Assembly: GCF_000423445.1 (NCBI RefSeq)
Contig: NZ_AUHZ01000008.1
Coordinates: forward strand, 62,001-126,000
Length of the DNA stretch: 64,000 nt
Direction of reading: 5' to 3'
Source: Acidipropionibacterium thoenii DSM 20276
GTDB taxonomy: Bacteria; Actinomycetota; Actinomycetes; Propionibacteriales; Propionibacteriaceae
Part shown: positions 1-64,000 of the stretch, one piece after another
Position numbering within the stretch: the first letter of the stretch is position 1
Layout of the letters: each line of letters begins with the position of its first letter
The notes under the pieces: model-generated
The model's input: the letters and a program-made list of their open reading frames with translations, nothing else
Told to the model about the DNA's origin: nothing
The model's database searches: none
Program-made: the position numbers and the translations under genes

Positions 1-81
1 GCCGACGCCGATCAGGCCACCGCACAGGTGCTGCCGAGGGTGCGCACCGCCCTGCGTGAGGGCTTCCTGGTGAGGTGCTGA
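1..81 (+). CDS. 3' end of an unidentified gene (partial)
   Basis: An open frame runs from the window edge to a TGA at 79-81 and encodes 26 residues ending in ALREGFLVRC. Codon use fits the neighbours (G/C at third positions). It is too short to assign a family. It is co-directional with topA and separated from it by about 250 bases. Confidence 0.45.
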   Translation, partial: ADADQATAQVLPRVRTALREGFLVRC

Positions 82-230
82 TCGACCGTCGGCCGGATGC
101 CGAGCCCACGGCGAAGGGCCCAGAGCCCCCGGCACCGCCCGCCCGCGTCACCGTCGAGGGCCTTCCTTGACGGTGGTCCCAGGGCCCCTGATCCTGGGTT
201 TCGGTCATGACACCGTTACTGTGAGTGCGG

Positions 231-246
231 CAACCGGTTGTATATA
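231..246 (+). promoter_or_regulatory. Possible topA promoter region
   Basis: The 82-329 gap contains a 10-base palindrome CAACCGGTTG (231-240) directly followed by TATATATG, a plausible -10 element. A -35 is not obvious (TTACTG at 216-221 leaves a 19-base spacer). Transcription would start near 253, giving a leader of about 75 bases before the topA ATG at 330. Confidence 0.3.
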
Positions 247-329
247 TGTCGGGTTGCATGGATGACGGCCCGCCTGAGACACCAGGCAGGCAGGACACGG
301 GACGCGCGGCGTCCCACGGGAAGGTTGAG

Positions 330-3185
330 ATGGCAGCCACGAAGACCCTCGTGATCGTCGAGTCGCCCCACAAGGCGACGATGATCGCCGGTTATCTGGG
401 CCCGAAGTATGTCGTGAGGGCCAGTCAGGGGCACGTCCGCGACCTTCCGACCAGCGCCTCCCAGGTACCGGCGAAGTACAAGGGCGAACCGTGGGCACGC
501 ACCGGCGTCGACGTCGAGCACGACTTCAAGCCGATCTATGTCGTCTCCCCCGACAAGAAGTCGACCATCACCGAACTGAAGGGTCTGCTCAAGGACTCCG
601 ACGAACTCCTGCTGGCCACCGATGGTGACCGCGAGGGAGAGGCCATCGCCTGGCACCTGCTCGACGTGCTCAAGCCGAAGGTGCCGGTCAAGCGGATGGT
701 CTTCAACGAGATCACCGAGAAGGCCATCACCGAGGCCGTCTCCCACACCCGGGAGCTCGACACCGACCTGGTGGACGCCCAGGAGACCCGCCGGATCCTC
801 GACCGGCTGTACGGCTACGAGGTCTCCCCGGTGCTGTGGAAGAAGGTCATGCCCAGGCTGTCGGCCGGCCGCGTCCAGTCGGTGGCGACCCGACTGGTGG
901 TCGACCGGGAACGCGAGCGGATCGCCTTCACCAGCGCCAACTACTGGGACCTGGACGCCGATATGGTCTCCAGGGCCGCCGAGAAGGGGGACGCCGCAAC
1001 CTTCAGCGCCCGGCTGTCCACCCTGGACGGCGTCCGGATCGCCCAGGGCCGCGACTTCGACGCCGACGGGAAGCTGGTGGGCATCCGCAGGGACCAGAAC
1101 GTCCGGCGTCTGGACGAGGCCTCGGCCACCACCCTGGCGGCAGCCCTGGAGAAGGCGTCCTTCGCCGTGGCCTCGGTGGAGGCCAAGCCCTACACCCGGC
1201 GTCCCTACGCCCCCTTCCGCACCACCACCCTGCAGCAGGAGGCCGGCCGCAAGCTCGGCTTCACCGCCCAGCGCACCATGTCGGTGGCCCAGGATCTCTA
1301 CGAGGGCGGTTTCATCACCTATATGAGGACCGACTCGGTGGCACTGTCCCAGGAGGCCATCAGCGCCGCCCGCACTCAGGCCATCGAGCTCTACGGCCGC
1401 GACCATGTGCCGGACAAGCCGCGGGTCTACACCTCCAAGGTCAAGAACGCCCAGGAGGCCCACGAGGCTATCCGGCCGGCCGGCGACCACTTCCGGGTGC
1501 CCGCCCAGACCGGACTGACCGGAGACAAGTTCCGGCTCTACGAACTGGTCTGGATGCGCACCATCGCCTCCCAGATGGCCGATGCCAAGGGGGAGACGCT
1601 GAGCGTGGGGATCGACGCCGTGCCCGCCTCCCCGGTGGCCATCGCCGGCGGCGACGTCGCCCGTGCCGGTTTCACCGCCTCGGGACGCACCATCACCTTC
1701 CACGGCTTCCTGCGGGCCTATGTCGAGTCGGTCGACGAGGGGTCCTCCGATGATGCCCAGAGCCGGCTGCCCCGGCTGTCGCAGGGTCAGGACCTGGACT
1801 GCTCAAAGGTCACCGCGACCGGCCACGACACCCGTCCGCCGGCCCGCTACACCGAGCCCAGCCTGGTCGCCAAGATGGAGGAGCTGGAGATCGGCCGGCC
1901 CTCGACCTACGCCTCGATCCTGCGCACCATCACCAGCCGCGACTACGTCTTCAAGAAGGCCCAGGCGCTGGTGCCGACCTGGCTGGCCTTCGCGGTCACC
2001 CGGCTCCTGGAGGAGCACTTCCCCCGTCTGGTGGACTACCAGTTCACGGCCGACATGGAGGAGACCCTCGACGAGATCGCCAAGGGCAGCGCCAACCGGG
2101 TGGCGGTGCTCTCGAACTTCTACTTCGGCGGCGAGGACAGCTCGACCACCCCGGCCGATGGTCATGAGGGGCTCCACCAGCTGGTCACCGAGCTCGGCGA
2201 CATCGACGCCCGGGCGATGTCGACCTTCCCGGTCGGCGGTGAGGACTCCGGGATCGTGGTGCGAGTGGGCCGCTACGGCACCTATGTGGAGGACGCCGCA
2301 GGGACCAGGGCCAATGTCGACGAGGCGCTGCCCCCCGACGAGCTCACCGTGGAGAAGGCCCGCGAGCTGCTGGCCAGCCCCAACGGCGAGGAGCGCGAGC
2401 TCGGTCTGGACCCGCACACCCACACCATGATCGTGGCCCGCAACGGGCGCTTCGGCCCCTACGTCACCGAGCTGCTCGACGAGCCCGAGAGCGATGCCCC
2501 GGCCAGTGTGTCCAAGACCTCCACCAAGTCGTCCGGTGGCAGGACCAAGGCCAAGAAGGTCAAGCCACGCACCGCCTCGCTGTTCCGATCGATGGATCTG
2601 GCCACCGTCACCCTCGACGACGCCCTCAAGCTGTTGTCGCTGCCCAGGGTGGTCGGAACCGACGCCGAGGGTACCGAGATCACCGCTCAGAACGGCCGCT
2701 ACGGCCCCTACCTCAAGAAGGGCACCGACTCCCGGTCGTTGACCAGCGAGGAGCAGTTGTTCTCCATCACCCTGGAGGAGGCCGAGCAGATCTACTCCCA
2801 GCCCAAGCAGCGCGGCCGGGCCGCCGCCAAGCCGCCGCTGAAGGAGTTGGGGGAGGACCCGACCTCCGGCAGGCCGATCGTCGTCAAGGACGGCCGGTTC
2901 GGTCCCTATGTCACCGACGGCGAGACCAACGCCACCCTGCGCCGCGACGACTCGGTCGAGGCGATCACCCCCGAGCGGGCCCAGGAACTGCTGGCCGAGA
3001 AGCGGGCCAAGGGGCCCACCACCCGCCGGAAGACCACCCGCAAGACGACGAGGAAGACTCCCGCGAAGAAGTCGACTGCCAAGAAGACCACCGCGAAGAA
3101 AACCTCCGGAACGGCCTCATCGGCCAGGAAGGCAGCCGGCAAGCCGGCCGCCGAGTCGGCCTCCGGAACTGCTGCGCAGGGCTGA
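330..3185 (+). CDS. topA: DNA topoisomerase I (type IA)
   Basis: Relaxes negatively supercoiled DNA by single-strand passage through a 5'-phosphotyrosyl intermediate. The product is 951 aa. The Toprim domain begins right at the start (KTLVIVESPHKA) and contains DREGEAIAW. The active-site tyrosine is Tyr331 in FITYMRTDS. The C-terminal half has four short glycine/tyrosine repeats (GRYGTYV, GRFGPYV, GRYGPYL, GRFGPYV types) and ends in a Lys/Thr-rich tail, as in other actinobacterial TopA. ATG 330 is preferred over an in-frame GTG at 225 because it follows a GGGAAGG-like ribosome site and homology begins there. Confidence 0.97.
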   Translation: MAATKTLVIVESPHKATMIAGYLGPKYVVRASQGHVRDLPTSASQVPAKYKGEPWARTGVDVEHDFKPIYVVSPDKKSTITELKGLLKDSDELLLATDGDREGEAIAWHLLDVLKPKVPVKRMVFNEITEKAITEAVSHTRELDTDLVDAQETRRILDRLYGYEVSPVLWKKVMPRLSAGRVQSVATRLVVDRERERIAFTSANYWDLDADMVSRAAEKGDAATFSARLSTLDGVRIAQGRDFDADGKLVGIRRDQNVRRLDEASATTLAAALEKASFAVASVEAKPYTRRPYAPFRTTTLQQEAGRKLGFTAQRTMSVAQDLYEGGFITYMRTDSVALSQEAISAARTQAIELYGRDHVPDKPRVYTSKVKNAQEAHEAIRPAGDHFRVPAQTGLTGDKFRLYELVWMRTIASQMADAKGETLSVGIDAVPASPVAIAGGDVARAGFTASGRTITFHGFLRAYVESVDEGSSDDAQSRLPRLSQGQDLDCSKVTATGHDTRPPARYTEPSLVAKMEELEIGRPSTYASILRTITSRDYVFKKAQALVPTWLAFAVTRLLEEHFPRLVDYQFTADMEETLDEIAKGSANRVAVLSNFYFGGEDSSTTPADGHEGLHQLVTELGDIDARAMSTFPVGGEDSGIVVRVGRYGTYVEDAAGTRANVDEALPPDELTVEKARELLASPNGEERELGLDPHTHTMIVARNGRFGPYVTELLDEPESDAPASVSKTSTKSSGGRTKAKKVKPRTASLFRSMDLATVTLDDALKLLSLPRVVGTDAEGTEITAQNGRYGPYLKKGTDSRSLTSEEQLFSITLEEAEQIYSQPKQRGRAAAKPPLKELGEDPTSGRPIVVKDGRFGPYVTDGETNATLRRDDSVEAITPERAQELLAEKRAKGPTTRRKTTRKTTRKTPAKKSTAKKTTAKKTSGTASSARKAAGKPAAESASGTAAQG

Positions 3186-3249
3186 CCCGGGTGCATAGAG
3201 TTCTCTGGGCGGGCAGGTAACCGGCACGAACAAGGCAGGAGGTGGACCG

Positions 3250-4761
3250 ATGGCCGAACCGAAGGATCCAATGCTCTTCGAGATGGCCTGGACAGCGGAT
3301 CCGCCGCTGCTGGTCAACCCCGAGCTCGGCGTCGAGAAGCTCACCTCCAGGACGGCCGCGAAGTCCTTCCGGTCCGATGTCACCCTGCTCGACTCCACCG
3401 ACCACCGACTGCTGCGCTCAGGGGTGGTGCTGGCCCACCGGGTGGTCGACTCGCTGGGGGAGTGGTACCTGGACGCACCGACCTGGAGTCCCTGGCTGCC
3501 GGTCGACTGCGCCGTCGGCCTGGACGGAGCCGGCGAACTGCCGCTGGACTTCGGCTGCCTCATCAAACCCTTCCTGCGCGGTGCGCCGTTGTCCCCCTCC
3601 GGAGCGCTGAGCTGCGAACGCAGCGAGGTGAGCCTGATCGGCCCCGGCGGCGAGTCGCTGGCCGACATCAGGGACGATCGCATCACGGTGACCCGCTCGG
3701 GGGTCACCATCAGCCGGGCCCGCGAGATCACCCTGACCCCGCGAACCGGCCTCTCCACGCGGCTGCGCGGCTGGGTCTCCGCCCGGATGATGGCCCTGGG
3801 GGCCACCCAGGTGGCCGCTTTCCCCTCGGCCCTGAGCCGACTGGGGCCCCCGCCCGGAGCGCTGCCAGACTTCCCGCGCAGCGTGCCGGCCAATGTTGCG
3901 GCCACCCTGGAGGGGTTCGTCGGCAACCGTCTGGCCAGCTGCCTGCACGCCGTCATCGAGGCCGACCTGAAGGCCCGCAGCCGAGGGATGCAGCTGAACT
4001 CGGCGGCAGACCACCAGGCCGCCCACACCGGCGAGTTCATCGTGATGCCCGACAATCCCTCGGCGACCGATCTGAGCGAGCTGGGAATGGATCCGGTGGC
4101 GATGTCGTCGATGGGGATCCACGACGAGCGGCACGGGCGGATCGACGGGCTGATCACGGCGCTGGGGGAGCTGGAGGCGGTCATCGATGGTCTCAGCGAA
4201 CTGCTGGAACCCCGATGGGTGCGCGACCTGACGGTCCGCCTGGACCAGGTGACCTCGCTGGACCGGGAGAGAATCACCATCCACCGGATGCCGGAGTCCT
4301 ACTACCAGCTGCTGGACATGCTGGTGCTGGCGGTGCGCGCCCCCCGACTGACCGGCGACGGGTCGGTGCCGGCCCGCCCGGTGCTCACCGAGATGGTCAA
4401 GCACGCGGTGGCGACCGTGGTGGCCCAGGCCGACGCGTTGGATGCCGGCTCGGACCACGGCTGGGCCCGTGCCCGGCGTTCCGCCGAGGCTGCCGCCGCC
4501 CTGGCGGTCACTCTCCAGGTCGACAAGCGGGCCGGGAGGATCGCCCGGCGGCTCGCCAAGGTGGCGGCGGCGCTGGCCGCCACCGGATCGGTGCACGAGG
4601 GGCCGAGCCCCGAGCAGGTCGCGATGCTGACGCCGATGCAGGCCTACGCCGCTGGACGCCGTGCCGAGCGGCGGCTGGCCGAGATCGGACTGGCCCGCTC
4701 CCGGTTCGTCACCGACTGGCCCAGGCAGCGGGAGAAGCTCCTCAAGGCGGCGAGGCCATGA
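3250..4761 (+). CDS. Divergent CYTH/CHAD-like protein
   Basis: A 503-aa soluble protein with no signal peptide. Residues around 25-75 (segment containing LLDSTDHRLLRSGVVLAHRV, then GEWYLDAP) follow the strand pattern of CYTH/triphosphate-tunnel domains, but the charged EXEXK signature is absent. From about residue 210 the protein is helical with Arg-rich, Ala-rich segments, the pattern of CHAD (polyphosphate-binding) domains. It starts after a strong AGGAGG and its stop overlaps the tmk start (ATGA), so it is probably co-translated with tmk-holB. The assignment is by eye only; a catalytically dead polyphosphate-binding protein is the inference. Confidence 0.5.
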   Translation: MAEPKDPMLFEMAWTADPPLLVNPELGVEKLTSRTAAKSFRSDVTLLDSTDHRLLRSGVVLAHRVVDSLGEWYLDAPTWSPWLPVDCAVGLDGAGELPLDFGCLIKPFLRGAPLSPSGALSCERSEVSLIGPGGESLADIRDDRITVTRSGVTISRAREITLTPRTGLSTRLRGWVSARMMALGATQVAAFPSALSRLGPPPGALPDFPRSVPANVAATLEGFVGNRLASCLHAVIEADLKARSRGMQLNSAADHQAAHTGEFIVMPDNPSATDLSELGMDPVAMSSMGIHDERHGRIDGLITALGELEAVIDGLSELLEPRWVRDLTVRLDQVTSLDRERITIHRMPESYYQLLDMLVLAVRAPRLTGDGSVPARPVLTEMVKHAVATVVAQADALDAGSDHGWARARRSAEAAAALAVTLQVDKRAGRIARRLAKVAAALAATGSVHEGPSPEQVAMLTPMQAYAAGRRAERRLAEIGLARSRFVTDWPRQREKLLKAARP

Positions 4762-5468
4762 CCGGCCTGTTCGTGGTGCTGGAGGGTGGTGACGCGGTGG
4801 GCAAGACCACTCAGACCCGCTACCTGGACCGCTGGCTGACCGATGCCGGGGTCGACCACCTGATCACCCGGGAACCCGGCGACACCGCGCTGGGCGCCAG
4901 GATCCGCGCTCTGTTGCTGGACCCGGCGACCGGTGCGATCAGCCCCAAGGCCGAGACGCTGCTCTACAACGCCGACCGGTCCCAGCACCTCGACGAGGTG
5001 GTCCGCCCGGCGCTGGAACGCGCAGAGGTGGTGATCTGTGACCGCTACGTCGACTCCACACTGGCCTACCAGGGGGCCGGCCGGACCCTGGACGCCGCCG
5101 AGATCGCCGCTCTGGCGGACTGGGCCACCGACGGCCTGACCCCCGATCTCACCATCCTGCTGGATGCCGATCCGGCCCTCACCATCGTCGGCATCGTCGA
5201 CAAGGACCGCCTGGAGGCCGAGAGTCTGGACTTCCATCGCAGGGTCCGCGACGAGTTCCTGAGGCTGGCCGGACGGGCCCCGGAGCGCTATCTGGTGCTG
5301 CCGGCCCGCGACCGGCGCGAGGAGATCGCCGAGCGGATCCGGGCCCGGCTGGCGCCGCTGATCGGGATTCCCGCCGATCCGGCGGACCAGACCCTCGACC
5401 CGGCGGCGGCCCGCCAGGGCGGCGCCCGGACAGAACTGTCGGGCCCGGATGGCACGATGACATCATGA
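4758..5468 (+). CDS. tmk: Thymidylate kinase
   Basis: Phosphorylates dTMP to dTDP for DNA synthesis. The product is 236 aa, slightly longer than usual because of a disordered tail after about residue 195. The P-loop is EGGDAVGKTT near residues 9-18, the DRY motif is in CDRYVDSTLAYQG, and the TREPG nucleotide-binding segment is present. The start overlaps the upstream stop and the stop overlaps holB (both ATGA), so tmk is embedded in a coupled replication operon. Confidence 0.96.
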   Translation: MTGLFVVLEGGDAVGKTTQTRYLDRWLTDAGVDHLITREPGDTALGARIRALLLDPATGAISPKAETLLYNADRSQHLDEVVRPALERAEVVICDRYVDSTLAYQGAGRTLDAAEIAALADWATDGLTPDLTILLDADPALTIVGIVDKDRLEAESLDFHRRVRDEFLRLAGRAPERYLVLPARDRREEIAERIRARLAPLIGIPADPADQTLDPAAARQGGARTELSGPDGTMTS

Positions 5469-6676
5469 CCGCCGACCCCTCCGCCTCCACATCGGGAACC
5501 AGCTCCCCGCTGACCGGGGTGTGGTCCGAACTGGTCGGCCAGGAGCCGGCGGTGGACACCCTCAAGCGGGCCGTGGCCGGCGGCGGTCATGCGATGAGCC
5601 ACGCCTGGCTGCTCACCGGCCCGCCGGGATCGGGCAGGTCGAATGCCGCGCGCGCCTTCGCCGCCGCGCTGGAATGCCCCCAGGGTGGCTGCGGGCACTG
5701 CAATGCCTGCCGAACCGCCTTGTCGGGGGCCCATCCCGATGTCACCCTGGTGCGCACCGAGACCTTGTCGATCGGCGTCGACGAGATCCGCGAGCTGGTC
5801 CGCTGGGCCGCGATGAGCCCATCGGCCGGCAGGCATCAGGTGGTCGTGGTGGAGGACGCCGACCGGATCACCGAGCGCGGCGCCGATGCGCTGCTCAAGG
5901 CCATCGAGGAGCCCGCCCCGCTGACCGTCTGGGTGCTGTGCGCACCCACCCCCGACGACGTCATCATCACCATCCGTTCGCGCTGCCGCCAGCTCCATCT
6001 GGCCACACCGAGGGATGACGCCGTCGCAGGGCTGCTGGTCACCCGCGACGGGATCGACCCTCAGCTGGCCGCCACCGCCGCCAGAGCCGCCCAGGGGCAT
6101 ATCGGCAGGGCGAGACGGCTGGCCCGTGACGAGACCGCCAGGGCCCGGCGCGACAGGATCCTGGCGCTGCCCAGCCAGCTGCGCAGTCTGGGCGACTGCC
6201 TCAAGGCCGCCCAGGAGCTGGTCACCGCCACCGCCGAGGAGGCGGCCGCCGCCACCGCCGACCAGGACGCGGCCGAGCGCTCCGAACTGGAGACGGCACT
6301 GGGATTCGGTACCAGGGGAGCCAGGCCACGGCAGGCCGCCGCCGCCATCAAGGACCTGGAGGATGAGCAGAAGCTGCGGGGCAAGAGGATGCAGCGCGAC
6401 GCCCTGGACCGGGTGCTCACGGAGCTGACCACCTTCCACCGGGACGTGCTGGCGATCCAGACCGGGGCGGTGCGCGCCGGCGAGGAGGAGCAGCTGACCG
6501 GGCCCCGACTGGTGAACTCGGCGATTTTCCAGCAGATCCAGGCGGTGGCGGCGTCCACCACCCCCGAGGACACCATTCACCGGATAGACGCCATCCTGGA
6601 GGCCAGGAGCGCATTGGAGACCAACGTCGCCCCGCTGCTGGCGATGGAGGCGCTGCTGACCAGCCTGGTGCGGTGA
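5465..6676 (+). CDS. holB: DNA polymerase III subunit delta'
   Basis: Clamp-loader subunit of the replicative polymerase, 403 aa, AAA+ fold. It has a P-loop-like GPPGSGRS, a four-cysteine zinc module (CPQGGCGHCNAC near residues 75-86) and the SRC motif (IRSRCRQL). The C-terminal half is helical and more variable. It is translationally coupled to tmk by an ATGA overlap. The tmk-holB-ricT order recalls the Bacillus tmk-darA-yaaR-holB-ricT locus. Confidence 0.93.
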   Translation: MTADPSASTSGTSSPLTGVWSELVGQEPAVDTLKRAVAGGGHAMSHAWLLTGPPGSGRSNAARAFAAALECPQGGCGHCNACRTALSGAHPDVTLVRTETLSIGVDEIRELVRWAAMSPSAGRHQVVVVEDADRITERGADALLKAIEEPAPLTVWVLCAPTPDDVIITIRSRCRQLHLATPRDDAVAGLLVTRDGIDPQLAATAARAAQGHIGRARRLARDETARARRDRILALPSQLRSLGDCLKAAQELVTATAEEAAAATADQDAAERSELETALGFGTRGARPRQAAAAIKDLEDEQKLRGKRMQRDALDRVLTELTTFHRDVLAIQTGAVRAGEEEQLTGPRLVNSAIFQQIQAVAASTTPEDTIHRIDAILEARSALETNVAPLLAMEALLTSLVR

Positions 6677-6851
6677 ACCCGCTCGGCGCTGACAGCGCCC
6701 GGCGATCCATCGAGCCGGTGCTGGATGACGACCGGGTGCGTGTTGATTCCCGGCGATGACCGGGCCGGATGAGACAGTGGAAGTGTCCCGGGCCGTGTGA
6801 TTGCGGATCGTCTTCCACAAGCCCGGCGCAACCAAGCTGTGAGGAGCTGAC

Positions 6852-7649
6852 GTGAGCAAGGCTGTCAAGAGGACGACCGGCAACGCCATACCGGACGACG
6901 CTGACAACGAGACCACGCGCGTCATCTCATCGGAGGACGTCACCAAGACCGAGGTGATCGAACCAGAGGGCACCACGCGCCGCGTCCCCGATGAGTACTA
7001 CGCCCGTCCCGGCGCGGAGACCGTCGAGCGCACCCAGGTGATCCCTGAGACTCCCGACGCCGACGACATCGCCCGCCGGGAGGCCGAGGAGGCCAGACGC
7101 CAGGAGGCCGAGCAGCGCGCCCGCGAGCGCGCCATGAGGCAGCGTTCACTGGGCACCGTGGCGCCTCCGGCCGAGCCCGACCCGACTCCTGTCGAGGTTC
7201 CCAGGCCGGTCACCGACCGGGCCTTCGCATCGATGGGTCTGTTCATCTTCCGGGTCGTGCTGGCCGCTGTGCTCGGTGTGCACAGCTTCCAGCACCTGAC
7301 CCAGCGGGCCGGCACCTACGACATGATCAACGGGGTGGGGCTGCCCTATCCCACCTACCTGGTCTGGGTGCTCGGGGTCGGCGAGGGGCTGGCCGCACTG
7401 GGCATCCTGGTCGGTTTGTGGACCCGGATCGCCGGGCTGGGGGCTGCCGCCATCGGCGTGCTGGCCCTGGTCTTCGTGCACTGGCACGGGCTCAACGTCT
7501 TCGCCGATGCGGGAGTTCTCGGGGAGCCGGCCCTGCTGGTCGCCTCCTGCGGTCTGCTGCTGTTCTTCATCGGCTCGGGCGGCTGGGGGATCGACGCCGG
7601 TCCGCGGCGTCGTCGCGCCGTCAGGAAGGCCAGTCGCGCCGCCAGGTAG
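6852..7649 (+). CDS. DoxX-family membrane protein with acidic N-terminal extension
   Basis: A 265-aa protein. The first ~110 residues are hydrophilic, with many Thr-Glu/Val repeats and a Glu/Arg-rich probable coiled coil. The remainder carries four hydrophobic helices in the DoxX arrangement (FIFRVVLAAVLGVHSFQHL, then GVGEGLAALGILVGLW, and so on). DoxX proteins are small membrane proteins of variable, often redox-linked function; the substrate here is unknown. The GTG start follows GAGGAGCTGAC. The gene lies in its own 175-base gap after holB, so it may be transcribed separately. Confidence 0.75.
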   Translation: MSKAVKRTTGNAIPDDADNETTRVISSEDVTKTEVIEPEGTTRRVPDEYYARPGAETVERTQVIPETPDADDIARREAEEARRQEAEQRARERAMRQRSLGTVAPPAEPDPTPVEVPRPVTDRAFASMGLFIFRVVLAAVLGVHSFQHLTQRAGTYDMINGVGLPYPTYLVWVLGVGEGLAALGILVGLWTRIAGLGAAAIGVLALVFVHWHGLNVFADAGVLGEPALLVASCGLLLFFIGSGGWGIDAGPRRRRAVRKASRAAR

Positions 7650-7672
7650 GACGTCGCCTCGAGGTGATGATC

Positions 7673-7678
7673 TAGGCT
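7673..7678 (+). promoter_or_regulatory. Putative -10 of a leaderless ricT transcript
   Basis: TAGGCT lies 7 bases upstream of the ATG at 7686 and there is no Shine-Dalgarno sequence between them. This is the spacing expected when transcription starts at the start codon. Confidence 0.45.
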
Positions 7679-7685
7679 CTGCGAC

Positions 7686-8516
7686 ATGTCGCAGGTGATT
7701 GCCGTCGCCTTCCAGGAGAATGGAAGGCTGCACTACCTCGACGTGGCGGGTCTGGACGTGAAGGTCGGCGACTGGGTGCTCTACCCCACTCCCGACGGAG
7801 ACGAGGTGGCCCGCTGCGTATGGGGCCCCGAACGGGTCGATGACGCCGATCCGGTCGCCCCGCGCTGCGCCGGGATCGCCACCGGGCAGCAGATCCGCCG
7901 GGCCGAGCAGAACCGCGTCCGCCGCGAGGAGATCTCGGTGGTGGTCCGTCAGGCCGCCGCCGACCATGACCTGGAGATGACCCTGCTGGCCGTCGACCTC
8001 CTCGATCAGGACGGTTCCAATGTGGTGGCGGTCTACTACCGCAGCCCCCAGCGGATCGACTTCCGCAGCTTCGTGCCCGACCTCGCGGGCCGACTGCGCT
8101 GCCGGATCGACATGCGCCAGATCGCCGGGCGCGACGCGGCCCGGACGACCGGCGGGGTCGGCGTCTGCGGCCGGGATCTGTGCTGCACCACATTCCTCGA
8201 GGAGCCGGAGCCGATCGGAATGCGGCTGGCCGCCGACCAGGGCTTCGCCTCGAACCCGCTGGCGGTCACCGGCGCCTGCGGCAAGCTGATGTGCTGCCTG
8301 CGCTACGAGCACCCCTACTACACCGATTTCAAGGCCGCCGCACCCGCACTGGGCCAGAAGGTCCAGACCCCCTCGGGGTCGGGCCGGGTGGTCGGCCACG
8401 ACGCACCCTCGGCCACGGTCCAGGTGGAGGTGAAGGGGGCGACCCTCAGATGCCCGCTGGCCTCGGTGTGCAGCACCGCAGCCCGACGACGCGACCGCCA
8501 GAAGGAGACACCATGA
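7686..8516 (+). CDS. ricT: PSP1/RicT-family protein
   Basis: A 276-aa homologue of Bacillus RicT (YaaT). The PSP1 domain covers roughly residues 10-240. The cysteine clusters VCGRDLCC and CGKLMCC are the residues that bind [4Fe-4S] clusters in the RicAFT complex, which promotes RNase Y-dependent mRNA processing. No ricA or ricF partner is visible here, so the role may differ. Its stop overlaps the next start (ATGA). The family assignment is firm; the function is inferred. Confidence 0.85.
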   Translation: MSQVIAVAFQENGRLHYLDVAGLDVKVGDWVLYPTPDGDEVARCVWGPERVDDADPVAPRCAGIATGQQIRRAEQNRVRREEISVVVRQAAADHDLEMTLLAVDLLDQDGSNVVAVYYRSPQRIDFRSFVPDLAGRLRCRIDMRQIAGRDAARTTGGVGVCGRDLCCTTFLEEPEPIGMRLAADQGFASNPLAVTGACGKLMCCLRYEHPYYTDFKAAAPALGQKVQTPSGSGRVVGHDAPSATVQVEVKGATLRCPLASVCSTAARRRDRQKETP

Positions 8517-10252
8517 GGCCAGCGGCCAGCAGATCGCGGCTGACCGGCTGGGCCGCCGGCCTGACCGTTCTCGCCCTCCTGGCGTCGGGATGCCAGCTCG
8601 GTGGAAGCAGTTCGACACCCGGTGCGAGCGGCTCCGGACCGGCAACCCAGCAGGCCACCACCTCCTCCGGCGCCGGCTCCGGGTCGGCCACCGCGCAGAG
8701 CACGGCGTCGGCCAGCCACAGCTGGTCACCGGCCGCCACCGCGCCATCCGCCAACCCGCCGGTGGCCTCCTACGACCCGGCGGCCCACGCCGTGTTCACC
8801 GGCTACACCTCACCCGATCGCCAGACCCCCGCCGCCTCCCAGGCCACACCCGCCGGCTTCACCGCGGCCCCCTCGGGATCGGGGATGGATCGCTACCTCA
8901 ACCGGCAGATCTCCTGGACCGGCTGCGGGAACTTCCAGTGCGCCAAGGTCGTCGTGCCGCTGGACTGGGACAAGCCGGACGGCCAGGCCATCACACTGGC
9001 CGTCAAGCGCAAGGCGGCCACCCAGCGGTCGGGCGGAGAGCCGGCCGACGGGACGATGTTCATCAACCCCGGCGGCCCCGGCGTCTCCGGCCAGAGCATG
9101 CTCGACCAGTTCCAGGCCGACCAGTTCCCCGGATACGACATCATCGCCTGGGACCCGCGAGGATCGGGACAGTCCACCCCGGTGGCCTGCGGTACCGCCG
9201 CTCAGACCGATGCCTACTTCAACCTCGACTCCTCTCCCTCCGACCAGTCCCAGTGGGACGCCGTGATCGCCGGCAACAAGGCCTTCGCGCAACAGTGCCG
9301 CACCTCCTCGGGGGCCCTTCTGGACCACATCTCGACCATCGACACCGCCCGTGACCTGGACTACCTGCGCCACCAGGTGGGCGACAGCAGGCTCAACTAC
9401 CTGGGGATCTCCTACGGCACCTACATCGGCGCGATGTACGCCGAGCTGTACCCGGGCAGGGTCGGCCGGATGGTGCTCGACTCGGCGGTCAACATCACCG
9501 ACAACGACTCCGTCTCCCAGGTGATGGGCTTCGACAAGGCCTTCCGTGCCTTCGCCCAGTGGTGCGCCGGCACCTCGAGCTGCGGACTCGGGGACACCAC
9601 AGACGGCGTCGTCGACCGCACCGTCCGCTTCCTCGAGGGGCTCAACGGGGCACCGATGAGAGTGGGGCTGCGCCCGTTGACCCAGAACCAGGCAGCCACC
9701 GGACTGGCCTACTTCCTCTACTCGGGCAAGGACTCCTACGGATACCTGGCCGGCGCGCTGAACCGAGCCATCCAGGGACGCAATGGAGCCGTCCTGCTGG
9801 CTGCCGCCGATGCTCTCAACGGCCGCGACCTGGAGACCGGCAAGTGGGACTCATCGGCCTACGCCTTCCCGTCCATCCTGTGCGGGGACTGGTCCGATGA
9901 CGGGCTGGCCGGCGCCCGCCGGCAGTGGGCTGCGGACCAGAAGCGAGCCCCCATCCTCGGCAGATCCTTCGGCGTCGGGCTGGTCTGCACCTACTGGACG
10001 GTCAAGCCCGCCCGGCAACTGAGGATCACTGCCCAGGGAGCGGCGCCGATCGTCGTGCTGGGGGTCACCGGTGACCCTGCTACGCCCTACCAGCAGGCCC
10101 AGTGGATGTCCGACCAGTTGGCCTCCGGGGTTCTGGTGACCTGGCGCGGGGCCGGTCACTCGGCCTGGGAACTGGGCAACACCTGCCTGCGCAACTCCGT
10201 CACCGGATACCTCAACGATGGCGTGGTGCCCAAGGACAGGACGACCTGCTGA
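8513..10252 (+). CDS. Secreted lipoprotein alpha/beta hydrolase (S33, TAP-like)
   Basis: A 579-aa exported hydrolase resembling actinomycete tripeptidyl aminopeptidases. The N-terminus is a lipoprotein signal (hydrophobic core, then LLASGC with the lipidated Cys near residue 25), followed by a Ser/Thr/Ala-rich linker to about residue 125. The catalytic core has an oxyanion segment NPGGPGVSG, the nucleophile elbow GISYGTY, and a C-terminal TAP-like domain with GDPATPY (Asp) and GAGHSAW (His). It probably releases short peptides outside the cell. The start is fixed by the lipobox and by ATGA overlap with ricT. Confidence 0.9.
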   Translation: MRPAASRSRLTGWAAGLTVLALLASGCQLGGSSSTPGASGSGPATQQATTSSGAGSGSATAQSTASASHSWSPAATAPSANPPVASYDPAAHAVFTGYTSPDRQTPAASQATPAGFTAAPSGSGMDRYLNRQISWTGCGNFQCAKVVVPLDWDKPDGQAITLAVKRKAATQRSGGEPADGTMFINPGGPGVSGQSMLDQFQADQFPGYDIIAWDPRGSGQSTPVACGTAAQTDAYFNLDSSPSDQSQWDAVIAGNKAFAQQCRTSSGALLDHISTIDTARDLDYLRHQVGDSRLNYLGISYGTYIGAMYAELYPGRVGRMVLDSAVNITDNDSVSQVMGFDKAFRAFAQWCAGTSSCGLGDTTDGVVDRTVRFLEGLNGAPMRVGLRPLTQNQAATGLAYFLYSGKDSYGYLAGALNRAIQGRNGAVLLAAADALNGRDLETGKWDSSAYAFPSILCGDWSDDGLAGARRQWAADQKRAPILGRSFGVGLVCTYWTVKPARQLRITAQGAAPIVVLGVTGDPATPYQQAQWMSDQLASGVLVTWRGAGHSAWELGNTCLRNSVTGYLNDGVVPKDRTTC

Positions 10253-10402
10253 GTCGGTGGCGAGCTCAGGTTCCGGGGCCGGGGCCCCAGGGTTTTGGGG
10301 CCGTCGCTACCGTTGCCAGTGATCGAGAAGTACTGCGTGGCGTCCGGCTCCTCGACGGATTCTGGCGGACGCCGTCGCGGCTGGCGGCAGGAGAGGATTG
10401 TG

Positions 10403-10726
10403 ATGCCGGGCACCGTGGGAAACAGATGCCTCCGGCTCCTCGGAGTGCTGGTCCTGGTGGGCGTCCTGCTACTGCTGGAGTTCGCATGGCGGGCTCATGT
10501 CCTGGCCGGCCTGCAGCGTAACGATGGTCAGTGCGTGATGGTCGGCTCACGGGTCGACAACGGTCAGGTCCCGGTGGTCTCCTGCGAGCACTCCGGGGCG
10601 CGGTTGGTGACCAGCGTGGTGGGGCCCACTGGCAACTGCCGGTACGGCGAGGACAAGGTCGCTGTGCGTCACGAGATGAGCCACGACACCGGTTACATCG
10701 GTGCGTTGTGCCTCAGACAGCCCTGA
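10403..10726 (+). CDS. Small membrane-anchored LppU/SCO3897-like protein
   Basis: A 107-aa protein: one N-terminal transmembrane segment (about residues 10-30, LLGVLVLVGVLLLLEFAW), then a small exterior domain with four conserved cysteines (GQCVMVG, VSCEHSG, GNCRYG, ALCLRQP). The Cys spacing and the final LCL(R/K) motif match the actinobacterial LppU family, whose function is unknown. The ATG is preceded by AGGAGAGGATTGTG; a GTG one codon earlier is also possible. Confidence 0.65.
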   Translation: MPGTVGNRCLRLLGVLVLVGVLLLLEFAWRAHVLAGLQRNDGQCVMVGSRVDNGQVPVVSCEHSGARLVTSVVGPTGNCRYGEDKVAVRHEMSHDTGYIGALCLRQP

Positions 10727-10738
10727 GGCGGGCGACGA

Positions 10739-10913
10739 CCGCCTGACCCCCGGCTCTCCCTGACCCCCTTCCGGACCCCCGCCGGCCCGGACCTCCGTCC
10801 CTGACCGCGAGCCGTCTGGCCCGTCCCTGGACCCCCGACTGTCCTGAACCCCTGCCTGTCCTGGACCTCCGCCTGTCCCTCACCTCCGGAGCCGTCCCTG
10901 ATCCCCGCCTTCT
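10739..10913. repeat. C-rich degenerate tandem repeats
   Basis: At least five imperfect units of about 17-19 bases of the form GTCCTGGACCTCCGCCT follow one another (clearest at 10830-10910). The plus strand is C-rich and G-poor, so the complementary strand carries many GGG/GGGG runs. Confidence 0.6.
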
Positions 10914-10985
10914 CCACGTTCGTCCTCAAATATGGCGTTCGTCCTGGAATTCCAGGACGAACGCCATATTTGAGGACGAACGTGG
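10914..10985. repeat. Perfect 72-bp palindrome
   Basis: Two 36-base arms are exact reverse complements with no spacer, centred on an EcoRI site at 10947-10952. Each arm contains CGTTCGTCCT twice, separated by CAAATATGG. The flanking bases do not pair. It sits between the 3' ends of two convergent genes, so it may act as a bidirectional terminator, but it is far longer than needed. Confidence 0.9.
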
Positions 10986-11097
10986 TCCGGTGGCTTGGAG
11001 GCTGCGTCAGGTCAGCATCGCGGACCTCAACACGTACGTGGTCTGGTAGGACCCGGAGGCTGCGTCAGGCCAGTACCGCGGACCTCAACACGTCGAG
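10982..11097. repeat. 58-bp tandem duplication of a gene's 3' end
   Basis: The block starting GTGGTC at 10982 recurs at about 11040 with a few substitutions; GGAGGCTGCGTCAGG is at 10997 and again at 11055, and CGGACCTCAACACGT at 11021 and 11079. The inner copy encodes the last residues and stop of the DUF885 gene. Confidence 0.75.
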
Positions 11098-12771
11098 CGG
11101 AAGGCCCCCCAGCGCCAGAGCACGGGTGTGGAAGTCCTTGAGGCTGAACCCTTCCGGGTCGGCGGCGCGGGCGGCGTCGCGAAGTTCGAGCCAGGTGCGC
11201 TCGCCGAGCTTGTAGGCCGGAGCCTGACCCGGCCATCCGAAGTAGCGGTTGACCTCGAACAGGGCCGAGCCCTCGTCCATCGAGACGTGCCGGTTGAAGA
11301 ATGTCCAGGCCTTGTCCCAGTCCCATGGCCCACCGCCGACCTCGGCGGGGGCCTCGAAGCCGCAGTGCAGCCCGATGTCCAGGACCACCCGGGCCGCCCG
11401 CATCGACTGGCCGTCCAGCAGGCCCATGAAGTATCCCGGGTCGTCCATGTAGCCCAGATCGGCCATCAGCCACTCGGCGTAGAGCGCCCATCCCTCGCCG
11501 TGACCCGAGGTCCAGCAGGAGTTGCGACGCCAGGAGTTGAGGTGCTCGCGCTGGGCGATCGCCGAGGAGATCTGCAGATGATGGCCGGGCACCCCCTCGT
11601 GGTAGACGGTGGTGAGCTCGCGCCAGGTGGTGAAGGAGTCGACTCCCTCGGGCACTGCCCACCACATCCGACCCGGCCGTGAGAAGTCCTCGGAGGGGCC
11701 GGTGTAGTAGACCCCGCCGTCATGTGTCGGGGCGATCATTCCCTCGATCCGCCTGGCCTTCTCGGGGATCTCGAAGTGCGTGCCGTCCAGGGCCTCGATG
11801 GCCTCGTCGGCCTTCTGCTGCATCCACTCGCGCAGTGCCGCGGTGCCGTTGATCCGGTACCTCGGATCGGCGTCCAGGATCTCGATGGCCTCGGCCACAC
11901 TGGCACCCGAGCGGATGCGCGAGGCCGTCTGCTGCTGCAGCTCCTCGATCCGGGCCAGCTCCTGCTGACCCCACCGGTAGGTCTCGGCCAGGTCGATGGT
12001 CGATCCCAGGAATTCCCGTGAGGCCAGCCGATAGCGCTGGACGCCGACGGCATCCTGGTCGGTCGACAGTGCCGCCATCTCGGTGCGCAGCACCCCCGCC
12101 GCCTTCTGGAAGGACTGCTCGGCGACCTTGACGGCGTCGGCCAGCTGGGAGTGAAGGGCCGTCGGGAGCTCTCCGGAGGAGGTGGCGGCCCCGGCCAGGT
12201 AGGAGTCGAAGAAGCCGCCGGGGGCGGTCCAGCTCTCGAGTTGCCCGGCCAGCAGGTCGACCTGCCTACGGGCGGGGGCGACGCCGGCTGCCGCGGAGGC
12301 CCGCTGGGAGTCCAGCCAGCCGTCGATGGCGGCCGGTACGGCGTGCAGGCGCCGGGTGATCGTCTGCCACTGCTCGACGGTGTCGGTGGGCATCGCGTCG
12401 TAGACCGCCCGGATCCAGTGAGGGCCCGAGTCGATGCCGTTGAGGGTGAGCAGGTCATAGCCGTTGTCGTGGATCTGGGCACGAAGCCCCAGCCGGTTGC
12501 GCATCGCTGCGACCGTCACGTGGTCGATGTCGTCGACGGGCATCGCCTGGTCGAGCTCGTCGAGGGTGGCCATTGTGAGCCGGTAGTCGGCCTCCAGACC
12601 GGCCGGCGACAGGTCGTCGTACTCGTCCTGGCGGATGTCGAGGCCCAGGTCGGTGGCCGCCAGCGGGCTGGCCTCCAGGCTGGCCCGGTAATACTTCTCA
12701 GCGACCTGGTCGACCGCGGTGCGGGGATGGTCTGCCGGGATCTGGTCGGGGGAGTCAGGAGTTGTCGTCAC
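11065..12771 (-). CDS. DUF885 metallopeptidase-like protein
   Basis: A 568-aa cytoplasmic protein with no signal peptide. It carries the DUF885 zinc signature HEGVPGHH near residue 392 and the partner motif GHGEGWALYAEW about 40 residues later. The family is predicted to be zinc carboxy- or dipeptidases; the substrate is unknown. The GTG start has no ribosome site, but a TAACGT -10 lies 7 bases upstream, which fits leaderless translation. Its 3' end has been duplicated just downstream. Confidence 0.85.
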   Translation of the reverse strand: MTTTPDSPDQIPADHPRTAVDQVAEKYYRASLEASPLAATDLGLDIRQDEYDDLSPAGLEADYRLTMATLDELDQAMPVDDIDHVTVAAMRNRLGLRAQIHDNGYDLLTLNGIDSGPHWIRAVYDAMPTDTVEQWQTITRRLHAVPAAIDGWLDSQRASAAAGVAPARRQVDLLAGQLESWTAPGGFFDSYLAGAATSSGELPTALHSQLADAVKVAEQSFQKAAGVLRTEMAALSTDQDAVGVQRYRLASREFLGSTIDLAETYRWGQQELARIEELQQQTASRIRSGASVAEAIEILDADPRYRINGTAALREWMQQKADEAIEALDGTHFEIPEKARRIEGMIAPTHDGGVYYTGPSEDFSRPGRMWWAVPEGVDSFTTWRELTTVYHEGVPGHHLQISSAIAQREHLNSWRRNSCWTSGHGEGWALYAEWLMADLGYMDDPGYFMGLLDGQSMRAARVVLDIGLHCGFEAPAEVGGGPWDWDKAWTFFNRHVSMDEGSALFEVNRYFGWPGQAPAYKLGERTWLELRDAARAADPEGFSLKDFHTRALALGGLPLDVLRSAVLA

Positions 12772-12778
12772 AGAGCTG

Positions 12779-12784
12779 ACGTTA
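12779..12784 (-). promoter_or_regulatory. Putative -10 of leaderless DUF885 transcript
   Basis: Read on the minus strand, TAACGT lies 7 bases before the GTG start at 12771, with no Shine-Dalgarno sequence. Confidence 0.4.
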
Positions 12785-12835
12785 TCGCGGAGCCGGGGTC
12801 GGTCGATGGCACCGCCGAGCGCACAGCGGTGAGGA

Positions 12836-12866
12836 TTTCGCCCGGCGAGTTGTCTGCCGGTATAGT
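12836..12866 (+). promoter_or_regulatory. Likely tRNA-Thr promoter
   Basis: A good -10, TATAGT (12861-12866), is preceded by a weak -35, TTCGCC (12837-12842), at an 18-base spacing. It would start transcription about 65 bases before the mature tRNA. Confidence 0.45.
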
Positions 12867-12935
12867 CTCAGCGGTCCGTCTCAGGCTGCGCGCGGGTGCT
12901 GTGTGAACCGCGCGGGGTGAGGAGATGACGGGCAG

Positions 12936-13008
12936 GCCGTCGTAGCTCAGTCGGTAGAGCGACGCTCTCGTAAAGCGTAGGTCACGGGTTCGATTCCCGT
13001 CGACGGCT
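12936..13008 (+). tRNA. tRNA-Thr (anticodon CGT)
   Basis: The 73-base cloverleaf has acceptor arms GCCGTCG/CGACGGC, a D-arm with AGCTCAGTCGGTAGAGC, anticodon stem ACGCT/AGCGT around loop CTCGTAA (anticodon CGT, reading ACG), and a T-arm with GGGTTCGATTCCC. CCA is not encoded. No integrated element is seen beside it. Confidence 0.97.
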
Positions 13009-13093
13009 CCCTACCTCCCCTGCTCGGGCACCGCCCGGGGAGGATTCGCCGCACCCGCCACGGAGCGCCCAAGCCACCGGGCTAAGGTGTTTA

Positions 13094-13106
13094 TTGGTCG
13101 GACCAA
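13094..13106. promoter_or_regulatory. Palindromic operator-like site
   Basis: TTGGTC-G-GACCAA is a perfect inverted repeat with one central base, of the form bound by GntR/FadR-like or TetR-like repressors. It lies about 115 bases upstream of the alcohol dehydrogenase start, in the only AT-richer part of that gap. No cognate regulator gene is adjacent. Confidence 0.45.
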
Positions 13107-13220
13107 ATAGTCCACGGACTGCATCGACGCAGTCCACCGGAGGGCCTGGGTGGCATCGGACGCGCGCCGGTGATCACGACTCCACCGGATGGTGACCCGA
13201 CTCGACACAAGGAGTGTGTG

Positions 13221-14264
13221 ATGGCTGAGACCATGTTGGCGGAGAGGTTCTACGCACAGGACCGCAGCGTCCACCTGGAGGAGATCCCGGTTCCTCATCC
13301 GGGGCCGGGCAATGTGCTCATCGAGGTGGCCTACTGCGGCATCTGCCATTCCGACCTGAGCCTCATCAACGGGACCTTCCCCGCCCAGCGGCCACAGGTG
13401 ACCCAGGGCCATGAGGCCTCCGGCACCATCGTCGAGCTCGGCGCCGGGGTCACCGGTTGGAAGGTGGGGGACCGGGTCATCCCCTCGGCGGGGCGTCCCT
13501 GCCTGCGGTGTCGCAAGTGCCGGCGTGGCGACTTCGCCAACTGCCTGCACCTGAACCTGATGGCCTTCGCCTACGACGGTGCCTGGGCCAGGTACCACGA
13601 GGCCTCCGCGACCGGTCTGACGATGATCCCCGACAACGTGCCGATGGATCAGGCGGCGCTGCTGGCCGACGCCGTCTCCACCCCCTATGCCGCGGTGGTC
13701 CACACCGCCCAGGTGCACATGGGCAATGCGGTGGCGGTGTGGGGAGTCGGTGGGGTCGGCACCCACCTCGTCCAGCTCGCCAAGGTGGCGGGCGGCGTCC
13801 CGGTGATTGCCATCGACCTCGACGACGAGGTGCTGGCGCGGGCCAAGCGGGTCGGCGCCGACCACGTGCTGCGCAGCGACGACCCCGAGTTGATGAGCAA
13901 GATCGAGGACCTCACACACGGACGCATGATCGACGTCGCCTTCGATGCGGTGGGCATCAAGCCCACCCTGCGGGCCGCCGTGGAGTCCCTGGACGTCAAC
14001 GGCAGGGCGGTCTCCCTCGGCCTGTCCGGTCAGGACATCGATGCCGGCCCGTTCATGGACTTCAACCTGCAGCGCAAGAAGGTCTTCGGGCATCTCGGCT
14101 ACTACGGCCAGGACATCGCGATGCTGGCGGAGATGCTGTCCTATCATCGCCTCGACCTCTCGGAGTCGATCTCCGAGGTGGTGCCGCTGGCCGAGGTCGA
14201 GCGCGGCATCGCGGATCTGGAGCACCACAAGAACAACCCGATCCGGATCCTCGTCAAGCCCTGA
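13221..14264 (+). CDS. Zinc-dependent alcohol dehydrogenase (MDR superfamily)
   Basis: A 347-aa medium-chain dehydrogenase, probably oxidising or reducing an alcohol/aldehyde pair with NAD(H). Catalytic zinc ligands are in CGICHSD and GHEASG; the structural zinc site is CLRCRKCRRGDFANC. The Rossmann motif is VWGVGGVG near residue 175, followed by Asp-Leu-Asp, which favours NAD. The ATG follows AAGGAG with a GTG codon just before it. It stands alone behind the operator at 13094. Confidence 0.9.
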   Translation: MAETMLAERFYAQDRSVHLEEIPVPHPGPGNVLIEVAYCGICHSDLSLINGTFPAQRPQVTQGHEASGTIVELGAGVTGWKVGDRVIPSAGRPCLRCRKCRRGDFANCLHLNLMAFAYDGAWARYHEASATGLTMIPDNVPMDQAALLADAVSTPYAAVVHTAQVHMGNAVAVWGVGGVGTHLVQLAKVAGGVPVIAIDLDDEVLARAKRVGADHVLRSDDPELMSKIEDLTHGRMIDVAFDAVGIKPTLRAAVESLDVNGRAVSLGLSGQDIDAGPFMDFNLQRKKVFGHLGYYGQDIAMLAEMLSYHRLDLSESISEVVPLAEVERGIADLEHHKNNPIRILVKP

Positions 14265-14342
14265 TCCGGGCGCTGTGACCTCCGGGCCTGTCAGGATGGA
14301 CGCCGTCATCCCGAGCACCATGCCCAGCACCAGGAGGCGGCG

Positions 14343-14966
14343 ATGCCCACCAGTCAGGATGCCCAGCCCGTCGAGGGATCCGGCGGGCAGCGCATCGAGG
14401 TGCTCCCGGCCGAGCCGTCACGCTGGCCCGACCTGGTCGCCGTGATGGCCGAGGAAGGTGACCAGGCCTCCTGCTGGTGCCAGTTCTTCCGGCTCCGCGG
14501 CCGGGCCTGGGAGTCCTCGACCCGCCAGGCCAACCGCGCCGCGATGCACGAGCAGGTCGGTGGTCAGCCCCTGCCCCCGGGGTTGATCGCCTACCTGGAC
14601 GGCGAGCCGGTCGGCTGGTGCGCCGTCGCCCCGAAGAAGGACTACCCGCGAATCGTGGCCTCCAGGCTCACCGGGGCCGAGCTGGACTGGGTCTGGTCGG
14701 TGAGCTGCCTGGTCGTGCTGGGGGACCACCGTCGGCGCGGCATCGCCAGAGCCATGGTCGACGCCGCGGTCGAGTTCGCGCGAGACCGCGGTGCCCGACT
14801 GCTGGAGGGCTATCCGGTGGACACCGAGCGAAGGCCGCAGGTCCGGGCGGAGGAGCTCTACCACGGCTCGGTCGGGCTGTTCGCCGGGGCGGGGTTCAGC
14901 GAGGTCCTGCGCCCCTCCCGGGCGCGGGTCCTGATGAGACGGGATCTGCTGGCGGAGGCCACCTGA
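14343..14966 (+). CDS. GNAT-family N-acetyltransferase
   Basis: A 207-aa acetyl-CoA-dependent transferase. The CoA-binding motif A is around residues 120-140 (LVVLGDHRRRGIARAMV) and the terminal strand carries GLFAGAGFSEVLR. The region with CWCQFF near residue 43 is typical of a subgroup of actinobacterial GNATs. The substrate is unknown. It has its own ribosome site (AGGAGGCGGCG) 80 bases after the dehydrogenase. Confidence 0.85.
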   Translation: MPTSQDAQPVEGSGGQRIEVLPAEPSRWPDLVAVMAEEGDQASCWCQFFRLRGRAWESSTRQANRAAMHEQVGGQPLPPGLIAYLDGEPVGWCAVAPKKDYPRIVASRLTGAELDWVWSVSCLVVLGDHRRRGIARAMVDAAVEFARDRGARLLEGYPVDTERRPQVRAEELYHGSVGLFAGAGFSEVLRPSRARVLMRRDLLAEAT

Positions 14967-15178
14967 ACCCACCCGCCACGCCACCGGGGATCGTCGGCGG
15001 CCGGCGCCGGACTCCTGAGCGTTCTGCCGCTGAAGGCTGAACCGGGCCGGGAAACCAGGACTGCCTCACACACTGTGCGGCGGTGCCGATAGCATCGGGG
15101 TGCAGTTTCTAGGCCTTGGCGAGTGTCGCCGGCGACATGTGCGACTCATCCCTTCGCCACGACCAGGAGGACATCTTT

Positions 15179-16528
15179 ATGTACGACAGCATCATCATCG
15201 GTGCCGGCCTGGCGGGCCTGTCCGCAGCGACAGAGCTGGTCAGGGCCGGTCGCGAGGTGCTCGTCCTGGAGGCCCGCGACCGGGTCGGCGGGCGTCTGGA
15301 GAATGGCACACTGTCCAACGGCCAGGTGGTCGAGCTCGGCGGTCAGTGGGTCTCTGAGGCACACGAGCAGCTGCTCGGGCTGATCTCCGACCAGGATCTG
15401 GAGCTGATCGGGCCCAGTGACGGCGATCTGATCCTCAAGTTGCACGGCCAGGTGGCGAAACTGCCCGAGACCTCTGAGGCCGAGCATCACCTCACCCCCT
15501 TCGAGTTCGCGGATCTGGGTCAGGGGCTGCTGCGCTTCCGGCGGCTTGCCGATCGGGTGGCGCAGAACCCGGTGTGGACCCAGGCCAACAGCGTGTGGCT
15601 GAGCCAGACGCTGACCCAGTGGATCAGCTCCAACCTGCGCACCGAGGGCGGCCGCTCCTACTTCACCGCGCTGGCGACCAGGGCGCTGGGGGTCGACGCC
15701 GCCACCGCCACTTTGCTGGACAGCCTCGGCAAGGCCGGCGAGGGGGTCGATCTGGAGGCCTTGGTCGCCGTCAATGGCGGTCTCAAGCAGCGCCGGGTCC
15801 GCGGTGGCGTCGCCCAGGTCCCGCAGAATCTGGCGGCCGCTCTGGGAGACGCCGTCAAGCTGTCGACCCCGGTGGTCGGAATCGACTACGACGACGACCG
15901 GGTGGTCCTGGTCGCCGAGGACGGACAGCAGTTCGAGGCACGCACCGTGGTGTGCACCCTGCCGCCCAGGATGCTGCTGGAGATGACCTTCGAGCCGGCT
16001 CTGCCCTCCGAGCGGGTGCAGCTGGCCGGCAAGGTGCCGCCGGGCAATGTCATCAAGGCATTCCTGGCCTATGACTCCCCGTGGTGGCGGCGCAGCGGCG
16101 CGTCGGGCCAGATGGGTGCCGACGAGGGTGCCGTGAGGGTGGTCTTCGACACCTCCGACGAGGCCACCGGCAAGGGCGTCCTGATGGGCTTCTTCGAGGG
16201 TGCCGAGGCCTCCGGCTACGGGAAGCTGTCGGTCTCGCTGCGACAGCGGGCCTTCGAGGAGGCCGTCGAGGGAGCCTTCGGCGCCGCCCCCTCCGAACCC
16301 TTCGAATACCTGGATCGCGACTGGCTGTCGGAGAAGTACACCCGTGGCTGCCACGGCGCCCATTTCGCTCCCGGTCTGTGGACCACCGGCGGTCCACTGC
16401 TGGCCCAGCCGTTGGGCAGGCTGTTCTTCGCCGGAGCCGAGTACGCCACCGCCTTCAACGGCTACATGGAAGGGGCGGTCCGCTGTGGCCGCGAGGTGGC
16501 CACCGAGGTCAACGAGCTGCTGGGCTGA
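15179..16528 (+). CDS. Flavin monoamine oxidase family protein
   Basis: A 449-aa FAD enzyme. The dinucleotide-binding motif is at the very N-terminus (IIIGAGLAGLSAATELVRAG), followed by the GG-doublet DRVGGRL. The C-terminal FAD contact is FAGAEYATAFNGYMEGA. The enzyme probably oxidises a primary or secondary amine with release of H2O2; the substrate is not evident. The ATG is chosen because AGGAGG sits 8 bases upstream; earlier in-frame codons lack one. Confidence 0.9.
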   Translation: MYDSIIIGAGLAGLSAATELVRAGREVLVLEARDRVGGRLENGTLSNGQVVELGGQWVSEAHEQLLGLISDQDLELIGPSDGDLILKLHGQVAKLPETSEAEHHLTPFEFADLGQGLLRFRRLADRVAQNPVWTQANSVWLSQTLTQWISSNLRTEGGRSYFTALATRALGVDAATATLLDSLGKAGEGVDLEALVAVNGGLKQRRVRGGVAQVPQNLAAALGDAVKLSTPVVGIDYDDDRVVLVAEDGQQFEARTVVCTLPPRMLLEMTFEPALPSERVQLAGKVPPGNVIKAFLAYDSPWWRRSGASGQMGADEGAVRVVFDTSDEATGKGVLMGFFEGAEASGYGKLSVSLRQRAFEEAVEGAFGAAPSEPFEYLDRDWLSEKYTRGCHGAHFAPGLWTTGGPLLAQPLGRLFFAGAEYATAFNGYMEGAVRCGREVATEVNELLG

Positions 16529-16548
16529 GCTCCTCCGATCGACTGAAG

Positions 16549-16578
16549 CACGCCCACCCGGCTCTCCGGGTGGGCGTG
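16549..16578 (+). terminator. Hairpin after the amine oxidase gene
   Basis: A 13-bp perfect stem (CACGCCCACCCGG pairing with its complement) with a CTCT loop starts 20 bases after the stop. There is no U-tract, as is usual in high-GC actinobacteria. Confidence 0.7.
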
Positions 16579-16623
16579 CCGCGTTGTGGGGCGGGCTCCT
16601 CGAGGGACTCGCCCGGTCCAGGC

Positions 16624-16699
16624 TGCGCAAGGTACTCCGCAGACGGGGGTGTCTGCAGCTGTGGCTGCAGACACCCCCGTCTGCGGAGTACTTTGCGCA
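16624..16699. repeat. 36-bp near-perfect palindrome
   Basis: Two 36-base arms pair with a single G-T type mismatch around a TGTG loop (16660-16663). The arms contain ACTCCGCAGACGGGGGTG. It lies between convergent genes, beyond a normal terminator, 24 bases from the stop of the minus-strand hydrolase gene. Confidence 0.85.
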
Positions 16700-16723
16700 C
16701 GTTCTCGCTGTCGGCGGCCCCGG

Positions 16724-18379
16724 TCAGTCCATCAACACCTGGAAGTGGTCCTCGGCCAGGCTCTGCTCGCCGACCGGCTTGCGGCCATCGGCGCCGGCCA
16801 GCTGGACATCGACGGCCTGCACCAGCGGGGCGTGCAGCCCGACCATTCGCATGTCACAGATCAGCGTCCGGTGCTGGCACGGCACCGCCCATCGCAGCGC
16901 CGCCGGGGTGGCAGCGGTGAGGATCCGCTCCTCCAAGGGCGCACGCGGCATCAGAACGGGCCCGGCCTGTTCAGCCAGCGCATCGAGGCGGGCCTGGCGC
17001 ACCGGCCAGGGGACGTTGCGCAGCACATTGCGCGACAGCAGGCCGGTGTCGGGGGTGGGCGCCAGGAGCTCCTCCAGGGACCTGCCGGAGACCACGCAGT
17101 CCTCGATCGTCCTGGCCGCGGCGATCACCTCCGGCCAGGGTCGGATCCGGGCTGCCGGCGCCGCCACCCTCGCCAGGATCGAGGACAGCATCGCCGAGGC
17201 CGGCCGCCAGGCCTCGAAGGAGTCGGAGTTGGCCATCACCACGACACCGATGCCGGTGGTGGGGTGCCACCGCATGTGCGAGCTGAACCCGGGCAGCCCG
17301 CCGGAGTGCCCCACCACCCGGCCGAACCGGTGATCCAGCTCGCAGATCAGGCCATAGCCGTATCCCGCTGCGTCCAGCTGTCGCCCCGCGAAAGGCCACT
17401 CAGTGGTCCTCATCACGGTGTGAGCGGTCTGCATCCGGCGTCGGGAGGACGCCGCCAGCACCGCCTCGGAGCGGGAATCGGGGGTCTCGTCGAAGGCCGA
17501 GCCGAGGAAGTCCATCCAGCTGGCGAGATCGTCGAGGGTGCTGAACAGGTCCCCGATGCAGCCCAGCGCGCCGGACCCCACGAAGGGCTCCGGGGTGAAG
17601 GTGGCGCCACCGTCGAAGGTCCGGAAGCCGCCGGCGATGTCGGTGCCGCCGGGGTACAGCGAGGCATCGGGGCGGGTCGAGGCCAGACCGAGAGGGTCGA
17701 GGATCCTTTCCCGGATCGATGCTGCAACCGGACGGCCGGTGACCGCCTCGATGGCCCGGGCGATCTGGGAGACGCCGAGATTGGAGTACTGGTAGCGGGT
17801 TCCGGGCAGTCCGCCCAGCCGCAGCCCCGACCTCAGCTGAGCGGCGATCCACTCCCGGGACTCGGCCAGGTGCTCATCTCCCCAGGGGTTGTCCTCGGCG
17901 ATCCCCGACCGGTTGCTCAGCAACTCCTCCAGGCTGGCGTCGAGGACCGGGTCCTCGGCGCCTCCAGAGAGGTGGTAGCGAGCCCTGCCCAGACCCTCGA
18001 TCAGCTCGGCGGCCGGCAGGTTGAGGTCCAGGATCCCGGCGTCGCGCAGGGACAGCGCGGTGGCGGCCAGGAACGACTTGGACATCGAGGCGATCCGGTA
18101 GACGGTCCGCGCCGATGCCGAGCCGTCGTCCATCCGGGGAGAGCCGCTGGTGTGGACCGCCACCACCGAGCCCCGCCAGGTGATGGCGGCTACGCAGGAC
18201 GGCGCGAGTGCCAGGGTCGCGGCGTCCAGCTGGGAGTCGAGGACGCCCCGGCACAGCTCGGCGAAGTCTGCCGGGGGCTGCCAGACGGCCCCGATGGGAC
18301 AGTGCTGGACGGCGGCGGAGGGCAGGGCAGGCACGGGGGACATGAACGGATCCGGACCGATCGGCGGTTCTGGGATCAC
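16724..18379 (-). CDS. Serine hydrolase, class C beta-lactamase/DD-peptidase fold
   Basis: A 551-aa penicillin-binding-type hydrolase with no signal peptide. Catalytic motifs: SMSKS (Ser-x-x-Lys, near residue 98), YSN (in YQYSNLG), and HSG in GHSGGLPG replacing KTG. About 150 residues follow the catalytic domain with no recognised domain. The GTG start overlaps the stop of the upstream amidotransferase (GTGA), so the two are co-translated. Likely substrates are D-amino peptides or esters; a true beta-lactamase is less likely given cytoplasmic location. Confidence 0.85.
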   Translation of the reverse strand: MIPEPPIGPDPFMSPVPALPSAAVQHCPIGAVWQPPADFAELCRGVLDSQLDAATLALAPSCVAAITWRGSVVAVHTSGSPRMDDGSASARTVYRIASMSKSFLAATALSLRDAGILDLNLPAAELIEGLGRARYHLSGGAEDPVLDASLEELLSNRSGIAEDNPWGDEHLAESREWIAAQLRSGLRLGGLPGTRYQYSNLGVSQIARAIEAVTGRPVAASIRERILDPLGLASTRPDASLYPGGTDIAGGFRTFDGGATFTPEPFVGSGALGCIGDLFSTLDDLASWMDFLGSAFDETPDSRSEAVLAASSRRRMQTAHTVMRTTEWPFAGRQLDAAGYGYGLICELDHRFGRVVGHSGGLPGFSSHMRWHPTTGIGVVVMANSDSFEAWRPASAMLSSILARVAAPAARIRPWPEVIAAARTIEDCVVSGRSLEELLAPTPDTGLLSRNVLRNVPWPVRQARLDALAEQAGPVLMPRAPLEERILTAATPAALRWAVPCQHRTLICDMRMVGLHAPLVQAVDVQLAGADGRKPVGEQSLAEDHFQVLMD

Positions 18380-19107
18380 CCGTGGGCTCTTCGCTGCTCG
18401 AAGGCCTGGCGGATCTCGGCGGCGAAGCCGGCCACCATCTGGCGGGCGGCGGCGGTGTTGACGGCGTCATACCCCCGGGCCGCGGCCACCAGATCGTCGC
18501 GGGAGTAGCCGTCGGCGGCCAGTGCGGACTCGTCCCAACCCGCCAGGTTCTCAGCGGAGGCCTCGGGGTGGAACTGCAGGCCGCGGACATGGGAACCGAT
18601 CCGGAATGCCTGGTTGACGATCGCCTGGGAGGAGGCCAGCAGGACCGCCGTCGGTGGCAGCTCCGTGATCATGTCCTGATGGTTCTCGATCATCGGGGTG
18701 CCGTCCTTCAGGACGCCGGTCACCGGATCATCGGAGCCCTCGGCGGTGGTGTGGATGAGGGTGGCGCCGCGTTCCTTGGGTCCGGTCTTCGCACACACCT
18801 GGCCGCCGGCGACGTCGGCCAGCAGCTGTCCGCCCAGACAGATCCCCAGGGTGGGCAGATCCTCGTCGATGGCCTGCACTGCCAGCCTCCGCTCGCCGCG
18901 CAACCAGGGGGCCCGGTCGAACTCGTCGGGCATCAGTCCGCCGCCGAGCATGACCAGGCCGTCGAACTCGCCGAGATCATCAGGCAGGCCCTGGGAGGCG
19001 AGCTGCTCGCGCACCTCGAGTCCCTCCTCGACGAGCCAGCCCTTGAGCCGGCGCGGCCCCGAACTGGGCGAGTTGACGACCACCAGGACGGTGGGTGCGG
19101 TGCGCAT
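18376..19107 (-). CDS. Class I glutamine amidotransferase-like protein
   Basis: A 244-aa single-domain protein of the GMP-synthase-type GATase fold. The nucleophile elbow is GICLGGQLL and the His-Glu pair is in LQFHPEAS. Related stand-alone enzymes include gamma-glutamyl hydrolases and PuuD-like enzymes that cleave gamma-glutamyl amides, which would fit the peptide-degrading neighbourhood. The ATG has AAGGAGC upstream. It is coupled to the class C hydrolase downstream and separated from the M19 gene by a hairpin. Confidence 0.85.
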   Translation of the reverse strand: MRTAPTVLVVVNSPSSGPRRLKGWLVEEGLEVREQLASQGLPDDLGEFDGLVMLGGGLMPDEFDRAPWLRGERRLAVQAIDEDLPTLGICLGGQLLADVAGGQVCAKTGPKERGATLIHTTAEGSDDPVTGVLKDGTPMIENHQDMITELPPTAVLLASSQAIVNQAFRIGSHVRGLQFHPEASAENLAGWDESALAADGYSRDDLVAAARGYDAVNTAAARQMVAGFAAEIRQAFEQRRAHG

Positions 19108-19135
19108 CGGTTCTGCTCCTTGATGTTGCGGTTCG

Positions 19136-19165
19136 GGCCCGGCCGGGATCGCTCCCGGCCGGGCC
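19136..19165 (-). terminator. Hairpin between dipeptidase and amidotransferase genes
   Basis: A 13-bp perfect stem (GGCCCGGCCGGGA with its complement) around TCGC lies in the 82-base gap. It probably attenuates or ends the pabC-dipeptidase transcript, so the last two genes may have their own promoter. Confidence 0.6.
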
Positions 19166-19189
19166 GGCGGGGGCACCCGGACCACCGGC

Positions 19190-20290
19190 TCAATCCGTGA
19201 GATCGACCGCCGGGGCGAGTGCCTGAGGATCCGGCTGGGGGGCGTCCCCCCTCATGAAGGCACGGTAGTCGGGGTCGGATGCCTCCACCACCCGCAGCAC
19301 ATTGCGGTGGCCGGCGGCCTCCAGATCGGCCCGCGACCAGCCACGCCGCGACAGCTCCGCGAGCAGCTGCTGGTAGTGCGAGACGTCGTCCAGCCCCCGG
19401 GGCATCGAGCCGGTTCCGTCGTAGTCGGCGCCGATCCCGACCGCCGAGACGCCGGCCACCTCGCGGACATGGTCCATGTGGTCGGCGACCTGGGAGATTC
19501 CGACCGTGGGGGGTTCCCCGACCTCCCCGGCCTCCACCCAGTCGTGCCTGGCCTGGCTGACGAAGGAGGGCACGAAGGCCACCATCACCACCCCGCCGCC
19601 CTCCCCGATCCGGGAGATGACGTCGTCAGGGACATTGCGCGGGTGGTCGCACAGCGCGAGGGTGGCCGAATGGGAGACCATCACCGGGCGGGTGCTGGCT
19701 GCCAGCGCGTCGCGCATCGTCGAAGGGGCGACATGGGCCAGATCGACGACCATCCCGATCCGGTTCATCTCCCTGACCACCTCGACGCCGAAGCCGCTCA
19801 GCCCGTCGTGGCGAGGGACATCTGTGGCCGAGTCGGCCCAGTCGGTGGTCCGCGACCAGGTGAGCGTCAGGTAGCGGGCCCCGAGTCGGGCGTACTGGCG
19901 CAGCACCGCCATCGAGCCGTCGATCTGGGCGCCTCCCTCGACCCCGATGAAGGAGGCGATCCGGCCCTGACCGGCGATCCGACGGGCGTCGGCGGCGGTG
20001 GCCGCCAGCTCCAGGGTGTCGGGGTAGCCGGCCACCAGTCGTTGCACGAAGTCGATCTGTTCCAGGGTGCCGGTCACCTGCTGGGCGTCGGTCAGCTGCG
20101 GATCCACCCACACCGACCAGAACTGGCCCTGCACGCCGCCGGCCACCAGCCTCGGAAGGTCGGTGTGCAGGCCGGCCACCGGGTGGGCCGGATCGTCGAG
20201 CCCACCGACCCGGTAGCCGCGGATCTGGCGGGCGGCCCAGGCCAGATCGTTGTGGCCGTCGATGACGCCGATCACATCAGTGTCGCCCAC
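19190..20290 (-). CDS. Membrane dipeptidase (peptidase M19)
   Basis: A 366-aa zinc dipeptidase related to renal dipeptidase, a family that cleaves L-Xaa-D-Xaa dipeptides and sometimes beta-lactams. Metal ligands are visible: DGHNDLAW at the N-terminus, GVEGG (bridging Glu), LAHV and VSHS (His), and GADYDGTGSMP near the C-terminus. There is no signal peptide. I chose GTG 20290, which follows the upstream stop by two bases; a GTG at 20275 is the alternative. It is tightly linked to the class IV aminotransferase. Confidence 0.88.
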   Translation of the reverse strand: MGDTDVIGVIDGHNDLAWAARQIRGYRVGGLDDPAHPVAGLHTDLPRLVAGGVQGQFWSVWVDPQLTDAQQVTGTLEQIDFVQRLVAGYPDTLELAATAADARRIAGQGRIASFIGVEGGAQIDGSMAVLRQYARLGARYLTLTWSRTTDWADSATDVPRHDGLSGFGVEVVREMNRIGMVVDLAHVAPSTMRDALAASTRPVMVSHSATLALCDHPRNVPDDVISRIGEGGGVVMVAFVPSFVSQARHDWVEAGEVGEPPTVGISQVADHMDHVREVAGVSAVGIGADYDGTGSMPRGLDDVSHYQQLLAELSRRGWSRADLEAAGHRNVLRVVEASDPDYRAFMRGDAPQPDPQALAPAVDLTD

Positions 20291-20292
20291 CC

Positions 20293-21165
20293 TCAGGACC
20301 GGCGCTTCTCGAGATCGTCGTTGATGGCCTGGGTGGCCTGGTGGTCGAGGGCCACCGGCTTGCCGTCCAGAGTCCGGATCGGGGCGGCACCACGGGTGCT
20401 GGAGCACAGCCACAGCCCCTCGGCGCCGGCCAGCTCGGAGACCATGATGTTGCCCACCGTGGTGGGCAGGCCGCGAGCCTCCAGCTCGGTGAAGATGTCC
20501 CCCTGGGTGGTGCCCTTCAGTATCCCCAGGCTGTCCGGAGGGGTGACGTAGACCCCGTCGATCCGGGCGATGAGAGAGGCGCTGGGGCCCTCCAGGGCGT
20601 ATCCGTCGATGCTGGTGAAGATGACATCGGAGGCGCCGCGACGCTCGGCCTCTCGCAGCACCGCCTTGTTGACCGCGTACGACAGGGTCTTGGCCCCCTG
20701 CAGCAGCCAGGGTGAGGTCTCGGCGACGTCATGGCGGTAGCCGCGGTCCAGGGTCACGACGTCCAGACCGTCACGGCGGACCTCGGTCGGGTCATCGGCG
20801 AGGTATCCCAGGGCCCATCCCGACGGTGCCGAGACCTGGCCCTCGATGCCGCGGGTCATGCAGAACTTCACCGCGGCCAGCACACCCACATCGGCCATCT
20901 GATGGGCGGTGTCGACGACCACGCGGCGCCATAGGTCGAGGTTGGGCTCGGGCAGCTCCAGCATCGCCGCCGAGTGGGCGAACCGGGCCAGGTGGGCCTC
21001 CAGGGCCAACGGGACGCCGTCGATGACGCCGGCCGTCTCGAAGATCCCGTCTCCTCGCGTGATGCCCAGGTCGTCGACCCGGATCAGGGTGGCGTCGGTG
21101 GGGTGGCTGCGGAAGGATCCCTCGGGGGTCGACAGATCGACGAAGTTGAGGATCATTGGTTTCAT
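20293..21165 (-). CDS. Class IV aminotransferase, aminodeoxychorismate lyase-like
   Basis: A 290-aa PLP enzyme of fold type IV. The PLP lysine is in QGAKTLSYAVNK (around residue 158), with ITRGDGIFE near the N-terminus and the phosphate-binding LKGTTQGDIF near the end. The overall pattern matches actinobacterial 4-amino-4-deoxychorismate lyase (PabC), which makes p-aminobenzoate for folate. The same fold includes D-amino-acid aminotransferases, which would suit the next gene (M19 dipeptidase), so the reaction is not settled. Confidence 0.8.
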   Translation of the reverse strand: MKPMILNFVDLSTPEGSFRSHPTDATLIRVDDLGITRGDGIFETAGVIDGVPLALEAHLARFAHSAAMLELPEPNLDLWRRVVVDTAHQMADVGVLAAVKFCMTRGIEGQVSAPSGWALGYLADDPTEVRRDGLDVVTLDRGYRHDVAETSPWLLQGAKTLSYAVNKAVLREAERRGASDVIFTSIDGYALEGPSASLIARIDGVYVTPPDSLGILKGTTQGDIFTELEARGLPTTVGNIMVSELAGAEGLWLCSSTRGAAPIRTLDGKPVALDHQATQAINDDLEKRRS

Positions 21166-21485
21166 AACGTGCCCGTTCGTGAGTCGTGAGGGTGGCTGCG
21201 ATGACGCTGACCAACTGTCAGTGATGATAGGCCCCGCTCATCCCGGGTGATTGCACAGCCGGGCCCACCCAGGAGGGTGAATCCGGAATAAATCCGCTTC
21301 CATGGCTATGAACCGGGATCTGTTACGGTGAATTCGCTGTCGGCGCTGTGTCTCAGTTATGTAAAAGTCTTGTTATGTTTCGCAAGATCGCCGTTCCCCA
21401 GTGATGGGATGCCATCAGATCGCACCAAGATCACAGCTGTACCGGGGTTCCGTCAGGGCCCCGGGTGACCACGAAGGAAGTCCAG
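21166..21485. other. Divergent control region of the peptide locus
   Basis: No gene is seen. It contains an inverted repeat CTGAC-CAACT-GTCAG (21207-21221) near the leftward gene and a direct repeat GTTATGT (21356-21362 and 21372-21378) in an AT-richer stretch upstream of the binding-protein gene. It must carry both divergent promoters. The AsnC-type regulator encoded at 28100 is a candidate ligand. Confidence 0.5.
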
Positions 21486-23336
21486 ATGCGTAACAGATCA
21501 CGCACCATCAGGAGGGTGTCGGCCTCGCTCGTGGCCGCCACCCTGCTCGCCGCAGGCTCGATCGGGGGCGCCGGGTCGGCCAGCGCCGCTCCCTCTCATG
21601 ACGTCGCTGACAGCTCCGCCTCGCCGAGCACATCGGCCAGCCCCAGCGTGCTGAGGATCGCGACCTCCGGGTTCGTGGACAGCTTCAACCCGTTCACCTC
21701 GATCTACCTGCTGCCGACCAACTCGATCCGCTACATGTACGAGAACCTGGTGGCCAACGACCAGAAGGACGGCTCCCCGACGAAGGGGCTGGCCGACTCC
21801 TGGAAGACCTCCAACGACGGCAAGACGTGGACCTTCACCATGCAGGACGGCCTGAAGTGGTCCGACGGGCAGCCGATCACCTCGGCCGACGTCAAGTACA
21901 CCTACGACCAGATGATGAAGGTCCCCGACCTGGCGGTGGCCAATGGCAACCTGGTGAGCAACTTCGCCAGCGTCGAGGCCCCCGATGCCAAGACTCTGGT
22001 GATCAACCTCAAGACCGCTCAGGCCCCAAACCCTGGCGTCGAGATCCCGATCGTCCCCGAGCACATCTGGTCCAAGATCAAGGATCCCGCCAAGTTCACC
22101 AATGAGTCGAACACGGTGGGCTCCGGCCCCTTCCAGCTGGTGAGCTACAAGGCCAACCAGAGCATCGTCTTCAAGGCCAATCCCAGCTACTGGCGCGGCG
22201 CCCCCAAGGTCTCCGGGCTCCAGTACATCTACTACACGAACTCCGATGCCCAGGTGCAGGCGCTGCGCTCGGGAGACGTGGACTTCGTCACCGGGTTGAC
22301 CTCGACCCAGTTCAACGCACTCAAGGGGGCCACCGGGGTCACCACCCACTCCGGGCTCGGACGCCGGTACACCTCGATCAGCATCAACAGCGGGATGGAG
22401 ACCACCAGCGGACAGGCCTTCGGTACCGGCGCGGCGGCCCTCAAGGACGTCAAGGTGCGCCAGGCGCTACGCCAGGCGATCGACAACAAGACCCTGCTCT
22501 CCAAGGTGCTCAACGGCCAGGGCACCGAGGCCACCAGCTTCATCCCGGCCTCCTTCCCGAAGTGGAGCCTGCCGACCAACAGCCCGGTGATCATCAAGTA
22601 CGACCCGGCGGCCGCCGAGAAGACCCTGGACGCCGACGGCTGGAAGGTCGGCTCGGACGGCATCCGGGCCAAGAACGGTCAGAAGCTGAGCCTGCGGCTG
22701 CTCGTCGACTCCAGTGATCCCACCGAGCAGACCAGCGCCGACTACCTCAAGCCGTGGCTGAAGAAGGTCGGCATCGACCTGAAGGTGCAGTCCAGCGACT
22801 CCGACACGATCTCCGACAAGACCGTCAAGGGCGACTATGACATGTACTTCTCGGGCTGGAGCATCAACCCGGATCCGGACTACCAGCTGGGCATCAACAC
22901 CTGCTCCTCCCGACCGACCCGTACCGACGGCACCGGTGGCACCACCCAGGACGGCTACTGCAACCCCGCCTTCGACAAGCTCTATGCCGAGCAGCGCGCC
23001 GCGCTCGACGAGACCAAGCGTCGCGCCATCGTTCAGAAGATGCTCGAGATGAACTACACCGACACCCCGCAGATCGCGATCTGGTACGGCAACTCGCTGG
23101 AGGCCTACCGCTCCGACCGATTCACCGGTTTCGCACTGCAGCCCTCCAACAACGGCATCATCGCCAACCAGGCCGGCGCCTGGGGCTTCCTGGAGGCCGC
23201 CCCGGTGGCGGGTTCGACCAATACCTCGAGCTCTCACACCGGACTGGTCGTCGGCGGCATCGTCGTCGCGGTGCTGGTGATCGCCGGCGTCGTCTGGTTG
23301 CTGGTGCGGCGTCGGCACGCCGACGAGACCGAGTGA
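21486..23336 (+). CDS. Peptide ABC transporter substrate-binding protein (SBP family 5)
   Basis: A 616-aa exported solute receptor. A twin-Arg-free Sec signal peptide (LVAATLLAAGSIGGAGSASA) is followed by a Ser-rich linker and the family 5 domain (NPFTSIYL, then GLADSWKTSNDGKTWTF). There is no lipobox. Instead the protein ends in a transmembrane helix (GLVVGGIVVAVLVIAGVVWL) and RRR, an unusual way to hold a binding protein on the membrane. The ATG follows GAAGGAAG. First gene of the importer operon. Confidence 0.92.
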   Translation: MRNRSRTIRRVSASLVAATLLAAGSIGGAGSASAAPSHDVADSSASPSTSASPSVLRIATSGFVDSFNPFTSIYLLPTNSIRYMYENLVANDQKDGSPTKGLADSWKTSNDGKTWTFTMQDGLKWSDGQPITSADVKYTYDQMMKVPDLAVANGNLVSNFASVEAPDAKTLVINLKTAQAPNPGVEIPIVPEHIWSKIKDPAKFTNESNTVGSGPFQLVSYKANQSIVFKANPSYWRGAPKVSGLQYIYYTNSDAQVQALRSGDVDFVTGLTSTQFNALKGATGVTTHSGLGRRYTSISINSGMETTSGQAFGTGAAALKDVKVRQALRQAIDNKTLLSKVLNGQGTEATSFIPASFPKWSLPTNSPVIIKYDPAAAEKTLDADGWKVGSDGIRAKNGQKLSLRLLVDSSDPTEQTSADYLKPWLKKVGIDLKVQSSDSDTISDKTVKGDYDMYFSGWSINPDPDYQLGINTCSSRPTRTDGTGGTTQDGYCNPAFDKLYAEQRAALDETKRRAIVQKMLEMNYTDTPQIAIWYGNSLEAYRSDRFTGFALQPSNNGIIANQAGAWGFLEAAPVAGSTNTSSSHTGLVVGGIVVAVLVIAGVVWLLVRRRHADETE

Positions 23337-23343
23337 CCGACCG

Positions 23344-23377
23344 GCTGGGGCGTCGCGGCAACGCGCGACGCCCCAGC
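23344..23377 (+). terminator. Hairpin between binding protein and permease genes
   Basis: A 14-bp perfect stem (GCTGGGGCGTCGCG with its complement) around a 6-base loop lies just after the stop. In binding-protein operons such a partial terminator or 3' stabiliser keeps receptor levels above permease levels. Confidence 0.6.
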
Positions 23378-23504
23378 TGAGTCCGGCCCATCCGCTCCCC
23401 ACCCGTCCGGTCCGGCCCCGACATGGCAACCTGTCGAGGCCGCCTCCACCCCATACGCCCAGCTGCGCCGAGTCGCTGATCCGGGCCCTCTCGAAGGAGA
23501 CGCC

Positions 23505-24536
23505 ATGTCCACTGCCGTCGCGTCCACGGTCACCGTGGGGGAGACCGACGAGCCGCCGCGCAGCGTACCTGCGATCAAGTACTTCCTGAGCAAATTGGGG
23601 GGTTCGGCGATCTCGATGGTGATGGTGATCCTGCTCGGCTTCTTCGCCTTCAAGCTGCTGCCGGGGGACCCGGTGGCGCTGATGGCCAGGGAACGACCGA
23701 TGAGCGCCGAGCAGATGGATCAGCTGCGGGCCCAGCTGGGCCTCAGCAAGCCGATGATCGTGCAGTTCTGGGACTACCTGGTCAACGTCTTCACGCTCAA
23801 CTTCGGCAACTCCTACGTCTACAAGCAGTCGGTGGCCAGCCTCATCGGGCAGTACTTCTGGAACACCATCCTGCTCACCGGCACCTCGGCAGTGATCGCC
23901 ATCGCGCTGGGCCTGTGGCTCGGCCAGCGCTCGGCATGGAAGCACGGCTCCTGGTTCGACCGGATCTCCTCCGGCATCGCCCTGGTGTTCTGGTCGGTGC
24001 CCACCTTCTGGCTCGCCCTGCTGCTGCTGATGGTCTTCGGCGGCTCCCTGCAGTGGTTCCCGACCGGCGGGATGATGAGCCCCTCGCCACCGACCGGAAC
24101 CCTGGACAAGGTCCTCGACGTCGCCTCGCACATGGTGCTGCCGGTGATCACCATGGTCGCGGTGGTCTACGCCCAGTACCTGATGGTGATGCGCGCCTCC
24201 CTCATCGAGGAGATGGGCGAGGACTACCTCACCACAGCCCGCGCCAAGGGCCTGCGCGAGGACAAGGTGAGAACCCGCCATGCCGTCCCGAACGCGCTGC
24301 TGCCCACCGTCACCCTGGTCTTCATGCACATCGGCGGGCTGATCGCCGGGGCGGTGACGGTGGAGACGGTGTTCTCCTGGCCCGGGCTCGGCAAGCTCAC
24401 CTATGACGCGATCAGCGGCCCCGACCTGCCGCTGCTGCAGGGCACCTTCGTGGTCTTCTCGGCGATCATCATCGTGACGAACCTGATGGCCGATCTCGTC
24501 TATCGCCTGCTCGACCCGAGAGTGAGGACGGCATGA
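23505..24536 (+). CDS. Dipeptide/oligopeptide ABC transporter permease (DppB type)
   Basis: A 343-aa inner-membrane permease with six transmembrane helices and the BPD_transp_1 fold. The N-terminal segment LPGDPVALM and the coupling-helix region EDYLTTARAKGLREDKVRTRHAVPNA are characteristic of DppB/OppB; the latter contacts the ATPases. Ribosome site GAAGGAG. The stop overlaps the next start (ATGA). Confidence 0.94.
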   Translation: MSTAVASTVTVGETDEPPRSVPAIKYFLSKLGGSAISMVMVILLGFFAFKLLPGDPVALMARERPMSAEQMDQLRAQLGLSKPMIVQFWDYLVNVFTLNFGNSYVYKQSVASLIGQYFWNTILLTGTSAVIAIALGLWLGQRSAWKHGSWFDRISSGIALVFWSVPTFWLALLLLMVFGGSLQWFPTGGMMSPSPPTGTLDKVLDVASHMVLPVITMVAVVYAQYLMVMRASLIEEMGEDYLTTARAKGLREDKVRTRHAVPNALLPTVTLVFMHIGGLIAGAVTVETVFSWPGLGKLTYDAISGPDLPLLQGTFVVFSAIIIVTNLMADLVYRLLDPRVRTA

Positions 24537-25459
24537 CCGCGACCACACCGACACCCGTGATCCAGGCCGGGTCGGCCCGGACGATGGCGTGGCGCCGCCG
24601 GAGCGCTGCGGCCAAGGACTTCTGGCGGGAGTTCCGCCAGTACCCCTCGGGAATGACCGGCCTGGTGGTGCTGGCTGTGATCATCATTCTGGCGCTGCTG
24701 GCACCGGTGCTGGCACCCACCCGGATGCTCGACCTCACCCAGCTGCTGGACAGCCCCCGCTACGCCCCGCCCTCCTGGTCCCATCTGTTCGGCACCGACG
24801 ACCAGGGCCGGGAGCTGTGGGTGCGGATGCTGTGGGGGTCGCGGGTCTCCCTGGTGGTCGGTTTCGCGGCCACCGCGATGTCGATGATCATCGGCACCAT
24901 CATCGGGATCGCCGCCGGTCACTTCACCGGCTGGGTCGGCGGCCTGCTGATGCGCATCGTCGACTTCTTCCTGGTGCTGCCCTCCCTGATCCTGGCGATC
25001 GTGCTCTCCTCGGTACTGTCCCGAGGGGTGATGACGATCGTCATCGCGATCGGCCTGACCTCCTGGGCCGGCACCGCCCGGGTGGTCCGCTCCCAGACGC
25101 TGTCGGTGGAGTCGCGAGATTACGTCGAACGGGCCCGGGTGCTGGGTGCCGGCCACTGGCACATCATCATCAAGCACTTGCTGCCGGCGGTGATGCCGCT
25201 GGTGCTGGCCAACACCACACTGACCGTCGGGTCGGCGATCATCGCCGAGTCGACACTGTCCTTCCTGGGCCTGGGCGACCCGTCCAAGCAGTCCTGGGGC
25301 ACCATTCTGAAGAACTCGATGGACCTGTCGGCGGCCACCAGCGGCTACTGGTGGTACGTGCTCATCCCCGGCCTGGCGATCCTGTTGGTCGTGCTGTCCT
25401 TCACCCTGGTGGGCCGGGTCGTGGAGACCATCGTCAACCCAACCCTGAGGAGTCGGTGA
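24533..25459 (+). CDS. Dipeptide/oligopeptide ABC transporter permease (DppC type)
   Basis: A 308-aa permease, partner of the previous gene. It has the long cytoplasmic N-terminus, the GTDDQGRELWVRMLWGSR segment and the coupling helix (ESRDYVERARVLGAGHWHII) typical of DppC/OppC. It is coupled to DppB by a 4-base overlap and followed 3 bases later by the ATPase gene. Confidence 0.94.
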   Translation: MTATTPTPVIQAGSARTMAWRRRSAAAKDFWREFRQYPSGMTGLVVLAVIIILALLAPVLAPTRMLDLTQLLDSPRYAPPSWSHLFGTDDQGRELWVRMLWGSRVSLVVGFAATAMSMIIGTIIGIAAGHFTGWVGGLLMRIVDFFLVLPSLILAIVLSSVLSRGVMTIVIAIGLTSWAGTARVVRSQTLSVESRDYVERARVLGAGHWHIIIKHLLPAVMPLVLANTTLTVGSAIIAESTLSFLGLGDPSKQSWGTILKNSMDLSAATSGYWWYVLIPGLAILLVVLSFTLVGRVVETIVNPTLRSR

Positions 25460-25462
25460 GCC

Positions 25463-27121
25463 ATGCCGGATCTCATCTTCGACGACGTCTCGATCACCTA
25501 CCGGACGTCGGGGCGCAACTCCCGAGGCGATGTCGCAGCGGTCAAGCACGTCAGCCTGGAGCTGCCCGCCGGCGGGACCCTCGGAGTGGCCGGCGAGTCC
25601 GGCTCCGGGAAATCCACCCTGGCGATGAGCGTGCTTCGGCTGCTGCCCAGGAACGCGACCCTGAAAGGCTCGGTGCGGATCGGCGAGACCGACGTCTCCG
25701 ATCTGTCCTTCGGCGAACTGCGCGCGGTCCGCTGGGCCGAGGCCTCGATCATCTTCCAGGGGGCGATGCACTCGCTCAACCCCGTGCACACCGTCGGACG
25801 CCAGATCCTGGAGGCCCTCGAGCTGCACGTCACCGACCGGTGGCGGACCGAGAAGGCCCGCAAGGACCGCGTCAAGGAACTCATGGAGGTCGTGGACCTG
25901 CCCGCCGAGAAGGCCGAGTCCTACCCCCATGAGCTGTCGGGAGGCCAGAAGCAGCGGATCATGATCGCGATGGCGCTGGCCTGCGAGCCCGACATCATCG
26001 TCGCCGACGAGCCGACCACCGCCCTGGACGTCATCGTCCAGAAGCAGATCCTCGACATGATCAACGATCTGGTCCAGGAGGGCGGCATCTCGTTGATGAT
26101 GATCAGCCACGACCTGTCGGTGCTGGCCACCGCCTGCCAGCGGATCGCGGTGATGAAGGACGGCGAGCTGGTCGAGGTGGGGGACGCCCATCAGATCTGC
26201 CTGGACCCCCACCAGCCCTACACCCGGCAGCTGGCCTCCGCCTTCCCGGTGATCGGCGATCCGGCCTCGCGGATGAACCCGATCTCGCGGCGGGAGCGTC
26301 CGGCGAGGCCTCCGGTCGACCAGCGCCACCAGATGACCGACGAGGTGCTGCTGGAGGCCCACGGGCTCAATGTCACCTATCGCAGCGGCCGCAAGGCCGT
26401 GCACGCCGTCAAGGATGTCGACCTCACCATCCGCAGCGGCGAGATCCTGGCCCTGGTGGGCCAGTCGGGATCGGGCAAGTCCACCTTGGCGCGCACCGTG
26501 CTGGGGCTCCAGCCCGCTGACGACGGATCGGCCATCCAGTTCCGCGGCCAGGATCTGCCCCATCGGGGCAGGGCGTTGCGCGACTTCCGCGGCCAGGTGC
26601 AGATGGTGCTGCAGGATCCCTCGGCGGCCCTCAACCCGAAACTGTCGGTCTACGAGCTGGTGGCCGAGGGACTGCGCATCCAGCACTTCGACGGCGATGA
26701 GGAGCAGCGGGTCGTCGAGAGCCTCACCGAGGCCGAGCTCATCCCGGCCGGCGACTATCTCGGTGCGATCCCCCAGGAGCTGTCGGGAGGTCAGCGTCAG
26801 AGGGTGGTGATCGCCGGGGCCCTGGCGATCCACCCGGAGGTGCTGGTGGCCGACGAGCCGGTGGCCTCCCTCGACGCCTCGGTGCGCGGGGAGATCCTGG
26901 CCCTGCTGCTGTCGCTGCGTGAACGGCTGGGGCTCAGTGCCCTGGTGATCACCCACGATCTGGGCCTGGCATGGAACATCGCCGACACGGTGGCGGTGAT
27001 GTACCGGGGCCGGATCGTCGAGCACGGCCCGACCGAGCAGGTGCTGCTCCACCCGCAGCACGAGTACACCAGGACCCTGCTGGCCGCAGCCCCGAGCATC
27101 CGGGACCAGGAGGTGGCATGA
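25463..27121 (+). CDS. Fused double ATP-binding subunit of peptide ABC importer (DppD-DppF)
   Basis: A 552-aa protein with two complete ABC domains. Domain 1 (1-260): Walker A GESGSGKST, signature LSGGQKQR, Walker B DIIVADEPTTALD. Domain 2 (about 290-552): Walker A GQSGSGKST, signature LSGGQRQR, Walker B VLVADEPVASLD. This replaces separate DppD and DppF, a common actinobacterial arrangement, and powers the importer. It overlaps the next gene by 4 bases. Confidence 0.95.
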   Translation: MPDLIFDDVSITYRTSGRNSRGDVAAVKHVSLELPAGGTLGVAGESGSGKSTLAMSVLRLLPRNATLKGSVRIGETDVSDLSFGELRAVRWAEASIIFQGAMHSLNPVHTVGRQILEALELHVTDRWRTEKARKDRVKELMEVVDLPAEKAESYPHELSGGQKQRIMIAMALACEPDIIVADEPTTALDVIVQKQILDMINDLVQEGGISLMMISHDLSVLATACQRIAVMKDGELVEVGDAHQICLDPHQPYTRQLASAFPVIGDPASRMNPISRRERPARPPVDQRHQMTDEVLLEAHGLNVTYRSGRKAVHAVKDVDLTIRSGEILALVGQSGSGKSTLARTVLGLQPADDGSAIQFRGQDLPHRGRALRDFRGQVQMVLQDPSAALNPKLSVYELVAEGLRIQHFDGDEEQRVVESLTEAELIPAGDYLGAIPQELSGGQRQRVVIAGALAIHPEVLVADEPVASLDASVRGEILALLLSLRERLGLSALVITHDLGLAWNIADTVAVMYRGRIVEHGPTEQVLLHPQHEYTRTLLAAAPSIRDQEVA

Positions 27122-28095
27122 TGCCGTCGGCCACGGTGGCCTCCACCGCCCGACCCGCTCGGGCCTATCTGGACTCCGCCCCGCTGAGCCCAGGTGACGT
27201 CGTCGCCCTGGTCGCGCCGTCCGGGCCCACCAACGAGCAGAGCATCGGGTGGGCGGTCGGCTACCTCGAGGGGCTCGGACTGGAGGTGCGGCTGGGCGCC
27301 AACATCCTGGCCCACGACCCTCGCGCCCGGTACATGGGTGGGTCCGACGACCAGCGCCGGGCCGATCTGGTGGCGGCCTGGACCGACCCCGGGACCGACG
27401 CGGTGGTGTGCGCCCGCGGAGGTTACGGCGCGATGCGGCTGATCGACGGGATCGACTGGCAGCAGATGGCCGCGGCCGCCAGGCGCCGCGACGGGAGGCC
27501 CAAGCTGCTCACCGGTTCCAGCGACATCACCGCACTCCACGAGGCCTTCCGCTGCCATCTGGGAGTGCCGAGCCTGTTCTGCCCGATGCCGGCCAACGAC
27601 GTCTTCAAGGATTCCGCGCTGATCCAGGACGACGTCACCAGGTGGTTGACGCAACCCTGGCGGGGCCGCCGGATCGCCGGGCCGAGGGCCGAGGTGATGG
27701 TGCCCGGGACCGTCCATGGATGGTTCCGCGGCGGCAATCTGTCCCTGCTGGCCGCCGGGATCGGGGCTCGGGAGGCCGGCCCCGGTGGGCAACCCGAGAT
27801 CCTGCTGCTGGAGGATGTCGGCGAGGAGGTCTACCGGCTGGACAATCTGATGATCCAGATGGCCCGCAGCGGGCGGTTGGCCGGGGCCGCCGCGGTGCTG
27901 CTGGGGTCCTGGCGGGACTGCGGCGATTCCGATCAGATCCGCGCCCTGATGGCCGAGTACCTCAGCGGTCTGGAGGTGCCGGTGGCCTGGGAGGTGGGCT
28001 TCGGCCACGACCGCGATGCGCGCAGCATCCCGCTCAATGTGCCCGGCGTGGTGGATCTACCAGCGGGCGGGCCGGTCACCGTGAGGGTCGGGTGA
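27118..28095 (+). CDS. LD-carboxypeptidase (peptidase S66, MccF/LdcA-like)
   Basis: A 325-aa cytoplasmic serine peptidase. The nucleophile is in TGSSDITALH (about residue 137), with the Glu in LLLEDVGEEVYRLD and the His in GFGHDRDA completing the S66 triad. Family members cut L,D bonds in muropeptides (LdcA) or aminoacyl-nucleotide amides (MccF). The start is ATG 27118 (AGGAGG just upstream, overlapping the ATPase stop); ATG 27121 is adjacent. Its place behind a peptide importer suggests it trims imported peptides. Confidence 0.9.
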   Translation: MMPSATVASTARPARAYLDSAPLSPGDVVALVAPSGPTNEQSIGWAVGYLEGLGLEVRLGANILAHDPRARYMGGSDDQRRADLVAAWTDPGTDAVVCARGGYGAMRLIDGIDWQQMAAAARRRDGRPKLLTGSSDITALHEAFRCHLGVPSLFCPMPANDVFKDSALIQDDVTRWLTQPWRGRRIAGPRAEVMVPGTVHGWFRGGNLSLLAAGIGAREAGPGGQPEILLLEDVGEEVYRLDNLMIQMARSGRLAGAAAVLLGSWRDCGDSDQIRALMAEYLSGLEVPVAWEVGFGHDRDARSIPLNVPGVVDLPAGGPVTVRVG

Positions 28096-28099
28096 AGTG

Positions 28100-28567
28100 A
28101 TGCCTCGAGGTGAGAGCCTGGACCGGCAGGACCGGTGTCTGCTGGCCCTGCTGGCCGACGACGGTCGCGCTCGTCTCTCCTCCCTGGCAGCGGCGACCGG
28201 GCTGTCGATCTCCACCGTCCAGACCCGGGTCCGTCGGTTGGAGGAGATCGGGGCGATCACCGGGTACCGGGCGGTCGTCTCCCCGGAGACCCTGGGCTGC
28301 CCGCTGGCCGCATTCGTCGAGGTCTACGCCGAACCCGGGATGAATGACGAGGTCCCGGCAGCCCTCAAGGATATCCGCGAGGTCCAGGCCTGCTGGACGG
28401 TGGCCGGCGATGCCACCCACCTGATGCTGGTGCGGGTCGGCCACGCCCAGCAGTTGGACGAGGTGCTGACCCGGATACGCTCTGCGGTGCACACCCGCAC
28501 CCGTACCACCATGGTGCTGCGCTCCCACTTCGATCGCGTCGTGGCGCCGGATCCGGAGATCATCTGA
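28100..28567 (+). CDS. Lrp/AsnC-family transcriptional regulator
   Basis: A 155-aa regulator. The N-terminal helix-turn-helix (LDRQDRCLLALL, then LSSLAAATGLSISTVQTRVRRLEE) is followed by an RAM/AsnC ligand domain to the end. Such proteins respond to amino acids, so it is the obvious local controller of the peptide operon; candidate sites are the repeats at 21207 and 21356. ATG 28100 is preceded immediately by an in-frame GTG at 28097. Confidence 0.92.
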   Translation: MPRGESLDRQDRCLLALLADDGRARLSSLAAATGLSISTVQTRVRRLEEIGAITGYRAVVSPETLGCPLAAFVEVYAEPGMNDEVPAALKDIREVQACWTVAGDATHLMLVRVGHAQQLDEVLTRIRSAVHTRTRTTMVLRSHFDRVVAPDPEII

Positions 28568-29469
28568 TGCCTGTTGCCCAACCCGGCCCCATCGTCCCCA
28601 CCGAACTGGACCCACGGATCAGCTGGTCGATCCGCATCCTGGACGCCACCGTCGGGGATCTCTCGCCGACCTCCTCGGCCGGGGTGCTGGCCGAGCACAC
28701 CCCCGAGGTGGTCTGCAAGACCGCCAGCGTCGGCAAGCTCTTCCTGCTGGTGGAGGTCGCCAACCGGCTGGAGGACGGTCGGCTGGATCCTGGCCGGCGC
28801 ATCGAGATCCCCGACGAGCTGCGCGTCGAGGACTCCGGCCTGCTCTACCGGATGGCCGACCAGCGTCTCACCGTCGCCGACGCTGCCCTGCTGGTGGGAG
28901 CGGTCAGCGACAACCTGGCCACCAATGCGCTGGCCCACCTGGTCGGGCTGGACGCCGTCCACGACATCTCCCGGCGGCTGGGCTATCAGCACACCCTGAT
29001 GCTGGACTACATCCGCAACGAGCGGACCCCCGATGTGCCCTGGACCACCTCCTACGGCTGCGCAGCAGAACTGGCCGATCTCATTGCGGGTCTGGGGGAG
29101 GGATTCAGTCCGGCTCACCCCGGAGCCGAGCTGCTCTCCGACCCGGTGCGCCATCGGGTGCTCACCTGGCTGGCCGCCGACACCGACACCTCGATGCTCG
29201 CCGACGCCTTCCTGCTGGACCCGCTGGCCCATGTCGAACCCGAGTACCAGCAGATGGTGCTGCGACACAAGACCGGGTCCATCGAGACCGCCCGGATCGA
29301 GGTCGGGCATCTCAGCGGCCCGCAGGGGCGGGTGGCCTATGCGGTGGCCGCCAACTGGCCCGACGGGCTGGATCTTCGTGCCGCCGCGATCGATGACATG
29401 CGGGAGATCGGGGAGCAGATCCGGGCCCACGTCACCGGGCGGGCACGCGATGACGGCGGGGTGCTGTGA
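28567..29469 (+). CDS. Class A beta-lactamase-fold serine hydrolase, paralogue 1
   Basis: A 300-aa protein without signal peptide. Motifs: Ser54-Val-Gly-Lys57, Ser114-Asp-Asn116 and Lys235-Thr-Gly. Counting from SDN, the place of the class A deacylating Glu166 is Arg150 (in LDYIR), so it should not turn over beta-lactams by the usual route. Acyl transfer, esterase or D-peptidase activity on an imported compound is more likely. TGATG coupling to the regulator gene; GTGA overlap with the C45 gene. Confidence 0.88.
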   Translation: MPVAQPGPIVPTELDPRISWSIRILDATVGDLSPTSSAGVLAEHTPEVVCKTASVGKLFLLVEVANRLEDGRLDPGRRIEIPDELRVEDSGLLYRMADQRLTVADAALLVGAVSDNLATNALAHLVGLDAVHDISRRLGYQHTLMLDYIRNERTPDVPWTTSYGCAAELADLIAGLGEGFSPAHPGAELLSDPVRHRVLTWLAADTDTSMLADAFLLDPLAHVEPEYQQMVLRHKTGSIETARIEVGHLSGPQGRVAYAVAANWPDGLDLRAAAIDDMREIGEQIRAHVTGRARDDGGVL

Positions 29470-30581
29470 CCCTCACACGTCTGGAACCGGTCTCGGGGCT
29501 GCCCTGGACGGTGATCCGCGGCGACCGGCGGACGGTGATGACCGAGCTGGGCCGCGCCCATGCCGAGCAGATCGCAGCCTGGCGAGAGCTGCCCGGCTGG
29601 GCCCGGCTGGTCGAGAGGGCCACCGAGCCCGACGGCCCAGGACATGACGTCTTCGATGCGGTGGTCGCCTCCAGCAGGAGACTGCTGCCGGTGGAGTCCC
29701 AGGAGCTGGAGTGGCTGGCGGCCGGTGCGGGGGTCCCTGCGGCCGAGCTGTGGGCGGTCAACCTGCGCGGCGACCTGGGGCGCGACGGCACCGGTTGCTC
29801 CGATCTGTGCACCGCCGCCGCGGGCCGGGTGCTGATGGGCCACAACGAGGACGGGGATGCTGAGCTGGCCGATCTGGTGCGCCTGGTCACCCTGCGGATC
29901 GACGGGGACCCGACAGTGACGGTGGTCTGGTACCCCGGGATGCTGCCGGCCAACTCCTTCGTGACGACCTCGGCGGGGCTCAGTTTCGGGATGGACCATG
30001 TGCCGGTGGGGGTCTCCTTCACCGGCGGTGCGGGACGCCATCTGGTCGCCCGGCACGCCCAGCGCCAGGCCGACGGGAGGGCGGCCCGCACCGTCCTGGA
30101 GACGCTGCCGTGCGCCGGTGGTTTCGCCTTCGACCTGGCCGATGGTCCCGGCGGCCGGGCCGATCTCATCGAGAACGCCGCGGGCCGGGTCGCCAGTGCC
30201 GGCGCGGCCGGCCAGCCGGGTGCCGAACCACTGCACCACACCAACCATCTGCTGCTGCTGGACGGCCGACGCGAGGGGCTGGCGGTCGATCCCGCCGATC
30301 CCTGGCTGGCTGAGAGCAGGACCAGGCGACGCCGCCTGGTCCGGGCCGCCGCGGATCATCGGCTCGATCCCTCGCAGACCCCTGCCGCAGCGAGCTCCGC
30401 CGAGCGGCTCGCGGCGGCGCTGCGCAGCGACGGCGTGCTGAACCGGCGTCCCGGCATCTGGACCTTTGCGACCGCGGTGGCCGACCCGGCCGCCGACCGG
30501 ATCTGGTTGCAGGGCAAGGGCGCTCCCTGGACCGGTGTGCTGAGCGCCTTCGCCGCCGGAGAGAGGATCAGCTGTGCCTGA
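29466..30581 (+). CDS. C45-family acyltransferase/acyl hydrolase (penicillin acyltransferase-like)
   Basis: A 371-aa Ntn-hydrolase resembling acyl-CoA:6-aminopenicillanate acyltransferase. The predicted autoprocessing site is Gly110-Cys111 in DGTGCSDLCT, exposing Cys111 as nucleophile, followed by the typical VLMGHNEDGD. Family members cleave or exchange N-acyl groups on amino acids or peptides. It is cytoplasmic and sandwiched between two class A paralogues, with a GTG start overlapping the previous stop. Confidence 0.85.
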   Translation: MTLTRLEPVSGLPWTVIRGDRRTVMTELGRAHAEQIAAWRELPGWARLVERATEPDGPGHDVFDAVVASSRRLLPVESQELEWLAAGAGVPAAELWAVNLRGDLGRDGTGCSDLCTAAAGRVLMGHNEDGDAELADLVRLVTLRIDGDPTVTVVWYPGMLPANSFVTTSAGLSFGMDHVPVGVSFTGGAGRHLVARHAQRQADGRAARTVLETLPCAGGFAFDLADGPGGRADLIENAAGRVASAGAAGQPGAEPLHHTNHLLLLDGRREGLAVDPADPWLAESRTRRRRLVRAAADHRLDPSQTPAAASSAERLAAALRSDGVLNRRPGIWTFATAVADPAADRIWLQGKGAPWTGVLSAFAAGERISCA

Positions 30582-31416
30582 CCGGGCCCCGATATCCATC
30601 AACAGTCCCGAGATCCCAGACCGGCTCCGCGAGGTAGCCGGAGTCGACTGGTCGGCGCTGGCGGTCGACATCGACTCCGGCGGGGTGCTCTTCGAACTGG
30701 ACGCCGAGCGGGTCTGCGACACCGCCAGCGTCGGCAAGATCTTCCTGCTGCACCGACTACTGGCTGAGGTCGACGCCGGCACCCGGAGCCTGGAGGAGCG
30801 CGTCACCCGGCGTCCGGCGGAGTGGATGGACAACTCCGGGCTGTGGTACCTGCTCCAGCAGGACGAGCTGAGCCTCTACGACGTCGCCGCCCTGATCGGG
30901 GCGGTCAGCGACAATGCGGCCACCAACACGATGGTGCGGGTGATCGGGCTGGACGCCGTGCGGGAGCACACCCGCGAACTCGGCTACCAGCACAGCGGCC
31001 TCGACGACTGCGTCCGGTGGCCGATCCCGCCCGGCTACCCCGCCACCCTGTCGCACGGCAGCGCCGCTGAGCTGGTGCGATTCTGCACCCGCCTGGCGCG
31101 GCGTCAGGACCTCTCGGAGGCTTCTGCCGATCAGCTGCAGCGCTGGCTGGGGGCCGGCACGGACCTGTCGATGGTCGCCTCGGCCTTCGGCCTGGACCCG
31201 CTGGCGCACTACTACTTCGACCGCGACATCTGGCTGTGGAACAAGACCGGCACGATCTCCACGGTGCGCGCCGACATCGGGGTGGTGATGACACCGACGC
31301 GGCGGATCGGCTACGCGGTGCTGGCCAACTGGGGTTCCGGCCGCCAGGTGCGCGACGCCGTGCTCGCCGCGATGAGAGAGGCCGGGCTGGCGATCCGCCG
31401 GCAGCTGGTGGGCTGA
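30574..31416 (+). CDS. Class A beta-lactamase-fold serine hydrolase, paralogue 2
   Basis: A 280-aa paralogue of the gene two upstream. Motifs: Ser52-Val-Gly-Lys55, Ser112-Asp-Asn114, Lys224-Thr-Gly. The Glu166 position is again Arg (Arg148, in LDDCVR). The two share TASVGK, GAVSDN and LGYQH nearly word for word, indicating duplication. No signal peptide. The GTG start overlaps the C45 gene by 8 bases, with GAGAGGATC upstream. Last gene of the importer operon. Confidence 0.88.
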   Translation: MPDRAPISINSPEIPDRLREVAGVDWSALAVDIDSGGVLFELDAERVCDTASVGKIFLLHRLLAEVDAGTRSLEERVTRRPAEWMDNSGLWYLLQQDELSLYDVAALIGAVSDNAATNTMVRVIGLDAVREHTRELGYQHSGLDDCVRWPIPPGYPATLSHGSAAELVRFCTRLARRQDLSEASADQLQRWLGAGTDLSMVASAFGLDPLAHYYFDRDIWLWNKTGTISTVRADIGVVMTPTRRIGYAVLANWGSGRQVRDAVLAAMREAGLAIRRQLVG

Positions 31417-31546
31417 GCGGGCCGGTCTGTCGGATCGACAGCCCCGCCCCGCCCCAGGGTCTGACACCACGCGGGCATCCGAGACGGAAGCCACACAGAC
31501 CTGGGACGGGGCGGGGGATTAGGGGGCGCCCTGAGGGCGCGGAGAT

Positions 31547-31590
31547 GCCGGTCCGGCCATGAACCACGGGGGGCTCATGGCCGGACCGGC
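31547..31590. terminator. Bidirectional terminator hairpin
   Basis: A 16-bp perfect stem (GCCGGTCCGGCCATGA with its complement) and 12-base loop lie between two convergent genes, close to the glnK stop. It probably terminates both transcripts. Confidence 0.75.
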
Positions 31591-31600
31591 GGTGATGGTC

Positions 31601-31939
31601 TCAGATCGCGTCGTCTCCGCGCTCGGCGGTACGGATCCGGATGACATCCTCGACGGGTGTGATCCACACCTTGCCGTCTCCGATCTCTCCGGTCCGGGCT
31701 GCGTCGCAGATCGTGGTGGTGATCTCATCGGCCTCAGCATCCGGTGAGAGGATCTCGATGCGGACCTTCTCGACGAAGTCGATGGTGAACTCGGCTCCGC
31801 GGTAGACCTCGACGTGTCCGCGCTGGCGCGCGTACCCGCTGGCCTCCGAGATCGTCATTCCGCCGATGCCTTTGGTGGCGAGGGCCAGCTGGACGTTCTC
31901 CAGGGTGGCCGGCTGGACGATTGCTGTGATGAGCTTCAT
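31601..31939 (-). CDS. glnK: PII nitrogen regulatory protein with Phe at position 51
   Basis: A 112-aa trimeric signal protein that binds ATP/ADP and 2-oxoglutarate and plugs AmtB-type channels. It aligns without gaps to E. coli GlnB through the T-loop GHVEVYRGAEF: Tyr46 is kept but the modified Tyr51 is Phe. The B-loop (TGEIGDGKVW) and IRIRTAERGDDAI tail are intact. It lies 18 bases after amt, with ribosome site AGGAAGGGAG. Control by uridylylation or adenylylation at residue 51 is therefore impossible; ligand sensing should remain. Confidence 0.95.
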   Translation of the reverse strand: MKLITAIVQPATLENVQLALATKGIGGMTISEASGYARQRGHVEVYRGAEFTIDFVEKVRIEILSPDAEADEITTTICDAARTGEIGDGKVWITPVEDVIRIRTAERGDDAI

Positions 31940-31957
31940 GCCTGCACTCCCTTCCTG

Positions 31958-33331
31958 TCAGTTCTTGCTGGCGTCGTTGGCCTTGGAGGCCGGCACCGGG
32001 CTGGTCGGAGAGGTCGGCAGCACCAGCGAGTCGCGGATTCGCATCGAGGTGTAGCGGACATTGGACAGGTCGTAGCCCGCCTCGGCGTGCTCGACCAGGT
32101 CGACACCGGTGAGCTCCTGCTTGGTGGTGATCCGGATGCCCATGGTCTTCTTGATGGCGAAGGCGATGATGAAGCTCACGACGAAGCTGTAGACCATCAC
32201 GGCCACTGCGCAGATCAGCTGGACACCCAGCAGCTTGGCCGAGCCGCTGTAGAACAGCCCGCCCTTGTTGGCCTCCAGGGCTGCGCCCTGCCCCAGTGCC
32301 ATGTAGTTCGGATCACCGAGGAAACCGATGAGCACGGTGCCGACGAAGCCGCCGACCATGTGGACGCCGACGACGTCGAGGGAGTCGTCATACCCGAACT
32401 TGTACTTCAGGCCGACCGCCAGGGCGCAGACCGCGCCGACGATCAGACCGAGGATGATGGCACCGATCGGGGAGACGGCGGCACAGGCGGGGGTGATGCC
32501 GACCAGGCCGGCCACCATGCCAGAGGCTGCACCCAGGGTGGTGGGGTGCCCATCGCGGATCCGCTCGACGAAGATCCAGCCGAGGAATGCACAGCCGGCA
32601 CCGAGCAGGGTGTTGATCCAGGCGTAACCGGCCACCTCATTGGCGCCCAGCGCCGAGCCGGCGTTGAACCCGAACCAGCCGAACCACAGGCCGGTGGCGC
32701 CCAGCATCACCATGGTGGTGTTGTGCGGGCGCATCGGGGTGGAGCCGAAGCCGATTCGCTTGCCCAGCACGATGGCCAAGGCCAGCGCACCGGCACCGGC
32801 ATTGATGTGAATGGCAGTGCCGCCGGCGAAGTCGACGGCGTGCATCTTGTTGAGGATCCAGCCGCTGCCGAACACCCAGTTGGCTGCCGGGAAGTAGCAG
32901 AACACGGCCCACAGGGCGCTGAAGACGATCCAGGCGGAGAACTTCATGCGGTCGGCCGCACAACCGGCCACCAGGGCGACGGCGATGATGGCGAATGCCG
33001 ACTGGAAGGCGGCGAAGGCGAACATCGGGACGGTGCCGACCTCCGCGCCGATCACGCCATGCATGCCGAAGTACTGGAAGGGATTGCCGCTGAAGCCCAA
33101 CGCGGAATCGTTGTCACCGAAGGCCATCGAGAAGCCGAACAGCACCCAGAGGACCGCGACGGATGCCATCGGGATGACGGTCATCATGATCATGTTCAGC
33201 ACGCCCTTGGCGCGGACCATGCCTCCGTAGAAGAACGCCAGTGCGGGAGTCATCAGGAGCACGAGTGAAGCGCTCGCCAGAACCCAGGCGGTGTCACCCG
33301 CACTGACCTCGAGAATTGGTAGTGGTGTCAT
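31958..33331 (-). CDS. amt: Ammonium transporter
   Basis: A 457-aa channel with 11 predicted transmembrane helices. It starts with an exported N-terminus (GDTAWVLASASLVLLMTPALAFFYGG), the hallmark of Amt proteins. Conserved features include GALAFAAGFNAG-like and AGGTAIHINAGAGAL segments and HMVGGF; the twin pore His are expected in HINAG and HMVGG. First gene of the amt-glnK operon, with two GlnR-like boxes upstream. Confidence 0.95.
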   Translation of the reverse strand: MTPLPILEVSAGDTAWVLASASLVLLMTPALAFFYGGMVRAKGVLNMIMMTVIPMASVAVLWVLFGFSMAFGDNDSALGFSGNPFQYFGMHGVIGAEVGTVPMFAFAAFQSAFAIIAVALVAGCAADRMKFSAWIVFSALWAVFCYFPAANWVFGSGWILNKMHAVDFAGGTAIHINAGAGALALAIVLGKRIGFGSTPMRPHNTTMVMLGATGLWFGWFGFNAGSALGANEVAGYAWINTLLGAGCAFLGWIFVERIRDGHPTTLGAASGMVAGLVGITPACAAVSPIGAIILGLIVGAVCALAVGLKYKFGYDDSLDVVGVHMVGGFVGTVLIGFLGDPNYMALGQGAALEANKGGLFYSGSAKLLGVQLICAVAVMVYSFVVSFIIAFAIKKTMGIRITTKQELTGVDLVEHAEAGYDLSNVRYTSMRIRDSLVLPTSPTSPVPASKANDASKN

Positions 33332-33646
33332 GACCCATATCTTCGAGGGGTTGCGTTGCGAGGTAGTGAGCCCAGTGTTACCGCCGTGTCACAGGATCGA
33401 CCCTGATGTGACAGAAGTGTTACGTGGGGGGTGGTTGATTCTGCTCGGCCGACTGGTATCGGGGTCCGTGATGCAGCTGCTGCGCCCTCTAGGGGATGCG
33501 GGACGGACCGGGCCAGTTGGCCGGTCCATCCCGGCCCGACGGGCAGGCGCCGCCCGGCGCGGCGTCCTGAACGCTGGAAGGTGGTCAGCCCAGGGGTTAC
33601 GGCTCTTGTATTCTGGGCACCGGGAATGCGGTGGGGAGGTCTTCAG
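33332..33646. other. Divergent control region of amt-glnK and the zinc-ribbon gene
   Basis: No gene is seen. It contains two GlnR-like boxes (33377-33392, 33408-33423). A G/C-rich stretch with GGACCGGGCCAGTTGGCCGG-type inverted repeats follows near 33510-33535. TTGTATTCT near 33605 is a possible promoter element for the rightward gene. Confidence 0.5.
33377..33423 (-). promoter_or_regulatory. Two GlnR-type binding boxes upstream of amt
   Basis: GTTAC-n6-GTCAC (33377-33392) and GTGAC-n6-GTTAC (33408-33423) both match the actinobacterial GlnR pattern of two GTNAC-like half-sites 11 bases apart, and lie 31 bases apart (about three helical turns). They sit 46-92 bases upstream of the amt start, where an activator would bind. 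Confidence 0.65.
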
Positions 33647-34429
33647 ATGTACTGCGCGCGATGCGGAGCGAGGGTTGGACCTTCCGAGTTCAGCTGCCCC
33701 CGGTGTGCCCTGGACCTGCGGCTGTCCGGTGCGGTGAGGATGACCGATCCCGCCCTGGATGCCCTGCTCCCTGGTCACTCACGGCCGGGTTCCGGCAACC
33801 CTCCCGCCGGGGTCGCCCCCTCCCCGTTCAGCGCAGCCCACCCCGCCGCCTCGGCCGATGCCGCCACTCAGGTGCTCCCGACCGTGCTGGCAGCTTCTGG
33901 TGGCCCGGCGCAGACCCAGGACCTGACCCGGACCCAGGTTCTGGACCTGAGTTCCTCGGCTGACGATCAGCTCACTGAGGTCATCGCTGCGGGACCCTCC
34001 GGCGATGAGGAGGCGCCGAGGCTGCTGAACCCTCCGTCGGGCGATGACGAGCAGGCGGTCGAACGCACCAGGGTCTCCTCCCGGGTGGTGCCACGGCCCG
34101 ATCACGACCGGTCGGCACTTCCCGCGCAGTGGTTCCGCGATCCCCAGGCGGAGTACGAGGGGGCCCTCGGCAGATCTGAGCCGACGCCGGCTCCGGTCTT
34201 CACACCCCCGGCTGTGCCCCGGCCGACTCCTGGACCGGAGCCGGTCAAGAAGGTCAGGCGCACCGGGCGGCGGCTGGGCCCGTTGCTGGTGATCATGCTG
34301 GTGGCGGTGATGGCTGTGCTGGCCGCGATGGTCTGGTGGCTGTTCGGCAATCTCACCTCGAAGGCCGACGGTCAGGCCGCCACGACCGTGCCGGCCACGG
34401 TGGCCGTCGCAGCCGCAGCCCTGGGGTGA
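33647..34429 (+). CDS. Zinc-ribbon protein with C-terminal membrane anchor
   Basis: A 260-aa protein of unknown function. An N-terminal zinc ribbon (CARCG, then CPRC, four cysteines within residues 3-27) is followed by about 180 disordered residues rich in Pro, Ser and Thr with TQVL repeats. A single transmembrane helix near the end (LLVIMLVAVMAVLAAMVWWL) is preceded by a basic patch. Thr-Gln-Val motifs are similar to FHA-recognised phospho-Thr segments, but this is only a resemblance. ATG 33647 follows GGGGAGG. Confidence 0.7.
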   Translation: MYCARCGARVGPSEFSCPRCALDLRLSGAVRMTDPALDALLPGHSRPGSGNPPAGVAPSPFSAAHPAASADAATQVLPTVLAASGGPAQTQDLTRTQVLDLSSSADDQLTEVIAAGPSGDEEAPRLLNPPSGDDEQAVERTRVSSRVVPRPDHDRSALPAQWFRDPQAEYEGALGRSEPTPAPVFTPPAVPRPTPGPEPVKKVRRTGRRLGPLLVIMLVAVMAVLAAMVWWLFGNLTSKADGQAATTVPATVAVAAAALG

Positions 34430-34436
34430 CGTCCCT

Positions 34437-34925
34437 TCAGATCCGCTGCACGCCGCGCAGCAGCCCGGTCGTCGATCCGTCGGCCAGATCTGCCCAGGGG
34501 CCCTCGATGGCGATCTCGGTGAGGGTGGCCGGGGGGTACCAGCGTCCGATCTCCTCGGCGCCGGCAGGGTCACTGGGATAGGCGAGTTCGCTGGCCAGGG
34601 CCGGAACGGTGGGGGCGTGACCGATCACCAGCACCGAGTCGATCTCCTCACGGGCCTCGGCGATGGCCCCGCGCATGGTGTCGGTGCTGCCCCCGTAGAA
34701 CCCCTTGATCAACTCGATGGGGCAGTCCAGCCCGCTGGCCTCGAAGGTCTGGCGGGTGCGCAGGGCAGGGGAGCACAGCGTCAGCCCCACCCCGCGCAGG
34801 GCCAGCCGCTGGCCCACCTCCGCCGCCTGTCGGCGTCCCAGAGCTGTCAGTGGCCGTTCGGCGTCGCCACCGCCTGCCGGGATGGAGTCCGGCTGGGCGT
34901 GGCGGAGCAGGAAAAGGGTGTGCAC
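34437..34925 (-). CDS. SixA-like histidine phosphatase
   Basis: A 162-aa member of the phosphoglycerate-mutase-like superfamily. The catalytic RHA is in LLRHAQPDS at the N-terminus and the second His is in VIGHAPTVP. It is the size of SixA, which removes phosphate from phosphohistidine in phosphotransfer proteins; the target here is unknown. It is convergent with the zinc-ribbon gene (7 bases apart). The GTG start has CAGGAT 6 bases upstream, consistent with leaderless translation. Confidence 0.85.
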   Translation of the reverse strand: MHTLFLLRHAQPDSIPAGGGDAERPLTALGRRQAAEVGQRLALRGVGLTLCSPALRTRQTFEASGLDCPIELIKGFYGGSTDTMRGAIAEAREEIDSVLVIGHAPTVPALASELAYPSDPAGAEEIGRWYPPATLTEIAIEGPWADLADGSTTGLLRGVQRI

Positions 34926-34993
34926 CCGTCAATCCTGGCACGGCCGCGCCCCGAACCGGGGATGGTCCGGGAACCGGCACGGGCCCTCGCCTC

Positions 34994-34999
34994 TACGAT
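34994..34999 (+). promoter_or_regulatory. Putative -10 of leaderless esterase transcript
   Basis: TACGAT lies 6 bases before the ATG at 35006; no Shine-Dalgarno sequence is present. Confidence 0.45.
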
Positions 35000-35005
35000 G
35001 AGGCC

Positions 35006-36049
35006 ATGCCGCTGACCGACCTGTCACTGGAGGAGTCGCGCGGGTTCAGCCCGGCGATCCCCGAACCCGACGACTTCGAGACATTCTGGACTGCGACGCT
35101 GAGCGAGCACCGGGACCGCCCGCTGAATGTGCGGCTGACCCCCTTCGACAACCGGCAGCAGGTGACCGACTGCTGGGACCTCGGATTCGACGGGTATCTG
35201 GGGACGCCGGTCTCCGGATGGCTCCAGGTTCCCGCCGGGGCGACGGGTCCGCTACCGCTGGTGGTGCAGTACAGGGGCTACAGCTCCTCGCGGAAGGTGC
35301 CCTTCGCGTCCCCCTTCGCCGCGGCCGGCTACGCCCACATCGTCATCGACCCACGGGGCCAGGGTTGGGCCCATCCGACGATCGTCGACTCCGCCGGCGA
35401 TGACGGCCCGTGGGGGAGCGGGTCGGGGGCTCCCGGGTTCATGACCCCACATCTGGACGATCCCGCCAGTCACTACTTCCGGCGTCTCTACATCGACGCC
35501 TTCCGAGCCCTGCAGGTCGGCCTGAGCCTGGACCTGGTCGACCCCTCCCAGGTGGCCCTGGTGGGACACTCCCAGGGTGGCGCCCAGTCGGCTGCGGTGG
35601 CCGGGCTGGCCGCGATGACCGGGATCCCGCTGAACCTGGCCTGCGTCGACTCGCCTTTCCTGTCATGCATCCGGCGCTGCGTCGACCTGGCCTCCTCGGG
35701 GCCCTACCTCGAGGTGGTGAGCTGGCTGCGCAGCCACCCCTATCTGGTGGCCAGGGGGTTCGCGACCCTGAACTACTTCGACATCATGCATTTCGTCCCC
35801 CGGGCCCGCTGCCGGACGCTGTTCTCGGTGGCGATGATGGACGGCACCTGCCCGCCGTCGAGCGCCTGGGCCGCATACAACGCCTGGGGTGGCAGGCCCG
35901 GCACCGGTGCAGCTCAGGTCAGCAAGGACATCACGGTGTATCCCTTCGCCCAGCACCCGGCCGGCGAGGACGTCCAGACCTGGAACCAGCTCGGCCTGCT
36001 ACGGAAGGTCCTCGGTTCGCCCGATCCGGATACCGCCGGGAATCGGTGA
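35006..36049 (+). CDS. Acetyl xylan esterase / cephalosporin-C deacetylase family (CE7)
   Basis: A 347-aa alpha/beta hydrolase that removes acetyl groups from short xylooligosaccharides or related acetyl esters. CE7 signatures: RGQGW (in DPRGQGWAHP), nucleophile GHSQGG, catalytic Asp in MMDGTCPPSS and His in YPFAQHPAGE. No signal peptide, so it acts on imported substrates. It ends 5 bases from the convergent methyltransferase gene. Deacetylation of cephalosporin C is a known side activity of the family, of interest beside the nearby hydrolases but not proof of a link. Confidence 0.88.
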   Translation: MPLTDLSLEESRGFSPAIPEPDDFETFWTATLSEHRDRPLNVRLTPFDNRQQVTDCWDLGFDGYLGTPVSGWLQVPAGATGPLPLVVQYRGYSSSRKVPFASPFAAAGYAHIVIDPRGQGWAHPTIVDSAGDDGPWGSGSGAPGFMTPHLDDPASHYFRRLYIDAFRALQVGLSLDLVDPSQVALVGHSQGGAQSAAVAGLAAMTGIPLNLACVDSPFLSCIRRCVDLASSGPYLEVVSWLRSHPYLVARGFATLNYFDIMHFVPRARCRTLFSVAMMDGTCPPSSAWAAYNAWGGRPGTGAAQVSKDITVYPFAQHPAGEDVQTWNQLGLLRKVLGSPDPDTAGNR

Positions 36050-36054
36050 GCCGG

Positions 36055-37077
36055 TCAGCCGGCATCCACCGGCCGCAGGGCCACTGCCAGGTCGCGCTGG
36101 ATGGAGGAGTCCACCCGGTGCGAGAAGTGCGACCACTCCGGGCCGTCCTGGGGCACCAGCCCGGCCTCGGCCATCATCGCGAGCAGGTCCTCCCGGGCCA
36201 GTCCGTGGGTGTTCCAGGACAGTCCCAGGGCTCCTCCCCTGCGCAGCTGGCCCGCCCATACCGGGATCGCCTCGGCGAGCAGGGAGGCCGGGGAGCGGTG
36301 CGGTCCCGACTCGGTGTGGGCGCCGTGCACGATGCCGTAGGGGGCGTCGGTGACGATCGCGTCGAAGGTCTTGCGGCCCCACAGCTCCGCCGAGTCGCGG
36401 GTGTCGCCGGGAAGTGCGGCCAGGGTCAGCGGGGCCAGGCCGGGGAGCCTCACCTCGGCGTCGAACCGCTTGCCCAGGGTGCGGCCATCGCGGCGGAACT
36501 TGGAGCTGCCGGCACTGTGCTTGAGGCGCTTGCGGCGCAACCAGGTCGACAGGTGGGCGGCCATCGCCTCCAGGGCCCTGACATCGTCGTCGACCCCGTA
36601 GGCGTTGTGCCCGGCCAACCAGCAGGTGGCCAGGGTGGTGCCCCGGCCACACATCGGGTCCAGCACCGCAAGCCGCTCGCCGGCATCACGACGGGCGGCG
36701 GGGCCGCCGCGCAGCGCCGCCACGGTGACGTTGAGCAGCAGCCGGGTGAACTGCTCGTTGGTCTTGCCCTGGTACTTGGGGATGGTGACCAGGTCGTCGT
36801 CGAGGAGGTCCACCCGCGGCAGCTCGACCGGGCGCAGCAGATCCCCTTCCAGGGCGAAGCAGGCCATCGTCGCCGAGGCCCCCGAGATCCCCGCCAGGGT
36901 GGCGTCGTCGAGGTCCGCCGTCTCGAGCGCCAGGTACTCGACCCCGGCCAGGCTGGTCGGCTCGATCGGCCCGATCGCAGGACAGGTCAGAGCCAGTTCA
37001 GCAGCTGACAGCTGCGGTGACTGCCCGACGTAGACGTGGTTGGCCGACGGGGACAGCAGAACGAGACAGCGCGTCAC
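36055..37077 (-). CDS. TRM11/UPF0020-type nucleic acid methyltransferase
   Basis: A 340-aa SAM-dependent methyltransferase. The SAM motif is [15 protein letters not shown] (about residue 140) and the catalytic motif is DAPYGI, a variant of (D/N)PPY typical of base-amino methylases and of tRNA guanosine N2 methylases. The first 100 residues form a separate, poorly conserved domain where a THUMP domain would be in TRM11. The target is probably RNA. GTGA overlap with ppa. Confidence 0.75.
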
Positions 37078-37634
37078 GCCAGGTTGACCTGGTGGTGCTC
37101 GTAGGGGGTGCCCTTGGCGCGGTCGAAGGAGCTGTTGATCTCGGCCTCGGCCAGCAACCGGCCGGTCCAGGTGGCGCCCTCGACCGACTTGCCGGGCTCG
37201 AGATCCTTGTAGACCGTGAAGAAGTGCTCGATCTCCATCAGGGTGAGGTTGCCGACATCATCGATGTCCTGCAGGTAGTCGCGACGGTGGTCGGCGCTGG
37301 CCACGCACAGCACCTTGTCGTCGCCGCCCATCTCGTCCTGCATCTGGAACATCGCGATCGCCCGGCACTGGATGAGGCATCCGGGGAAGGTCGGCTCCTG
37401 CAGCAGCACCATCGCGTCGAGCGGGTCGCCGTCCTCGCCCAGGGTGCCCTCGATGTAGCCGTAGTCGTAGGGGTACTGGGTGGAGGTGAACAGCGTCCGG
37501 TCCAGCCGGATGCGGCCGGTCTCGTGATCCATCTCGTACTTGTTCTTGGTGCCACGAGGAATCTCGATCGTCACGTCGAAGGTCATACCCTCCGGATCCG
37601 GGGCGGAGAAGAAGTTGTGGAAGTCGTCGGTCAC
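37074..37634 (-). CDS. ppa: Inorganic pyrophosphatase
   Basis: A family I soluble pyrophosphatase that hydrolyses PPi and drives biosynthetic reactions. 186 aa from GTG 37634, which has GAGAGGG 6 bases upstream. A start at ATG 37586 would give the length of mycobacterial Ppa ([12 protein letters not shown]), but its GGAGG is only 2 bases away. Active-site residues: [19 protein letters not shown], and GDPLDAMVL with the metal-binding Asp cluster. Confidence 0.94.
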
Positions 37635-37704
37635 TGTCGACCCTCTCTTGTGTCGGACGCGCGGATGGCGGAAACTGTATAACCAGCAATGCGGAGGAGG
37701 CCGG

Positions 37705-39165
37705 GTGGCAGAGCATCGTCGGCGGTGGCCCCAGTCTGTGCGTTTCCTCATTCTGGCACTTCTGCTAGTAGTTCTAGCAGGTGGTGGCGCAATCTGGGGA
37801 CACGATGCGCTGAGGGCCAGTGGTCTGGTGAGGCCCACTGCATCCTCCTCCCTGCCGGCGCAGCTGTTCTCACCGACCCCGCAGGCCAGCGGTCCCGGCG
37901 GCCAGGGAGTGGTCGGCGCGGCCACTCCTCAGCCCAACTCCACCGCACCGGCGGACCCGGCCAAGGTCGCCGCCCGGATCGATGCCGTGAACCCCGCTGC
38001 GAAGGGCACCCTGGGTGCCGTCTCGGTCGATCTGGCCAGCGGGCGGACGCTGTACTCACGCGGTGCCGACACCATGCTGGCCCCGGCCTCCAACCTCAAG
38101 GTCCTCACCGGTATCGCCCTGCTGGACGCCGTCGACGCCGGCACCCGGTTCTCCACCAGGGTGGTCCGCACCGACAAGGCCTCGGCCAGCCCGTCCGCCG
38201 CCGGCTCGGCTGCCGGATCAGCGGCGATCACCCTGGTCGGCGGCGGCGACCCCTACCTGCTCTCGGTCCCCTCCGCGAGCTACCCGCAGTTCGCCTCGAC
38301 GCTGAATCTGGCGCATTCGGCCGCGGCGGCGCTGAAGGCGCAGGGGGTCACCACCGTGACCCTCAGCTATGACAGCACCTTGTTCACCGGGCCCGACTGG
38401 AACTCGGACTGGCCGGCCAGTTATGCCGATCAGGTGACCCACATCAGCTCGCTGTGGGTCGATGAGGGACGACCCGCGGGTGCCACCTCACGCTCGACCA
38501 CCCCGGCGCTGCAGGCCGCCCAGGTCTTCGCGGGTCAGCTGCGGGCCGCCGGGATCACCGTCTCGGGGACGCCGTCAGCAGCCAAGGCGCCGGCCTCGGC
38601 CAGCCAGCTCGCCGCCGTCGCCTCGGCCCCGGTGGAGGATCTGCTGAAGCGGGCGCTGCTGTCCTCGGACAACGCCGCCACCGAGGTACTGAGCCGCCAG
38701 ATGGCGATCGCCTCCGGTCAGCCGGCCAGCTTCCTCGGGGCCGCCGCTGCTCTCCAGCAGCACCTCACCAGAATCGGCGCCTGGCGTTCCGGGGCGGTCA
38801 TCAAGGACGGCTGCGGGCTGTCGCGCAACAACCGGGTGAGCGCGACGATGCTGGAGCGCGCCTGGCGGTTCGCGCTGACCACCTCGCGCACCGAGGCGCT
38901 CGCCGACCTGGTCCCGGTGGCCGGGGTGGCGGGATCTCTGAGCAACCGATTCTCAGGTGCGGGGGAGGTCACCGGACGCGGCGTGGTGCACGCCAAGACG
39001 GGCTCTCTGACGGGGGTGTCCTCACTGTCGGGCTGGGTGCGCACCGCCGACGGCCGGGTCGTCGTCCAGGCGATGATTCTCAACAACTCCCCGGATGTCG
39101 AGGCCGCCCACACCTGGTTGGACACCGCCTGGTCGGCGGTCGCCGGGTGCGGCTGCACAGCATGA
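37705..39165 (+). CDS. dacB: D-alanyl-D-alanine carboxypeptidase/endopeptidase (PBP4, peptidase S13)
   Basis: A 486-aa low-molecular-weight penicillin-binding protein that trims or cuts peptidoglycan stem peptides outside the cell. One N-terminal transmembrane anchor ([17 protein letters not shown]), a flexible linker, then Ser129-Asn-Leu-Lys132, SDN ([10 protein letters not shown]) and KTG (HAKTGSLTG). The GTG start has GGAGGAGG upstream and TATAAC at 37678. Divergent from ppa. Confidence 0.93.
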
Positions 39166-39226
39166 CCCTGATCGATCCGGCACCGATCTCCTCGGACCGT
39201 GGACCGCTTCGGGGGATGCGGATCTG

Positions 39227-40213
39227 ATGGCGCGTCGGGAGCTGGGCCCCCACAGTCTGCGGGTGGGTCAAGCGGTGGCCGCGATGCTGGACGGCGTGCC
39301 GGACGCAGTGGTCGGCTGCTCCGGCGGACCCGACTCGCTGGCTCTCGCCCTGGGCGCCCGCTGGGCGGCTCGGCGGACCGGGACCCGGGTCACCGCCGTC
39401 ATCGTCGACCATCAGCTGCAGGCCGGTTCGGGCCAGGTGGCCGCACGGACCCTGGAGCTTCTGAGGGCCCGGGGGATCGACGCCCAGCTGCGTACGGTGG
39501 ACGCCTCGAGTGGCGACGGGGGCCCGGAGGCGGCCGCCCGGACGGCTCGCAGACGAGCTCTGGCCGAGGTGGCCGGTACCTCCCCCGTGCTGCTCGGACA
39601 CACCCTCGACGACCAGGCCGAGACCGTGCTGCTCGGGCTGGCCCGAGGATCGGGGACCGTCAGCCTGGCGGGGATCCGGCCGCGGGCCGGACAGTTCTGG
39701 CATCCACTGCTGGAGGTGCGACGCCGCGACACCCGGGCTGCCTGCACCGAATGGGCGGTGACGCCATGGCACGATCCCCAGAATGAGGACCCCGCCTTCC
39801 TTCGCTCCCGGGTGCGCGGCAGGACTCTTCCCTCCCTGGAGGCCGACCTCGGACCGGGAGTGGCCGAGGCGCTGGCCCGTACCGCCACCCTGCTGGCCGG
39901 CGAGGACGAGGTGATGACCGGCCTGGCGCGGAGCTGGCTCGATGGCCACGGCCTTCCCCGAGCCGAGGCGGTGTCCTCGGAACCGGGGGTCCTCCCGCTG
40001 CCGGAGCTGGCCGCCGCACCGATCGGACTGGCCCGCCGGGTGGTGAAGAGCTGGCTCGACGGCGCAGGCCTGGAGATCTCCTTCGCCCACGTGGAAGCCG
40101 TCCTGGGGCTCCAGGACGCCGAGGGGGGCTCCGGCGTCGACCTTCCCGGGGCTCGGGTCATCCGCCGCGGCAGGACTCTGGTGCTGGTGTCGAAGCACAC
40201 CCGCGACCGGTAG
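39227..40213 (+). CDS. tilS: tRNA(Ile)-lysidine synthase
   Basis: Modifies C34 of tRNA-Ile(CAU) to lysidine so that it reads AUA. 328 aa. The PP-loop is GCSGGPDSLALAL near residue 31; HTLDDQAETVLLGLARGSG is the second conserved segment. The C-terminal domain is short, as in actinobacteria. The ATG follows a GGGGGATG purine tract. Its stop is 9 bases before hpt. Confidence 0.92.
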   Translation: MARRELGPHSLRVGQAVAAMLDGVPDAVVGCSGGPDSLALALGARWAARRTGTRVTAVIVDHQLQAGSGQVAARTLELLRARGIDAQLRTVDASSGDGGPEAAARTARRRALAEVAGTSPVLLGHTLDDQAETVLLGLARGSGTVSLAGIRPRAGQFWHPLLEVRRRDTRAACTEWAVTPWHDPQNEDPAFLRSRVRGRTLPSLEADLGPGVAEALARTATLLAGEDEVMTGLARSWLDGHGLPRAEAVSSEPGVLPLPELAAAPIGLARRVVKSWLDGAGLEISFAHVEAVLGLQDAEGGSGVDLPGARVIRRGRTLVLVSKHTRDR

Positions 40214-40216
40214 GCT
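40211..40216 (+). promoter_or_regulatory. Putative -10 of leaderless hpt transcript
   Basis: TAGGCT overlaps the tilS stop and lies 6 bases before the hpt GTG. There is no Shine-Dalgarno sequence for hpt. Confidence 0.45.
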
Positions 40217-40222
40217 CGACCC

Positions 40223-40774
40223 GTGCGAGCTGCTGATCTGCCAGAAGATTTCGACCACGTCCTCTACTCCCAGGAGGAGGTGGCGAGCCGCATCGCGGAG
40301 ATCGCCACCGTCATCGACCACGACTACGCGGGCCGCGAGCCGTTGCTGGTCGGCGTCCTCAACGGGGCGGTGATGACGATGGCCGATCTGTGCCGGGCGA
40401 TGAAGGTGCACTGCCAGATGGACTGGATGGCGGTCTCCTCCTACGGCGCCGGCACCAAGTCCAGCGGCGTGGTGCGGATCCTCAAGGACCTCACCACTGA
40501 CATCAAGGACCGTGATGTCCTGATCGTCGAGGACATCATCGACACCGGCCTGACGCTGTCCTACCTGGTCGACAACCTGCGGACCCGTGAGCCAGCCAGC
40601 CTGGAGATCATGGCGATGTTCCGCAAGCCGGAGGCGCTGACCGCCCCGGTCGACGTCAAGTACATCGGCTACGACATCCCCAACGAGTTCGTGGTGGGCT
40701 TCGGACTGGACTACGCCGGCCGCTACCGCAACCTCACCGACGTCGCCACCCTCGCCGAGCACGTGTACAAGTGA
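40223..40774 (+). CDS. hpt: Hypoxanthine phosphoribosyltransferase
   Basis: Purine salvage: makes IMP/GMP from hypoxanthine/guanine and PRPP. 183 aa. The PRPP loop is VLIVEDIIDTGLTL and the flexible loop is VSSYGAGTKSSG. The tilS-hpt-ftsH order is conserved in many Gram-positive bacteria. Confidence 0.95.
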   Translation: MRAADLPEDFDHVLYSQEEVASRIAEIATVIDHDYAGREPLLVGVLNGAVMTMADLCRAMKVHCQMDWMAVSSYGAGTKSSGVVRILKDLTTDIKDRDVLIVEDIIDTGLTLSYLVDNLRTREPASLEIMAMFRKPEALTAPVDVKYIGYDIPNEFVVGFGLDYAGRYRNLTDVATLAEHVYK

Positions 40775-40893
40775 GCCGGGCCCCTCACGGGCCGAGCTGC
40801 ACCTCCACCTGGCCGGTCCTGCGGATTCGGGGTCGGCAAGGGACCCGCTGGTAGGGTCTGGGTCTGACCCCCACCACTTGGCATAGGCAGTAA

Positions 40894-43074
<2,181 letters not shown>

Positions 43075-43090
43075 TCGTGCCGACTGCTCC

Positions 43091-43096
43091 TAGGAT
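43091..43096 (+). promoter_or_regulatory. Putative -10 of leaderless folE transcript
   Basis: TAGGAT precedes two consecutive GTG codons (43100, 43103). The usual 6-base spacing seen at other genes here points to GTG 43103. Confidence 0.45.
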
Positions 43097-43102
43097 CGAG
43101 TG

Positions 43103-43729
43103 GTGAGCATCGATTCAGAGCACGCCATCCTCAGCACGGCCCCGCAGGCCGACCAGCAGCAGAGCTTCGTCGACCGCCCCAGGGCGGCCGCTGCGGTGCG
43201 GGAGTTCCTGCTGGCCATCGGGGAGGACCCTGATCGTGAGGATCTGAGGGAGACCCCGATGCGGGTCGCCAAGGCTGCCGAGGAACTGTTCGCAGGGATG
43301 CACACCGACCCGGGCGAGGTGCTCTCCAAGACCTTCGACATGTCCCACGACGAGCTGGTGCTGGTCCGCGACATCGAGGTGCAGTCCTTCTGCGAGCACC
43401 ATCTGCTGCCCTTCGTCGGCGTGGCCCATGTCGGCTACATCCCCGGCAAGGACGGCAGGGTCACCGGTCTGAGCAAGCTCGGGCGACTGGTGGACTGCTA
43501 CGCCAAGCGGCCCCAGGTCCAGGAGCGACTCACCACCCAGGTGGCCGATGCCCTGGTGGAGCACATCGGTGCCCGTGGGGTGATCGTGGTCGTCGAGTGC
43601 GAGCACATGTGCATGACGATGCGCGGGGTCCGCAAACCCGGCTCACGCACCGTCACCTCGGCGGTGCGCGGCCTGCTGCGCGACCCGGCCACCCGGGCCG
43701 AGGCGATGGGGCTCATCACCCGGGGGTGA
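43103..43729 (+). CDS. folE: GTP cyclohydrolase I
   Basis: First step of folate synthesis: GTP to dihydroneopterin triphosphate. 208 aa from GTG 43103; GTG 43100 would add one residue. Zinc and catalytic residues: [11 protein letters not shown] (Cys and His ligands) and CEHMCM, with [20 protein letters not shown] for substrate binding. It heads a spread-out folate cluster with folP, folB and folK. Confidence 0.96.
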
Positions 43730-44132
43730 TCCCTCCCCGGTGCTCGGCCGGGTCGGTCGCGCTCGATTCCACACAGGATGAGCCGGCGGCGCGAGGGTTG
43801 CACCGCTTGACATCAGGTGCGACAGTGCCTGCTCCGGTGAGACCGCCTATTTCTGGCGGGAAGAATGTCACAGGATTGTGCATGGATTGAGCGCTACCTC
43901 ATTGTCTGAGCTGTGACCTCCTCCAGGTATCGCTGCGCTGTGGATCCTCCTCGCCGTCATGACCGCGGAGATCTGCATTCACGGCGTCGCCTGATTGGAA
44001 ATCGCTGTTGTCGACGGACATATCGGTGACCTTCAGACCGCCGATTCCGGGGCGCCGGGATCCGGTCCGCAGACCGGTGCAGGTGCTGAGCGGGGTTTCC
44101 CCATCGGCCCCCGGGGTCGGCATGATGACCCC
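43730..44132. other. Gene-free, lower-GC stretch between folE and folP
   Basis: About 400 bases without a convincing gene. GC falls to about one half in part of it (43860-43920). It has a small inverted repeat CCGCC-TATTTCT-GGCGG near 43845 and a TTGACA (43807) with no matching -10. An 89-codon frame on the minus strand (43899-44168) overlaps the folP start and looks non-coding. Confidence 0.5.
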
Positions 44133-45026
44133 GTGACTCATGTCGATCCGAGGGCCAGCGAGCCGCACCCGTCACGGACACTGGTGATGGGTGTGGTCAA
44201 CGTGACCCCGGACTCCTTCTCCGACGGCGGCATGTGGCTCGAGCCCGCCGACGCGGTGGCACATGCTCGTGGTCTGGTCGCCGAGGGTGCCGACATCATC
44301 GACATCGGCGGGGAGTCCACCCGTCCCGGCACGGCGCGCACCGCCGAGGCCCAGGAGCTTCAGCGGGTGCTGCCGACGGTGGAGGCACTGGCCGGTTGCG
44401 GGGTGGCGATCTCGGTCGACACCATGCGGGCGCCGGTCGCACGGGCGGCGATCGACGCCGGGGCGACGATCATCAACGACGTCTCCGGTGGGCTGGCGGA
44501 TCCGGCCATCCTCGCGGTGGTCGCCGAGACCGGCGTCGACTATGTCGCGATGCACTGGCGAGGGCACTCGGCCGCGATGCAGTCCGCCCAGTTGAGGCAC
44601 TACGAGAACCTGGTGAGCGATGTGATCGGCGAGCTGGGCGATCGGGTGGCAGCGGCCGAGCGGGCCGGGGTGCAGCGCGGCCGGATCATCGTCGATCCGG
44701 GGATCGGGTTCTCCAAGAGTGGGGATCAGAACTGGCAGTTGTTGCAGGCCATCGACACCGTCCAGGATGCCTTCGCGGATCTCAGGATGCTGTGGGGGGT
44801 GTCTCGCAAGGGATTCCTCGGCGGGCTGCTGGCCGGCACCGGTCAGGCCGGGCCCGGGCCGGCCGCGACGGGGCCGCGTCCCCCTCTGGGCCGTGACGCC
44901 GCCACCCAGGCCCTGACCTGCTGGTGCGCCTCCCACCGTGCCTGGGGAGTGCGCACCCACGAGGTGCGTGGCAACCGCGACGCCTGCGAGGTCTTCGCCC
45001 GCCTCAACCTCGGACCGCTGCGCTGA
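44133..45026 (+). CDS. folP: Dihydropteroate synthase
   Basis: Condenses dihydropterin pyrophosphate with p-aminobenzoate; the sulfonamide target. 297 aa. Conserved segments: VMGVVNVTPDSFSDGG, GGESTRPG, NDVSGG, and DPGIGFSKSGDQN. The GTG start has no ribosome site; CATGAT at 44121-44126 lies 6 bases upstream, suggesting leaderless translation. A Gly/Pro-rich insertion (about residues 225-245) precedes the last helices. Confidence 0.94.
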   Translation: MTHVDPRASEPHPSRTLVMGVVNVTPDSFSDGGMWLEPADAVAHARGLVAEGADIIDIGGESTRPGTARTAEAQELQRVLPTVEALAGCGVAISVDTMRAPVARAAIDAGATIINDVSGGLADPAILAVVAETGVDYVAMHWRGHSAAMQSAQLRHYENLVSDVIGELGDRVAAAERAGVQRGRIIVDPGIGFSKSGDQNWQLLQAIDTVQDAFADLRMLWGVSRKGFLGGLLAGTGQAGPGPAATGPRPPLGRDAATQALTCWCASHRAWGVRTHEVRGNRDACEVFARLNLGPLR

Positions 45027-45047
45027 CCTCCGCCCTCGAAGGACAGG

Positions 45048-45053
45048 TACCCT
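45048..45053 (+). promoter_or_regulatory. Putative -10 of leaderless folB transcript
   Basis: TACCCT lies 6 bases before the folB ATG, without a Shine-Dalgarno sequence, in the 33-base gap after folP. Confidence 0.45.
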
Positions 45054-45059
45054 CGGGAC

Positions 45060-45458
45060 ATGCAGACTCGCGACGATGTGGGGCACATCCGGCTGTGCGG
45101 GATCACCGCGATCGGATATCACGGCGTCCTGGAGTCCGAGAGGCGCAACGGTCAGCCCTTCATCGTCGACGTCGACCTGGCCCTGCCGCTGGAGACCCGC
45201 TCGGACCGGCTGGAGGACACCGTCAACTACGCTGTCATCGCCCAGCAGGTCGTCGAGGAGATCCAGGGCGAGCCGGTGGATCTCATCGAGACGCTGGCCG
45301 GTCGGATCGCCGACCGATGCCTGGCCGCCGCCGAGGTGGCCCTGGCCTCGGGAGAATCGGAGTCGGTCGAGGTCACCGTTCACAAGCCGCATGCCCCCGT
45401 CGGCGTCCCGGTCAGCGACGTCGCGATAGTCATCAGGAGGAACCGGATATGTCTTTGA
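45060..45458 (+). CDS. folB: Dihydroneopterin aldolase
   Basis: Converts dihydroneopterin to 6-hydroxymethyl-dihydropterin. 132 aa, normal length. Family segments: GYHGVLESERRNGQPF near the N-terminus (catalytic Glu), DTVNYA, and the late catalytic Lys in TVHKPHAPV. It overlaps folK by 10 bases. Confidence 0.95.
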   Translation: MQTRDDVGHIRLCGITAIGYHGVLESERRNGQPFIVDVDLALPLETRSDRLEDTVNYAVIAQQVVEEIQGEPVDLIETLAGRIADRCLAAAEVALASGESESVEVTVHKPHAPVGVPVSDVAIVIRRNRICL

Positions 45459-46009
45459 CGAGGGATACTCAGCCCGCAATTGATGTGGAGACGCTGGGTA
45501 CCATGCGAGCACTGAGGACCGCGGTGTTCAGCCTGGGAGCCAATCTCGGCGACACCATCGACACCCTGCAGGGTGCCGTGGAACTCCTCTGCGAGACGCC
45601 GGGAGTGCAGCCGGTGGCGGTCTCGCCGGTCTATCTCACCACCCCGGTCGGCAAGCTCGACCAGCCCGACTTCCACAACCTGGTCCTGGTGGTCGAGTCG
45701 ACCCTGACGGCGCGCACCCTGCTGGAACGCGGGTTGGCCATCGAGGACAGCTACGGGCGTGAGCGGCTGGAGGTCAATGGGCCGCGGGTGATCGACGTCG
45801 ATCTCATCCAGGTCGGTCATCAGGTCGTCCATGAGCCGGATCTCCAGTTGCCGCACCCGCGCGCCTTCGAGAGAGCCTTCGTACTGGTGCCCTGGGCCGC
45901 CGTCGAGCCCGATGCCGAGCTCGAGGGCCATGGCCGGATCGCCGACCTCATCTCCGGGCTGGACACCTCAGGAGTGCGCCGGGTCGGCCAGGAGGTCACG
46001 CTGTCGTGA
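45449..46009 (+). CDS. folK: 6-hydroxymethyl-7,8-dihydropterin pyrophosphokinase
   Basis: Transfers pyrophosphate from ATP to the pterin. 186 aa with about 25 extra residues before the core (FSLGANLGDT). Signatures: LTTPVGKLDQPDFHN and NGPRVIDVDLI, where the metal-binding aspartates lie. ATG 45449 has AGGAGG upstream and lies inside folB. The stop overlaps the DUF3180 start (GTGA). Confidence 0.94.
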   Translation: MSLTRDTQPAIDVETLGTMRALRTAVFSLGANLGDTIDTLQGAVELLCETPGVQPVAVSPVYLTTPVGKLDQPDFHNLVLVVESTLTARTLLERGLAIEDSYGRERLEVNGPRVIDVDLIQVGHQVVHEPDLQLPHPRAFERAFVLVPWAAVEPDAELEGHGRIADLISGLDTSGVRRVGQEVTLS

Positions 46010-46590
46010 CGCGATCCCTTCCGTCCAGAGAGGATCGATCCGGGGACGAGCAAGGCAGCCAGACCCCGCCCGAACCACAGGGCAATCTGCGCCCCACCGA
46101 TCTACGGGCGGTGATCGTCGCCGCGCTGTGCGGCGCGGTGCTGGCCTGGTTTATCCTGAGCATCTTCGTCATCACCGACGCCATGGTGCCGGTGCTGACC
46201 TGGTCCCTGCCGATCATCCTGGGCATCGTGGCGGTGGGTGTCTGGGTGGACTCGCGGATCCTCCGGCGCAAGGTGCTCGACCACCACCGGGAGGTCTCAC
46301 CGACCGAGGGCCTGGTGAGTCTGGCGCTGGGGAAGGCTCTGGTGCTGACCGGATTCGCGCTGGCCGGGGCATGCGTGGTCTACGTGCTCACCTTCATCCG
46401 GCAGCTGAGCATCCCCTATCCCCGCCAGCGGGTGATCACCGGTGCGGTCACCGCCGTGGTGTGCCTGGCGCTGGGCGTGGCCGGCTGGGCCCTGGAGAGG
46501 GCCTGCCGGGTTCCTCCCGACGACGGCCCCGATCCGAGGAACGGCGTCGATCGGAGCCCCGAGGGGGACCTCGGGCGCTCGGCTCACTGA
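46006..46590 (+). CDS. DUF3180 membrane protein
   Basis: A 194-aa protein with four predicted transmembrane helices (first: AVIVAALCGAVLAWFILSIF). DUF3180 genes follow folK in many actinobacteria; their function is unknown. It is translationally coupled to folK. Hydrophilic tails at both ends. Confidence 0.85.
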   Translation: MTRSLPSREDRSGDEQGSQTPPEPQGNLRPTDLRAVIVAALCGAVLAWFILSIFVITDAMVPVLTWSLPIILGIVAVGVWVDSRILRRKVLDHHREVSPTEGLVSLALGKALVLTGFALAGACVVYVLTFIRQLSIPYPRQRVITGAVTAVVCLALGVAGWALERACRVPPDDGPDPRNGVDRSPEGDLGRSAH

Positions 46591-46674
46591 GAAAACCCGA
46601 AGAATCGCCGGTTGTCCGCGGGCATGTCGGGACTTTTCGGAACGAGGGGAGTGAACTTTCTCCCCGCAACTTGT

Positions 46675-46680
46675 TAGGAT
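46675..46680 (+). promoter_or_regulatory. Putative -10 of leaderless coiled-coil gene
   Basis: TAGGAT lies 7 bases before the GTG at 46688, without a Shine-Dalgarno sequence. Confidence 0.45.
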
Positions 46681-46687
46681 CGACACC

Positions 46688-47350
46688 GTGAGTGGCGCAC
46701 AGGGGAAACGAATCAGCAAGCCGTCCAATGACCGTCGCGGGGTTCTCGCGATGTTGATCGTGTGCACGGTGCTTGCCGTGGCGTGCGCCGTCATCCCCTC
46801 CATCTGGGTCGCCAGGGCCGGCGTTCTGGTCGCCCTGGTGATGGCGTGGGTGTCGGTGCTGATGGCCTGGCGCGAGGTGGAGAATCTGCGGATCTCCCAT
46901 CTTGCCGAGATGAAGGCGATACGGCAGGCCTCGATGGCTGAGGAGCAGCGCCACCACAAGGAGTCGATGGAGATGATCGACACATTCGCCAATCGGGTCG
47001 GGGTGCTGGCGAAGACCATTTCCGATACCCGCGGCAAGCTCGATCGTGCCGAGAATGAGCTGTCCACCCTGCGTGGCGACAAGGCGGCGCTGCAGTACAA
47101 GGTTGCGGCCGGCAACAAGAAGGTCAATGCCCTGGAGTCGCGGGTGGCCGAGCTGGAGACCGAGCTGGCCGGTGTGCTGGCCGACGCCGAGGCCGGTCGC
47201 CTGGCCGACATTCCGGGACGGACGGTCGCCGACGCCGGGGTTCCGAATGCCGAGGACATCTGGGACTTCGGGAATGCCCCCACCGTGGTTGATCTTTCCC
47301 GCGTCACTTTCCCCGACGTCGATGCACTGGATCAGCGCAAGCACGCCTGA
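46688..47350 (+). CDS. Membrane-anchored coiled-coil protein
   Basis: A 220-aa protein of unknown function. Two adjacent transmembrane helices (about residues 20-60) are followed by a long coiled coil (about 65-165; heptads in NELSTLRGDKAALQYKVAAG) and a short tail. The layout suggests a scaffold facing the cytoplasm, perhaps in envelope growth, but no domain is recognised. A strong terminator follows. Confidence 0.75.
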   Translation: MSGAQGKRISKPSNDRRGVLAMLIVCTVLAVACAVIPSIWVARAGVLVALVMAWVSVLMAWREVENLRISHLAEMKAIRQASMAEEQRHHKESMEMIDTFANRVGVLAKTISDTRGKLDRAENELSTLRGDKAALQYKVAAGNKKVNALESRVAELETELAGVLADAEAGRLADIPGRTVADAGVPNAEDIWDFGNAPTVVDLSRVTFPDVDALDQRKHA

Positions 47351-47702
47351 ACCTCACACTCTGCAACAGGACTCCCCGGCCGGATGGCCGGGGAGTCCTT
47401 GTTTTGTGCTCGGCTGTGACTGCCCTTGGAACGAGTTGGGCCATGTTGCGATAGCGGTGCGATTTGCCGATGCCGGGGTGTCACAGCAGACTATCAGAAT
47501 TGTCAACTGACCCTGTGGAGTGAGAAGATCACTGACTTGATCGCTCGGTGATTCTGATCGTTTGGGGCTGACTCCCGGATTCGTCGAGATATCCGTGGAA
47601 TCGGCTTGAAATCTACGCTGCTCAATCAATAATATTGAGGGAGATCGGTCGGGTGTCGAACTGAACTCGATCGTGGTCATCAAACTTGGAAGAGGGAACA
47701 TC
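47351..47702. other. Gap upstream of lsr2: terminator plus AT-richer stretch
   Basis: The first 55 bases hold the terminator below. The rest is gene-free; 47581-47640 is only about 43% GC by hand count. It contains CTCAAT-n7-ATTGAG (47621-47639). Such AT-rich DNA is the preferred target of Lsr2, so autoregulation is plausible. A minus-strand frame through it lacks coding character. Confidence 0.5.
47368..47405 (+). terminator. Rho-independent terminator
   Basis: A perfect 14-bp stem (AGGACTCCCCGGCC with its complement) and GGAT loop, followed by TTGTTTT: a classical intrinsic terminator for the coiled-coil gene. Confidence 0.85.
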
Positions 47703-48023
47703 ATGGCACAGCGGGTTCGTGTTGACCTGGTCGACGATGTGGACGGCGCCCCGGCCGACGAATCAGTGGCTTTCTCCGTTGACGGTGTGAGCTACGTTAT
47801 TGATCTTTCGGCTGAGAACGCGCAGAAGCTGCGCGACAGCCTTGCGGTGTGGATTGCAGCCGCCCGCCGTACCGGTGGCCGTCGCAGCCGCGGGCATCGT
47901 CCTGCCGGCGGCCCGACCGCCAATGAGATTCGCGTCTGGGCTCAGGAGGAGGGTCTGGAGGTCTCGCAGCGGGGCCGGGTCTCCAATGAGATCCGTACCG
48001 CCTACGAGAAGGCACACGCCTGA
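47703..48023 (+). CDS. lsr2: Lsr2-family nucleoid-associated protein
   Basis: A 106-aa H-NS-like protein that bridges DNA and silences AT-rich genes. The N-terminal dimerisation domain (MAQRVRVDLVDDVDG, VSYVIDLS) is followed by a basic linker and the C-terminal DNA-binding domain (IRVWAQEEGLEVSQRGRVSNEI) with the minor-groove RGR. ATG 47703 follows AGAGGGA. A palindromic terminator is 24 bases downstream. Confidence 0.95.
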   Translation: MAQRVRVDLVDDVDGAPADESVAFSVDGVSYVIDLSAENAQKLRDSLAVWIAAARRTGGRRSRGHRPAGGPTANEIRVWAQEEGLEVSQRGRVSNEIRTAYEKAHA

Positions 48024-48046
48024 GTCGGGATCTCCCCACAACAACT

Positions 48047-48080
48047 CGGGACGCCGGCATCTGCAGATGCCGGCGTCCCG
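48047..48080 (+). terminator. Palindromic terminator of lsr2
   Basis: A perfect 34-base palindrome (arms CGGGACGCCGGCATC around TGCA) just after lsr2. Confidence 0.7.
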
Positions 48081-48112
48081 CATGTGTCGGCGGAACGGCA
48101 CCAGGGCAGGCC

Positions 48113-48130
48113 GTTGCGCGGCCGGCGAAC
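48113..48130. promoter_or_regulatory. Possible ClgR-like operator upstream of clpC
   Basis: GTTGCGCGGCCGGCGAAC is an imperfect inverted repeat resembling GTTCGC/GCGAAC sites bound by ClgR, the actinobacterial activator of clp genes. It lies about 100 bases before clpC; TAGACT at 48163 could be the -10. The match is loose. Confidence 0.3.
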
Positions 48131-48225
48131 TGCGGGATTCCGGTCGTGTCGGTGGGCGTTACTAGACTGTTCAAGACAGCGGGTGTCCCTTCGGGTTCAC
48201 CCGGGTCCCGTCACAAGGAGAACTC

Positions 48226-50772
48226 ATGTTCGAACGGTTCACAGACCGGGCCCGTCGCGTCGTCGTCCTGGCACAGGACGAGGCGAAGGCCCTGAACCAC
48301 AATTACATCGGCACAGAGCACCTCCTGCTGGGCCTTATCAGTGAGGGTGAGGGAGTGGCCGCCAGGGCCCTGGAGTCCCTCGACATCTCGCTGGAGGCGG
48401 TTCGGGCCCAGGTGGAGGAGATCATCGGTCACGGCAATTCGACGCCGACCGGCCATATTCCTTTCACTCCCAGGGCCAAGAAGGTCCTGGAGCTGAGCCT
48501 TCGCGAGGCTCTCCAGATGAACCACTCCTACATCGGCACCGAGCACATCCTGCTCGGCCTGATCCGCGAGGGGGAGGGGGTCGCCGCCCAGGTGCTGATC
48601 CGGCTGGGTGCCGACCTCAACACGGTGCGCAACACCGTCCTGCAGCTGCTGCAGGGCTACCAGGGCAATGACAAGGAGGCGGCCACCGCAGGCGCCCCCG
48701 ACGTGGGCCCGGCGGCCTCCGCAGCCACCGTGCTCGACCAGTTCGGTCGAAATCTCACCCAGGCCGCCGCCAATGGCGAGCTGGACCCGGTGATCGGCCG
48801 GGAGAAAGAGATCGAGCGGGTGATGACGGTGCTGAGCCGGCGCACCAAGAACAATCCGGTGCTGATCGGTGAGCCGGGCGTCGGCAAGTCGGCCTGTGTC
48901 GAGGGGCTGGCTCAGGCGATCGTGCGTGGCGACGTCCCCGAGACATTGCGTGACAAGCAGATCTACAGCCTCGATCTGGGTTCGATGGTGGCGGGGTCCC
49001 GTTACCGCGGCGATTTCGAGGAGAGGATGAAGAAGGTCCTCAAGGAGATCAAGACCCGCGGCGACATCATCTTGTTCATCGACGAGATCCACACCCTGGT
49101 GGGTGCCGGTGCCGCCGAGGGAGCGATCGACGCCGCCAGCATCCTCAAGCCGATGCTGGCCCGCGGCGAGCTGCAGACCGTCGGCGCCACCACTCTTGAC
49201 GAGTACCGCAAGCACATCGAGAAGGACGCCGCCCTGGAGCGCCGGTTCCAGCCGATCCAGGTGGCCGAGCCCTCGATTCCGCTGACCATCGAGATCCTCA
49301 AGGGGCTGCGCGACAAGTACGAGGCCCACCACAAGATCACCATCACCGACGAGGCCATCTCGGCGGCGGCGAATCTGGCGGCCCGTTACGTCCAGGACCG
49401 CTTCCTGCCCGACAAGGCCATCGACCTGATCGATGAGGCCGGCGCCCGGATGAGAATCCGCCGGATGACCGCCCCGCCGGACCTGCGCGAGGTCGACGAC
49501 AAGATCGCCCAGGTGCGCATCGAGAAGGAGGCGGCGATCGACGCCCAGGACTTCGAGCGTGCCGCCGGGCTGCGAGACGATGAGAAGAAGCTCATCGTCG
49601 AGCGTGATCGCAAGGAGACCGAGTGGAAGAACGGTGACGACTCCGCCCCGGCCGTGGTCGGCGAGGAGGAGATCGCCGAGGTGCTCTCCAGCTCGACCGG
49701 CATCCCGGTGTTCAAGCTCACCGAGGAGGAGTCGACCCGACTGCTCCACATGGAGGACGAGATCGGCAAGCGTTATGTCGGCCAGGATGAGGCCGTCAAG
49801 GCGCTGTGCCGTTCGATCCGCCGCACCCGTGCCGGCCTGAAGGATCCGAAGCGCCCGATGGGCTCGTTCATTTTCGCTGGCCCCTCCGGCGTCGGCAAGA
49901 CCGAGCTCACCAAGGCCCTCACCGAGTTCCTCTTCGACGACGAGGACGCGCTGATCACCCTGGACATGAGCGAGTACTCCGAGAAGCACACCGCCTCGCG
50001 GATGTTCGGTTCCCCGCCAGGATTCGTCGGTTACGAGGAGGGTGGGCAGCTCACCGAGAAGGTGCGCCGCAAGCCGTTCTCGGTGATCCTCTTCGACGAG
50101 ATCGAGAAGGCCCATCCCGACATCTTCAACTCGCTGCTGCAGATCCTCGACGAGGGGCGTCTGACAGATGCCCAGGGCCGGGTGGTGGACTTCAAGAACA
50201 CGGTCATCGTGCTCACCACCAACCTCGGTACCCGCGACATCTCCAAGGGCGTCAACCTCGGCTTCTCGAAGGCCGGCGACGAGGCGTCCAGCTACGAGAA
50301 GATGAAGGCGAAGGTGACCGAGGAGCTCAAGGGGCACTTCCGTCCCGAGTTCCTCAACCGGCTCGACGAGATCATCGTCTTCCATCAGCTCACCGAGGAC
50401 GACATCCTGCGGATCGTCGACCTGATGATCGGACAGCTCGAGGAGCGCATGGGCGACAAGGACATGAGCATCGAGGTGACTCCGGCGGCCAGGGCGCTGC
50501 TCGCCAAGCGGGGCTTCGACCCGTTGATGGGCGCCCGGCCACTGCGCCGGACGATCCAGCGCGACGTCGAGGACCAGCTGGCCGAGAAGATCCTGTTCGG
50601 CGACGTCAAGCCGGGCCAGATCGTGCTCGTCGACGTGGCACCGGAGGGTTCCGAGGAGCCGTTCACCTTCACCGGTACGGCTCGCGAGGAGCTTCCCGAC
50701 GAGGTGCCCGCCGAGTTGGTCGGGGACTCGGGGACCTCTCCCTCGAAGAATGATCAGCCTGGCAACGACTGA
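48226..50772 (+). CDS. clpC: ClpC ATPase (ClpA/B family unfoldase)
   Basis: Hsp100 unfoldase that feeds ClpP. 848 aa: two N-terminal repeats ([10 protein letters not shown]-type, residues 1-145), AAA-1 with Walker A GEPGVGKS, a UVR-containing middle domain (about 425-460), AAA-2 with GPSGVGKT, then a C-terminal domain and acidic tail. The VGF-type ClpP docking loop should lie in [12 protein letters not shown]. The start has CAAGGAG. Confidence 0.96.
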
Positions 50773-50800
50773 TCCGAGCGGTCCACACCACCGAATACCC

Positions 50801-50836
50801 GAGCCGGGCCCCCACCAGATGGTGGGGGCCCGGCTC
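50801..50836 (+). terminator. Terminator of clpC
   Basis: A 17-bp perfect stem (GAGCCGGGCCCCCACCA with its complement) with a minimal loop, 28 bases after the stop. Confidence 0.75.
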
Positions 50837-50873
50837 GTGTGTGGTCTGCGCTCACGCCCATGGGTGTGGTCGA

Positions 50874-50879
50874 TAGAGT
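50874..50879 (+). promoter_or_regulatory. Putative -10 of leaderless DUF3883 gene
   Basis: TAGAGT lies 6 bases before the GTG at 50886, without a Shine-Dalgarno sequence. Confidence 0.45.
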
Positions 50880-50885
50880 GCTGTC

Positions 50886-51734
50886 GTGGCCAGAAATGAT
50901 TCCTGGAGTGCCTCTGAGAATGCCGTGACGGTGCGGGCATACCTCGACATGCTGGAGCAAGAGCTCACCGGTCAGCCCTTCGTCAAGAAGGAGATCAACC
51001 GTCGTCTGGTGGCCGAGATTGGCAGAGCCCACGGATCAGTGGAGAGAAAGTTCCAGAACATCTCGGCTGTGCTGCGCGACCAGAGATGTATCTACGTCGA
51101 TGGCTACAAACCACTGAGCAACTACCAGCGAGCACTGGCCGAGGAAGTGGAAAAGCAGCTGGCAGGCAGACCGCAGCTGTTCTCAGAGATGGATGCGGTA
51201 GTAGATGCACCAGCAGCCGCGCGCTTCGATATCTCGTGGAACCTGTCTGATCCGCCCTTTGGCGTTGATATCCAGGTCGGCCGACATGGATCCCCGGAGG
51301 GGGGATTTCACACCGATTACGTTGCTCGCGAGGCCGCCAACAGGAAGCTGGGTCAGGCGGGCGAGATCGCGGTCCTCGACTTGGAGCGCAGCCGACTGCG
51401 CAGCGCCGGCAGAAGCGACCTGGCCGAGGAGGTGCGCCACGTCAGCAAAGACGAGGGAGACGGGCTCGGCTACGACATCCTTTCCTACGACGCGGCGGGG
51501 AGCCGACGACTCATCGAAGTGAAGACCACCCGCCGGTCGATCTACTGGCCGATGGTCGTGAGCCGTAATGAGATCGCTGTGAGTGAGCGGGAGTCCGGAG
51601 AGTATGTACTCTCACGAGTCTTCGGCTTCGCATCGAAGAAGGTTGGACTCTACGAACTCCACGGAGCGATCTCGCAGACCTGCGTCCTCGACCCGCTGAG
51701 CTACCTGGCCCTTCCCAAAGCAAGCGTCGCCTGA
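50886..51734 (+). CDS. DUF3883 protein with PD-(D/E)XK nuclease-like core
   Basis: A 282-aa cytoplasmic protein. The first ~90 residues resemble an N-terminal helical domain seen in restriction-type proteins (EINRRLVAEIGRAHGSVERK). Residues about 155-235 match DUF3883: Glu160 in LGQAGEIAVLDLE, Asp197 in GYDILSYD, and Glu211-Val-Lys213 in LIEVKTTRRS, the D-x13-ExK spacing of PD-(D/E)XK nucleases. DUF3883 is common in restriction and other defence loci. Base composition is somewhat lower in GC at the start than neighbours. Likely DNA- or RNA-targeting partner of the cassette downstream. Confidence 0.75.
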   Translation: MARNDSWSASENAVTVRAYLDMLEQELTGQPFVKKEINRRLVAEIGRAHGSVERKFQNISAVLRDQRCIYVDGYKPLSNYQRALAEEVEKQLAGRPQLFSEMDAVVDAPAAARFDISWNLSDPPFGVDIQVGRHGSPEGGFHTDYVAREAANRKLGQAGEIAVLDLERSRLRSAGRSDLAEEVRHVSKDEGDGLGYDILSYDAAGSRRLIEVKTTRRSIYWPMVVSRNEIAVSERESGEYVLSRVFGFASKKVGLYELHGAISQTCVLDPLSYLALPKASVA

Positions 51735-51803
51735 GCAGTGGCCCGACCAGAGGTACCGCGGCCGATGGGTTCCAGGTGCTTCGGTCTTGTCGGCGAGGGG
51801 CGG

Positions 51804-51809
51804 TAGGTT
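51804..51809 (+). promoter_or_regulatory. Putative -10 of the GHKL operon
   Basis: TAGGTT lies 7 bases before an ATG at 51817, the same arrangement as at leaderless genes in this window. It would start the transcript at a short frame that runs into the ATPase gene. Confidence 0.4.
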
Positions 51810-51816
51810 TGCAGGC

Positions 51817-51897
51817 ATGAGTCTTGCGCCCCTGATGAGCTGCGTCGGCGGAGTCTGGAACGATGGCCGTGCCCGGGGACAGGTGACCTGCCGATGA
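51817..51897 (+). CDS. Possible 26-codon leader peptide
   Basis: A short frame (MSLAPLMSCVGGVWNDGR...) begins at the inferred transcription start and its TGA (51895-51897) overlaps the ATPase ATG at 51894. If translated, it would couple initiation of the ATPase. Nothing else supports it. Confidence 0.3.
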   Translation: MSLAPLMSCVGGVWNDGRARGQVTCR

Positions 51898-53714
51898 TGA
51901 CATTGGACTGGGTCGCCAAGCCCTTCGGAGCCGGCGATATCGCCGGTGACGGCACCAAGAAGCTGCTGGGGACCAGCGTCGCCACGCCCAGCCTGCTGCT
52001 GCGCGAGACCGCCCAGAACTCCTGGGACGCCCGCGCAGACGGCGTCATCCCCGAGTACCAGATTCGTTTCCGCACACTGTCCCAGGACGCTCTGGAGGTG
52101 CTGCGCGACAGCGTCTTCGCCACCGCCAACCCCGCCTCCGAGCTGGCCTCGGCACTGGCCGGGGAGACCATCGAGGCCATCGAGATCCACGATCGCGGCA
52201 CCTCTGGCCTGGGCGGTCCGACCAACAATGATGCCCACGTCGGCGAGGATGCCTCCACCAATTACCGCGACTTCGTCCTCACCGTCGGCGCCCCGCGAGG
52301 TCGCTCCCTGGGCGGCGGCACCTACGGATTTGGCAAGTCGGCGGCCTTCCGTGCCTCCTCCTGCGGAACTCTGGTGATCTGGACTCGGATCCAGACCTCT
52401 CCAGGGCAGTTCGAGGAACGATTCATCGCCGCCGCGGTGACTCCCAGCTTCCAGATGGACGAGAAGCGTTACACCGGCCAGCAGTGGTGGGGGCTGCGCT
52501 CCGACGAGGGCCAACCGTCGGCAGTCCAGCCGGTCCTGGGCGAGGACGCCCATGCGCTGGGTTCGGCTGTCTTCGAACGCGGCTTCGACGACGACCAGAC
52601 CGGCACCTCCCTGCTGCTGCTCGCCCCGGCCTTCGACGACGGCCGGCAGTCCTTCATCGATGAGGCCTGTACCGCGGTCCCGGTCAATCTGTGGGCGAAG
52701 CAGGTGTCCGGCCAGGCGAAGAACCGGACGATGCTCATCAGCGTCGTCGTCGACGGGGAACCGGTGCACATCCCCGACGCCGCCGACTCCAGGGTGCTGG
52801 CCGCCAAGCAGGCCTGTCTTGAAGCGGTGCGTGCCACCCAGGCCCCCGACGATGCCCCCGAACCTGCCGCCTCCCGGGCGGCTGCACTGGTCAGCGTCGA
52901 GGAGATCTGGTGCCGCAACCCCAAGAAACTGGTCGGCCACCTGGGTCTGACCCCCTGCGCGGTGCCCCCCGGCGACCCCTTCAAGAACGCCGAGAACCGC
53001 GTCACCTTGATGCGTAACTCCGCCGAACTGGTGGTCGAGGACCGCGAGTACCCGAACTACCGCAACCTGATCGGCGAGTGGGTCGGCGTCTTCAAACCGG
53101 TGCCCGAGATGGATGCCGACTTCTCGGCCGCCGAGCCTCCCACCCACGACTCCTGGAATCCCAGCGCCCTGGAATCGGCCCAGAAACGCCTGGTCAACAC
53201 CGGTCTGCGCCGCATCGGCGAGGAGGTCCGCGGGTTCCTGGCTCCCGCCGATGACATCGAGGCCGAGCAGCCTGCCGAGGCCGCCAGCAGGCTCGCCTCG
53301 GCCCTCGGAGTGCTCGCACAGCCCCTTGCGGCGTCTCGCCCCTCCGGCAGGAGGCCCAGGGCCAAGAAGTCCAGCGATGTCCGCGCCCGCACCTCCAAGG
53401 TCGAGGTGCTCGACTACCAGCTGGTGCCGCCATCGCCGCACGGGGACCCGACCGCGGCGGTCACCCGGTTCACCCTGCACGCCCGCTCCGACGGAGAGTA
53501 CGTGCAGGTCACCCCGAAGCTCGACATCGGGATCGACGGGAGAGCCAGCCTGGGCGACTCCGACGAGATCTACATCTTCGCCTGGCAGACCTCCGAAGGC
53601 ACCAAGTACGACTACGACGGCATCCGGGTGCGCTCCGGTGAGACCTTCACCGCCGACGTCTCCTACCCTGCCGGAGTCGCCATCGACTGCTCCTTCCTGG
53701 GAGAGGATGCCTGA
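51894..53714 (+). CDS. GHKL (MORC-like) ATPase of a putative defence cassette
   Basis: A 606-aa protein with a clear Bergerat ATP-binding fold: N-box Glu38...Asn42-Ser-x-Asp45 (LLLRETAQNSWDA), G1 box HDRGTSGLGG (Asp100), and G2 box GGGTYGFGKS (142-149). Residues about 270-460 are unassigned and probably form a transducer; a basic linker (RPSGRRPRAKKSS) leads to a C-terminal beta-rich domain. Similar MORC/paraMORC ATPases occur in prokaryotic conflict systems with Z1 helicases or restriction enzymes. No histidine-kinase features. It is coupled to the next two genes. Confidence 0.75.
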   Translation: MMTLDWVAKPFGAGDIAGDGTKKLLGTSVATPSLLLRETAQNSWDARADGVIPEYQIRFRTLSQDALEVLRDSVFATANPASELASALAGETIEAIEIHDRGTSGLGGPTNNDAHVGEDASTNYRDFVLTVGAPRGRSLGGGTYGFGKSAAFRASSCGTLVIWTRIQTSPGQFEERFIAAAVTPSFQMDEKRYTGQQWWGLRSDEGQPSAVQPVLGEDAHALGSAVFERGFDDDQTGTSLLLLAPAFDDGRQSFIDEACTAVPVNLWAKQVSGQAKNRTMLISVVVDGEPVHIPDAADSRVLAAKQACLEAVRATQAPDDAPEPAASRAAALVSVEEIWCRNPKKLVGHLGLTPCAVPPGDPFKNAENRVTLMRNSAELVVEDREYPNYRNLIGEWVGVFKPVPEMDADFSAAEPPTHDSWNPSALESAQKRLVNTGLRRIGEEVRGFLAPADDIEAEQPAEAASRLASALGVLAQPLAASRPSGRRPRAKKSSDVRARTSKVEVLDYQLVPPSPHGDPTAAVTRFTLHARSDGEYVQVTPKLDIGIDGRASLGDSDEIYIFAWQTSEGTKYDYDGIRVRSGETFTADVSYPAGVAIDCSFLGEDA

Positions 53715-54601
53715 TGAGAGTCCTGCCATTTCGGGTGGTGACGCCCTCCGCCGTGAGCTGTTCGGTGCCCTCCCTGCTGCTGGACGGGCGGGCCACCGGC
53801 CCCGATGAGCGGCCCGCCGACTGGACCTATATCTCCGACTTCGCGGTGCGCGGCTCGCTGACGATCGACCCATCGGAGGTCGCCGCCTCATCGGGGCTGG
53901 CTGCCGACGACGGGATGGCCCGGCTGCTGGCCGTGCTGCGCGTCGACTGCCCCGCCACCGGACGTCGTTTCCTGTGGGCAGAACCGGTCAGCGCCGACCA
54001 TCCGAGTGCCGAGATCACCGTTGATGTTCCCGGCGGTTCGGCGGCCCAGGACCTGGAGGTGCGCTACGAGCTGGTCCTCGACGGACCCGACGGACCTGCC
54101 CCCCAGGGACGTGTTGCCTACCTGAAGGGCAGTCGCCTCTACACCGGCGACCAGACCTACCGGTTCCCCCTCGAGGGGGCCGACGCCGCCTTCCCCGTCG
54201 AAGCCGTCCGGTTCCGCGGCGGTGAGTTCCCCCGCGACGCCGCCTGGTTGGTCAAGTTCAGTGCCGAGGATCTCAACTCCCCGTTCCTGGGATCGGTGAG
54301 GTTGTTCATCAATCAGGATCATCCGGCGGCCGAGGCGCTGCTGGAGGCCGAGAACACCCTGGCCCAGCCGATCATCATTCGCGACATCCTCGCCCAGATG
54401 CTCGTCGAGGTGGCCCTGAGGTCTGGTGGGGAGGCCCTCGACGAGTTCGACGAGGGCAGCACAGGGGCCGCCCTGCAGGAGCTGTGCGCGACCTATCTCG
54501 ACGCCACCCTGCGGGCAGCGGTGGACATGATGACCACCGAACCCGGACGGGTGATGGCCATGCTGCAGGCCGGAACCGGATTCCTCAAGGAGTTGAAGTG
54601 A
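53714..54601 (+). CDS. Unknown protein, second gene of the GHKL cassette
   Basis: A 295-aa soluble protein I do not recognise. The first 190 residues look beta-rich; the last 100 are helical (from about residue 195). No catalytic motif, signal or membrane helix is visible. It starts within the ATPase stop (TGATG) and its stop overlaps the third gene (GTGA), so the three proteins are probably made in fixed proportion and form a complex. Confidence 0.7.
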   Translation: MRVLPFRVVTPSAVSCSVPSLLLDGRATGPDERPADWTYISDFAVRGSLTIDPSEVAASSGLAADDGMARLLAVLRVDCPATGRRFLWAEPVSADHPSAEITVDVPGGSAAQDLEVRYELVLDGPDGPAPQGRVAYLKGSRLYTGDQTYRFPLEGADAAFPVEAVRFRGGEFPRDAAWLVKFSAEDLNSPFLGSVRLFINQDHPAAEALLEAENTLAQPIIIRDILAQMLVEVALRSGGEALDEFDEGSTGAALQELCATYLDATLRAAVDMMTTEPGRVMAMLQAGTGFLKELK

Positions 54602-55377
54602 GCGCCGTCGTCATCCCCCGGCTTCGAGCCGGCGAGGCCATCCAGCTGCTGGCCGACCATGCGCGACGGCTGGGCGAGGGCACCACCCCCGACTATCTGG
54701 TCGACACCAACCGGATCACCACCGACGACCCGGGCGCAGGCCCACTGCCCGACCCCCATCAGGTCAGTGCCTGGCGGGAGGCCATCGTGGCCCGGCTCAC
54801 CGGCTTCGACCTCACCACCAAGGAGGGCCGCGACGGCTACGGCATGGAACTGGGCCGCGCCATCGCCGAGGTGATCGATCCGATCTGCGCCGACGCCTCG
54901 CACGACGGGGTGTGGTCCTACCTGTCGCTGCGCGTGCTTCCTGACGTGGTCTTCGCCCGCTGGCCAGGCGAGACGATCGTGGGCGAACTGAGACTTCCCG
55001 CCGACCGCTGGATCGGGCTCCAGGGAGGAAAACTGGACCGCAGCTACCTCAAGCAGTCCTGGCGGCGCTGGACGATCCTCGGCGATGTGATGGCCGACGC
55101 GGATCCGCTGTTCGGCGAGACCGAGTTCGGTGCGCTTCTGGACCGCTCCTCACTGGCGCGCGACCAGCGCCTGGTGCGCGACTCGGCCGCGGCGATCCTC
55201 GAGTACGGTGCCGACCAGCCCGGCGGACGGGCCGAGTTCGCCCGCAAGTTCATGAGCCTGATCGCCGCCCGGACCGGCTCGATGCTGCTGGATATCCTCA
55301 CCGACCAGGAGCTGCACGACGTCGTCGAGGAGCAGGCCTCCAGCATCGTGCGCTCCCGCGCACGTCGAGGGGTCTGA
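54598..55377 (+). CDS. DUF6339-like protein, third gene of the GHKL cassette
   Basis: A 259-aa soluble protein. The middle (about residues 100-165, with WSYLSLRVLPDVVFARW and QSWRRWTILGD) recalls the DUF6339 family found beside MORC/Z1-type systems; this is from memory and uncertain. The final SRARRGV and the stop are encoded by the first unit of a 28-bp tandem repeat, so the original C-terminus may have been altered. Confidence 0.65.
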   Translation: MSAVVIPRLRAGEAIQLLADHARRLGEGTTPDYLVDTNRITTDDPGAGPLPDPHQVSAWREAIVARLTGFDLTTKEGRDGYGMELGRAIAEVIDPICADASHDGVWSYLSLRVLPDVVFARWPGETIVGELRLPADRWIGLQGGKLDRSYLKQSWRRWTILGDVMADADPLFGETEFGALLDRSSLARDQRLVRDSAAAILEYGADQPGGRAEFARKFMSLIAARTGSMLLDILTDQELHDVVEEQASSIVRSRARRGV

Positions 55378-55434
55378 GCGCTCCCGCGCACGTCGAGGGG
55401 TCTGAGCGCTCCCGCGCACGTCGAGGGGTCTGAG
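55351..55434. repeat. Three perfect 28-bp tandem repeats
   Basis: Units at 55351-55378, 55379-55406 and 55407-55434 are identical (each starts CGCTCCCGCGCACGTCGAGG). The first lies inside the 3' end of the third cassette gene and supplies its stop. Copy identity suggests recent slippage. Confidence 0.95.
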
Positions 55435-55445
55435 CGCTCAGACCC
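55426..55445. terminator. 20-bp perfect palindrome at convergent gene ends
   Basis: GGGTCTGAGC/GCTCAGACCC joins the last repeat unit to the end of the pyrimidine-dimer glycosylase gene and contains that gene's stop codon. It may terminate both converging transcripts. Confidence 0.55.
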
Positions 55446-55872
55446 GCTCCCACGACTCGATGTCCCCGGGAACCACCCGGAACAGCGGATGGGGAGTGGG
55501 GCTGGACTGCGACCATCGCTCGGCGTCCTGAGGGCTGCGCCGCTGCAGCTTGGCGCCCAGGTGCTGCCACTCGTGCTCGAGCTGACCCTCGGTGACCGTG
55601 ATGAGCGGCGGCATGCTGCCCCCGGTGGGCCGCAGGATCCGTGAGCTGTCGAACCGGTACCCCCTCGACTGCGCCTCCTGGGCGAGCTGCTCGAGGTAGC
55701 CGCCGATGGCGGCCAGTGGGTCCGGCTGGGCACGGAATCGTTCCAACTGGGGATGATTGCGATAGCCGCGGGTGCGGTTGGCCAGCACGGCCTGGGCCAG
55801 CAGGCTCTCCCGCCAGCACGCCACCAGGCCCATCCGGTCCAGATGACGAGGATGCAACGACCAGAGCCTCAT
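55438..55872 (-). CDS. Pyrimidine dimer DNA glycosylase / endonuclease V family
   Basis: A 144-aa base-excision repair enzyme of the T4 endonuclease V (Pyr_excise) family, which removes UV dimers. The N-terminus MRLWSLHPRHLD and the segment LANRTRGYRNHPQLERF are diagnostic. Residue 1 removal would leave Arg2 rather than the Thr2 of the T4 enzyme as possible catalytic amine, so the catalytic residue is unclear. Its ATG overlaps the MMPL gene stop (ATGA). Confidence 0.85.
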   Translation of the reverse strand: MRLWSLHPRHLDRMGLVACWRESLLAQAVLANRTRGYRNHPQLERFRAQPDPLAAIGGYLEQLAQEAQSRGYRFDSSRILRPTGGSMPPLITVTEGQLEHEWQHLGAKLQRRSPQDAERWSQSSPTPHPLFRVVPGDIESWERV

Positions 55873-58049
55873 TCGACCTCCTTGCCCCACCGTGACGGCC
55901 ACCATATCGGGCGACCGATGTCGTAGCAGAGCGCCGGCAGCAGTACCGCCCGCACCACGAAGGTGTCGATGAGCACGCCGAAGGCCACGATGAAGGCGAT
56001 CTGGACCAGGAACAGGATCGGAATCACCGACAGTGCCGCGAAGGTGGCGGCCAGTACCAGGCCCGCCGAGGTGATCACCCCGCCGGTGAGCTGGAGCCCG
56101 CGGATGATCCCCGGCCGCGTGCCGTGGATGCCGGACTCCTCGCGGACCCGGGTCATCAGGAAGATGTTGTAGTCGATCCCCAGCGCGATGAGGAAGACAA
56201 AGCCGAACAGCGGTACCGCCGGATCGGCCCCGGGAAAGCGGAAGATGGTGTCGAAGACCAGCGCCGAGACCCCCATCGTGGCGCCGAAGGACAGCACTGT
56301 CGTCGCCACCAGCACCAGCGGGGCGACCACCGCGCGCAACAACACCATGAGGATCACCAGGATTACCGCGAGGACCAGCGGGATGATGACGTTGCGGTCT
56401 CGCAGCGAGGTGTCGTTGGTGTCGATGGCGGTGGCCGTCACCCCGCCCACCAGGGTGCTGGCGCCGCTGTGGTCCAGATCGGTGCGCAGGTTGCGAACGG
56501 TCTGTTCGGCGGCGTCGGAGTCGGCCGCGTCGGTGAGGGTCGCCTGCAGGAGGACCTGCCCGTCCACCGTTCTCGGCTTGGTCCCGGCGGCTGTCGAGTC
56601 GCCGTACCCGCCGATCCCCGAGCGTGTCACAGGCGCCGAACCTGCCGCGGTGTCGGCCGACACGGCCACCCCCTGCACCCCCTTGTCGGCCAGCAGGATG
56701 TCGGCCACCTTCTGCAGGTCGGCGGTCTTGGCGATCACATAGGCGGGGCTGCCCGAGCCCCCGGGGAAGTGTTCGGCCAGGGCATGCTGGCCATCGCGGG
56801 CCTGCGAGGAGCCGAGCACCAGATCGGACTGCGGGACGCCCTGGGCGCGGAGCTGGGTGATGCCGAGGGTGCAGACCACCAGCAGCACTGCGCCGACCAC
56901 CCAGATGGTGCGCGGTCGGCGGGCCACCCCACGGCTCGCCCAGGCCCACAGACCGGTGCGGGACAGCTCGTCGGAGAGCTGCGGGTCGAACCGTGGAGTT
57001 CTGGGCCAGAATGCCGCCCGGCCCATCAGCAGCAGCATCGCCGGAAGGAAGGTCAGGGCGGCCAGCATGGCGAAGACGATGCCGATCGAGGCCACCGGTC
57101 CGAGAGTGCTGTTGGACTTCAGCTCGCTCAGCATCAGACACAGCAGTCCGGCGATGACGGTGCCCCCGGAGGCCAGGATCGGCCCGATGGCCCCGCGCAG
57201 GGCCGCCACGGTGGCCGCCCTCCTGTCCTGGTCGGCGATCAGGGCCTCGCGGTAACGGGCCACGTAGAGCAAGGAGTAGTCGGTGGCGGCGCCGATCACC
57301 AGGATGAACAGGATCCCCTGGGTCTGGCCGTTGAGCAGCAGCGCCCCGGACCGGGCCAGGTGCCAGACCACCAGCAGGGCCACGGTGAGCGCGGAGATCC
57401 CGGTCAGCAGCACCACGACAGGCAGCAGGAGGGACCGGTAGACGATGAGAAGGATCACCAGCACGGCGGCCAGGGCGACGCCCAGCAGCAGCGAGTCGAT
57501 CCCCGAGAAGGCCTCCCGGAGGTCGGCCGAGAAGCCCGCCGGGCCGGTGACGAAGATCTGGATCCCGGACGGTGCCGAGGCCTTCAGGGTGCTCCTGATC
57601 CGCTCGACGGCCTCGCCGATATCGGCGTCGGCGTTGATGGGCACGTACGCCTGGAGGGCTTTTCCGTCCTTCGACGGGATCGCCGGTGAGCCCTGACCGG
57701 CCACCCCCTGCACCGAGGACAGCCCCTGGACCGCCTTCTCAACGGTGGCGCGCTGACTCGATGTCAACGGGGAGCCACTGGTGAGGACGACGACGGCCGG
57801 GATGGCTGATGAGTCGCTGAACCGGCCGAGCATCTCCTGGACGCGGGTGGCGTCGGCCGACTGCGGCAGGTACGCGGTGGCGTCGTTGGAGGACACCTCG
57901 TCCACCCTGCCGAAGTAGGGGCCGCCGGCCCCCGCACCGGCCAGCCAGGCCACGATCAGCAGGGCGGGGATGAGCACTCCCCACCAGCCGGACAGTGCCC
58001 TCCTGAGGCGGGAGGCGGGCTGGTGACCGGCGGAGTCGTTGACGTCCAT
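55869..58049 (-). CDS. MMPL-family RND transporter
   Basis: A 726-aa inner-membrane exporter of the actinobacterial MMPL/YdfJ type, with 12 transmembrane helices in two halves and two exterior loops (about 45-190 and 380-530). Membrane motifs include IGAATDYSLLYVARYREAL and FLIALGIDYNIFLMTRVREE, which carry the Asp-Tyr proton relay. Substrate probably a lipid or drug. It is coupled to the downstream repair gene. Confidence 0.92.
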   Translation of the reverse strand: MDVNDSAGHQPASRLRRALSGWWGVLIPALLIVAWLAGAGAGGPYFGRVDEVSSNDATAYLPQSADATRVQEMLGRFSDSSAIPAVVVLTSGSPLTSSQRATVEKAVQGLSSVQGVAGQGSPAIPSKDGKALQAYVPINADADIGEAVERIRSTLKASAPSGIQIFVTGPAGFSADLREAFSGIDSLLLGVALAAVLVILLIVYRSLLLPVVVLLTGISALTVALLVVWHLARSGALLLNGQTQGILFILVIGAATDYSLLYVARYREALIADQDRRAATVAALRGAIGPILASGGTVIAGLLCLMLSELKSNSTLGPVASIGIVFAMLAALTFLPAMLLLMGRAAFWPRTPRFDPQLSDELSRTGLWAWASRGVARRPRTIWVVGAVLLVVCTLGITQLRAQGVPQSDLVLGSSQARDGQHALAEHFPGGSGSPAYVIAKTADLQKVADILLADKGVQGVAVSADTAAGSAPVTRSGIGGYGDSTAAGTKPRTVDGQVLLQATLTDAADSDAAEQTVRNLRTDLDHSGASTLVGGVTATAIDTNDTSLRDRNVIIPLVLAVILVILMVLLRAVVAPLVLVATTVLSFGATMGVSALVFDTIFRFPGADPAVPLFGFVFLIALGIDYNIFLMTRVREESGIHGTRPGIIRGLQLTGGVITSAGLVLAATFAALSVIPILFLVQIAFIVAFGVLIDTFVVRAVLLPALCYDIGRPIWWPSRWGKEVE

Positions 58050-58055
58050 GGAGTC

Positions 58056-58061
58056 AGGATA
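58056..58061 (-). promoter_or_regulatory. Putative -10 of leaderless MMPL transcript
   Basis: Minus-strand TATCCT lies 6 bases before the ATG at 58049, without a Shine-Dalgarno sequence. It supports this start over upstream in-frame codons. Confidence 0.45.
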
Positions 58062-58158
58062 GGCGGGGCCGCGCCGCCCGTCCGGTCGGCAATGGGCCGG
58101 CCCGGCGCTCCGGCATACACTGGCTCGGCCCGTAACCCCTGCGCTCGGAGGAGCCGCT

Positions 58159-59661
58159 GTGCCCGTTGACGCCGCCAGCCACGCGCCAAGCGATCTCGCC
58201 CGCGACCGCAAGGGCAACGAGATCTCCGAGAGGCAGGCGTGGTCGGCGCTGTGGGCCGTCATCATCGGGTTCTTCATGCTGATGGTCGACGTCACCATCG
58301 TCACCACCGCCCTGCCCGCAGTGATGCGAGGTCTGCACACCGGGCTGACCGGCGGGGTGTGGGTGACCAGCGCCTATCTGCTCACCTATGCGGTGCCGCT
58401 GCTGATCAGCGGGCGGTTGGGCGACCGGTTCGGGCCGCGCAACGTCTACCTGGTGGGGATGGCGGTGTTCACGGTGGCCTCGCTGGGCTGTGGACTGTCG
58501 GCCTCCATCGGCATGCTCATCGCATCGCGGGCCGTCCAGGGGGTCGGAGCGGCGCTGATGAACCCGCAGTCGATGACCGTCATCACCCGGCTCTTCCCGG
58601 CCCACAGCCGTGGTGCGGCGATGGGGATCTGGGGAGGCACCGCTGGGGTCGCCGGTTTCGTCGGACCGGTCCTCGGTGGCCTGCTGGTCGACGGTCTGGG
58701 ATGGCAGTGGGTGTTCTTCGTCAATGTCCCGGTCGGCCTGTACGGGCTGTGGCGGGCCTGGAAGGTGGTCCCGGACCTGGAACGTCAGTCCAGGGCGCTG
58801 GACTGGGTCGGCGTCGTGGTCTCGGGGGTCGCGATGGCGCTGATCGTCTTCGGGATCCAGGAGGGCGAGACCTACCACTGGGGCAGCGTCTGGGGAGTCG
58901 TCTCGGTGCCGCTGATCCTGGCGGTCGGCGTCGCCCTGATGGTGGTCTTCGTGATCACCCAGCGGCCCGGTAGCCGGGCGCGACGCCGGCGAGCAGCCCC
59001 CGACCCGCTGCTGCCGCTGGCACTGTTCGACAACTGGAACTTCAGCCTGGCCAATATCGCAATCTTCTTCGTGGGGATGTCGGTCACCGCGATCAGCCTG
59101 CCCACCGCCATCTACCTCCAGTCGGCACGAGGCCTCTCCCCGACCAGGGCGGCGCTGATCCTGGTGCCGACCGCGGTGTGCTCGGCCGTCCTCTCGCCGG
59201 TGGTGGGCCGTCAGTTGCACCGCTTCAGGTCCGGCCGGATCGCGGCGATCGGTACCGGTCTGACCGCGGCGGGGACGTTGGGCTGGGCGCTGACGATGAA
59301 CGACACCACCGGATTCTGGGTGTTCTGCGTGCTCTCGGCGGTGCTCGGCGTCGGCGCCGCCACCATGTGGTCGGCGATCTCGCTGACCTGCACCCACGAC
59401 CTGGGACAGGCCGATGCCGGTGCCGGGTCGGGGGTCTACAACGCCACCCGGCAGCTCGGCTGTGTGCTCGGCTCGGCTCTCATCGCGATGATGATGGACG
59501 CCCGGATCGCCGCCCGCGGAGACCTGGCGCGAGGGCTGGCCCAGTCCCAGCTGCTGCCGGCCGCAGCCGCCCTGGCAGCCATGATCTGCGCCCTGTTGTT
59601 CCGCAACTACGCGGTGCCGGATCGCGCCGTGGCCGATCCCGACGAGTCGCAGCCCCGGTGA
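58159..59661 (+). CDS. MFS drug exporter, DHA2 (14-helix) family
   Basis: A 500-aa transporter. TMS1 is IIGFFMLMVDVTIVTTALPA with the DHA2 motif D1 (VDVTIVTTALP), followed by motif A GRLGDRFGPRNVYL and antiporter motif C (GGTAGVAGFVGPVLGG). Fourteen helices are predicted. Exports drugs or metabolites using the proton gradient. GTG start with GGAGGA; divergent from the MMPL gene, 110 bases apart. Confidence 0.92.
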   Translation: MPVDAASHAPSDLARDRKGNEISERQAWSALWAVIIGFFMLMVDVTIVTTALPAVMRGLHTGLTGGVWVTSAYLLTYAVPLLISGRLGDRFGPRNVYLVGMAVFTVASLGCGLSASIGMLIASRAVQGVGAALMNPQSMTVITRLFPAHSRGAAMGIWGGTAGVAGFVGPVLGGLLVDGLGWQWVFFVNVPVGLYGLWRAWKVVPDLERQSRALDWVGVVVSGVAMALIVFGIQEGETYHWGSVWGVVSVPLILAVGVALMVVFVITQRPGSRARRRRAAPDPLLPLALFDNWNFSLANIAIFFVGMSVTAISLPTAIYLQSARGLSPTRAALILVPTAVCSAVLSPVVGRQLHRFRSGRIAAIGTGLTAAGTLGWALTMNDTTGFWVFCVLSAVLGVGAATMWSAISLTCTHDLGQADAGAGSGVYNATRQLGCVLGSALIAMMMDARIAARGDLARGLAQSQLLPAAAALAAMICALLFRNYAVPDRAVADPDESQPR

Positions 59662-59748
59662 TCGCCCGGGGATGATCGTTCCGCCGTCGGCGTCGACCAG
59701 GGGACCTGCCGATCGGCGCGGGACCCGGTGCGGTTCGGCCGTCCTTCC

Positions 59749-59754
59749 TACACT
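59749..59754 (+). promoter_or_regulatory. Putative -10 of leaderless epimerase transcript
   Basis: TACACT lies 7 bases before the ATG at 59762, without a Shine-Dalgarno sequence. Confidence 0.45.
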
Positions 59755-59761
59755 TGGGGCC

Positions 59762-60661
59762 ATGCGCATCGCAATCGGGGGTTTCGCCGGCCTGCTGGGC
59801 AGCGCGCTGGTCACTCAGTTGCGGAAGGAAGGTCACGAGGTCGTGACCCTGACCCGCCACGAGCCGATCGAGCCCAGTGACAGACGGTGGGACCTCGACA
59901 CCCTGTCCATCGCCCCGCCCTTCCTCGATGACGTCGACGCCGTCATCAACCTGGCCGGAGAGCCCATCGCCACAGGCAGGTGGACCCCTCAGCAGAAGGA
60001 CCGGATCCTGTACTCCCGGCTCGACACCACCCGGATCGTCACCCGGGCCCTGGAGAGTTCTGCGCGGTGCAAGACATTCCTCAACGGTTCGGCGGTCGGC
60101 TACTACGGGCCGCACGGTGACGAGTGGGTGTCGGAGTCCGACCCGGCCGGCGAGGGTTTCCTCGCCGACGTCTGCCGTCAGTGGGAGGCCGCGGCCGCCG
60201 AGGCCCCGGACGGCGTCCGCGTGGTGATGCTGCGCACCGGACAGGTGATCTCCCCCAGGGGAGGGTTCCTGGCCAAGCAGCGCCCGATGGCTCGGCTGGG
60301 ACTGGCCGGACGGATGGGATCGGGGCGCCAGTACCTCTCCTGGATCAGTCTTCGCGACCACGTCCGGGTGATGATCGCCGCCCTCACCAACCCCGAGATC
60401 GTCGGTCCGATCAATCTGGTGGCGCCGACACCGGTCACCAACGCCGAGTTCATCACCGCCTACACGCACTACCTCCACCGCCCCCACCTGGTGCCTCTGC
60501 CCACCCCGGCGGTCCGGGCGGTCTTCGGCTCCCAGCTCGTCGAGGAGGCCCTGCTGGCGGGTCAGCGGGTCCGCGGCGGGGTCCTGGAGAGGATCGGTTT
60601 CGAGTTCGACGATCGCACCATCGACAGCGCGATCGACGTCGCCGAGCGGGGAAGAAGTTGA
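59762..60661 (+). CDS. TIGR01777/YfcH-family SDR epimerase-like protein
   Basis: A 299-aa NAD(P)-binding protein of the extended SDR type. The nucleotide motif is GGFAGLLGSAL at the N-terminus; NLAGEPIATGRW, SAVGYYG and the C-terminal DUF1731 segment (GGVLERIGFEF) identify the family. Its substrate is unknown. The stop overlaps the rhomboid start. Confidence 0.9.
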   Translation: MRIAIGGFAGLLGSALVTQLRKEGHEVVTLTRHEPIEPSDRRWDLDTLSIAPPFLDDVDAVINLAGEPIATGRWTPQQKDRILYSRLDTTRIVTRALESSARCKTFLNGSAVGYYGPHGDEWVSESDPAGEGFLADVCRQWEAAAAEAPDGVRVVMLRTGQVISPRGGFLAKQRPMARLGLAGRMGSGRQYLSWISLRDHVRVMIAALTNPEIVGPINLVAPTPVTNAEFITAYTHYLHRPHLVPLPTPAVRAVFGSQLVEEALLAGQRVRGGVLERIGFEFDDRTIDSAIDVAERGRS

Positions 60662-61347
60662 GCAGCCAGAACTCCCGACCGCAACCCGTCGTCACCTACA
60701 CGCTGATCGGCATCTGCGTGCTGGTCTGGCTTGTCGAACTCGCCGATCGCAATGTCATCAACGACCTCGCCCTGAGCCCGGCCGCCGGGCGCGTCGAGCC
60801 CTGGCGGTTCCTCACCTCGGCCTTCGCCCATTCGCTCAACATCACCCACGTCGGCTTCAACATGCTGGCGCTGTGGTTCCTGGGCCGTGGTATCGAACCT
60901 TTCCTGGGCCGGGTTCGGTTCGCCGTCAGCTATCTGCTGTCGGCCCTGGGCGGCTCGGTGCTGTTCATCCTGATGGCCTCTCCCGCCGAGACCGGGACGG
61001 CCATCGTGCCCGGCTGGTACGACGGGATGGTCGGGGCATCCGGCGCCATCTTCGGGCTCTTCGGCACCCTGCTCATCCTCCAGCGGCGTCTCGGCGGCTC
61101 CACCCGTGGCCTGTGGACGGTTCTGGCACTCAACGCCGCACTGGTCTTCCTCATCCCCGGCATCGCATGGCAGGCCCATGTCGGTGGCTTCCTGGCCGGT
61201 CTGATGACCGGGGTGATCTTCTTCGAGGACGCCAAGCGGATCCGCCAGGGCCACCGACCGATGACCTGGTGGGCGCTCGCCGGGATGCTGGTGCTGATGG
61301 CGGGGCTGGTGGTCCTCAAGTACGCGATCACCCCTGTGGTGGGGTGA
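60658..61347 (+). CDS. Rhomboid family intramembrane serine protease
   Basis: A 229-aa protease with six transmembrane helices. The catalytic Ser is in MVGASGAIFGLFG and the His in AWQAHVGGFLAG; HVGFNMLALWFLG provides the oxyanion region. The best start is TTG 60658, overlapping the epimerase stop (TTGA) with GGGGAAG upstream; no ATG/GTG precedes the conserved region in a suitable place. The 3' end overlaps the convergent kinase gene by 20 bases. Confidence 0.88.
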   Translation: MSSQNSRPQPVVTYTLIGICVLVWLVELADRNVINDLALSPAAGRVEPWRFLTSAFAHSLNITHVGFNMLALWFLGRGIEPFLGRVRFAVSYLLSALGGSVLFILMASPAETGTAIVPGWYDGMVGASGAIFGLFGTLLILQRRLGGSTRGLWTVLALNAALVFLIPGIAWQAHVGGFLAGLMTGVIFFEDAKRIRQGHRPMTWWALAGMLVLMAGLVVLKYAITPVVG

Positions 61348-61933
61348 CGGGCGGCCAGGGAGTCCTCTCGTCGATCACGATGTCGGCCAGCCGCCGGGGG
61401 TGGTGACGCAGCCAGTGCAGCTCCTCCTGCACCGCCCACATCGCCCAGTGACGGGCGAAGACCTCACCATCGCGGGCCAACGCCCTCTGCTTGCGGGTCC
61501 CGGCATCCATCTGGCACCAGATCCGGGTGGTCGCCAACGCCGCGGTGGCCGGGGTCAACGCCCCGCAGCACTCGATGAGGAGGGGCTCGTCGGGGTCCAG
61601 CTCCCGGCGGGTGCCCGGAGCGTTCGCCGACCAGTCCCAGCGGGTGTAGCCGGGATCGTGGCGGGCCAGGATGTGGTCGGGGATGAGCGTCCAGGCAGCC
61701 GACAGACCGGCCCAGCCCGGGTAGAAGTCATCGTGGACCAGCTGCCAGGGCCGTCCTGAGCTCGCCTGGAGAACCGGGACCAGGGCATCTGCCAGGGTGG
61801 ACTTGCCCGACCCGGAACCACCGTCGATGAGCACCACCGGGCGTCGCGGCCGGTTGCCAGCGCTGGCCCTGGTGGCGTCGGCCAGGATCTGGCCGGCGAG
61901 CTGGTCGATCTGGTCTGGGGTCACGACCCACAT
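61328..61933 (-). CDS. P-loop kinase, uridine kinase-like
   Basis: A 201-aa ATP-binding protein. Walker A is DGGSGSGKSTLAD and a lid-like Asp/Phe segment VHDDFYPGW follows, as in nucleoside and uridine kinases. Contains ARHWAMWAVQEELHW near the end. Substrate unknown. ATG 61933 is taken; a GTG three codons on is possible. It is convergent with the rhomboid gene and overlaps it. Confidence 0.8.
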   Translation of the reverse strand: MWVVTPDQIDQLAGQILADATRASAGNRPRRPVVLIDGGSGSGKSTLADALVPVLQASSGRPWQLVHDDFYPGWAGLSAAWTLIPDHILARHDPGYTRWDWSANAPGTRRELDPDEPLLIECCGALTPATAALATTRIWCQMDAGTRKQRALARDGEVFARHWAMWAVQEELHWLRHHPRRLADIVIDERTPWPPVTPPQG

Positions 61934-62019
61934 GATGCCCCAGTGGTGAGGATTCCCGGCGGGCCGGTGGCCCACCGGGTGGTGGCCCCGGCATCCGGGC
62001 CTGATAAGGTTCTCGCAGT

Positions 62020-62119
62020 CGACAGGGGAGCACGTCAACGTGCTGAGAGTGCCGAGAAGGCAGACCCTCGAACCTGATCCGGGCCCGCAGCAGCGGGGCG
62101 AAACCGGCGTAGGGAGTCG
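62020..62119 (+). ncRNA. TPP riboswitch (THI element)
   Basis: The conserved THI-box parts are in order: ACAGGGGAGC (62022), GCTGAGAGTGC (62042), GACCCTCGAACCTGATCCGG (62063) and GGCGTAGGGAGTCG near 62107. It folds around thiamine pyrophosphate and should turn off the transporter genes downstream when TPP is plentiful. About 80 bases separate it from the first start codon. Confidence 0.93.
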
Positions 62120-62197
62120 AGATTCTCTCCAGGCTCCGTGCGGCGCCTCGAGGAGGCCCCGCTCGGGGTCAGACCCCTCCATATGGAGGAGAGCCAG

Positions 62198-63280
62198 ATG
62201 TTCAGGATTCACAAGAGATGCCAGGGGCTGGCCGTGCTGGTCGCCGCAGCGATGGCGCTGACCGGCTGCGGTTCATCGGGATCGGGGTCGTCGGCCTCGC
62301 CCTCGGCCAGCGGCTCGGCGCAGTCCAAGGATGTCACCATCATCACCCATGACTCGTGGAACATGAGCAAGAGTGTCATCGCCGAGTTCACCCAGCAGAC
62401 CGGCTACCGGCCGAAGTTCATCTCCCAGGGAGATGCCGGCGCCGTCGTCAACCAGATGGTGCTCACCAAGGACTCGCCCCTGGGAGACGCCGTCTTCGGC
62501 ATCGACAACACCTTCGCCGGCCGGGCCGTCAGCGCCGGGGTGCTGGACTCCTACACCCCCTCCGCACTGCCCGCCTCGGCCGAGTCGGCCACCCAGGGGA
62601 CCGACGGCAGGCTCACCCCGATCGACCAGGGCGATGTCTGCATCAATGCCGACGACGCCTGGTTCGCCGCCAGGAAGTTGACCCTGCCGGTCACTCTCGA
62701 CGACCTGACCAAGCCGGCCTACAAGAATCTGCTGGTGGTCTCCAGCCCGGCGACCTCCTCGCCAGGGATGGCCTTCCTGGCTGCGACCGTCGGCGCCAAG
62801 GGGGAGAACGGCTGGCAGTCCTACTGGACCAGCCTGAGGAACAACGGCGTCAAGGTCGACAAGGGCTGGGAGGACGCCTACAACGTCGACTTCAGCGCGG
62901 GGGAGGGCAAGGGCAAGTACCCCCTGGTGCTGTCCTACTCGACCTCCCCGGCCTTCACGGTGAGCAAGGACGGAACCACCACCTCCACCTCGGCGCTGCT
63001 GCAGACCTGCTTCCGCCAGACCGAGTACGCCGGCGTCATCCACGGCGCCAGGAACCCGGCCGGAGCCAAGGCCTTCATCGACTTCCTGCTGTCCAAGCGG
63101 GCCCAGGCCGACATCCCCGGGCAGATGTACATGTATCCGATCGACTCGACGGTCCCGCTGCCGGCCGAATGGAAGAAGTTCGCCCCGTTGGCCTCCGATC
63201 CGATCAAGGTCGACCCCGAGACGCTGTCGGCCAACCGCAACAGCTGGATCAAGGAGTGGACCGAGACGGTGCAGGGATGA
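62198..63280 (+). CDS. thiB: Thiamine ABC transporter substrate-binding lipoprotein
   Basis: A 360-aa periplasmic-type receptor of the ThiB family. Lipoprotein signal with LTGC lipobox (Cys near residue 25), a Ser/Gly linker, then VTIITHDSWNMSK, the start of the binding domain. Others: GDAVFGIDNT and PIDQGDVCINAD. ATG 62198 follows GGAGGAGA. Regulated by the TPP riboswitch; stop overlaps the permease start. Confidence 0.92.
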   Translation: MFRIHKRCQGLAVLVAAAMALTGCGSSGSGSSASPSASGSAQSKDVTIITHDSWNMSKSVIAEFTQQTGYRPKFISQGDAGAVVNQMVLTKDSPLGDAVFGIDNTFAGRAVSAGVLDSYTPSALPASAESATQGTDGRLTPIDQGDVCINADDAWFAARKLTLPVTLDDLTKPAYKNLLVVSSPATSSPGMAFLAATVGAKGENGWQSYWTSLRNNGVKVDKGWEDAYNVDFSAGEGKGKYPLVLSYSTSPAFTVSKDGTTTSTSALLQTCFRQTEYAGVIHGARNPAGAKAFIDFLLSKRAQADIPGQMYMYPIDSTVPLPAEWKKFAPLASDPIKVDPETLSANRNSWIKEWTETVQG

Positions 63281-64000
63281 GGTCCTACCGGCCGGCCCAG
63301 TGGGCATGGCGCGCCTGCTGGCTGGCCGCCGGGCTGGTGGCCGTGGGGTTCCTGGTGGTCTTCTTCGCCGCCCCGGCGGTCAACCTCGTCGCCCAGGGAT
63401 TCACCGACGAGAACGGCCGCCCGACCCTGTCGGTGATGGTCCAGACCTTCGCCTCGGCGCGGACCTGGCGAATCATTCGCTTCACCATCGGGCAGGCCAC
63501 CCTGGGCACTCTGATCTGCCTGCTGCTGGGGCTGTTCGGCGCACACCTGCTGTACCGGGTGAGCTGGCCCGGCCGCACCATCGTGAGAGGACTCGTCTCG
63601 GTGCCCTTCGTGCTGCCCACGGTGGTGGTCGGCGTCGCCTTCCGGACCCTGCTGGCCGCCAACGGCCGGCTCGGTTTCCTGGGCCTGGACGGCTCCTGGC
63701 AGGCGATCACCGCGGCCCTGGTGTTCTTCAACTATTCGGTGGTGGTGCGCACCGTCGGCTCCACCTGGGCGCAACTTGATCCCCGCAGGGCAGACGCCGC
63801 GCGGGCCCTGGGGGCCGGCCCGGTGCGGGTCTGGTGCACCGTCACGCTGCCCGCCCTGGCCCCCGCGATCGCCTCGGCCGCAGCCGTCGTCTTCCTGTTC
63901 TGCGCCTCGGCCTTCGGCGTCGTGCTGGTGCTCGGCGGCACTCGGTACTCCACCCTGGAGACCGAGATCTACACCCAGACCGTGGAGTTCCTCGACCTGC
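63277..64000 (+). CDS. thiP: Thiamine ABC transporter permease (partial)
   Basis: The first 241 codons of a permease that runs off the window. Transmembrane helices at about residues 15-35, 65-90, 105-125 and later; the coupling helix DPRRADAARALGAGPVRVW contains the EAA-type motif. ThiP is normally a fused double permease of over 500 aa, so about half is missing. ATGA overlap with thiB; same riboswitch control. Confidence 0.9.
   Translation, partial: MRSYRPAQWAWRACWLAAGLVAVGFLVVFFAAPAVNLVAQGFTDENGRPTLSVMVQTFASARTWRIIRFTIGQATLGTLICLLLGLFGAHLLYRVSWPGRTIVRGLVSVPFVLPTVVVGVAFRTLLAANGRLGFLGLDGSWQAITAALVFFNYSVVVRTVGSTWAQLDPRRADAARALGAGPVRVWCTVTLPALAPAIASAAAVVFLFCASAFGVVLVLGGTRYSTLETEIYTQTVEFLDL

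Follow-up and report, generated by a model that had tools for sequence, protein, structure and literature searches.

REPINs, as described in PMC3116915, are short and mostly extragenic, have an inverted invariant pair around a variable part, carry compensatory changes, are lineage specific and form clusters that repeat flanking sequence, and in all these respects they are like the palindrome that we describe here; in the REPIN GI unit, the first residues of the two 16-mers are separated by 71 bp (PMC3116915). The CGTC-tagged REPs of PMC3733652 share with it a dispersed distribution without a dedicated transposase, a mostly head-to-head dimeric arrangement and a CCA at an end. They differ in having 8-9 bp stems, 4-5 nt loops, a terminal CGTC tag and unpaired tails, whereas the palindrome has stems of ~33-37 bp and its terminal CCA is paired with TGG. 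Prokaryotic MITEs (PMC10969869) are likewise short, non-autonomous and dispersed and have terminal inverted repeats.

The palindrome lies in the window, the whole 64,000-nucleotide stretch of Acidipropionibacterium thoenii DNA that was analyzed, where it occupies positions 10914-10985. It is a 72-bp perfect palindrome whose 36-nt arms (10914-10949 and 10950-10985) meet with 0 nt of spacer. Perfect spacerless palindromes of such length are expected to be unstable. As the initial annotation had stated, the arms are exact reverse complements with zero loop, and CGTTCGTCCT was located twice in each. With base frequencies of A.157, C.336, G.345 and T.162, which make two positions complementary with a probability of ~0.28, arithmetic gives a chance expectation for a 36-pair perfect palindrome of ~1e-15 per 64 kb. 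Outside the palindrome, 10-mers like CGTTCGTCCT are no commoner in the window than by chance, the whole window holding six matches with at most one mismatch, four of them the palindrome's own, against 4.67 expected. The spacer that contains the palindrome is 338 bp long, and a 143-aa ORF (+) and a DUF885 gene (-) converge on it. Taken as RNA, the 72-mer has a predicted fold of -77.2 kcal/mol (z -15). The element, its parts and its surroundings are listed here.

10914..10985, no strand: the element, a 72-bp spacerless palindrome with exact arm complementarity; its family has 19 places in the genome
10917..10926, + strand: outer 10-mer CGTTCGTCCT of the left arm, unchanged in nearly all copies
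10927..10935, + strand: variable 9-nt linker CAAATATGG of the left arm, where most copy-to-copy differences fall, mirrored in the right arm
10936..10945, + strand: inner 10-mer CGTTCGTCCT of the left arm, 19 nt from the outer 10-mer
10946..10953, no strand: 8-nt centre GGAATTCC, identical at all 19 places
10954..10963, - strand: inner 10-mer CGTTCGTCCT of the right arm, by motif match
10964..10972, - strand: 9-nt linker of the right arm, by copy comparison
10973..10982, - strand: outer 10-mer CGTTCGTCCT of the right arm, by motif match
10976..11093, no strand: 58-bp tandem duplication, 2.1 copies, beginning inside the palindrome end and extending to the end of the DUF885 gene
10819..10888, no strand: degenerate 17-bp tandem array, C-rich on the + strand, directly left of the palindrome
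10295..10726, + strand: left flanking ORF, 143 aa, no Pfam match
11065..12771, - strand: right flanking gene, 568 aa, DUF885 (PF05960)

Measured against the described systems, the palindrome shows the REP/REPIN features of an inverted pair that forms a hairpin, compensatory changes, multiple copies and an extragenic location. Unlike REPINs, it is perfect and spacerless, each arm carries two direct 10-mers 19 nt apart, and no Y1/RAYT gene goes with it. The profile PF01797 (Y1_Tnp / RAYT) found no match in the 99.9% complete, 2.94-Mb A. thoenii genome (G000) and was positive in 5 of 14 genomes, and mobilization by a RAYT was rejected on this absence. Among G000 and its congeners (G001-G004), the only PF01797 gene of the five genomes is at G001:C1:609308-609622 (L139). 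The GTAG tag of REPs and REPINs is absent from the ends of the copies, which mostly read CCACG...CGTGG. In contrast to MITEs, the palindrome has no clear target duplication, none being consistent among 18 copies and a single weak excess (trim 1, k 3, 0.33 versus 0.21) appearing in ~40 combinations, and no related transposase-bearing element was found for it. When 21 nt of the arm were searched through the genome at up to 3 mismatches, the matches fell only within palindromes, and no larger element with such ends was found. The phages, plasmids and viral contigs searched held no match to the palindrome, and a phage or plasmid origin was dismissed on that basis. A search of Rfam with window positions 10000-12000 returned only sub-threshold matches to microRNA hairpins, which we regard as meaningless. 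The IR/DR ends of Tc1/mariner-type elements, which are eukaryotic, are terminal repeats with two direct transposase-binding sites, and each palindrome arm has two direct repeats too. Given the lack of a RAYT gene, a GTAG tag, a U-tract, a clear target duplication and the traits of CGTC REPs, we file the palindrome in no named family; by analogy it appears to work like a REPIN or MITE, but it fails the defining features of RAYT-linked and CGTC REPs.

In G000 we counted 19 places with the 28-bp core CGTTCGTCCTGGAATTCCAGGACGAACG, 18 of them exact and one with one mismatch. They are spread over seven contigs and their flanks differ, so that the common unit is the palindrome itself, an element of ~66-74 bp with stems of ~33-37 bp. 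A covariance model trained on 18 G000 copies and one congener copy found no place in this genome beyond the 19. Nine copies have no mismatch between their arms, nine have 1-5, and the remaining one (L081) has a decayed half. According to gene calls that were mechanical (codon-position GC), with Pfam support for some of the flanking genes only, 18 copies comprise 8 in convergent, 7 in codirectional and 2 in divergent spacers (L066 and L068), the codirectional count omitting the palindrome at L077:5131, which is outside the CGTTCGTCCT family; the last of the 18 is within an ORF start, in the 5' part of a NUDIX ORF. Including the decayed copy L081, which is convergent, a hand count gives 9 of 19. 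Control spacers from the same DNA (15 convergent, 23 codirectional and 8 divergent of 46) have proportions close to these, indicating no clear orientation preference in G000. Reading outward, both flanks are rich in G, which makes up 0.49 of the first 10 nt, and GGGGTG is present in 10 of 40 flanks, a number that includes two L082 rows and two rows of the decayed L081, against ~1.15 expected; an insertion preference or slippage may account for this, and we offer no other explanation. At L070:3813-5272 (G000 C4), ~1.7 kb separate two stretches whose distance in four congeners is 16-235 bp, and this DNA contains two palindrome copies and ORFs without Pfam matches. The palindrome at L077:5131-5200 (G000 C9) is of a second type, with the same 19-nt geometry and the motif CGTTGATCC.

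Differences between copies are concentrated in the linker, where 6 of 9 positions vary compared with 2 of 24 in the motifs and centre (positions counted by hand; Fisher p 0.0017). The changes are mirrored between arms: an alignment that includes one G004 row contains 9 pairs with 28 cells changed on both sides, which 0 of 500 shuffles reach. These mirrored changes indicate that the arms are homogenized by template switching, by selection on the hairpin, or by both. Gene conversion, which had been put forward as one source of the perfection, agrees with such coordinated changes in both arms across copies. Both the creation and the maintenance of perfect stems by template switching have been reported (PMC8794818). 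The linker types combine variously, and L073 and L075:3970 have arms of two different types, as recombination between copies would give.

Among 198 family-level genomes, a search that allowed up to 3 mismatches found the core only in G000 (19 places) and G004 (2). G001 has one decayed copy, and neither the core search nor the covariance model found a copy in G002 or G003. For most copies, orthologs of the flanking genes are present in the congeners, where most of the intervening spacers are shorter and none has a copy. Between matched flanks, the spacer of the window copy is 335-378 bp long, as against 83 bp in G003, 82 in G002, 61 in G001 and 224 in G004; that of L073 is 283-299 bp, against 44, 38 and 10 in congeners. 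Some pairs go the opposite way because the congener spacer contains other DNA, an example being L066, whose orthologous spacer in G001 is 1034 bp long. The orthologous spacers are too diverged for base-exact empty sites. The palindrome family is young, being nearly restricted to one genome of 198. The initial annotation had suggested a mobile palindromic repeat and a recent origin, and had proposed looking for further copies in the genome and its relatives; both suggestions hold up in that search, with 19 dispersed places in one species, two places in G004, one decayed copy in G001, and the core in only 2 of the 198 genomes.

We scanned 199 kb of G000, 613 kb of G001, 305 kb of G002, 299 kb of G003 and 517 kb of G004 for palindromes 56 bp or longer; part of this DNA was selected because it surrounds orthologs of the G000 copies, and densities are therefore not genome-wide rates. 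The scan gave 48 long palindromes in the five species. For 39 of them, an internal lag of exactly 19 nt gives the best repeat (6-10 of 10 identities, and 10 of 10 in the window copy), always in one register relative to the centre. By genome these number 19 in G000 (18 of the family plus L077:5131), 7 in G001, 3 in G002, 3 in G003 and 7 in G004; the remaining 9 of the 48 have no 19-nt register and are omitted from later counts. The layout common to the class is a 10-mer, a 9-nt linker, a similar 10-mer 19 nt further in, a centre of ~8 nt, and the mirror image. The 10-mer varies with the species, being CGTTCGTCCT in G000, CGATGCTCGC in G002, CGAATGCAGG/T in G003, CGCAGCGCCA and relatives in G004, and CGACGGCATC/CGGCGGCAGT and others in G001. 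The centre in congeners is often GGAATTCC or a near variant, and G002 also has GCTATAGC. The half-site CGTTCGTCC-N10-GGACGAACG, searched through a contig collection from which our own and near records are perhaps absent, gave 33 single matches, mostly in unrelated taxa; we take these scattered matches as chance and rejected a wider spread of the half-site. What is surprising here is the fixed internal register together with a motif that changes between lineages; the palindromic-repeat kind itself is already known.

Palindromic repeats of other kinds are also present in the congeners. An 80-bp hairpin repeat occupies at least 40 places in G003 (40 of 129 candidates were scored), for example L167:3221-3300; it is absent from G000, G001 and G002 and has one weak match in G004, and four of its five copies in the loci examined are within spacers orthologous to those that hold the palindrome in G000. 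Another palindromic family, GAGGGCCAACG, is shared by G001 and G004, with ~14 places in each after rows from the two strands were merged by eye (for example, L179:2735-2830). In G004, a copy of CGTTCGTCC type (716054) adjoins the ortholog of the window gene at 15116-16528, and the same spacer in G000 holds a different palindrome at 16624-16699, which is 76 bp long and near-perfect, lies between convergent genes and lacks the 19-nt repeat.

In three genomes of the genus, palindrome families keep away from the chromosomal region near the terminus. The G004 sequence starts at dnaA, as read from the ORF, and in G001 dnaA is at ~1,145,512. Positions of the G000 copies were inferred via G004 orthologs (L072 and L078 unplaced; L068 from a short match), and the 17 of 19 that could be mapped lie no farther from the origin than 0.62 of the half-chromosome (KS p 0.0008). 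The 14 places of the G001/G004 family extend to 0.49 in G004 (p 0.0007) and to 0.45 in G001 (p 0.0002), all of these tests having been made after the pattern was seen. In equal 200-kb samples of G004, lag-19 palindromes number 6 on the origin side versus 0 on the terminus side, and spacers of at least 100 bp number 83 versus 47; spacer length probably accounts for part of the origin-proximal placement, not all of it. Since families of other design also show the origin bias, it is not specific to the lag-19 geometry.

We put at roughly 0.6 the probability that the palindrome is a young, dispersed, non-autonomous repeat of REPIN/MITE-like kind and a species-specific member of a genus-wide class of fixed geometry. 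Most likely it is mobile, or was so recently, and is kept perfect by homogenization of its arms. Dispersal, species specificity, an exact 19-nt register, mirrored arm changes and absence at orthologous congener spacers are all observed, and the mobile reading also has in its favor that unrelated palindrome families of congeners occupy some of the same orthologous spacers. Against it, retention of the 10-mer could also fit a recent common origin with selection for another function. In the mechanism that we propose, a mobilizing activity would recognize the repeated 10-mer, with two direct plus two inverted sites per element, and spread the copies, the 10-mers in this respect resembling the sites that transposases use in terminal repeats, or the ends of REPINs. 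Through template switching, repair or replication templated by the hairpin would copy one arm onto the other, so that the palindrome stays perfect, and slippage stimulated by the hairpin would duplicate neighboring sequence. As a by-product, the 34-pair hairpin would serve in transcripts as a 3'-end stabilizer. The genus, on this evidence, keeps many long perfect palindromes, renewing their sequence and holding their geometry, which makes it a natural system for testing arm homogenization by template switching and a route to a non-RAYT mobilizer of palindromic repeats.

A role as a strong hairpin at mRNA 3' ends is possible, to judge from the predicted fold, yet as the explanation of the element it seems to us unlikely. 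Here the palindrome would be a selected, bidirectional hairpin that terminates transcription or blocks 3' exonucleases after Rho-dependent termination, and compensatory selection would maintain its pairing. The very stable predicted structure (-77.2 kcal/mol, z -15), the convergent setting of 9 of the 19 copies, the strong covariation between arms and the C-rich sense strand of the DNA to the left of the window copy all suit such a function, but there is no U-tract, the copies L066 and L068 are between divergent Pfam-supported genes and one more is in the 5' part of the NUDIX ORF. Moreover, the orientation of the copies is little different from that of control spacers, the same genes in congeners do without the palindrome, and RNA pairing leaves the exact 19-nt direct repeat and the near-constant 10-mers unexplained. 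The classical intrinsic terminator that had been suggested at the outset was rejected on the missing T-tract (T 0.13 in the first 10 nt outward), the lack of any terminator-like site and the two divergent copies. A geometry conserved through lineage-by-lineage replacement of the 10-mer would imply a co-evolving partner, either a mobilizer or a chromosome-organizing protein. Only tentatively do we extend this to a genus-wide class in which the geometry is kept, each lineage substitutes a 10-mer of its own in step with a sequence-specific partner, and origin-proximal placement reflects the action of that partner. The more specific proposal of a binding site for a chromosome-organizing protein, of nucleoid-occlusion or partition-like type, with four putative half-sites at 19-18-19 bp and a specificity that drifts between species, is highly improbable. 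It would suit the fixed geometry with a species-specific motif and the origin-proximal distribution of families in G000 (via G004), G004 and G001; G002, however, has no copy of the CGTTCGTCCT family, a single genome can have more than one motif, the origin bias extends to palindrome families of other design, and the greater frequency of spacers of at least 100 bp near the G004 origin is a partial confounder. That several unrelated palindrome families lie near the origin is in any case directly testable. An assembly artefact is unlikely, and artefact and chance taken together are barely worth entertaining: the assembly is a draft, but ~1e-15 such palindromes are expected by chance, the 19 places are on seven contigs with different flanks, and separately assembled, single-contig congener genomes hold analogous palindromes.

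Mobility with arm homogenization, the reading that we prefer, includes slippage next to the hairpin, and duplications are indeed seen in some flanks. Outward sequence recurs with at least 20 of 22 matches at 3 of 36 palindrome ends (L076, L078 and L070:5201) and more weakly, at 15 of 22, in the window copy and two others; at all six ends the repeat is 38-55 nt outward. In counts that omit L081, recurrence at 17 of 22 or better was found at 3 of 36 ends versus 4 of 1208 junctions of other copies, at 15 or better at 6 of 36 versus 52 of 1208, and at 14 or better at 9 of 36 versus 139 of 1208. The 58-bp duplication of the window is one example, and we infer that such flank duplications arise by slippage at a hairpin formed during replication. 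Elsewhere in the window, at 55350-55439, a 28-bp unit is repeated 3.2 times with 100% identity at a gene end beside a long convergent spacer.

Follow-up and report, generated by a model that had tools for sequence, protein, structure and literature searches.

The window (the whole 64,000 nt stretch of DNA analysed) carries a gene module that probably represents a modular actinobacterial system for the uptake and cytoplasmic catabolism of peptides with D-residues, most plausibly the stem peptides of peptidoglycan. The initial annotation had suggested that acylated or D-residue peptides are imported and dismantled in the cytoplasm. For D-residue peptides this is strongly supported by the gene context, because the operon is conserved, signal peptides are missing, the enzymes include a Sco3058-like M19 dipeptidase and a CpuTA1-type transaminase, a GNAT/NSAR/M20 set accompanies related copies, and a related cluster carries DppA. 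No specific evidence was found for acylated peptides as substrate.

Layout of the locus and its divergent arm

The nine ORFs described initially were all recovered on the + strand (Table 1), and their families were confirmed by Pfam (SBP_bac_5, BPD_transp_1 twice, a double ABC_tran, Peptidase_S66/S66C, AsnC, Beta-lactamase2 twice, and AAT/C45), with NCBIfam C45_proenzyme as a further match for C45. They had been reported to share one orientation with mostly touching or overlapping ends, and the junction distances bear this out. Overlaps of 4 nt occur at B/C, DF/S66 and clA1/C45, one of 8 nt at C45/clA2 and one of 1 nt at AsnC/clA1; C/DF and S66/AsnC are separated by 3–4 nt. The exceptional junction is SBP/B, a gap of 168 nt with a strong hairpin 3' of the SBP stop (folding of nt 23334–23430 gave -52.1 kcal/mol, z -3.5). 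Promoter and terminator scans gave no signal exceeding chance. Among the non-permease proteins, only SBP has an N-terminal hydrophobic segment by hydropathy, and it also has a C-terminal TM anchor; no such N-terminal segment is present in S66, clA1, C45, clA2, M19, GATase, AT4 or the class C protein. This agrees with the earlier description of the hydrolases as devoid of signal peptides, and favours cytoplasmic over secreted enzymes.

Table 1. Positions in the window of the genes and the RNA element of the module.
Feature	Position (nt)	Strand	Evidence and remarks
Class C beta-lactamase-fold serine hydrolase, AmpH / D-aminopeptidase-like	16724–18343	-	PF00144 4.8e-38; last gene of divergent arm
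GATase, class I glutamine amidotransferase-like protein	18376–19107	-	PF00117 6.9e-16
M19 dipeptidase, Streptomyces Sco3058 relative	19190–20290	-	PF01244 6.6e-104
AT4, class IV PLP enzyme; CpuTA1-like D-amino acid transaminase or ADCL/DAAT	20293–21165	-	PF01063 1e-39
SBP, peptide-binding protein (family 5)	21486–23336	+	PF00496 1.3e-90; signal peptide and C-terminal membrane anchor (hydropathy)
RNA hairpin between SBP and permease genes	23338–23383	+	Strong; no T-run
B, ABC permease	23505–24536	+	PF00528 6.6e-44
C, ABC permease	24533–25459	+	PF00528 1.7e-31, plus OppC_N
DF, fused double ATPase	25463–27121	+	ABC_tran twice, oligo_HPY
S66 LD-carboxypeptidase, LdcA-like	27118–28095	+	PF02016/PF17676
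AsnC/Lrp-type regulator, accessory	28100–28567	+	PF01037, PF13404
clA1, class A-fold serine hydrolase	28567–29469	+	PF13354 6.1e-29; SVGK/SDN/KTG; Ile149 at Glu166 position
C45 Ntn-hydrolase, accessory	29466–30581	+	NF040521 (C45_proenzyme) 143.6 bits, cutoff 85
clA2, class A-fold serine hydrolase	30574–31416	+	PF13354 1.8e-30; SVGK/SDN/KTG; Val147 at Glu166 position

The unit is larger than first described, as a divergent arm (nt 16724–21165) had been missed. It adds a class C protein, a glutamine amidotransferase, an M19 dipeptidase and a class IV aminotransferase. The class C gene is kept in all complete divergons; among NCBIfam models its product matches AmpH best (54.5 bits), followed by D-aminopeptidase (42.9 bits), both far under cutoff. 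In many Microbacterium the GATase is a C-terminal fusion to M19 (581–618 aa in L039, L041, L042, L044 and L048). The best PDB match of M19 is 3id7 (346.5 bits), and its nearest characterised relative is Sco3058. The AT4 profile (A6) has as its best PDB match 5k3w (366 bits), which is CpuTA1, so that AT4 is related to an assayed D-transaminase; CpuTA1 transaminates D-alanine with alpha-ketoglutarate (PMC5131300). AT4 also scores 268.4 bits against the NCBIfam aminodeoxychorismate lyase (ADCL) model, the cutoff of which is 273, and Rv0812-type enzymes catalyse both the D-amino acid transaminase and the ADCL reaction (PMC8105722).

Conservation and the putative D-to-L racemisation genes

The order SBP-B-C-DF-S66-(AsnC)-clA1-C45-clA2 is shared by 16 loci from three families (5 of Acidipropionibacterium, 9 of Microbacterium, and those of Galactobacter and Pseudoclavibacter), and dN/dS between congeners is about 0.15–0.5 for every gene; the arrangement therefore exceeds chance. 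Locus comparison thus favours co-inheritance of the genes, on which the original proposal depended. The divergent arm is conserved as well, with class C, GATase, M19 and AT4 lying beside an NSAR-type enolase, SIS and GNAT, and with M20 preceding SBP. Three Microbacterium loci that were identified only once the pattern had been recognised show the same arrangement, L072 being without AT4 and clA2. C45, AT4 and AsnC differ in presence between copies of the module. Its distribution is patchy: C45 occurs in 7 of 198 Microbacterium genomes and, among 395 genomes of the class, scores highly in its own genome only. Because of this patchiness, use of a foreign nutrient fits better than universal self-recycling. 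The source organism in the current study (Acidipropionibacterium) is a dairy-type bacterium.

Several neighbouring or similar genes were set aside. A DUF2520 gene between clA1 and C45 (L024, L026, L072) was judged to be a displaced neighbour; in L041, L042 and L071 it lies beside the module. The C45 matches in Bordetella and genus g14 do not share the gene context of the module, and other clA paralogues of Microbacterium, in L051–L054 (near an M13-type peptidase) and L092–L094, also have different contexts.

The divergon of Microbacterium and of Pseudoclavibacter further includes GNAT, SIS, the NSAR-type racemase and M20; GNAT, NSAR and M20 would be the set expected for conversion of D- to L-amino acids via N-succinyl intermediates. 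The enolase profile scores about 340–348 bits against NSAR/NAAAR structures and 110 against L-Ala-D/L-Glu epimerase, and the enolase passes TIGR01928, with AEE models far below cutoff. A menaquinone role for this enzyme is unlikely, as it groups with NSARs, the genomes have other matches to the family, and its gene lies in a cluster with GNAT and M20. The GNAT family match is weak, and succinyl specificity is suggested by context and by the N-succinylamino acid racemase pathway (GNAT, NSAR, M20) reportedly described for Geobacillus kaustophilus. When loci were chosen by the enolase alone, M20 and GNAT were present in all eight and an adjacent SIS in seven. One of these, L103, has an importer, S66 and an M55 D-aminopeptidase (DppA family), the M55 being seen in this locus only, while in L099 and L105 a class A-fold protein adjoins an amidohydrolase (PRK09061 subfamily). 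In Acidipropionibacterium a separate contig carries the GNAT-SIS-enolase/M20 part, whose M20 gene has a broken frame in the window genome, and congener G003 has no close enolase, so the D-to-L arm is dispensable in this genus.

Proposed pathway, active sites and alternative substrates

From the gene content and order, the co-inheritance, the catalytic motifs, the missing signal peptides and the nearest characterised relatives, all directly observed, we infer every substrate and the order of steps in the module. Uptake of the peptide would fall to the ABC importer and its anchored binding protein. Cleavage of D-Ala-type bonds could be performed by clA1 and clA2 (both without Glu166) and the class C protein, using an acyl-enzyme mechanism like that of PBP-A or AmpH, and the LdcA-like S66 would take off the D-residue following a diamino acid. 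C45 and the amidotransferase-like protein may act on side-chain (gamma/iso-) amide or isopeptide bonds, and M19 would cut L-Xaa-D-Xaa dipeptides. The released D-amino acids would then be transaminated by AT4 or, alternatively, be N-succinylated by GNAT, racemised by the NSAR-type enolase and desuccinylated by M20 to give the L-form.

Against the stem-peptide reading, no muramic-acid or amino-sugar gene accompanies the module. This would suit the same chemistry scavenging D-residue or gamma-linked peptides of non-wall origin, such as racemised food or soil peptides, poly-gamma-glutamate fragments or non-ribosomal peptides, as would the rarity and patchy distribution of the module and the variation in C45, AT4 and AsnC, which is expected if substrates differ. 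We consider such a source rather unlikely, as the LdcA-like S66, PBP-A-like, AmpH-like, M19 and amidotransferase proteins between them cover all of the unusual bonds in a stem peptide.

When aligned with isopenicillin N acyltransferase (2x1d), the predicted C45 nucleophile, Cys111 in GTGCSD, coincides with the nucleophile Cys of that enzyme. Among the 198 Microbacterium genomes C45 is missing from 12 of the 18 that bear clA2. AsnC is present in Acidipropionibacterium, Galactobacter and Pseudoclavibacter, and absent from all Microbacterium copies examined. Both are optional parts of the module, which leaves unsupported the ideas that C45 is a core component and AsnC the sensor; a fixed S66, C45 and class A triplet was likewise rejected as the core, C45 being inserted between clA1 and clA2 only in some copies. 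The absence of C45 from many copies also weighs against another reading, in which N-acyl amino acids or similar amides (lipoamino acids, N-acyl-D-amino acids) would be the main substrates, with peptides secondary and C45, M20 and the enolase as the core enzymes. In its favour, C45 and M20 attack N-acyl bonds, many N-acyl amino acids are racemised by NSARs (PMC7431475), and the amidohydrolase of L099 and L105 could be a D-aminoacylase. The peptide importer and S66 nevertheless recur whether C45 is present or not, and we regard such a pathway as improbable.

S66 has both S66 domains and the Ser-Glu-His triad, and the motifs GSSD, LED and GH do not vary among 13 orthologues. Its profile (A4) scores 117–122 bits against LdcA structures and about 78 or less against MccF-named ones, with one MccF-like structure at 88.6. 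The protein is a family member that can be called LdcA-like, equivalence to LdcA being only putative, since its 115.9 bits against the NCBIfam LdcA equivalog lie under the 378-bit cutoff. Because MccF belongs to S66, and importer and S66 occur together, immunity to an imported peptide antibiotic was considered; this is highly unlikely, as the profile scores reject an MccF role and the amino acid conversion genes indicate catabolism.

In alignments of 13 clA1 and 12 clA2 orthologues, plus further copies, SxxK, SDN and KTG are invariant, and position 166 is Ile or Val in every aligned sequence. The clA2 omega loop has no Glu at all. A caveat for clA1 is Glu152, which lies three residues past the Glu166 position and is invariant, though not in all single-copy relatives; the region around it, near the omega loop, is weakly modelled (pLDDT <50). 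The AF2 models have pLDDT values of 80.6 (clA1) and 79.3 (clA2). Foldseek matched the clA1 model to 4ewf, BlaB, TEM and PBP-A, and the clA2 model best to PBP-A 2j9o; PBP-A acts as a DD-carboxypeptidase/endopeptidase with specificity for D-iGln muropeptides (PMC11189452). Since Ile or Val replaces Glu166 and there is no export signal, clA1 and clA2 are not classed as beta-lactamases, and the 'beta-lactam-type' activity first attributed to them loses its basis. Detoxification or degradation of imported beta-lactams by beta-lactamases and a penicillin-acylase-like C45, as the fold families (Beta-lactamase2, Beta-lactamase, AAT) might suggest, is therefore extremely improbable and was rejected, as LRA-5, which has Val166, shows no activity on beta-lactams (PMC12777564), the enzymes are cytoplasmic, and such breakdown gives the enolase, GNAT and M20 no role.

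Returning to D-residue wall peptides, a bolder proposal, offered tentatively, is that clA1, clA2 and C45 are undescribed cytoplasmic active-site-serine and Ntn peptidases for D,D-, D,L- and gamma-linked bonds, forming with the importer and racemisation arm a horizontally spread modular actinobacterial system that uses cross-linked wall peptides as food. Recovery and consumption of wall peptides by Gram-positive Actinobacteria are poorly known, and the module provides a concrete, testable gene set. Beta-lactamase-fold, PBP-like enzymes that are seemingly cytoplasmic and have no Glu166 bear on the origin of beta-lactamases, and the module offers a likely function for many proteins labelled just 'class A beta-lactamase-related serine hydrolase', 'C45 peptidase' or 'o-succinylbenzoate synthase'.

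Comparison with known systems

A literature search of partial coverage found no description of this cluster and, as far as found, the module is a previously undescribed variant of the dpp-ykf kind. With Thermosynechococcus PBP-A, clA1 and clA2 share the fold, the SxxK/SDN/KTG motifs and a non-Glu residue at the 166 position, but they are only about 20% identical to it, are predicted to be cytoplasmic and lie in an importer operon. The three enzyme types of the NSAR pathway reported for Geobacillus kaustophilus (GNAT, NSAR, M20) also cluster in many Actinomycetes, with SIS as an additional member; unlike in that pathway, they are joined to a peptide importer and D-peptidases, and in the window genome are unlinked and partly broken. 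YejBEF-YepA of Agrobacterium, a muropeptide importer serving peptidoglycan recycling (PMC9790009), is also a peptide-family ABC importer, but the module differs in family branch and enzyme set.

Close parallels exist with dppABCDE-ykfABCD of Bacillus subtilis, the YkfABC functions of which have been reviewed (PMC3305447). Both combine a peptide ABC importer with an S66 protein (YkfA in B. subtilis) and an enolase-superfamily enzyme for D-residues, both would handle D-residue wall peptides in the cytoplasm (as proposed here), and the related cluster L103 has DppA. In contrast to dpp-ykf, the window locus has neither DppA (M55) nor an L-Ala-D/L-Glu epimerase, the enolase being of NSAR type, and no YkfC (NlpC/P60 endopeptidase) was seen within it; the module instead has clA1, clA2, class C, C45, M19, GATase and AT4.

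Layout and conservation of the importer–hydrolase module

All nine genes of the initial annotation lie where it placed them, each family being confirmed with Pfam and NCBIfam, and its mostly overlapping gene ends and lack of signal peptides on the hydrolases were likewise found. Overlaps measure 4 nt at B/C (the permease genes), DF/S66 and clA1/C45, and 8 nt at C45/clA2; the S66 start codon (an ATG) overlaps the stop of the double ATPase gene, DF. Hydropathy places export or membrane segments on the peptide-binding protein (SBP) and permeases only; SBP combines a signal peptide with a membrane anchor at its C-terminus, an anchor that its counterpart in locus L026 shares. The sole large gap, SBP/B (168 nt), holds a hairpin (-52 kcal/mol, without a T-run) immediately 3' of the SBP stop. 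Such hairpins often permit the binding protein to be made in excess, as may occur here. Directly downstream of the module, on the other strand, are P-II protein and ammonium transporter genes, throughout Acidipropionibacterium.

Strong C45 orthologues were found in 5/5 Acidipropionibacterium genomes; a search of named genomes added Microbacterium, Pseudoclavibacter soli and Galactobacter valiniphilus. Around each the order is the same, SBP-B-C-DF-S66-(AsnC)-clA1-C45-clA2, with identities to the window of 73-92% for permeases and 52-73% for S66 and C45. This order recurred in three more Microbacterium loci, retrieved after the pattern was noted, one of which (L072) has lost clA2 and has a frame-broken C45. 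Between the window and its congener G027, dN/dS is roughly 0.15-0.5 in every gene. A fixed S66, C45 and class A triplet as the core is rejected: C45 is missing from 12 of the 18 Microbacterium genomes (198 searched) with clA2 at E below 1e-130. C45 occurs in 7 of the 198, strongly associated with clA2 (Fisher p 1.6e-6), and clA1 and clA2 are adjacent in the six clA2 genomes without C45 that were opened. The AsnC gene occurs in the other three genera, whereas the Microbacterium copies examined lack it. Neither C45 nor AsnC is thus an obligatory part of the module.

A DUF2520/Rossmann gene lies between clA1 and C45 in three loci (Table) and flanks the module instead in L041, L042 and L071. In genome G063 (L015), clA2 consists of overlapping partial copies, which may reflect duplication with decay or a fault in the assembly. 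In Acidipropionibacterium the fol/ftsH/hpt/tilS block follows the module at a distance of about 8 kb, while in Microbacterium (L039-L044) the module sits between this block and lysS, either a shared neighbourhood or coincidence. Past the class C gene, some Microbacterium (L086, L090, L091) have another SBP-B-C importer next to the module, distinct from the first.

Table. Positions of features in the window and in compared loci
Feature	Sequence	Position
Divergent arm (- strand)	window	16724-21165
SBP	window	21486-23336
S66 start	window	27118
P-II, ammonium transporter	window	31601-33331
fol/ftsH/hpt/tilS block	window	39227-46009
DUF2520/Rossmann	L024	2473-3174
DUF2520/Rossmann	L026	9300-10001
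DUF2520/Rossmann	L072	2748-3407
clA2 partial copies	L015	14450-15628
M20, frame-broken	L065 (contig C4)	12581-13659
GNAT-enolase pair	L051	18166-19901
GNAT-enolase pair	L073	2189-4046

Active sites of the hydrolases

SxxK, SDN and KTG are invariant in alignments of clA1 and clA2. By ungapped count from a conserved glycine, the Glu166 position is Ile149 in clA1 and Val147 (Ile in some copies) in clA2; Glu152, three residues past Ile149, is invariant in clA1 and absent from some single-copy relatives. AlphaFold models of both, with a pLDDT of about 80 but a weak omega loop, have structural matches in PBP-A, GES, 4ewf and LRA-5. PBP-A, without the omega-loop glutamate, is a DD-carboxypeptidase/endopeptidase whose specific substrates are muropeptides with an amidated D-iso-glutamate (PMC11189452), and LRA-5 (Val166) confers no beta-lactam resistance (PMC12777564). 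Because of the Ile/Val residues and these precedents, the pair is best read as predicted D-peptidase-type acyl enzymes rather than as beta-lactamases.

S66 keeps its catalytic motifs and is nearer LdcA than MccF, scoring far below the cutoff of the NCBIfam LdcA equivalog. The C45 nucleophile aligns with that of isopenicillin N acyltransferase. Since the latter takes off an aminoadipyl group attached via its side-chain carboxyl, the alignment suggests a putative side-chain-linked target for C45, such as gamma-D-glutamyl.

The divergent arm and the enolase block

Upstream, on the - strand, are genes for a class IV aminotransferase, an M19 dipeptidase, a class I amidotransferase and a class C beta-lactamase-fold protein. 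Microbacterium and Pseudoclavibacter have the same arm plus enolase-superfamily, SIS-domain and GNAT genes, with an M20 gene immediately ahead of SBP; the Galactobacter contig stops inside SBP, short of the divergent arm. A C39-like peptidase gene lies between M20 and SBP, on the strand opposite to both, in L044, L046, L072, L088 and L089. In many Microbacterium (L039, L041, L042, L044, L048, L087-L089) the amidotransferase-like domain is fused to M19, a guide to a shared substrate. In Acidipropionibacterium the M20/GNAT-SIS-enolase block lies apart from the module, on a different contig or at another chromosomal site; it is missing in the congener G003 and intact in some others, and its M20, intact in congeners, is frame-broken in the window genome, through either real decay or assembly error. 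Some Microbacterium carry a second GNAT-enolase pair elsewhere, without SIS.

The enolase scores about 340-348 bits against NSAR/NAAAR structures and 110 against L-Ala-D/L-Glu epimerase; the GNAT family match is weak. In Geobacillus kaustophilus, GNAT, NSAR and M20 reportedly turn D- into L-amino acids via N-succinyl intermediates. For M19 the nearest match is Streptomyces coelicolor Sco3058, an L-Xaa-D-Xaa dipeptidase. The aminotransferase is nearest (366 bits) to CpuTA1 of Curtobacterium pusillum, which transaminates D-alanine with alpha-ketoglutarate (PMC5131300).

As an independent check of context, eight loci were read in genomes chosen by the enolase only. GNAT and M20 adjoin it in all eight and SIS in seven. 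One (L103) unites importer, GNAT, enolase, M20 and S66 with a DppA-family (M55) D-aminopeptidase; another (L101) has importer, S66 and M20/GNAT-SIS-enolase without a class A-fold gene. In L099 and L105 the enolase is followed by a class A-fold gene together with one for an amidohydrolase of the PRK09061 subfamily, at a guess D-aminoacylase-like. The recurring theme is importer, S66 and D-amino acid conversion, with the beta-lactamase-fold and C45 genes as add-ons.

A proposed pathway

Peptides would be imported, their D-bonds cleaved by the serine enzymes and S66, the dipeptides split by M19, and the products transaminated or racemised as N-succinyl derivatives. That the module serves uptake and breakdown of D-peptides is rather probable; cell-wall peptides as the specific substrate are a more tentative proposal. 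Peptidoglycan stem peptides are compatible with every enzyme of the module, but against them stand its lack of any amino-sugar gene and its patchy distribution. The importer and hydrolase system of the initial annotation is real, and with the divergent arm it is larger and more coherent than was described. It is probably a novel form of D-peptide catabolism of the dpp-ykf type, with an unusual set of beta-lactamase-fold enzymes predicted to be cytoplasmic.
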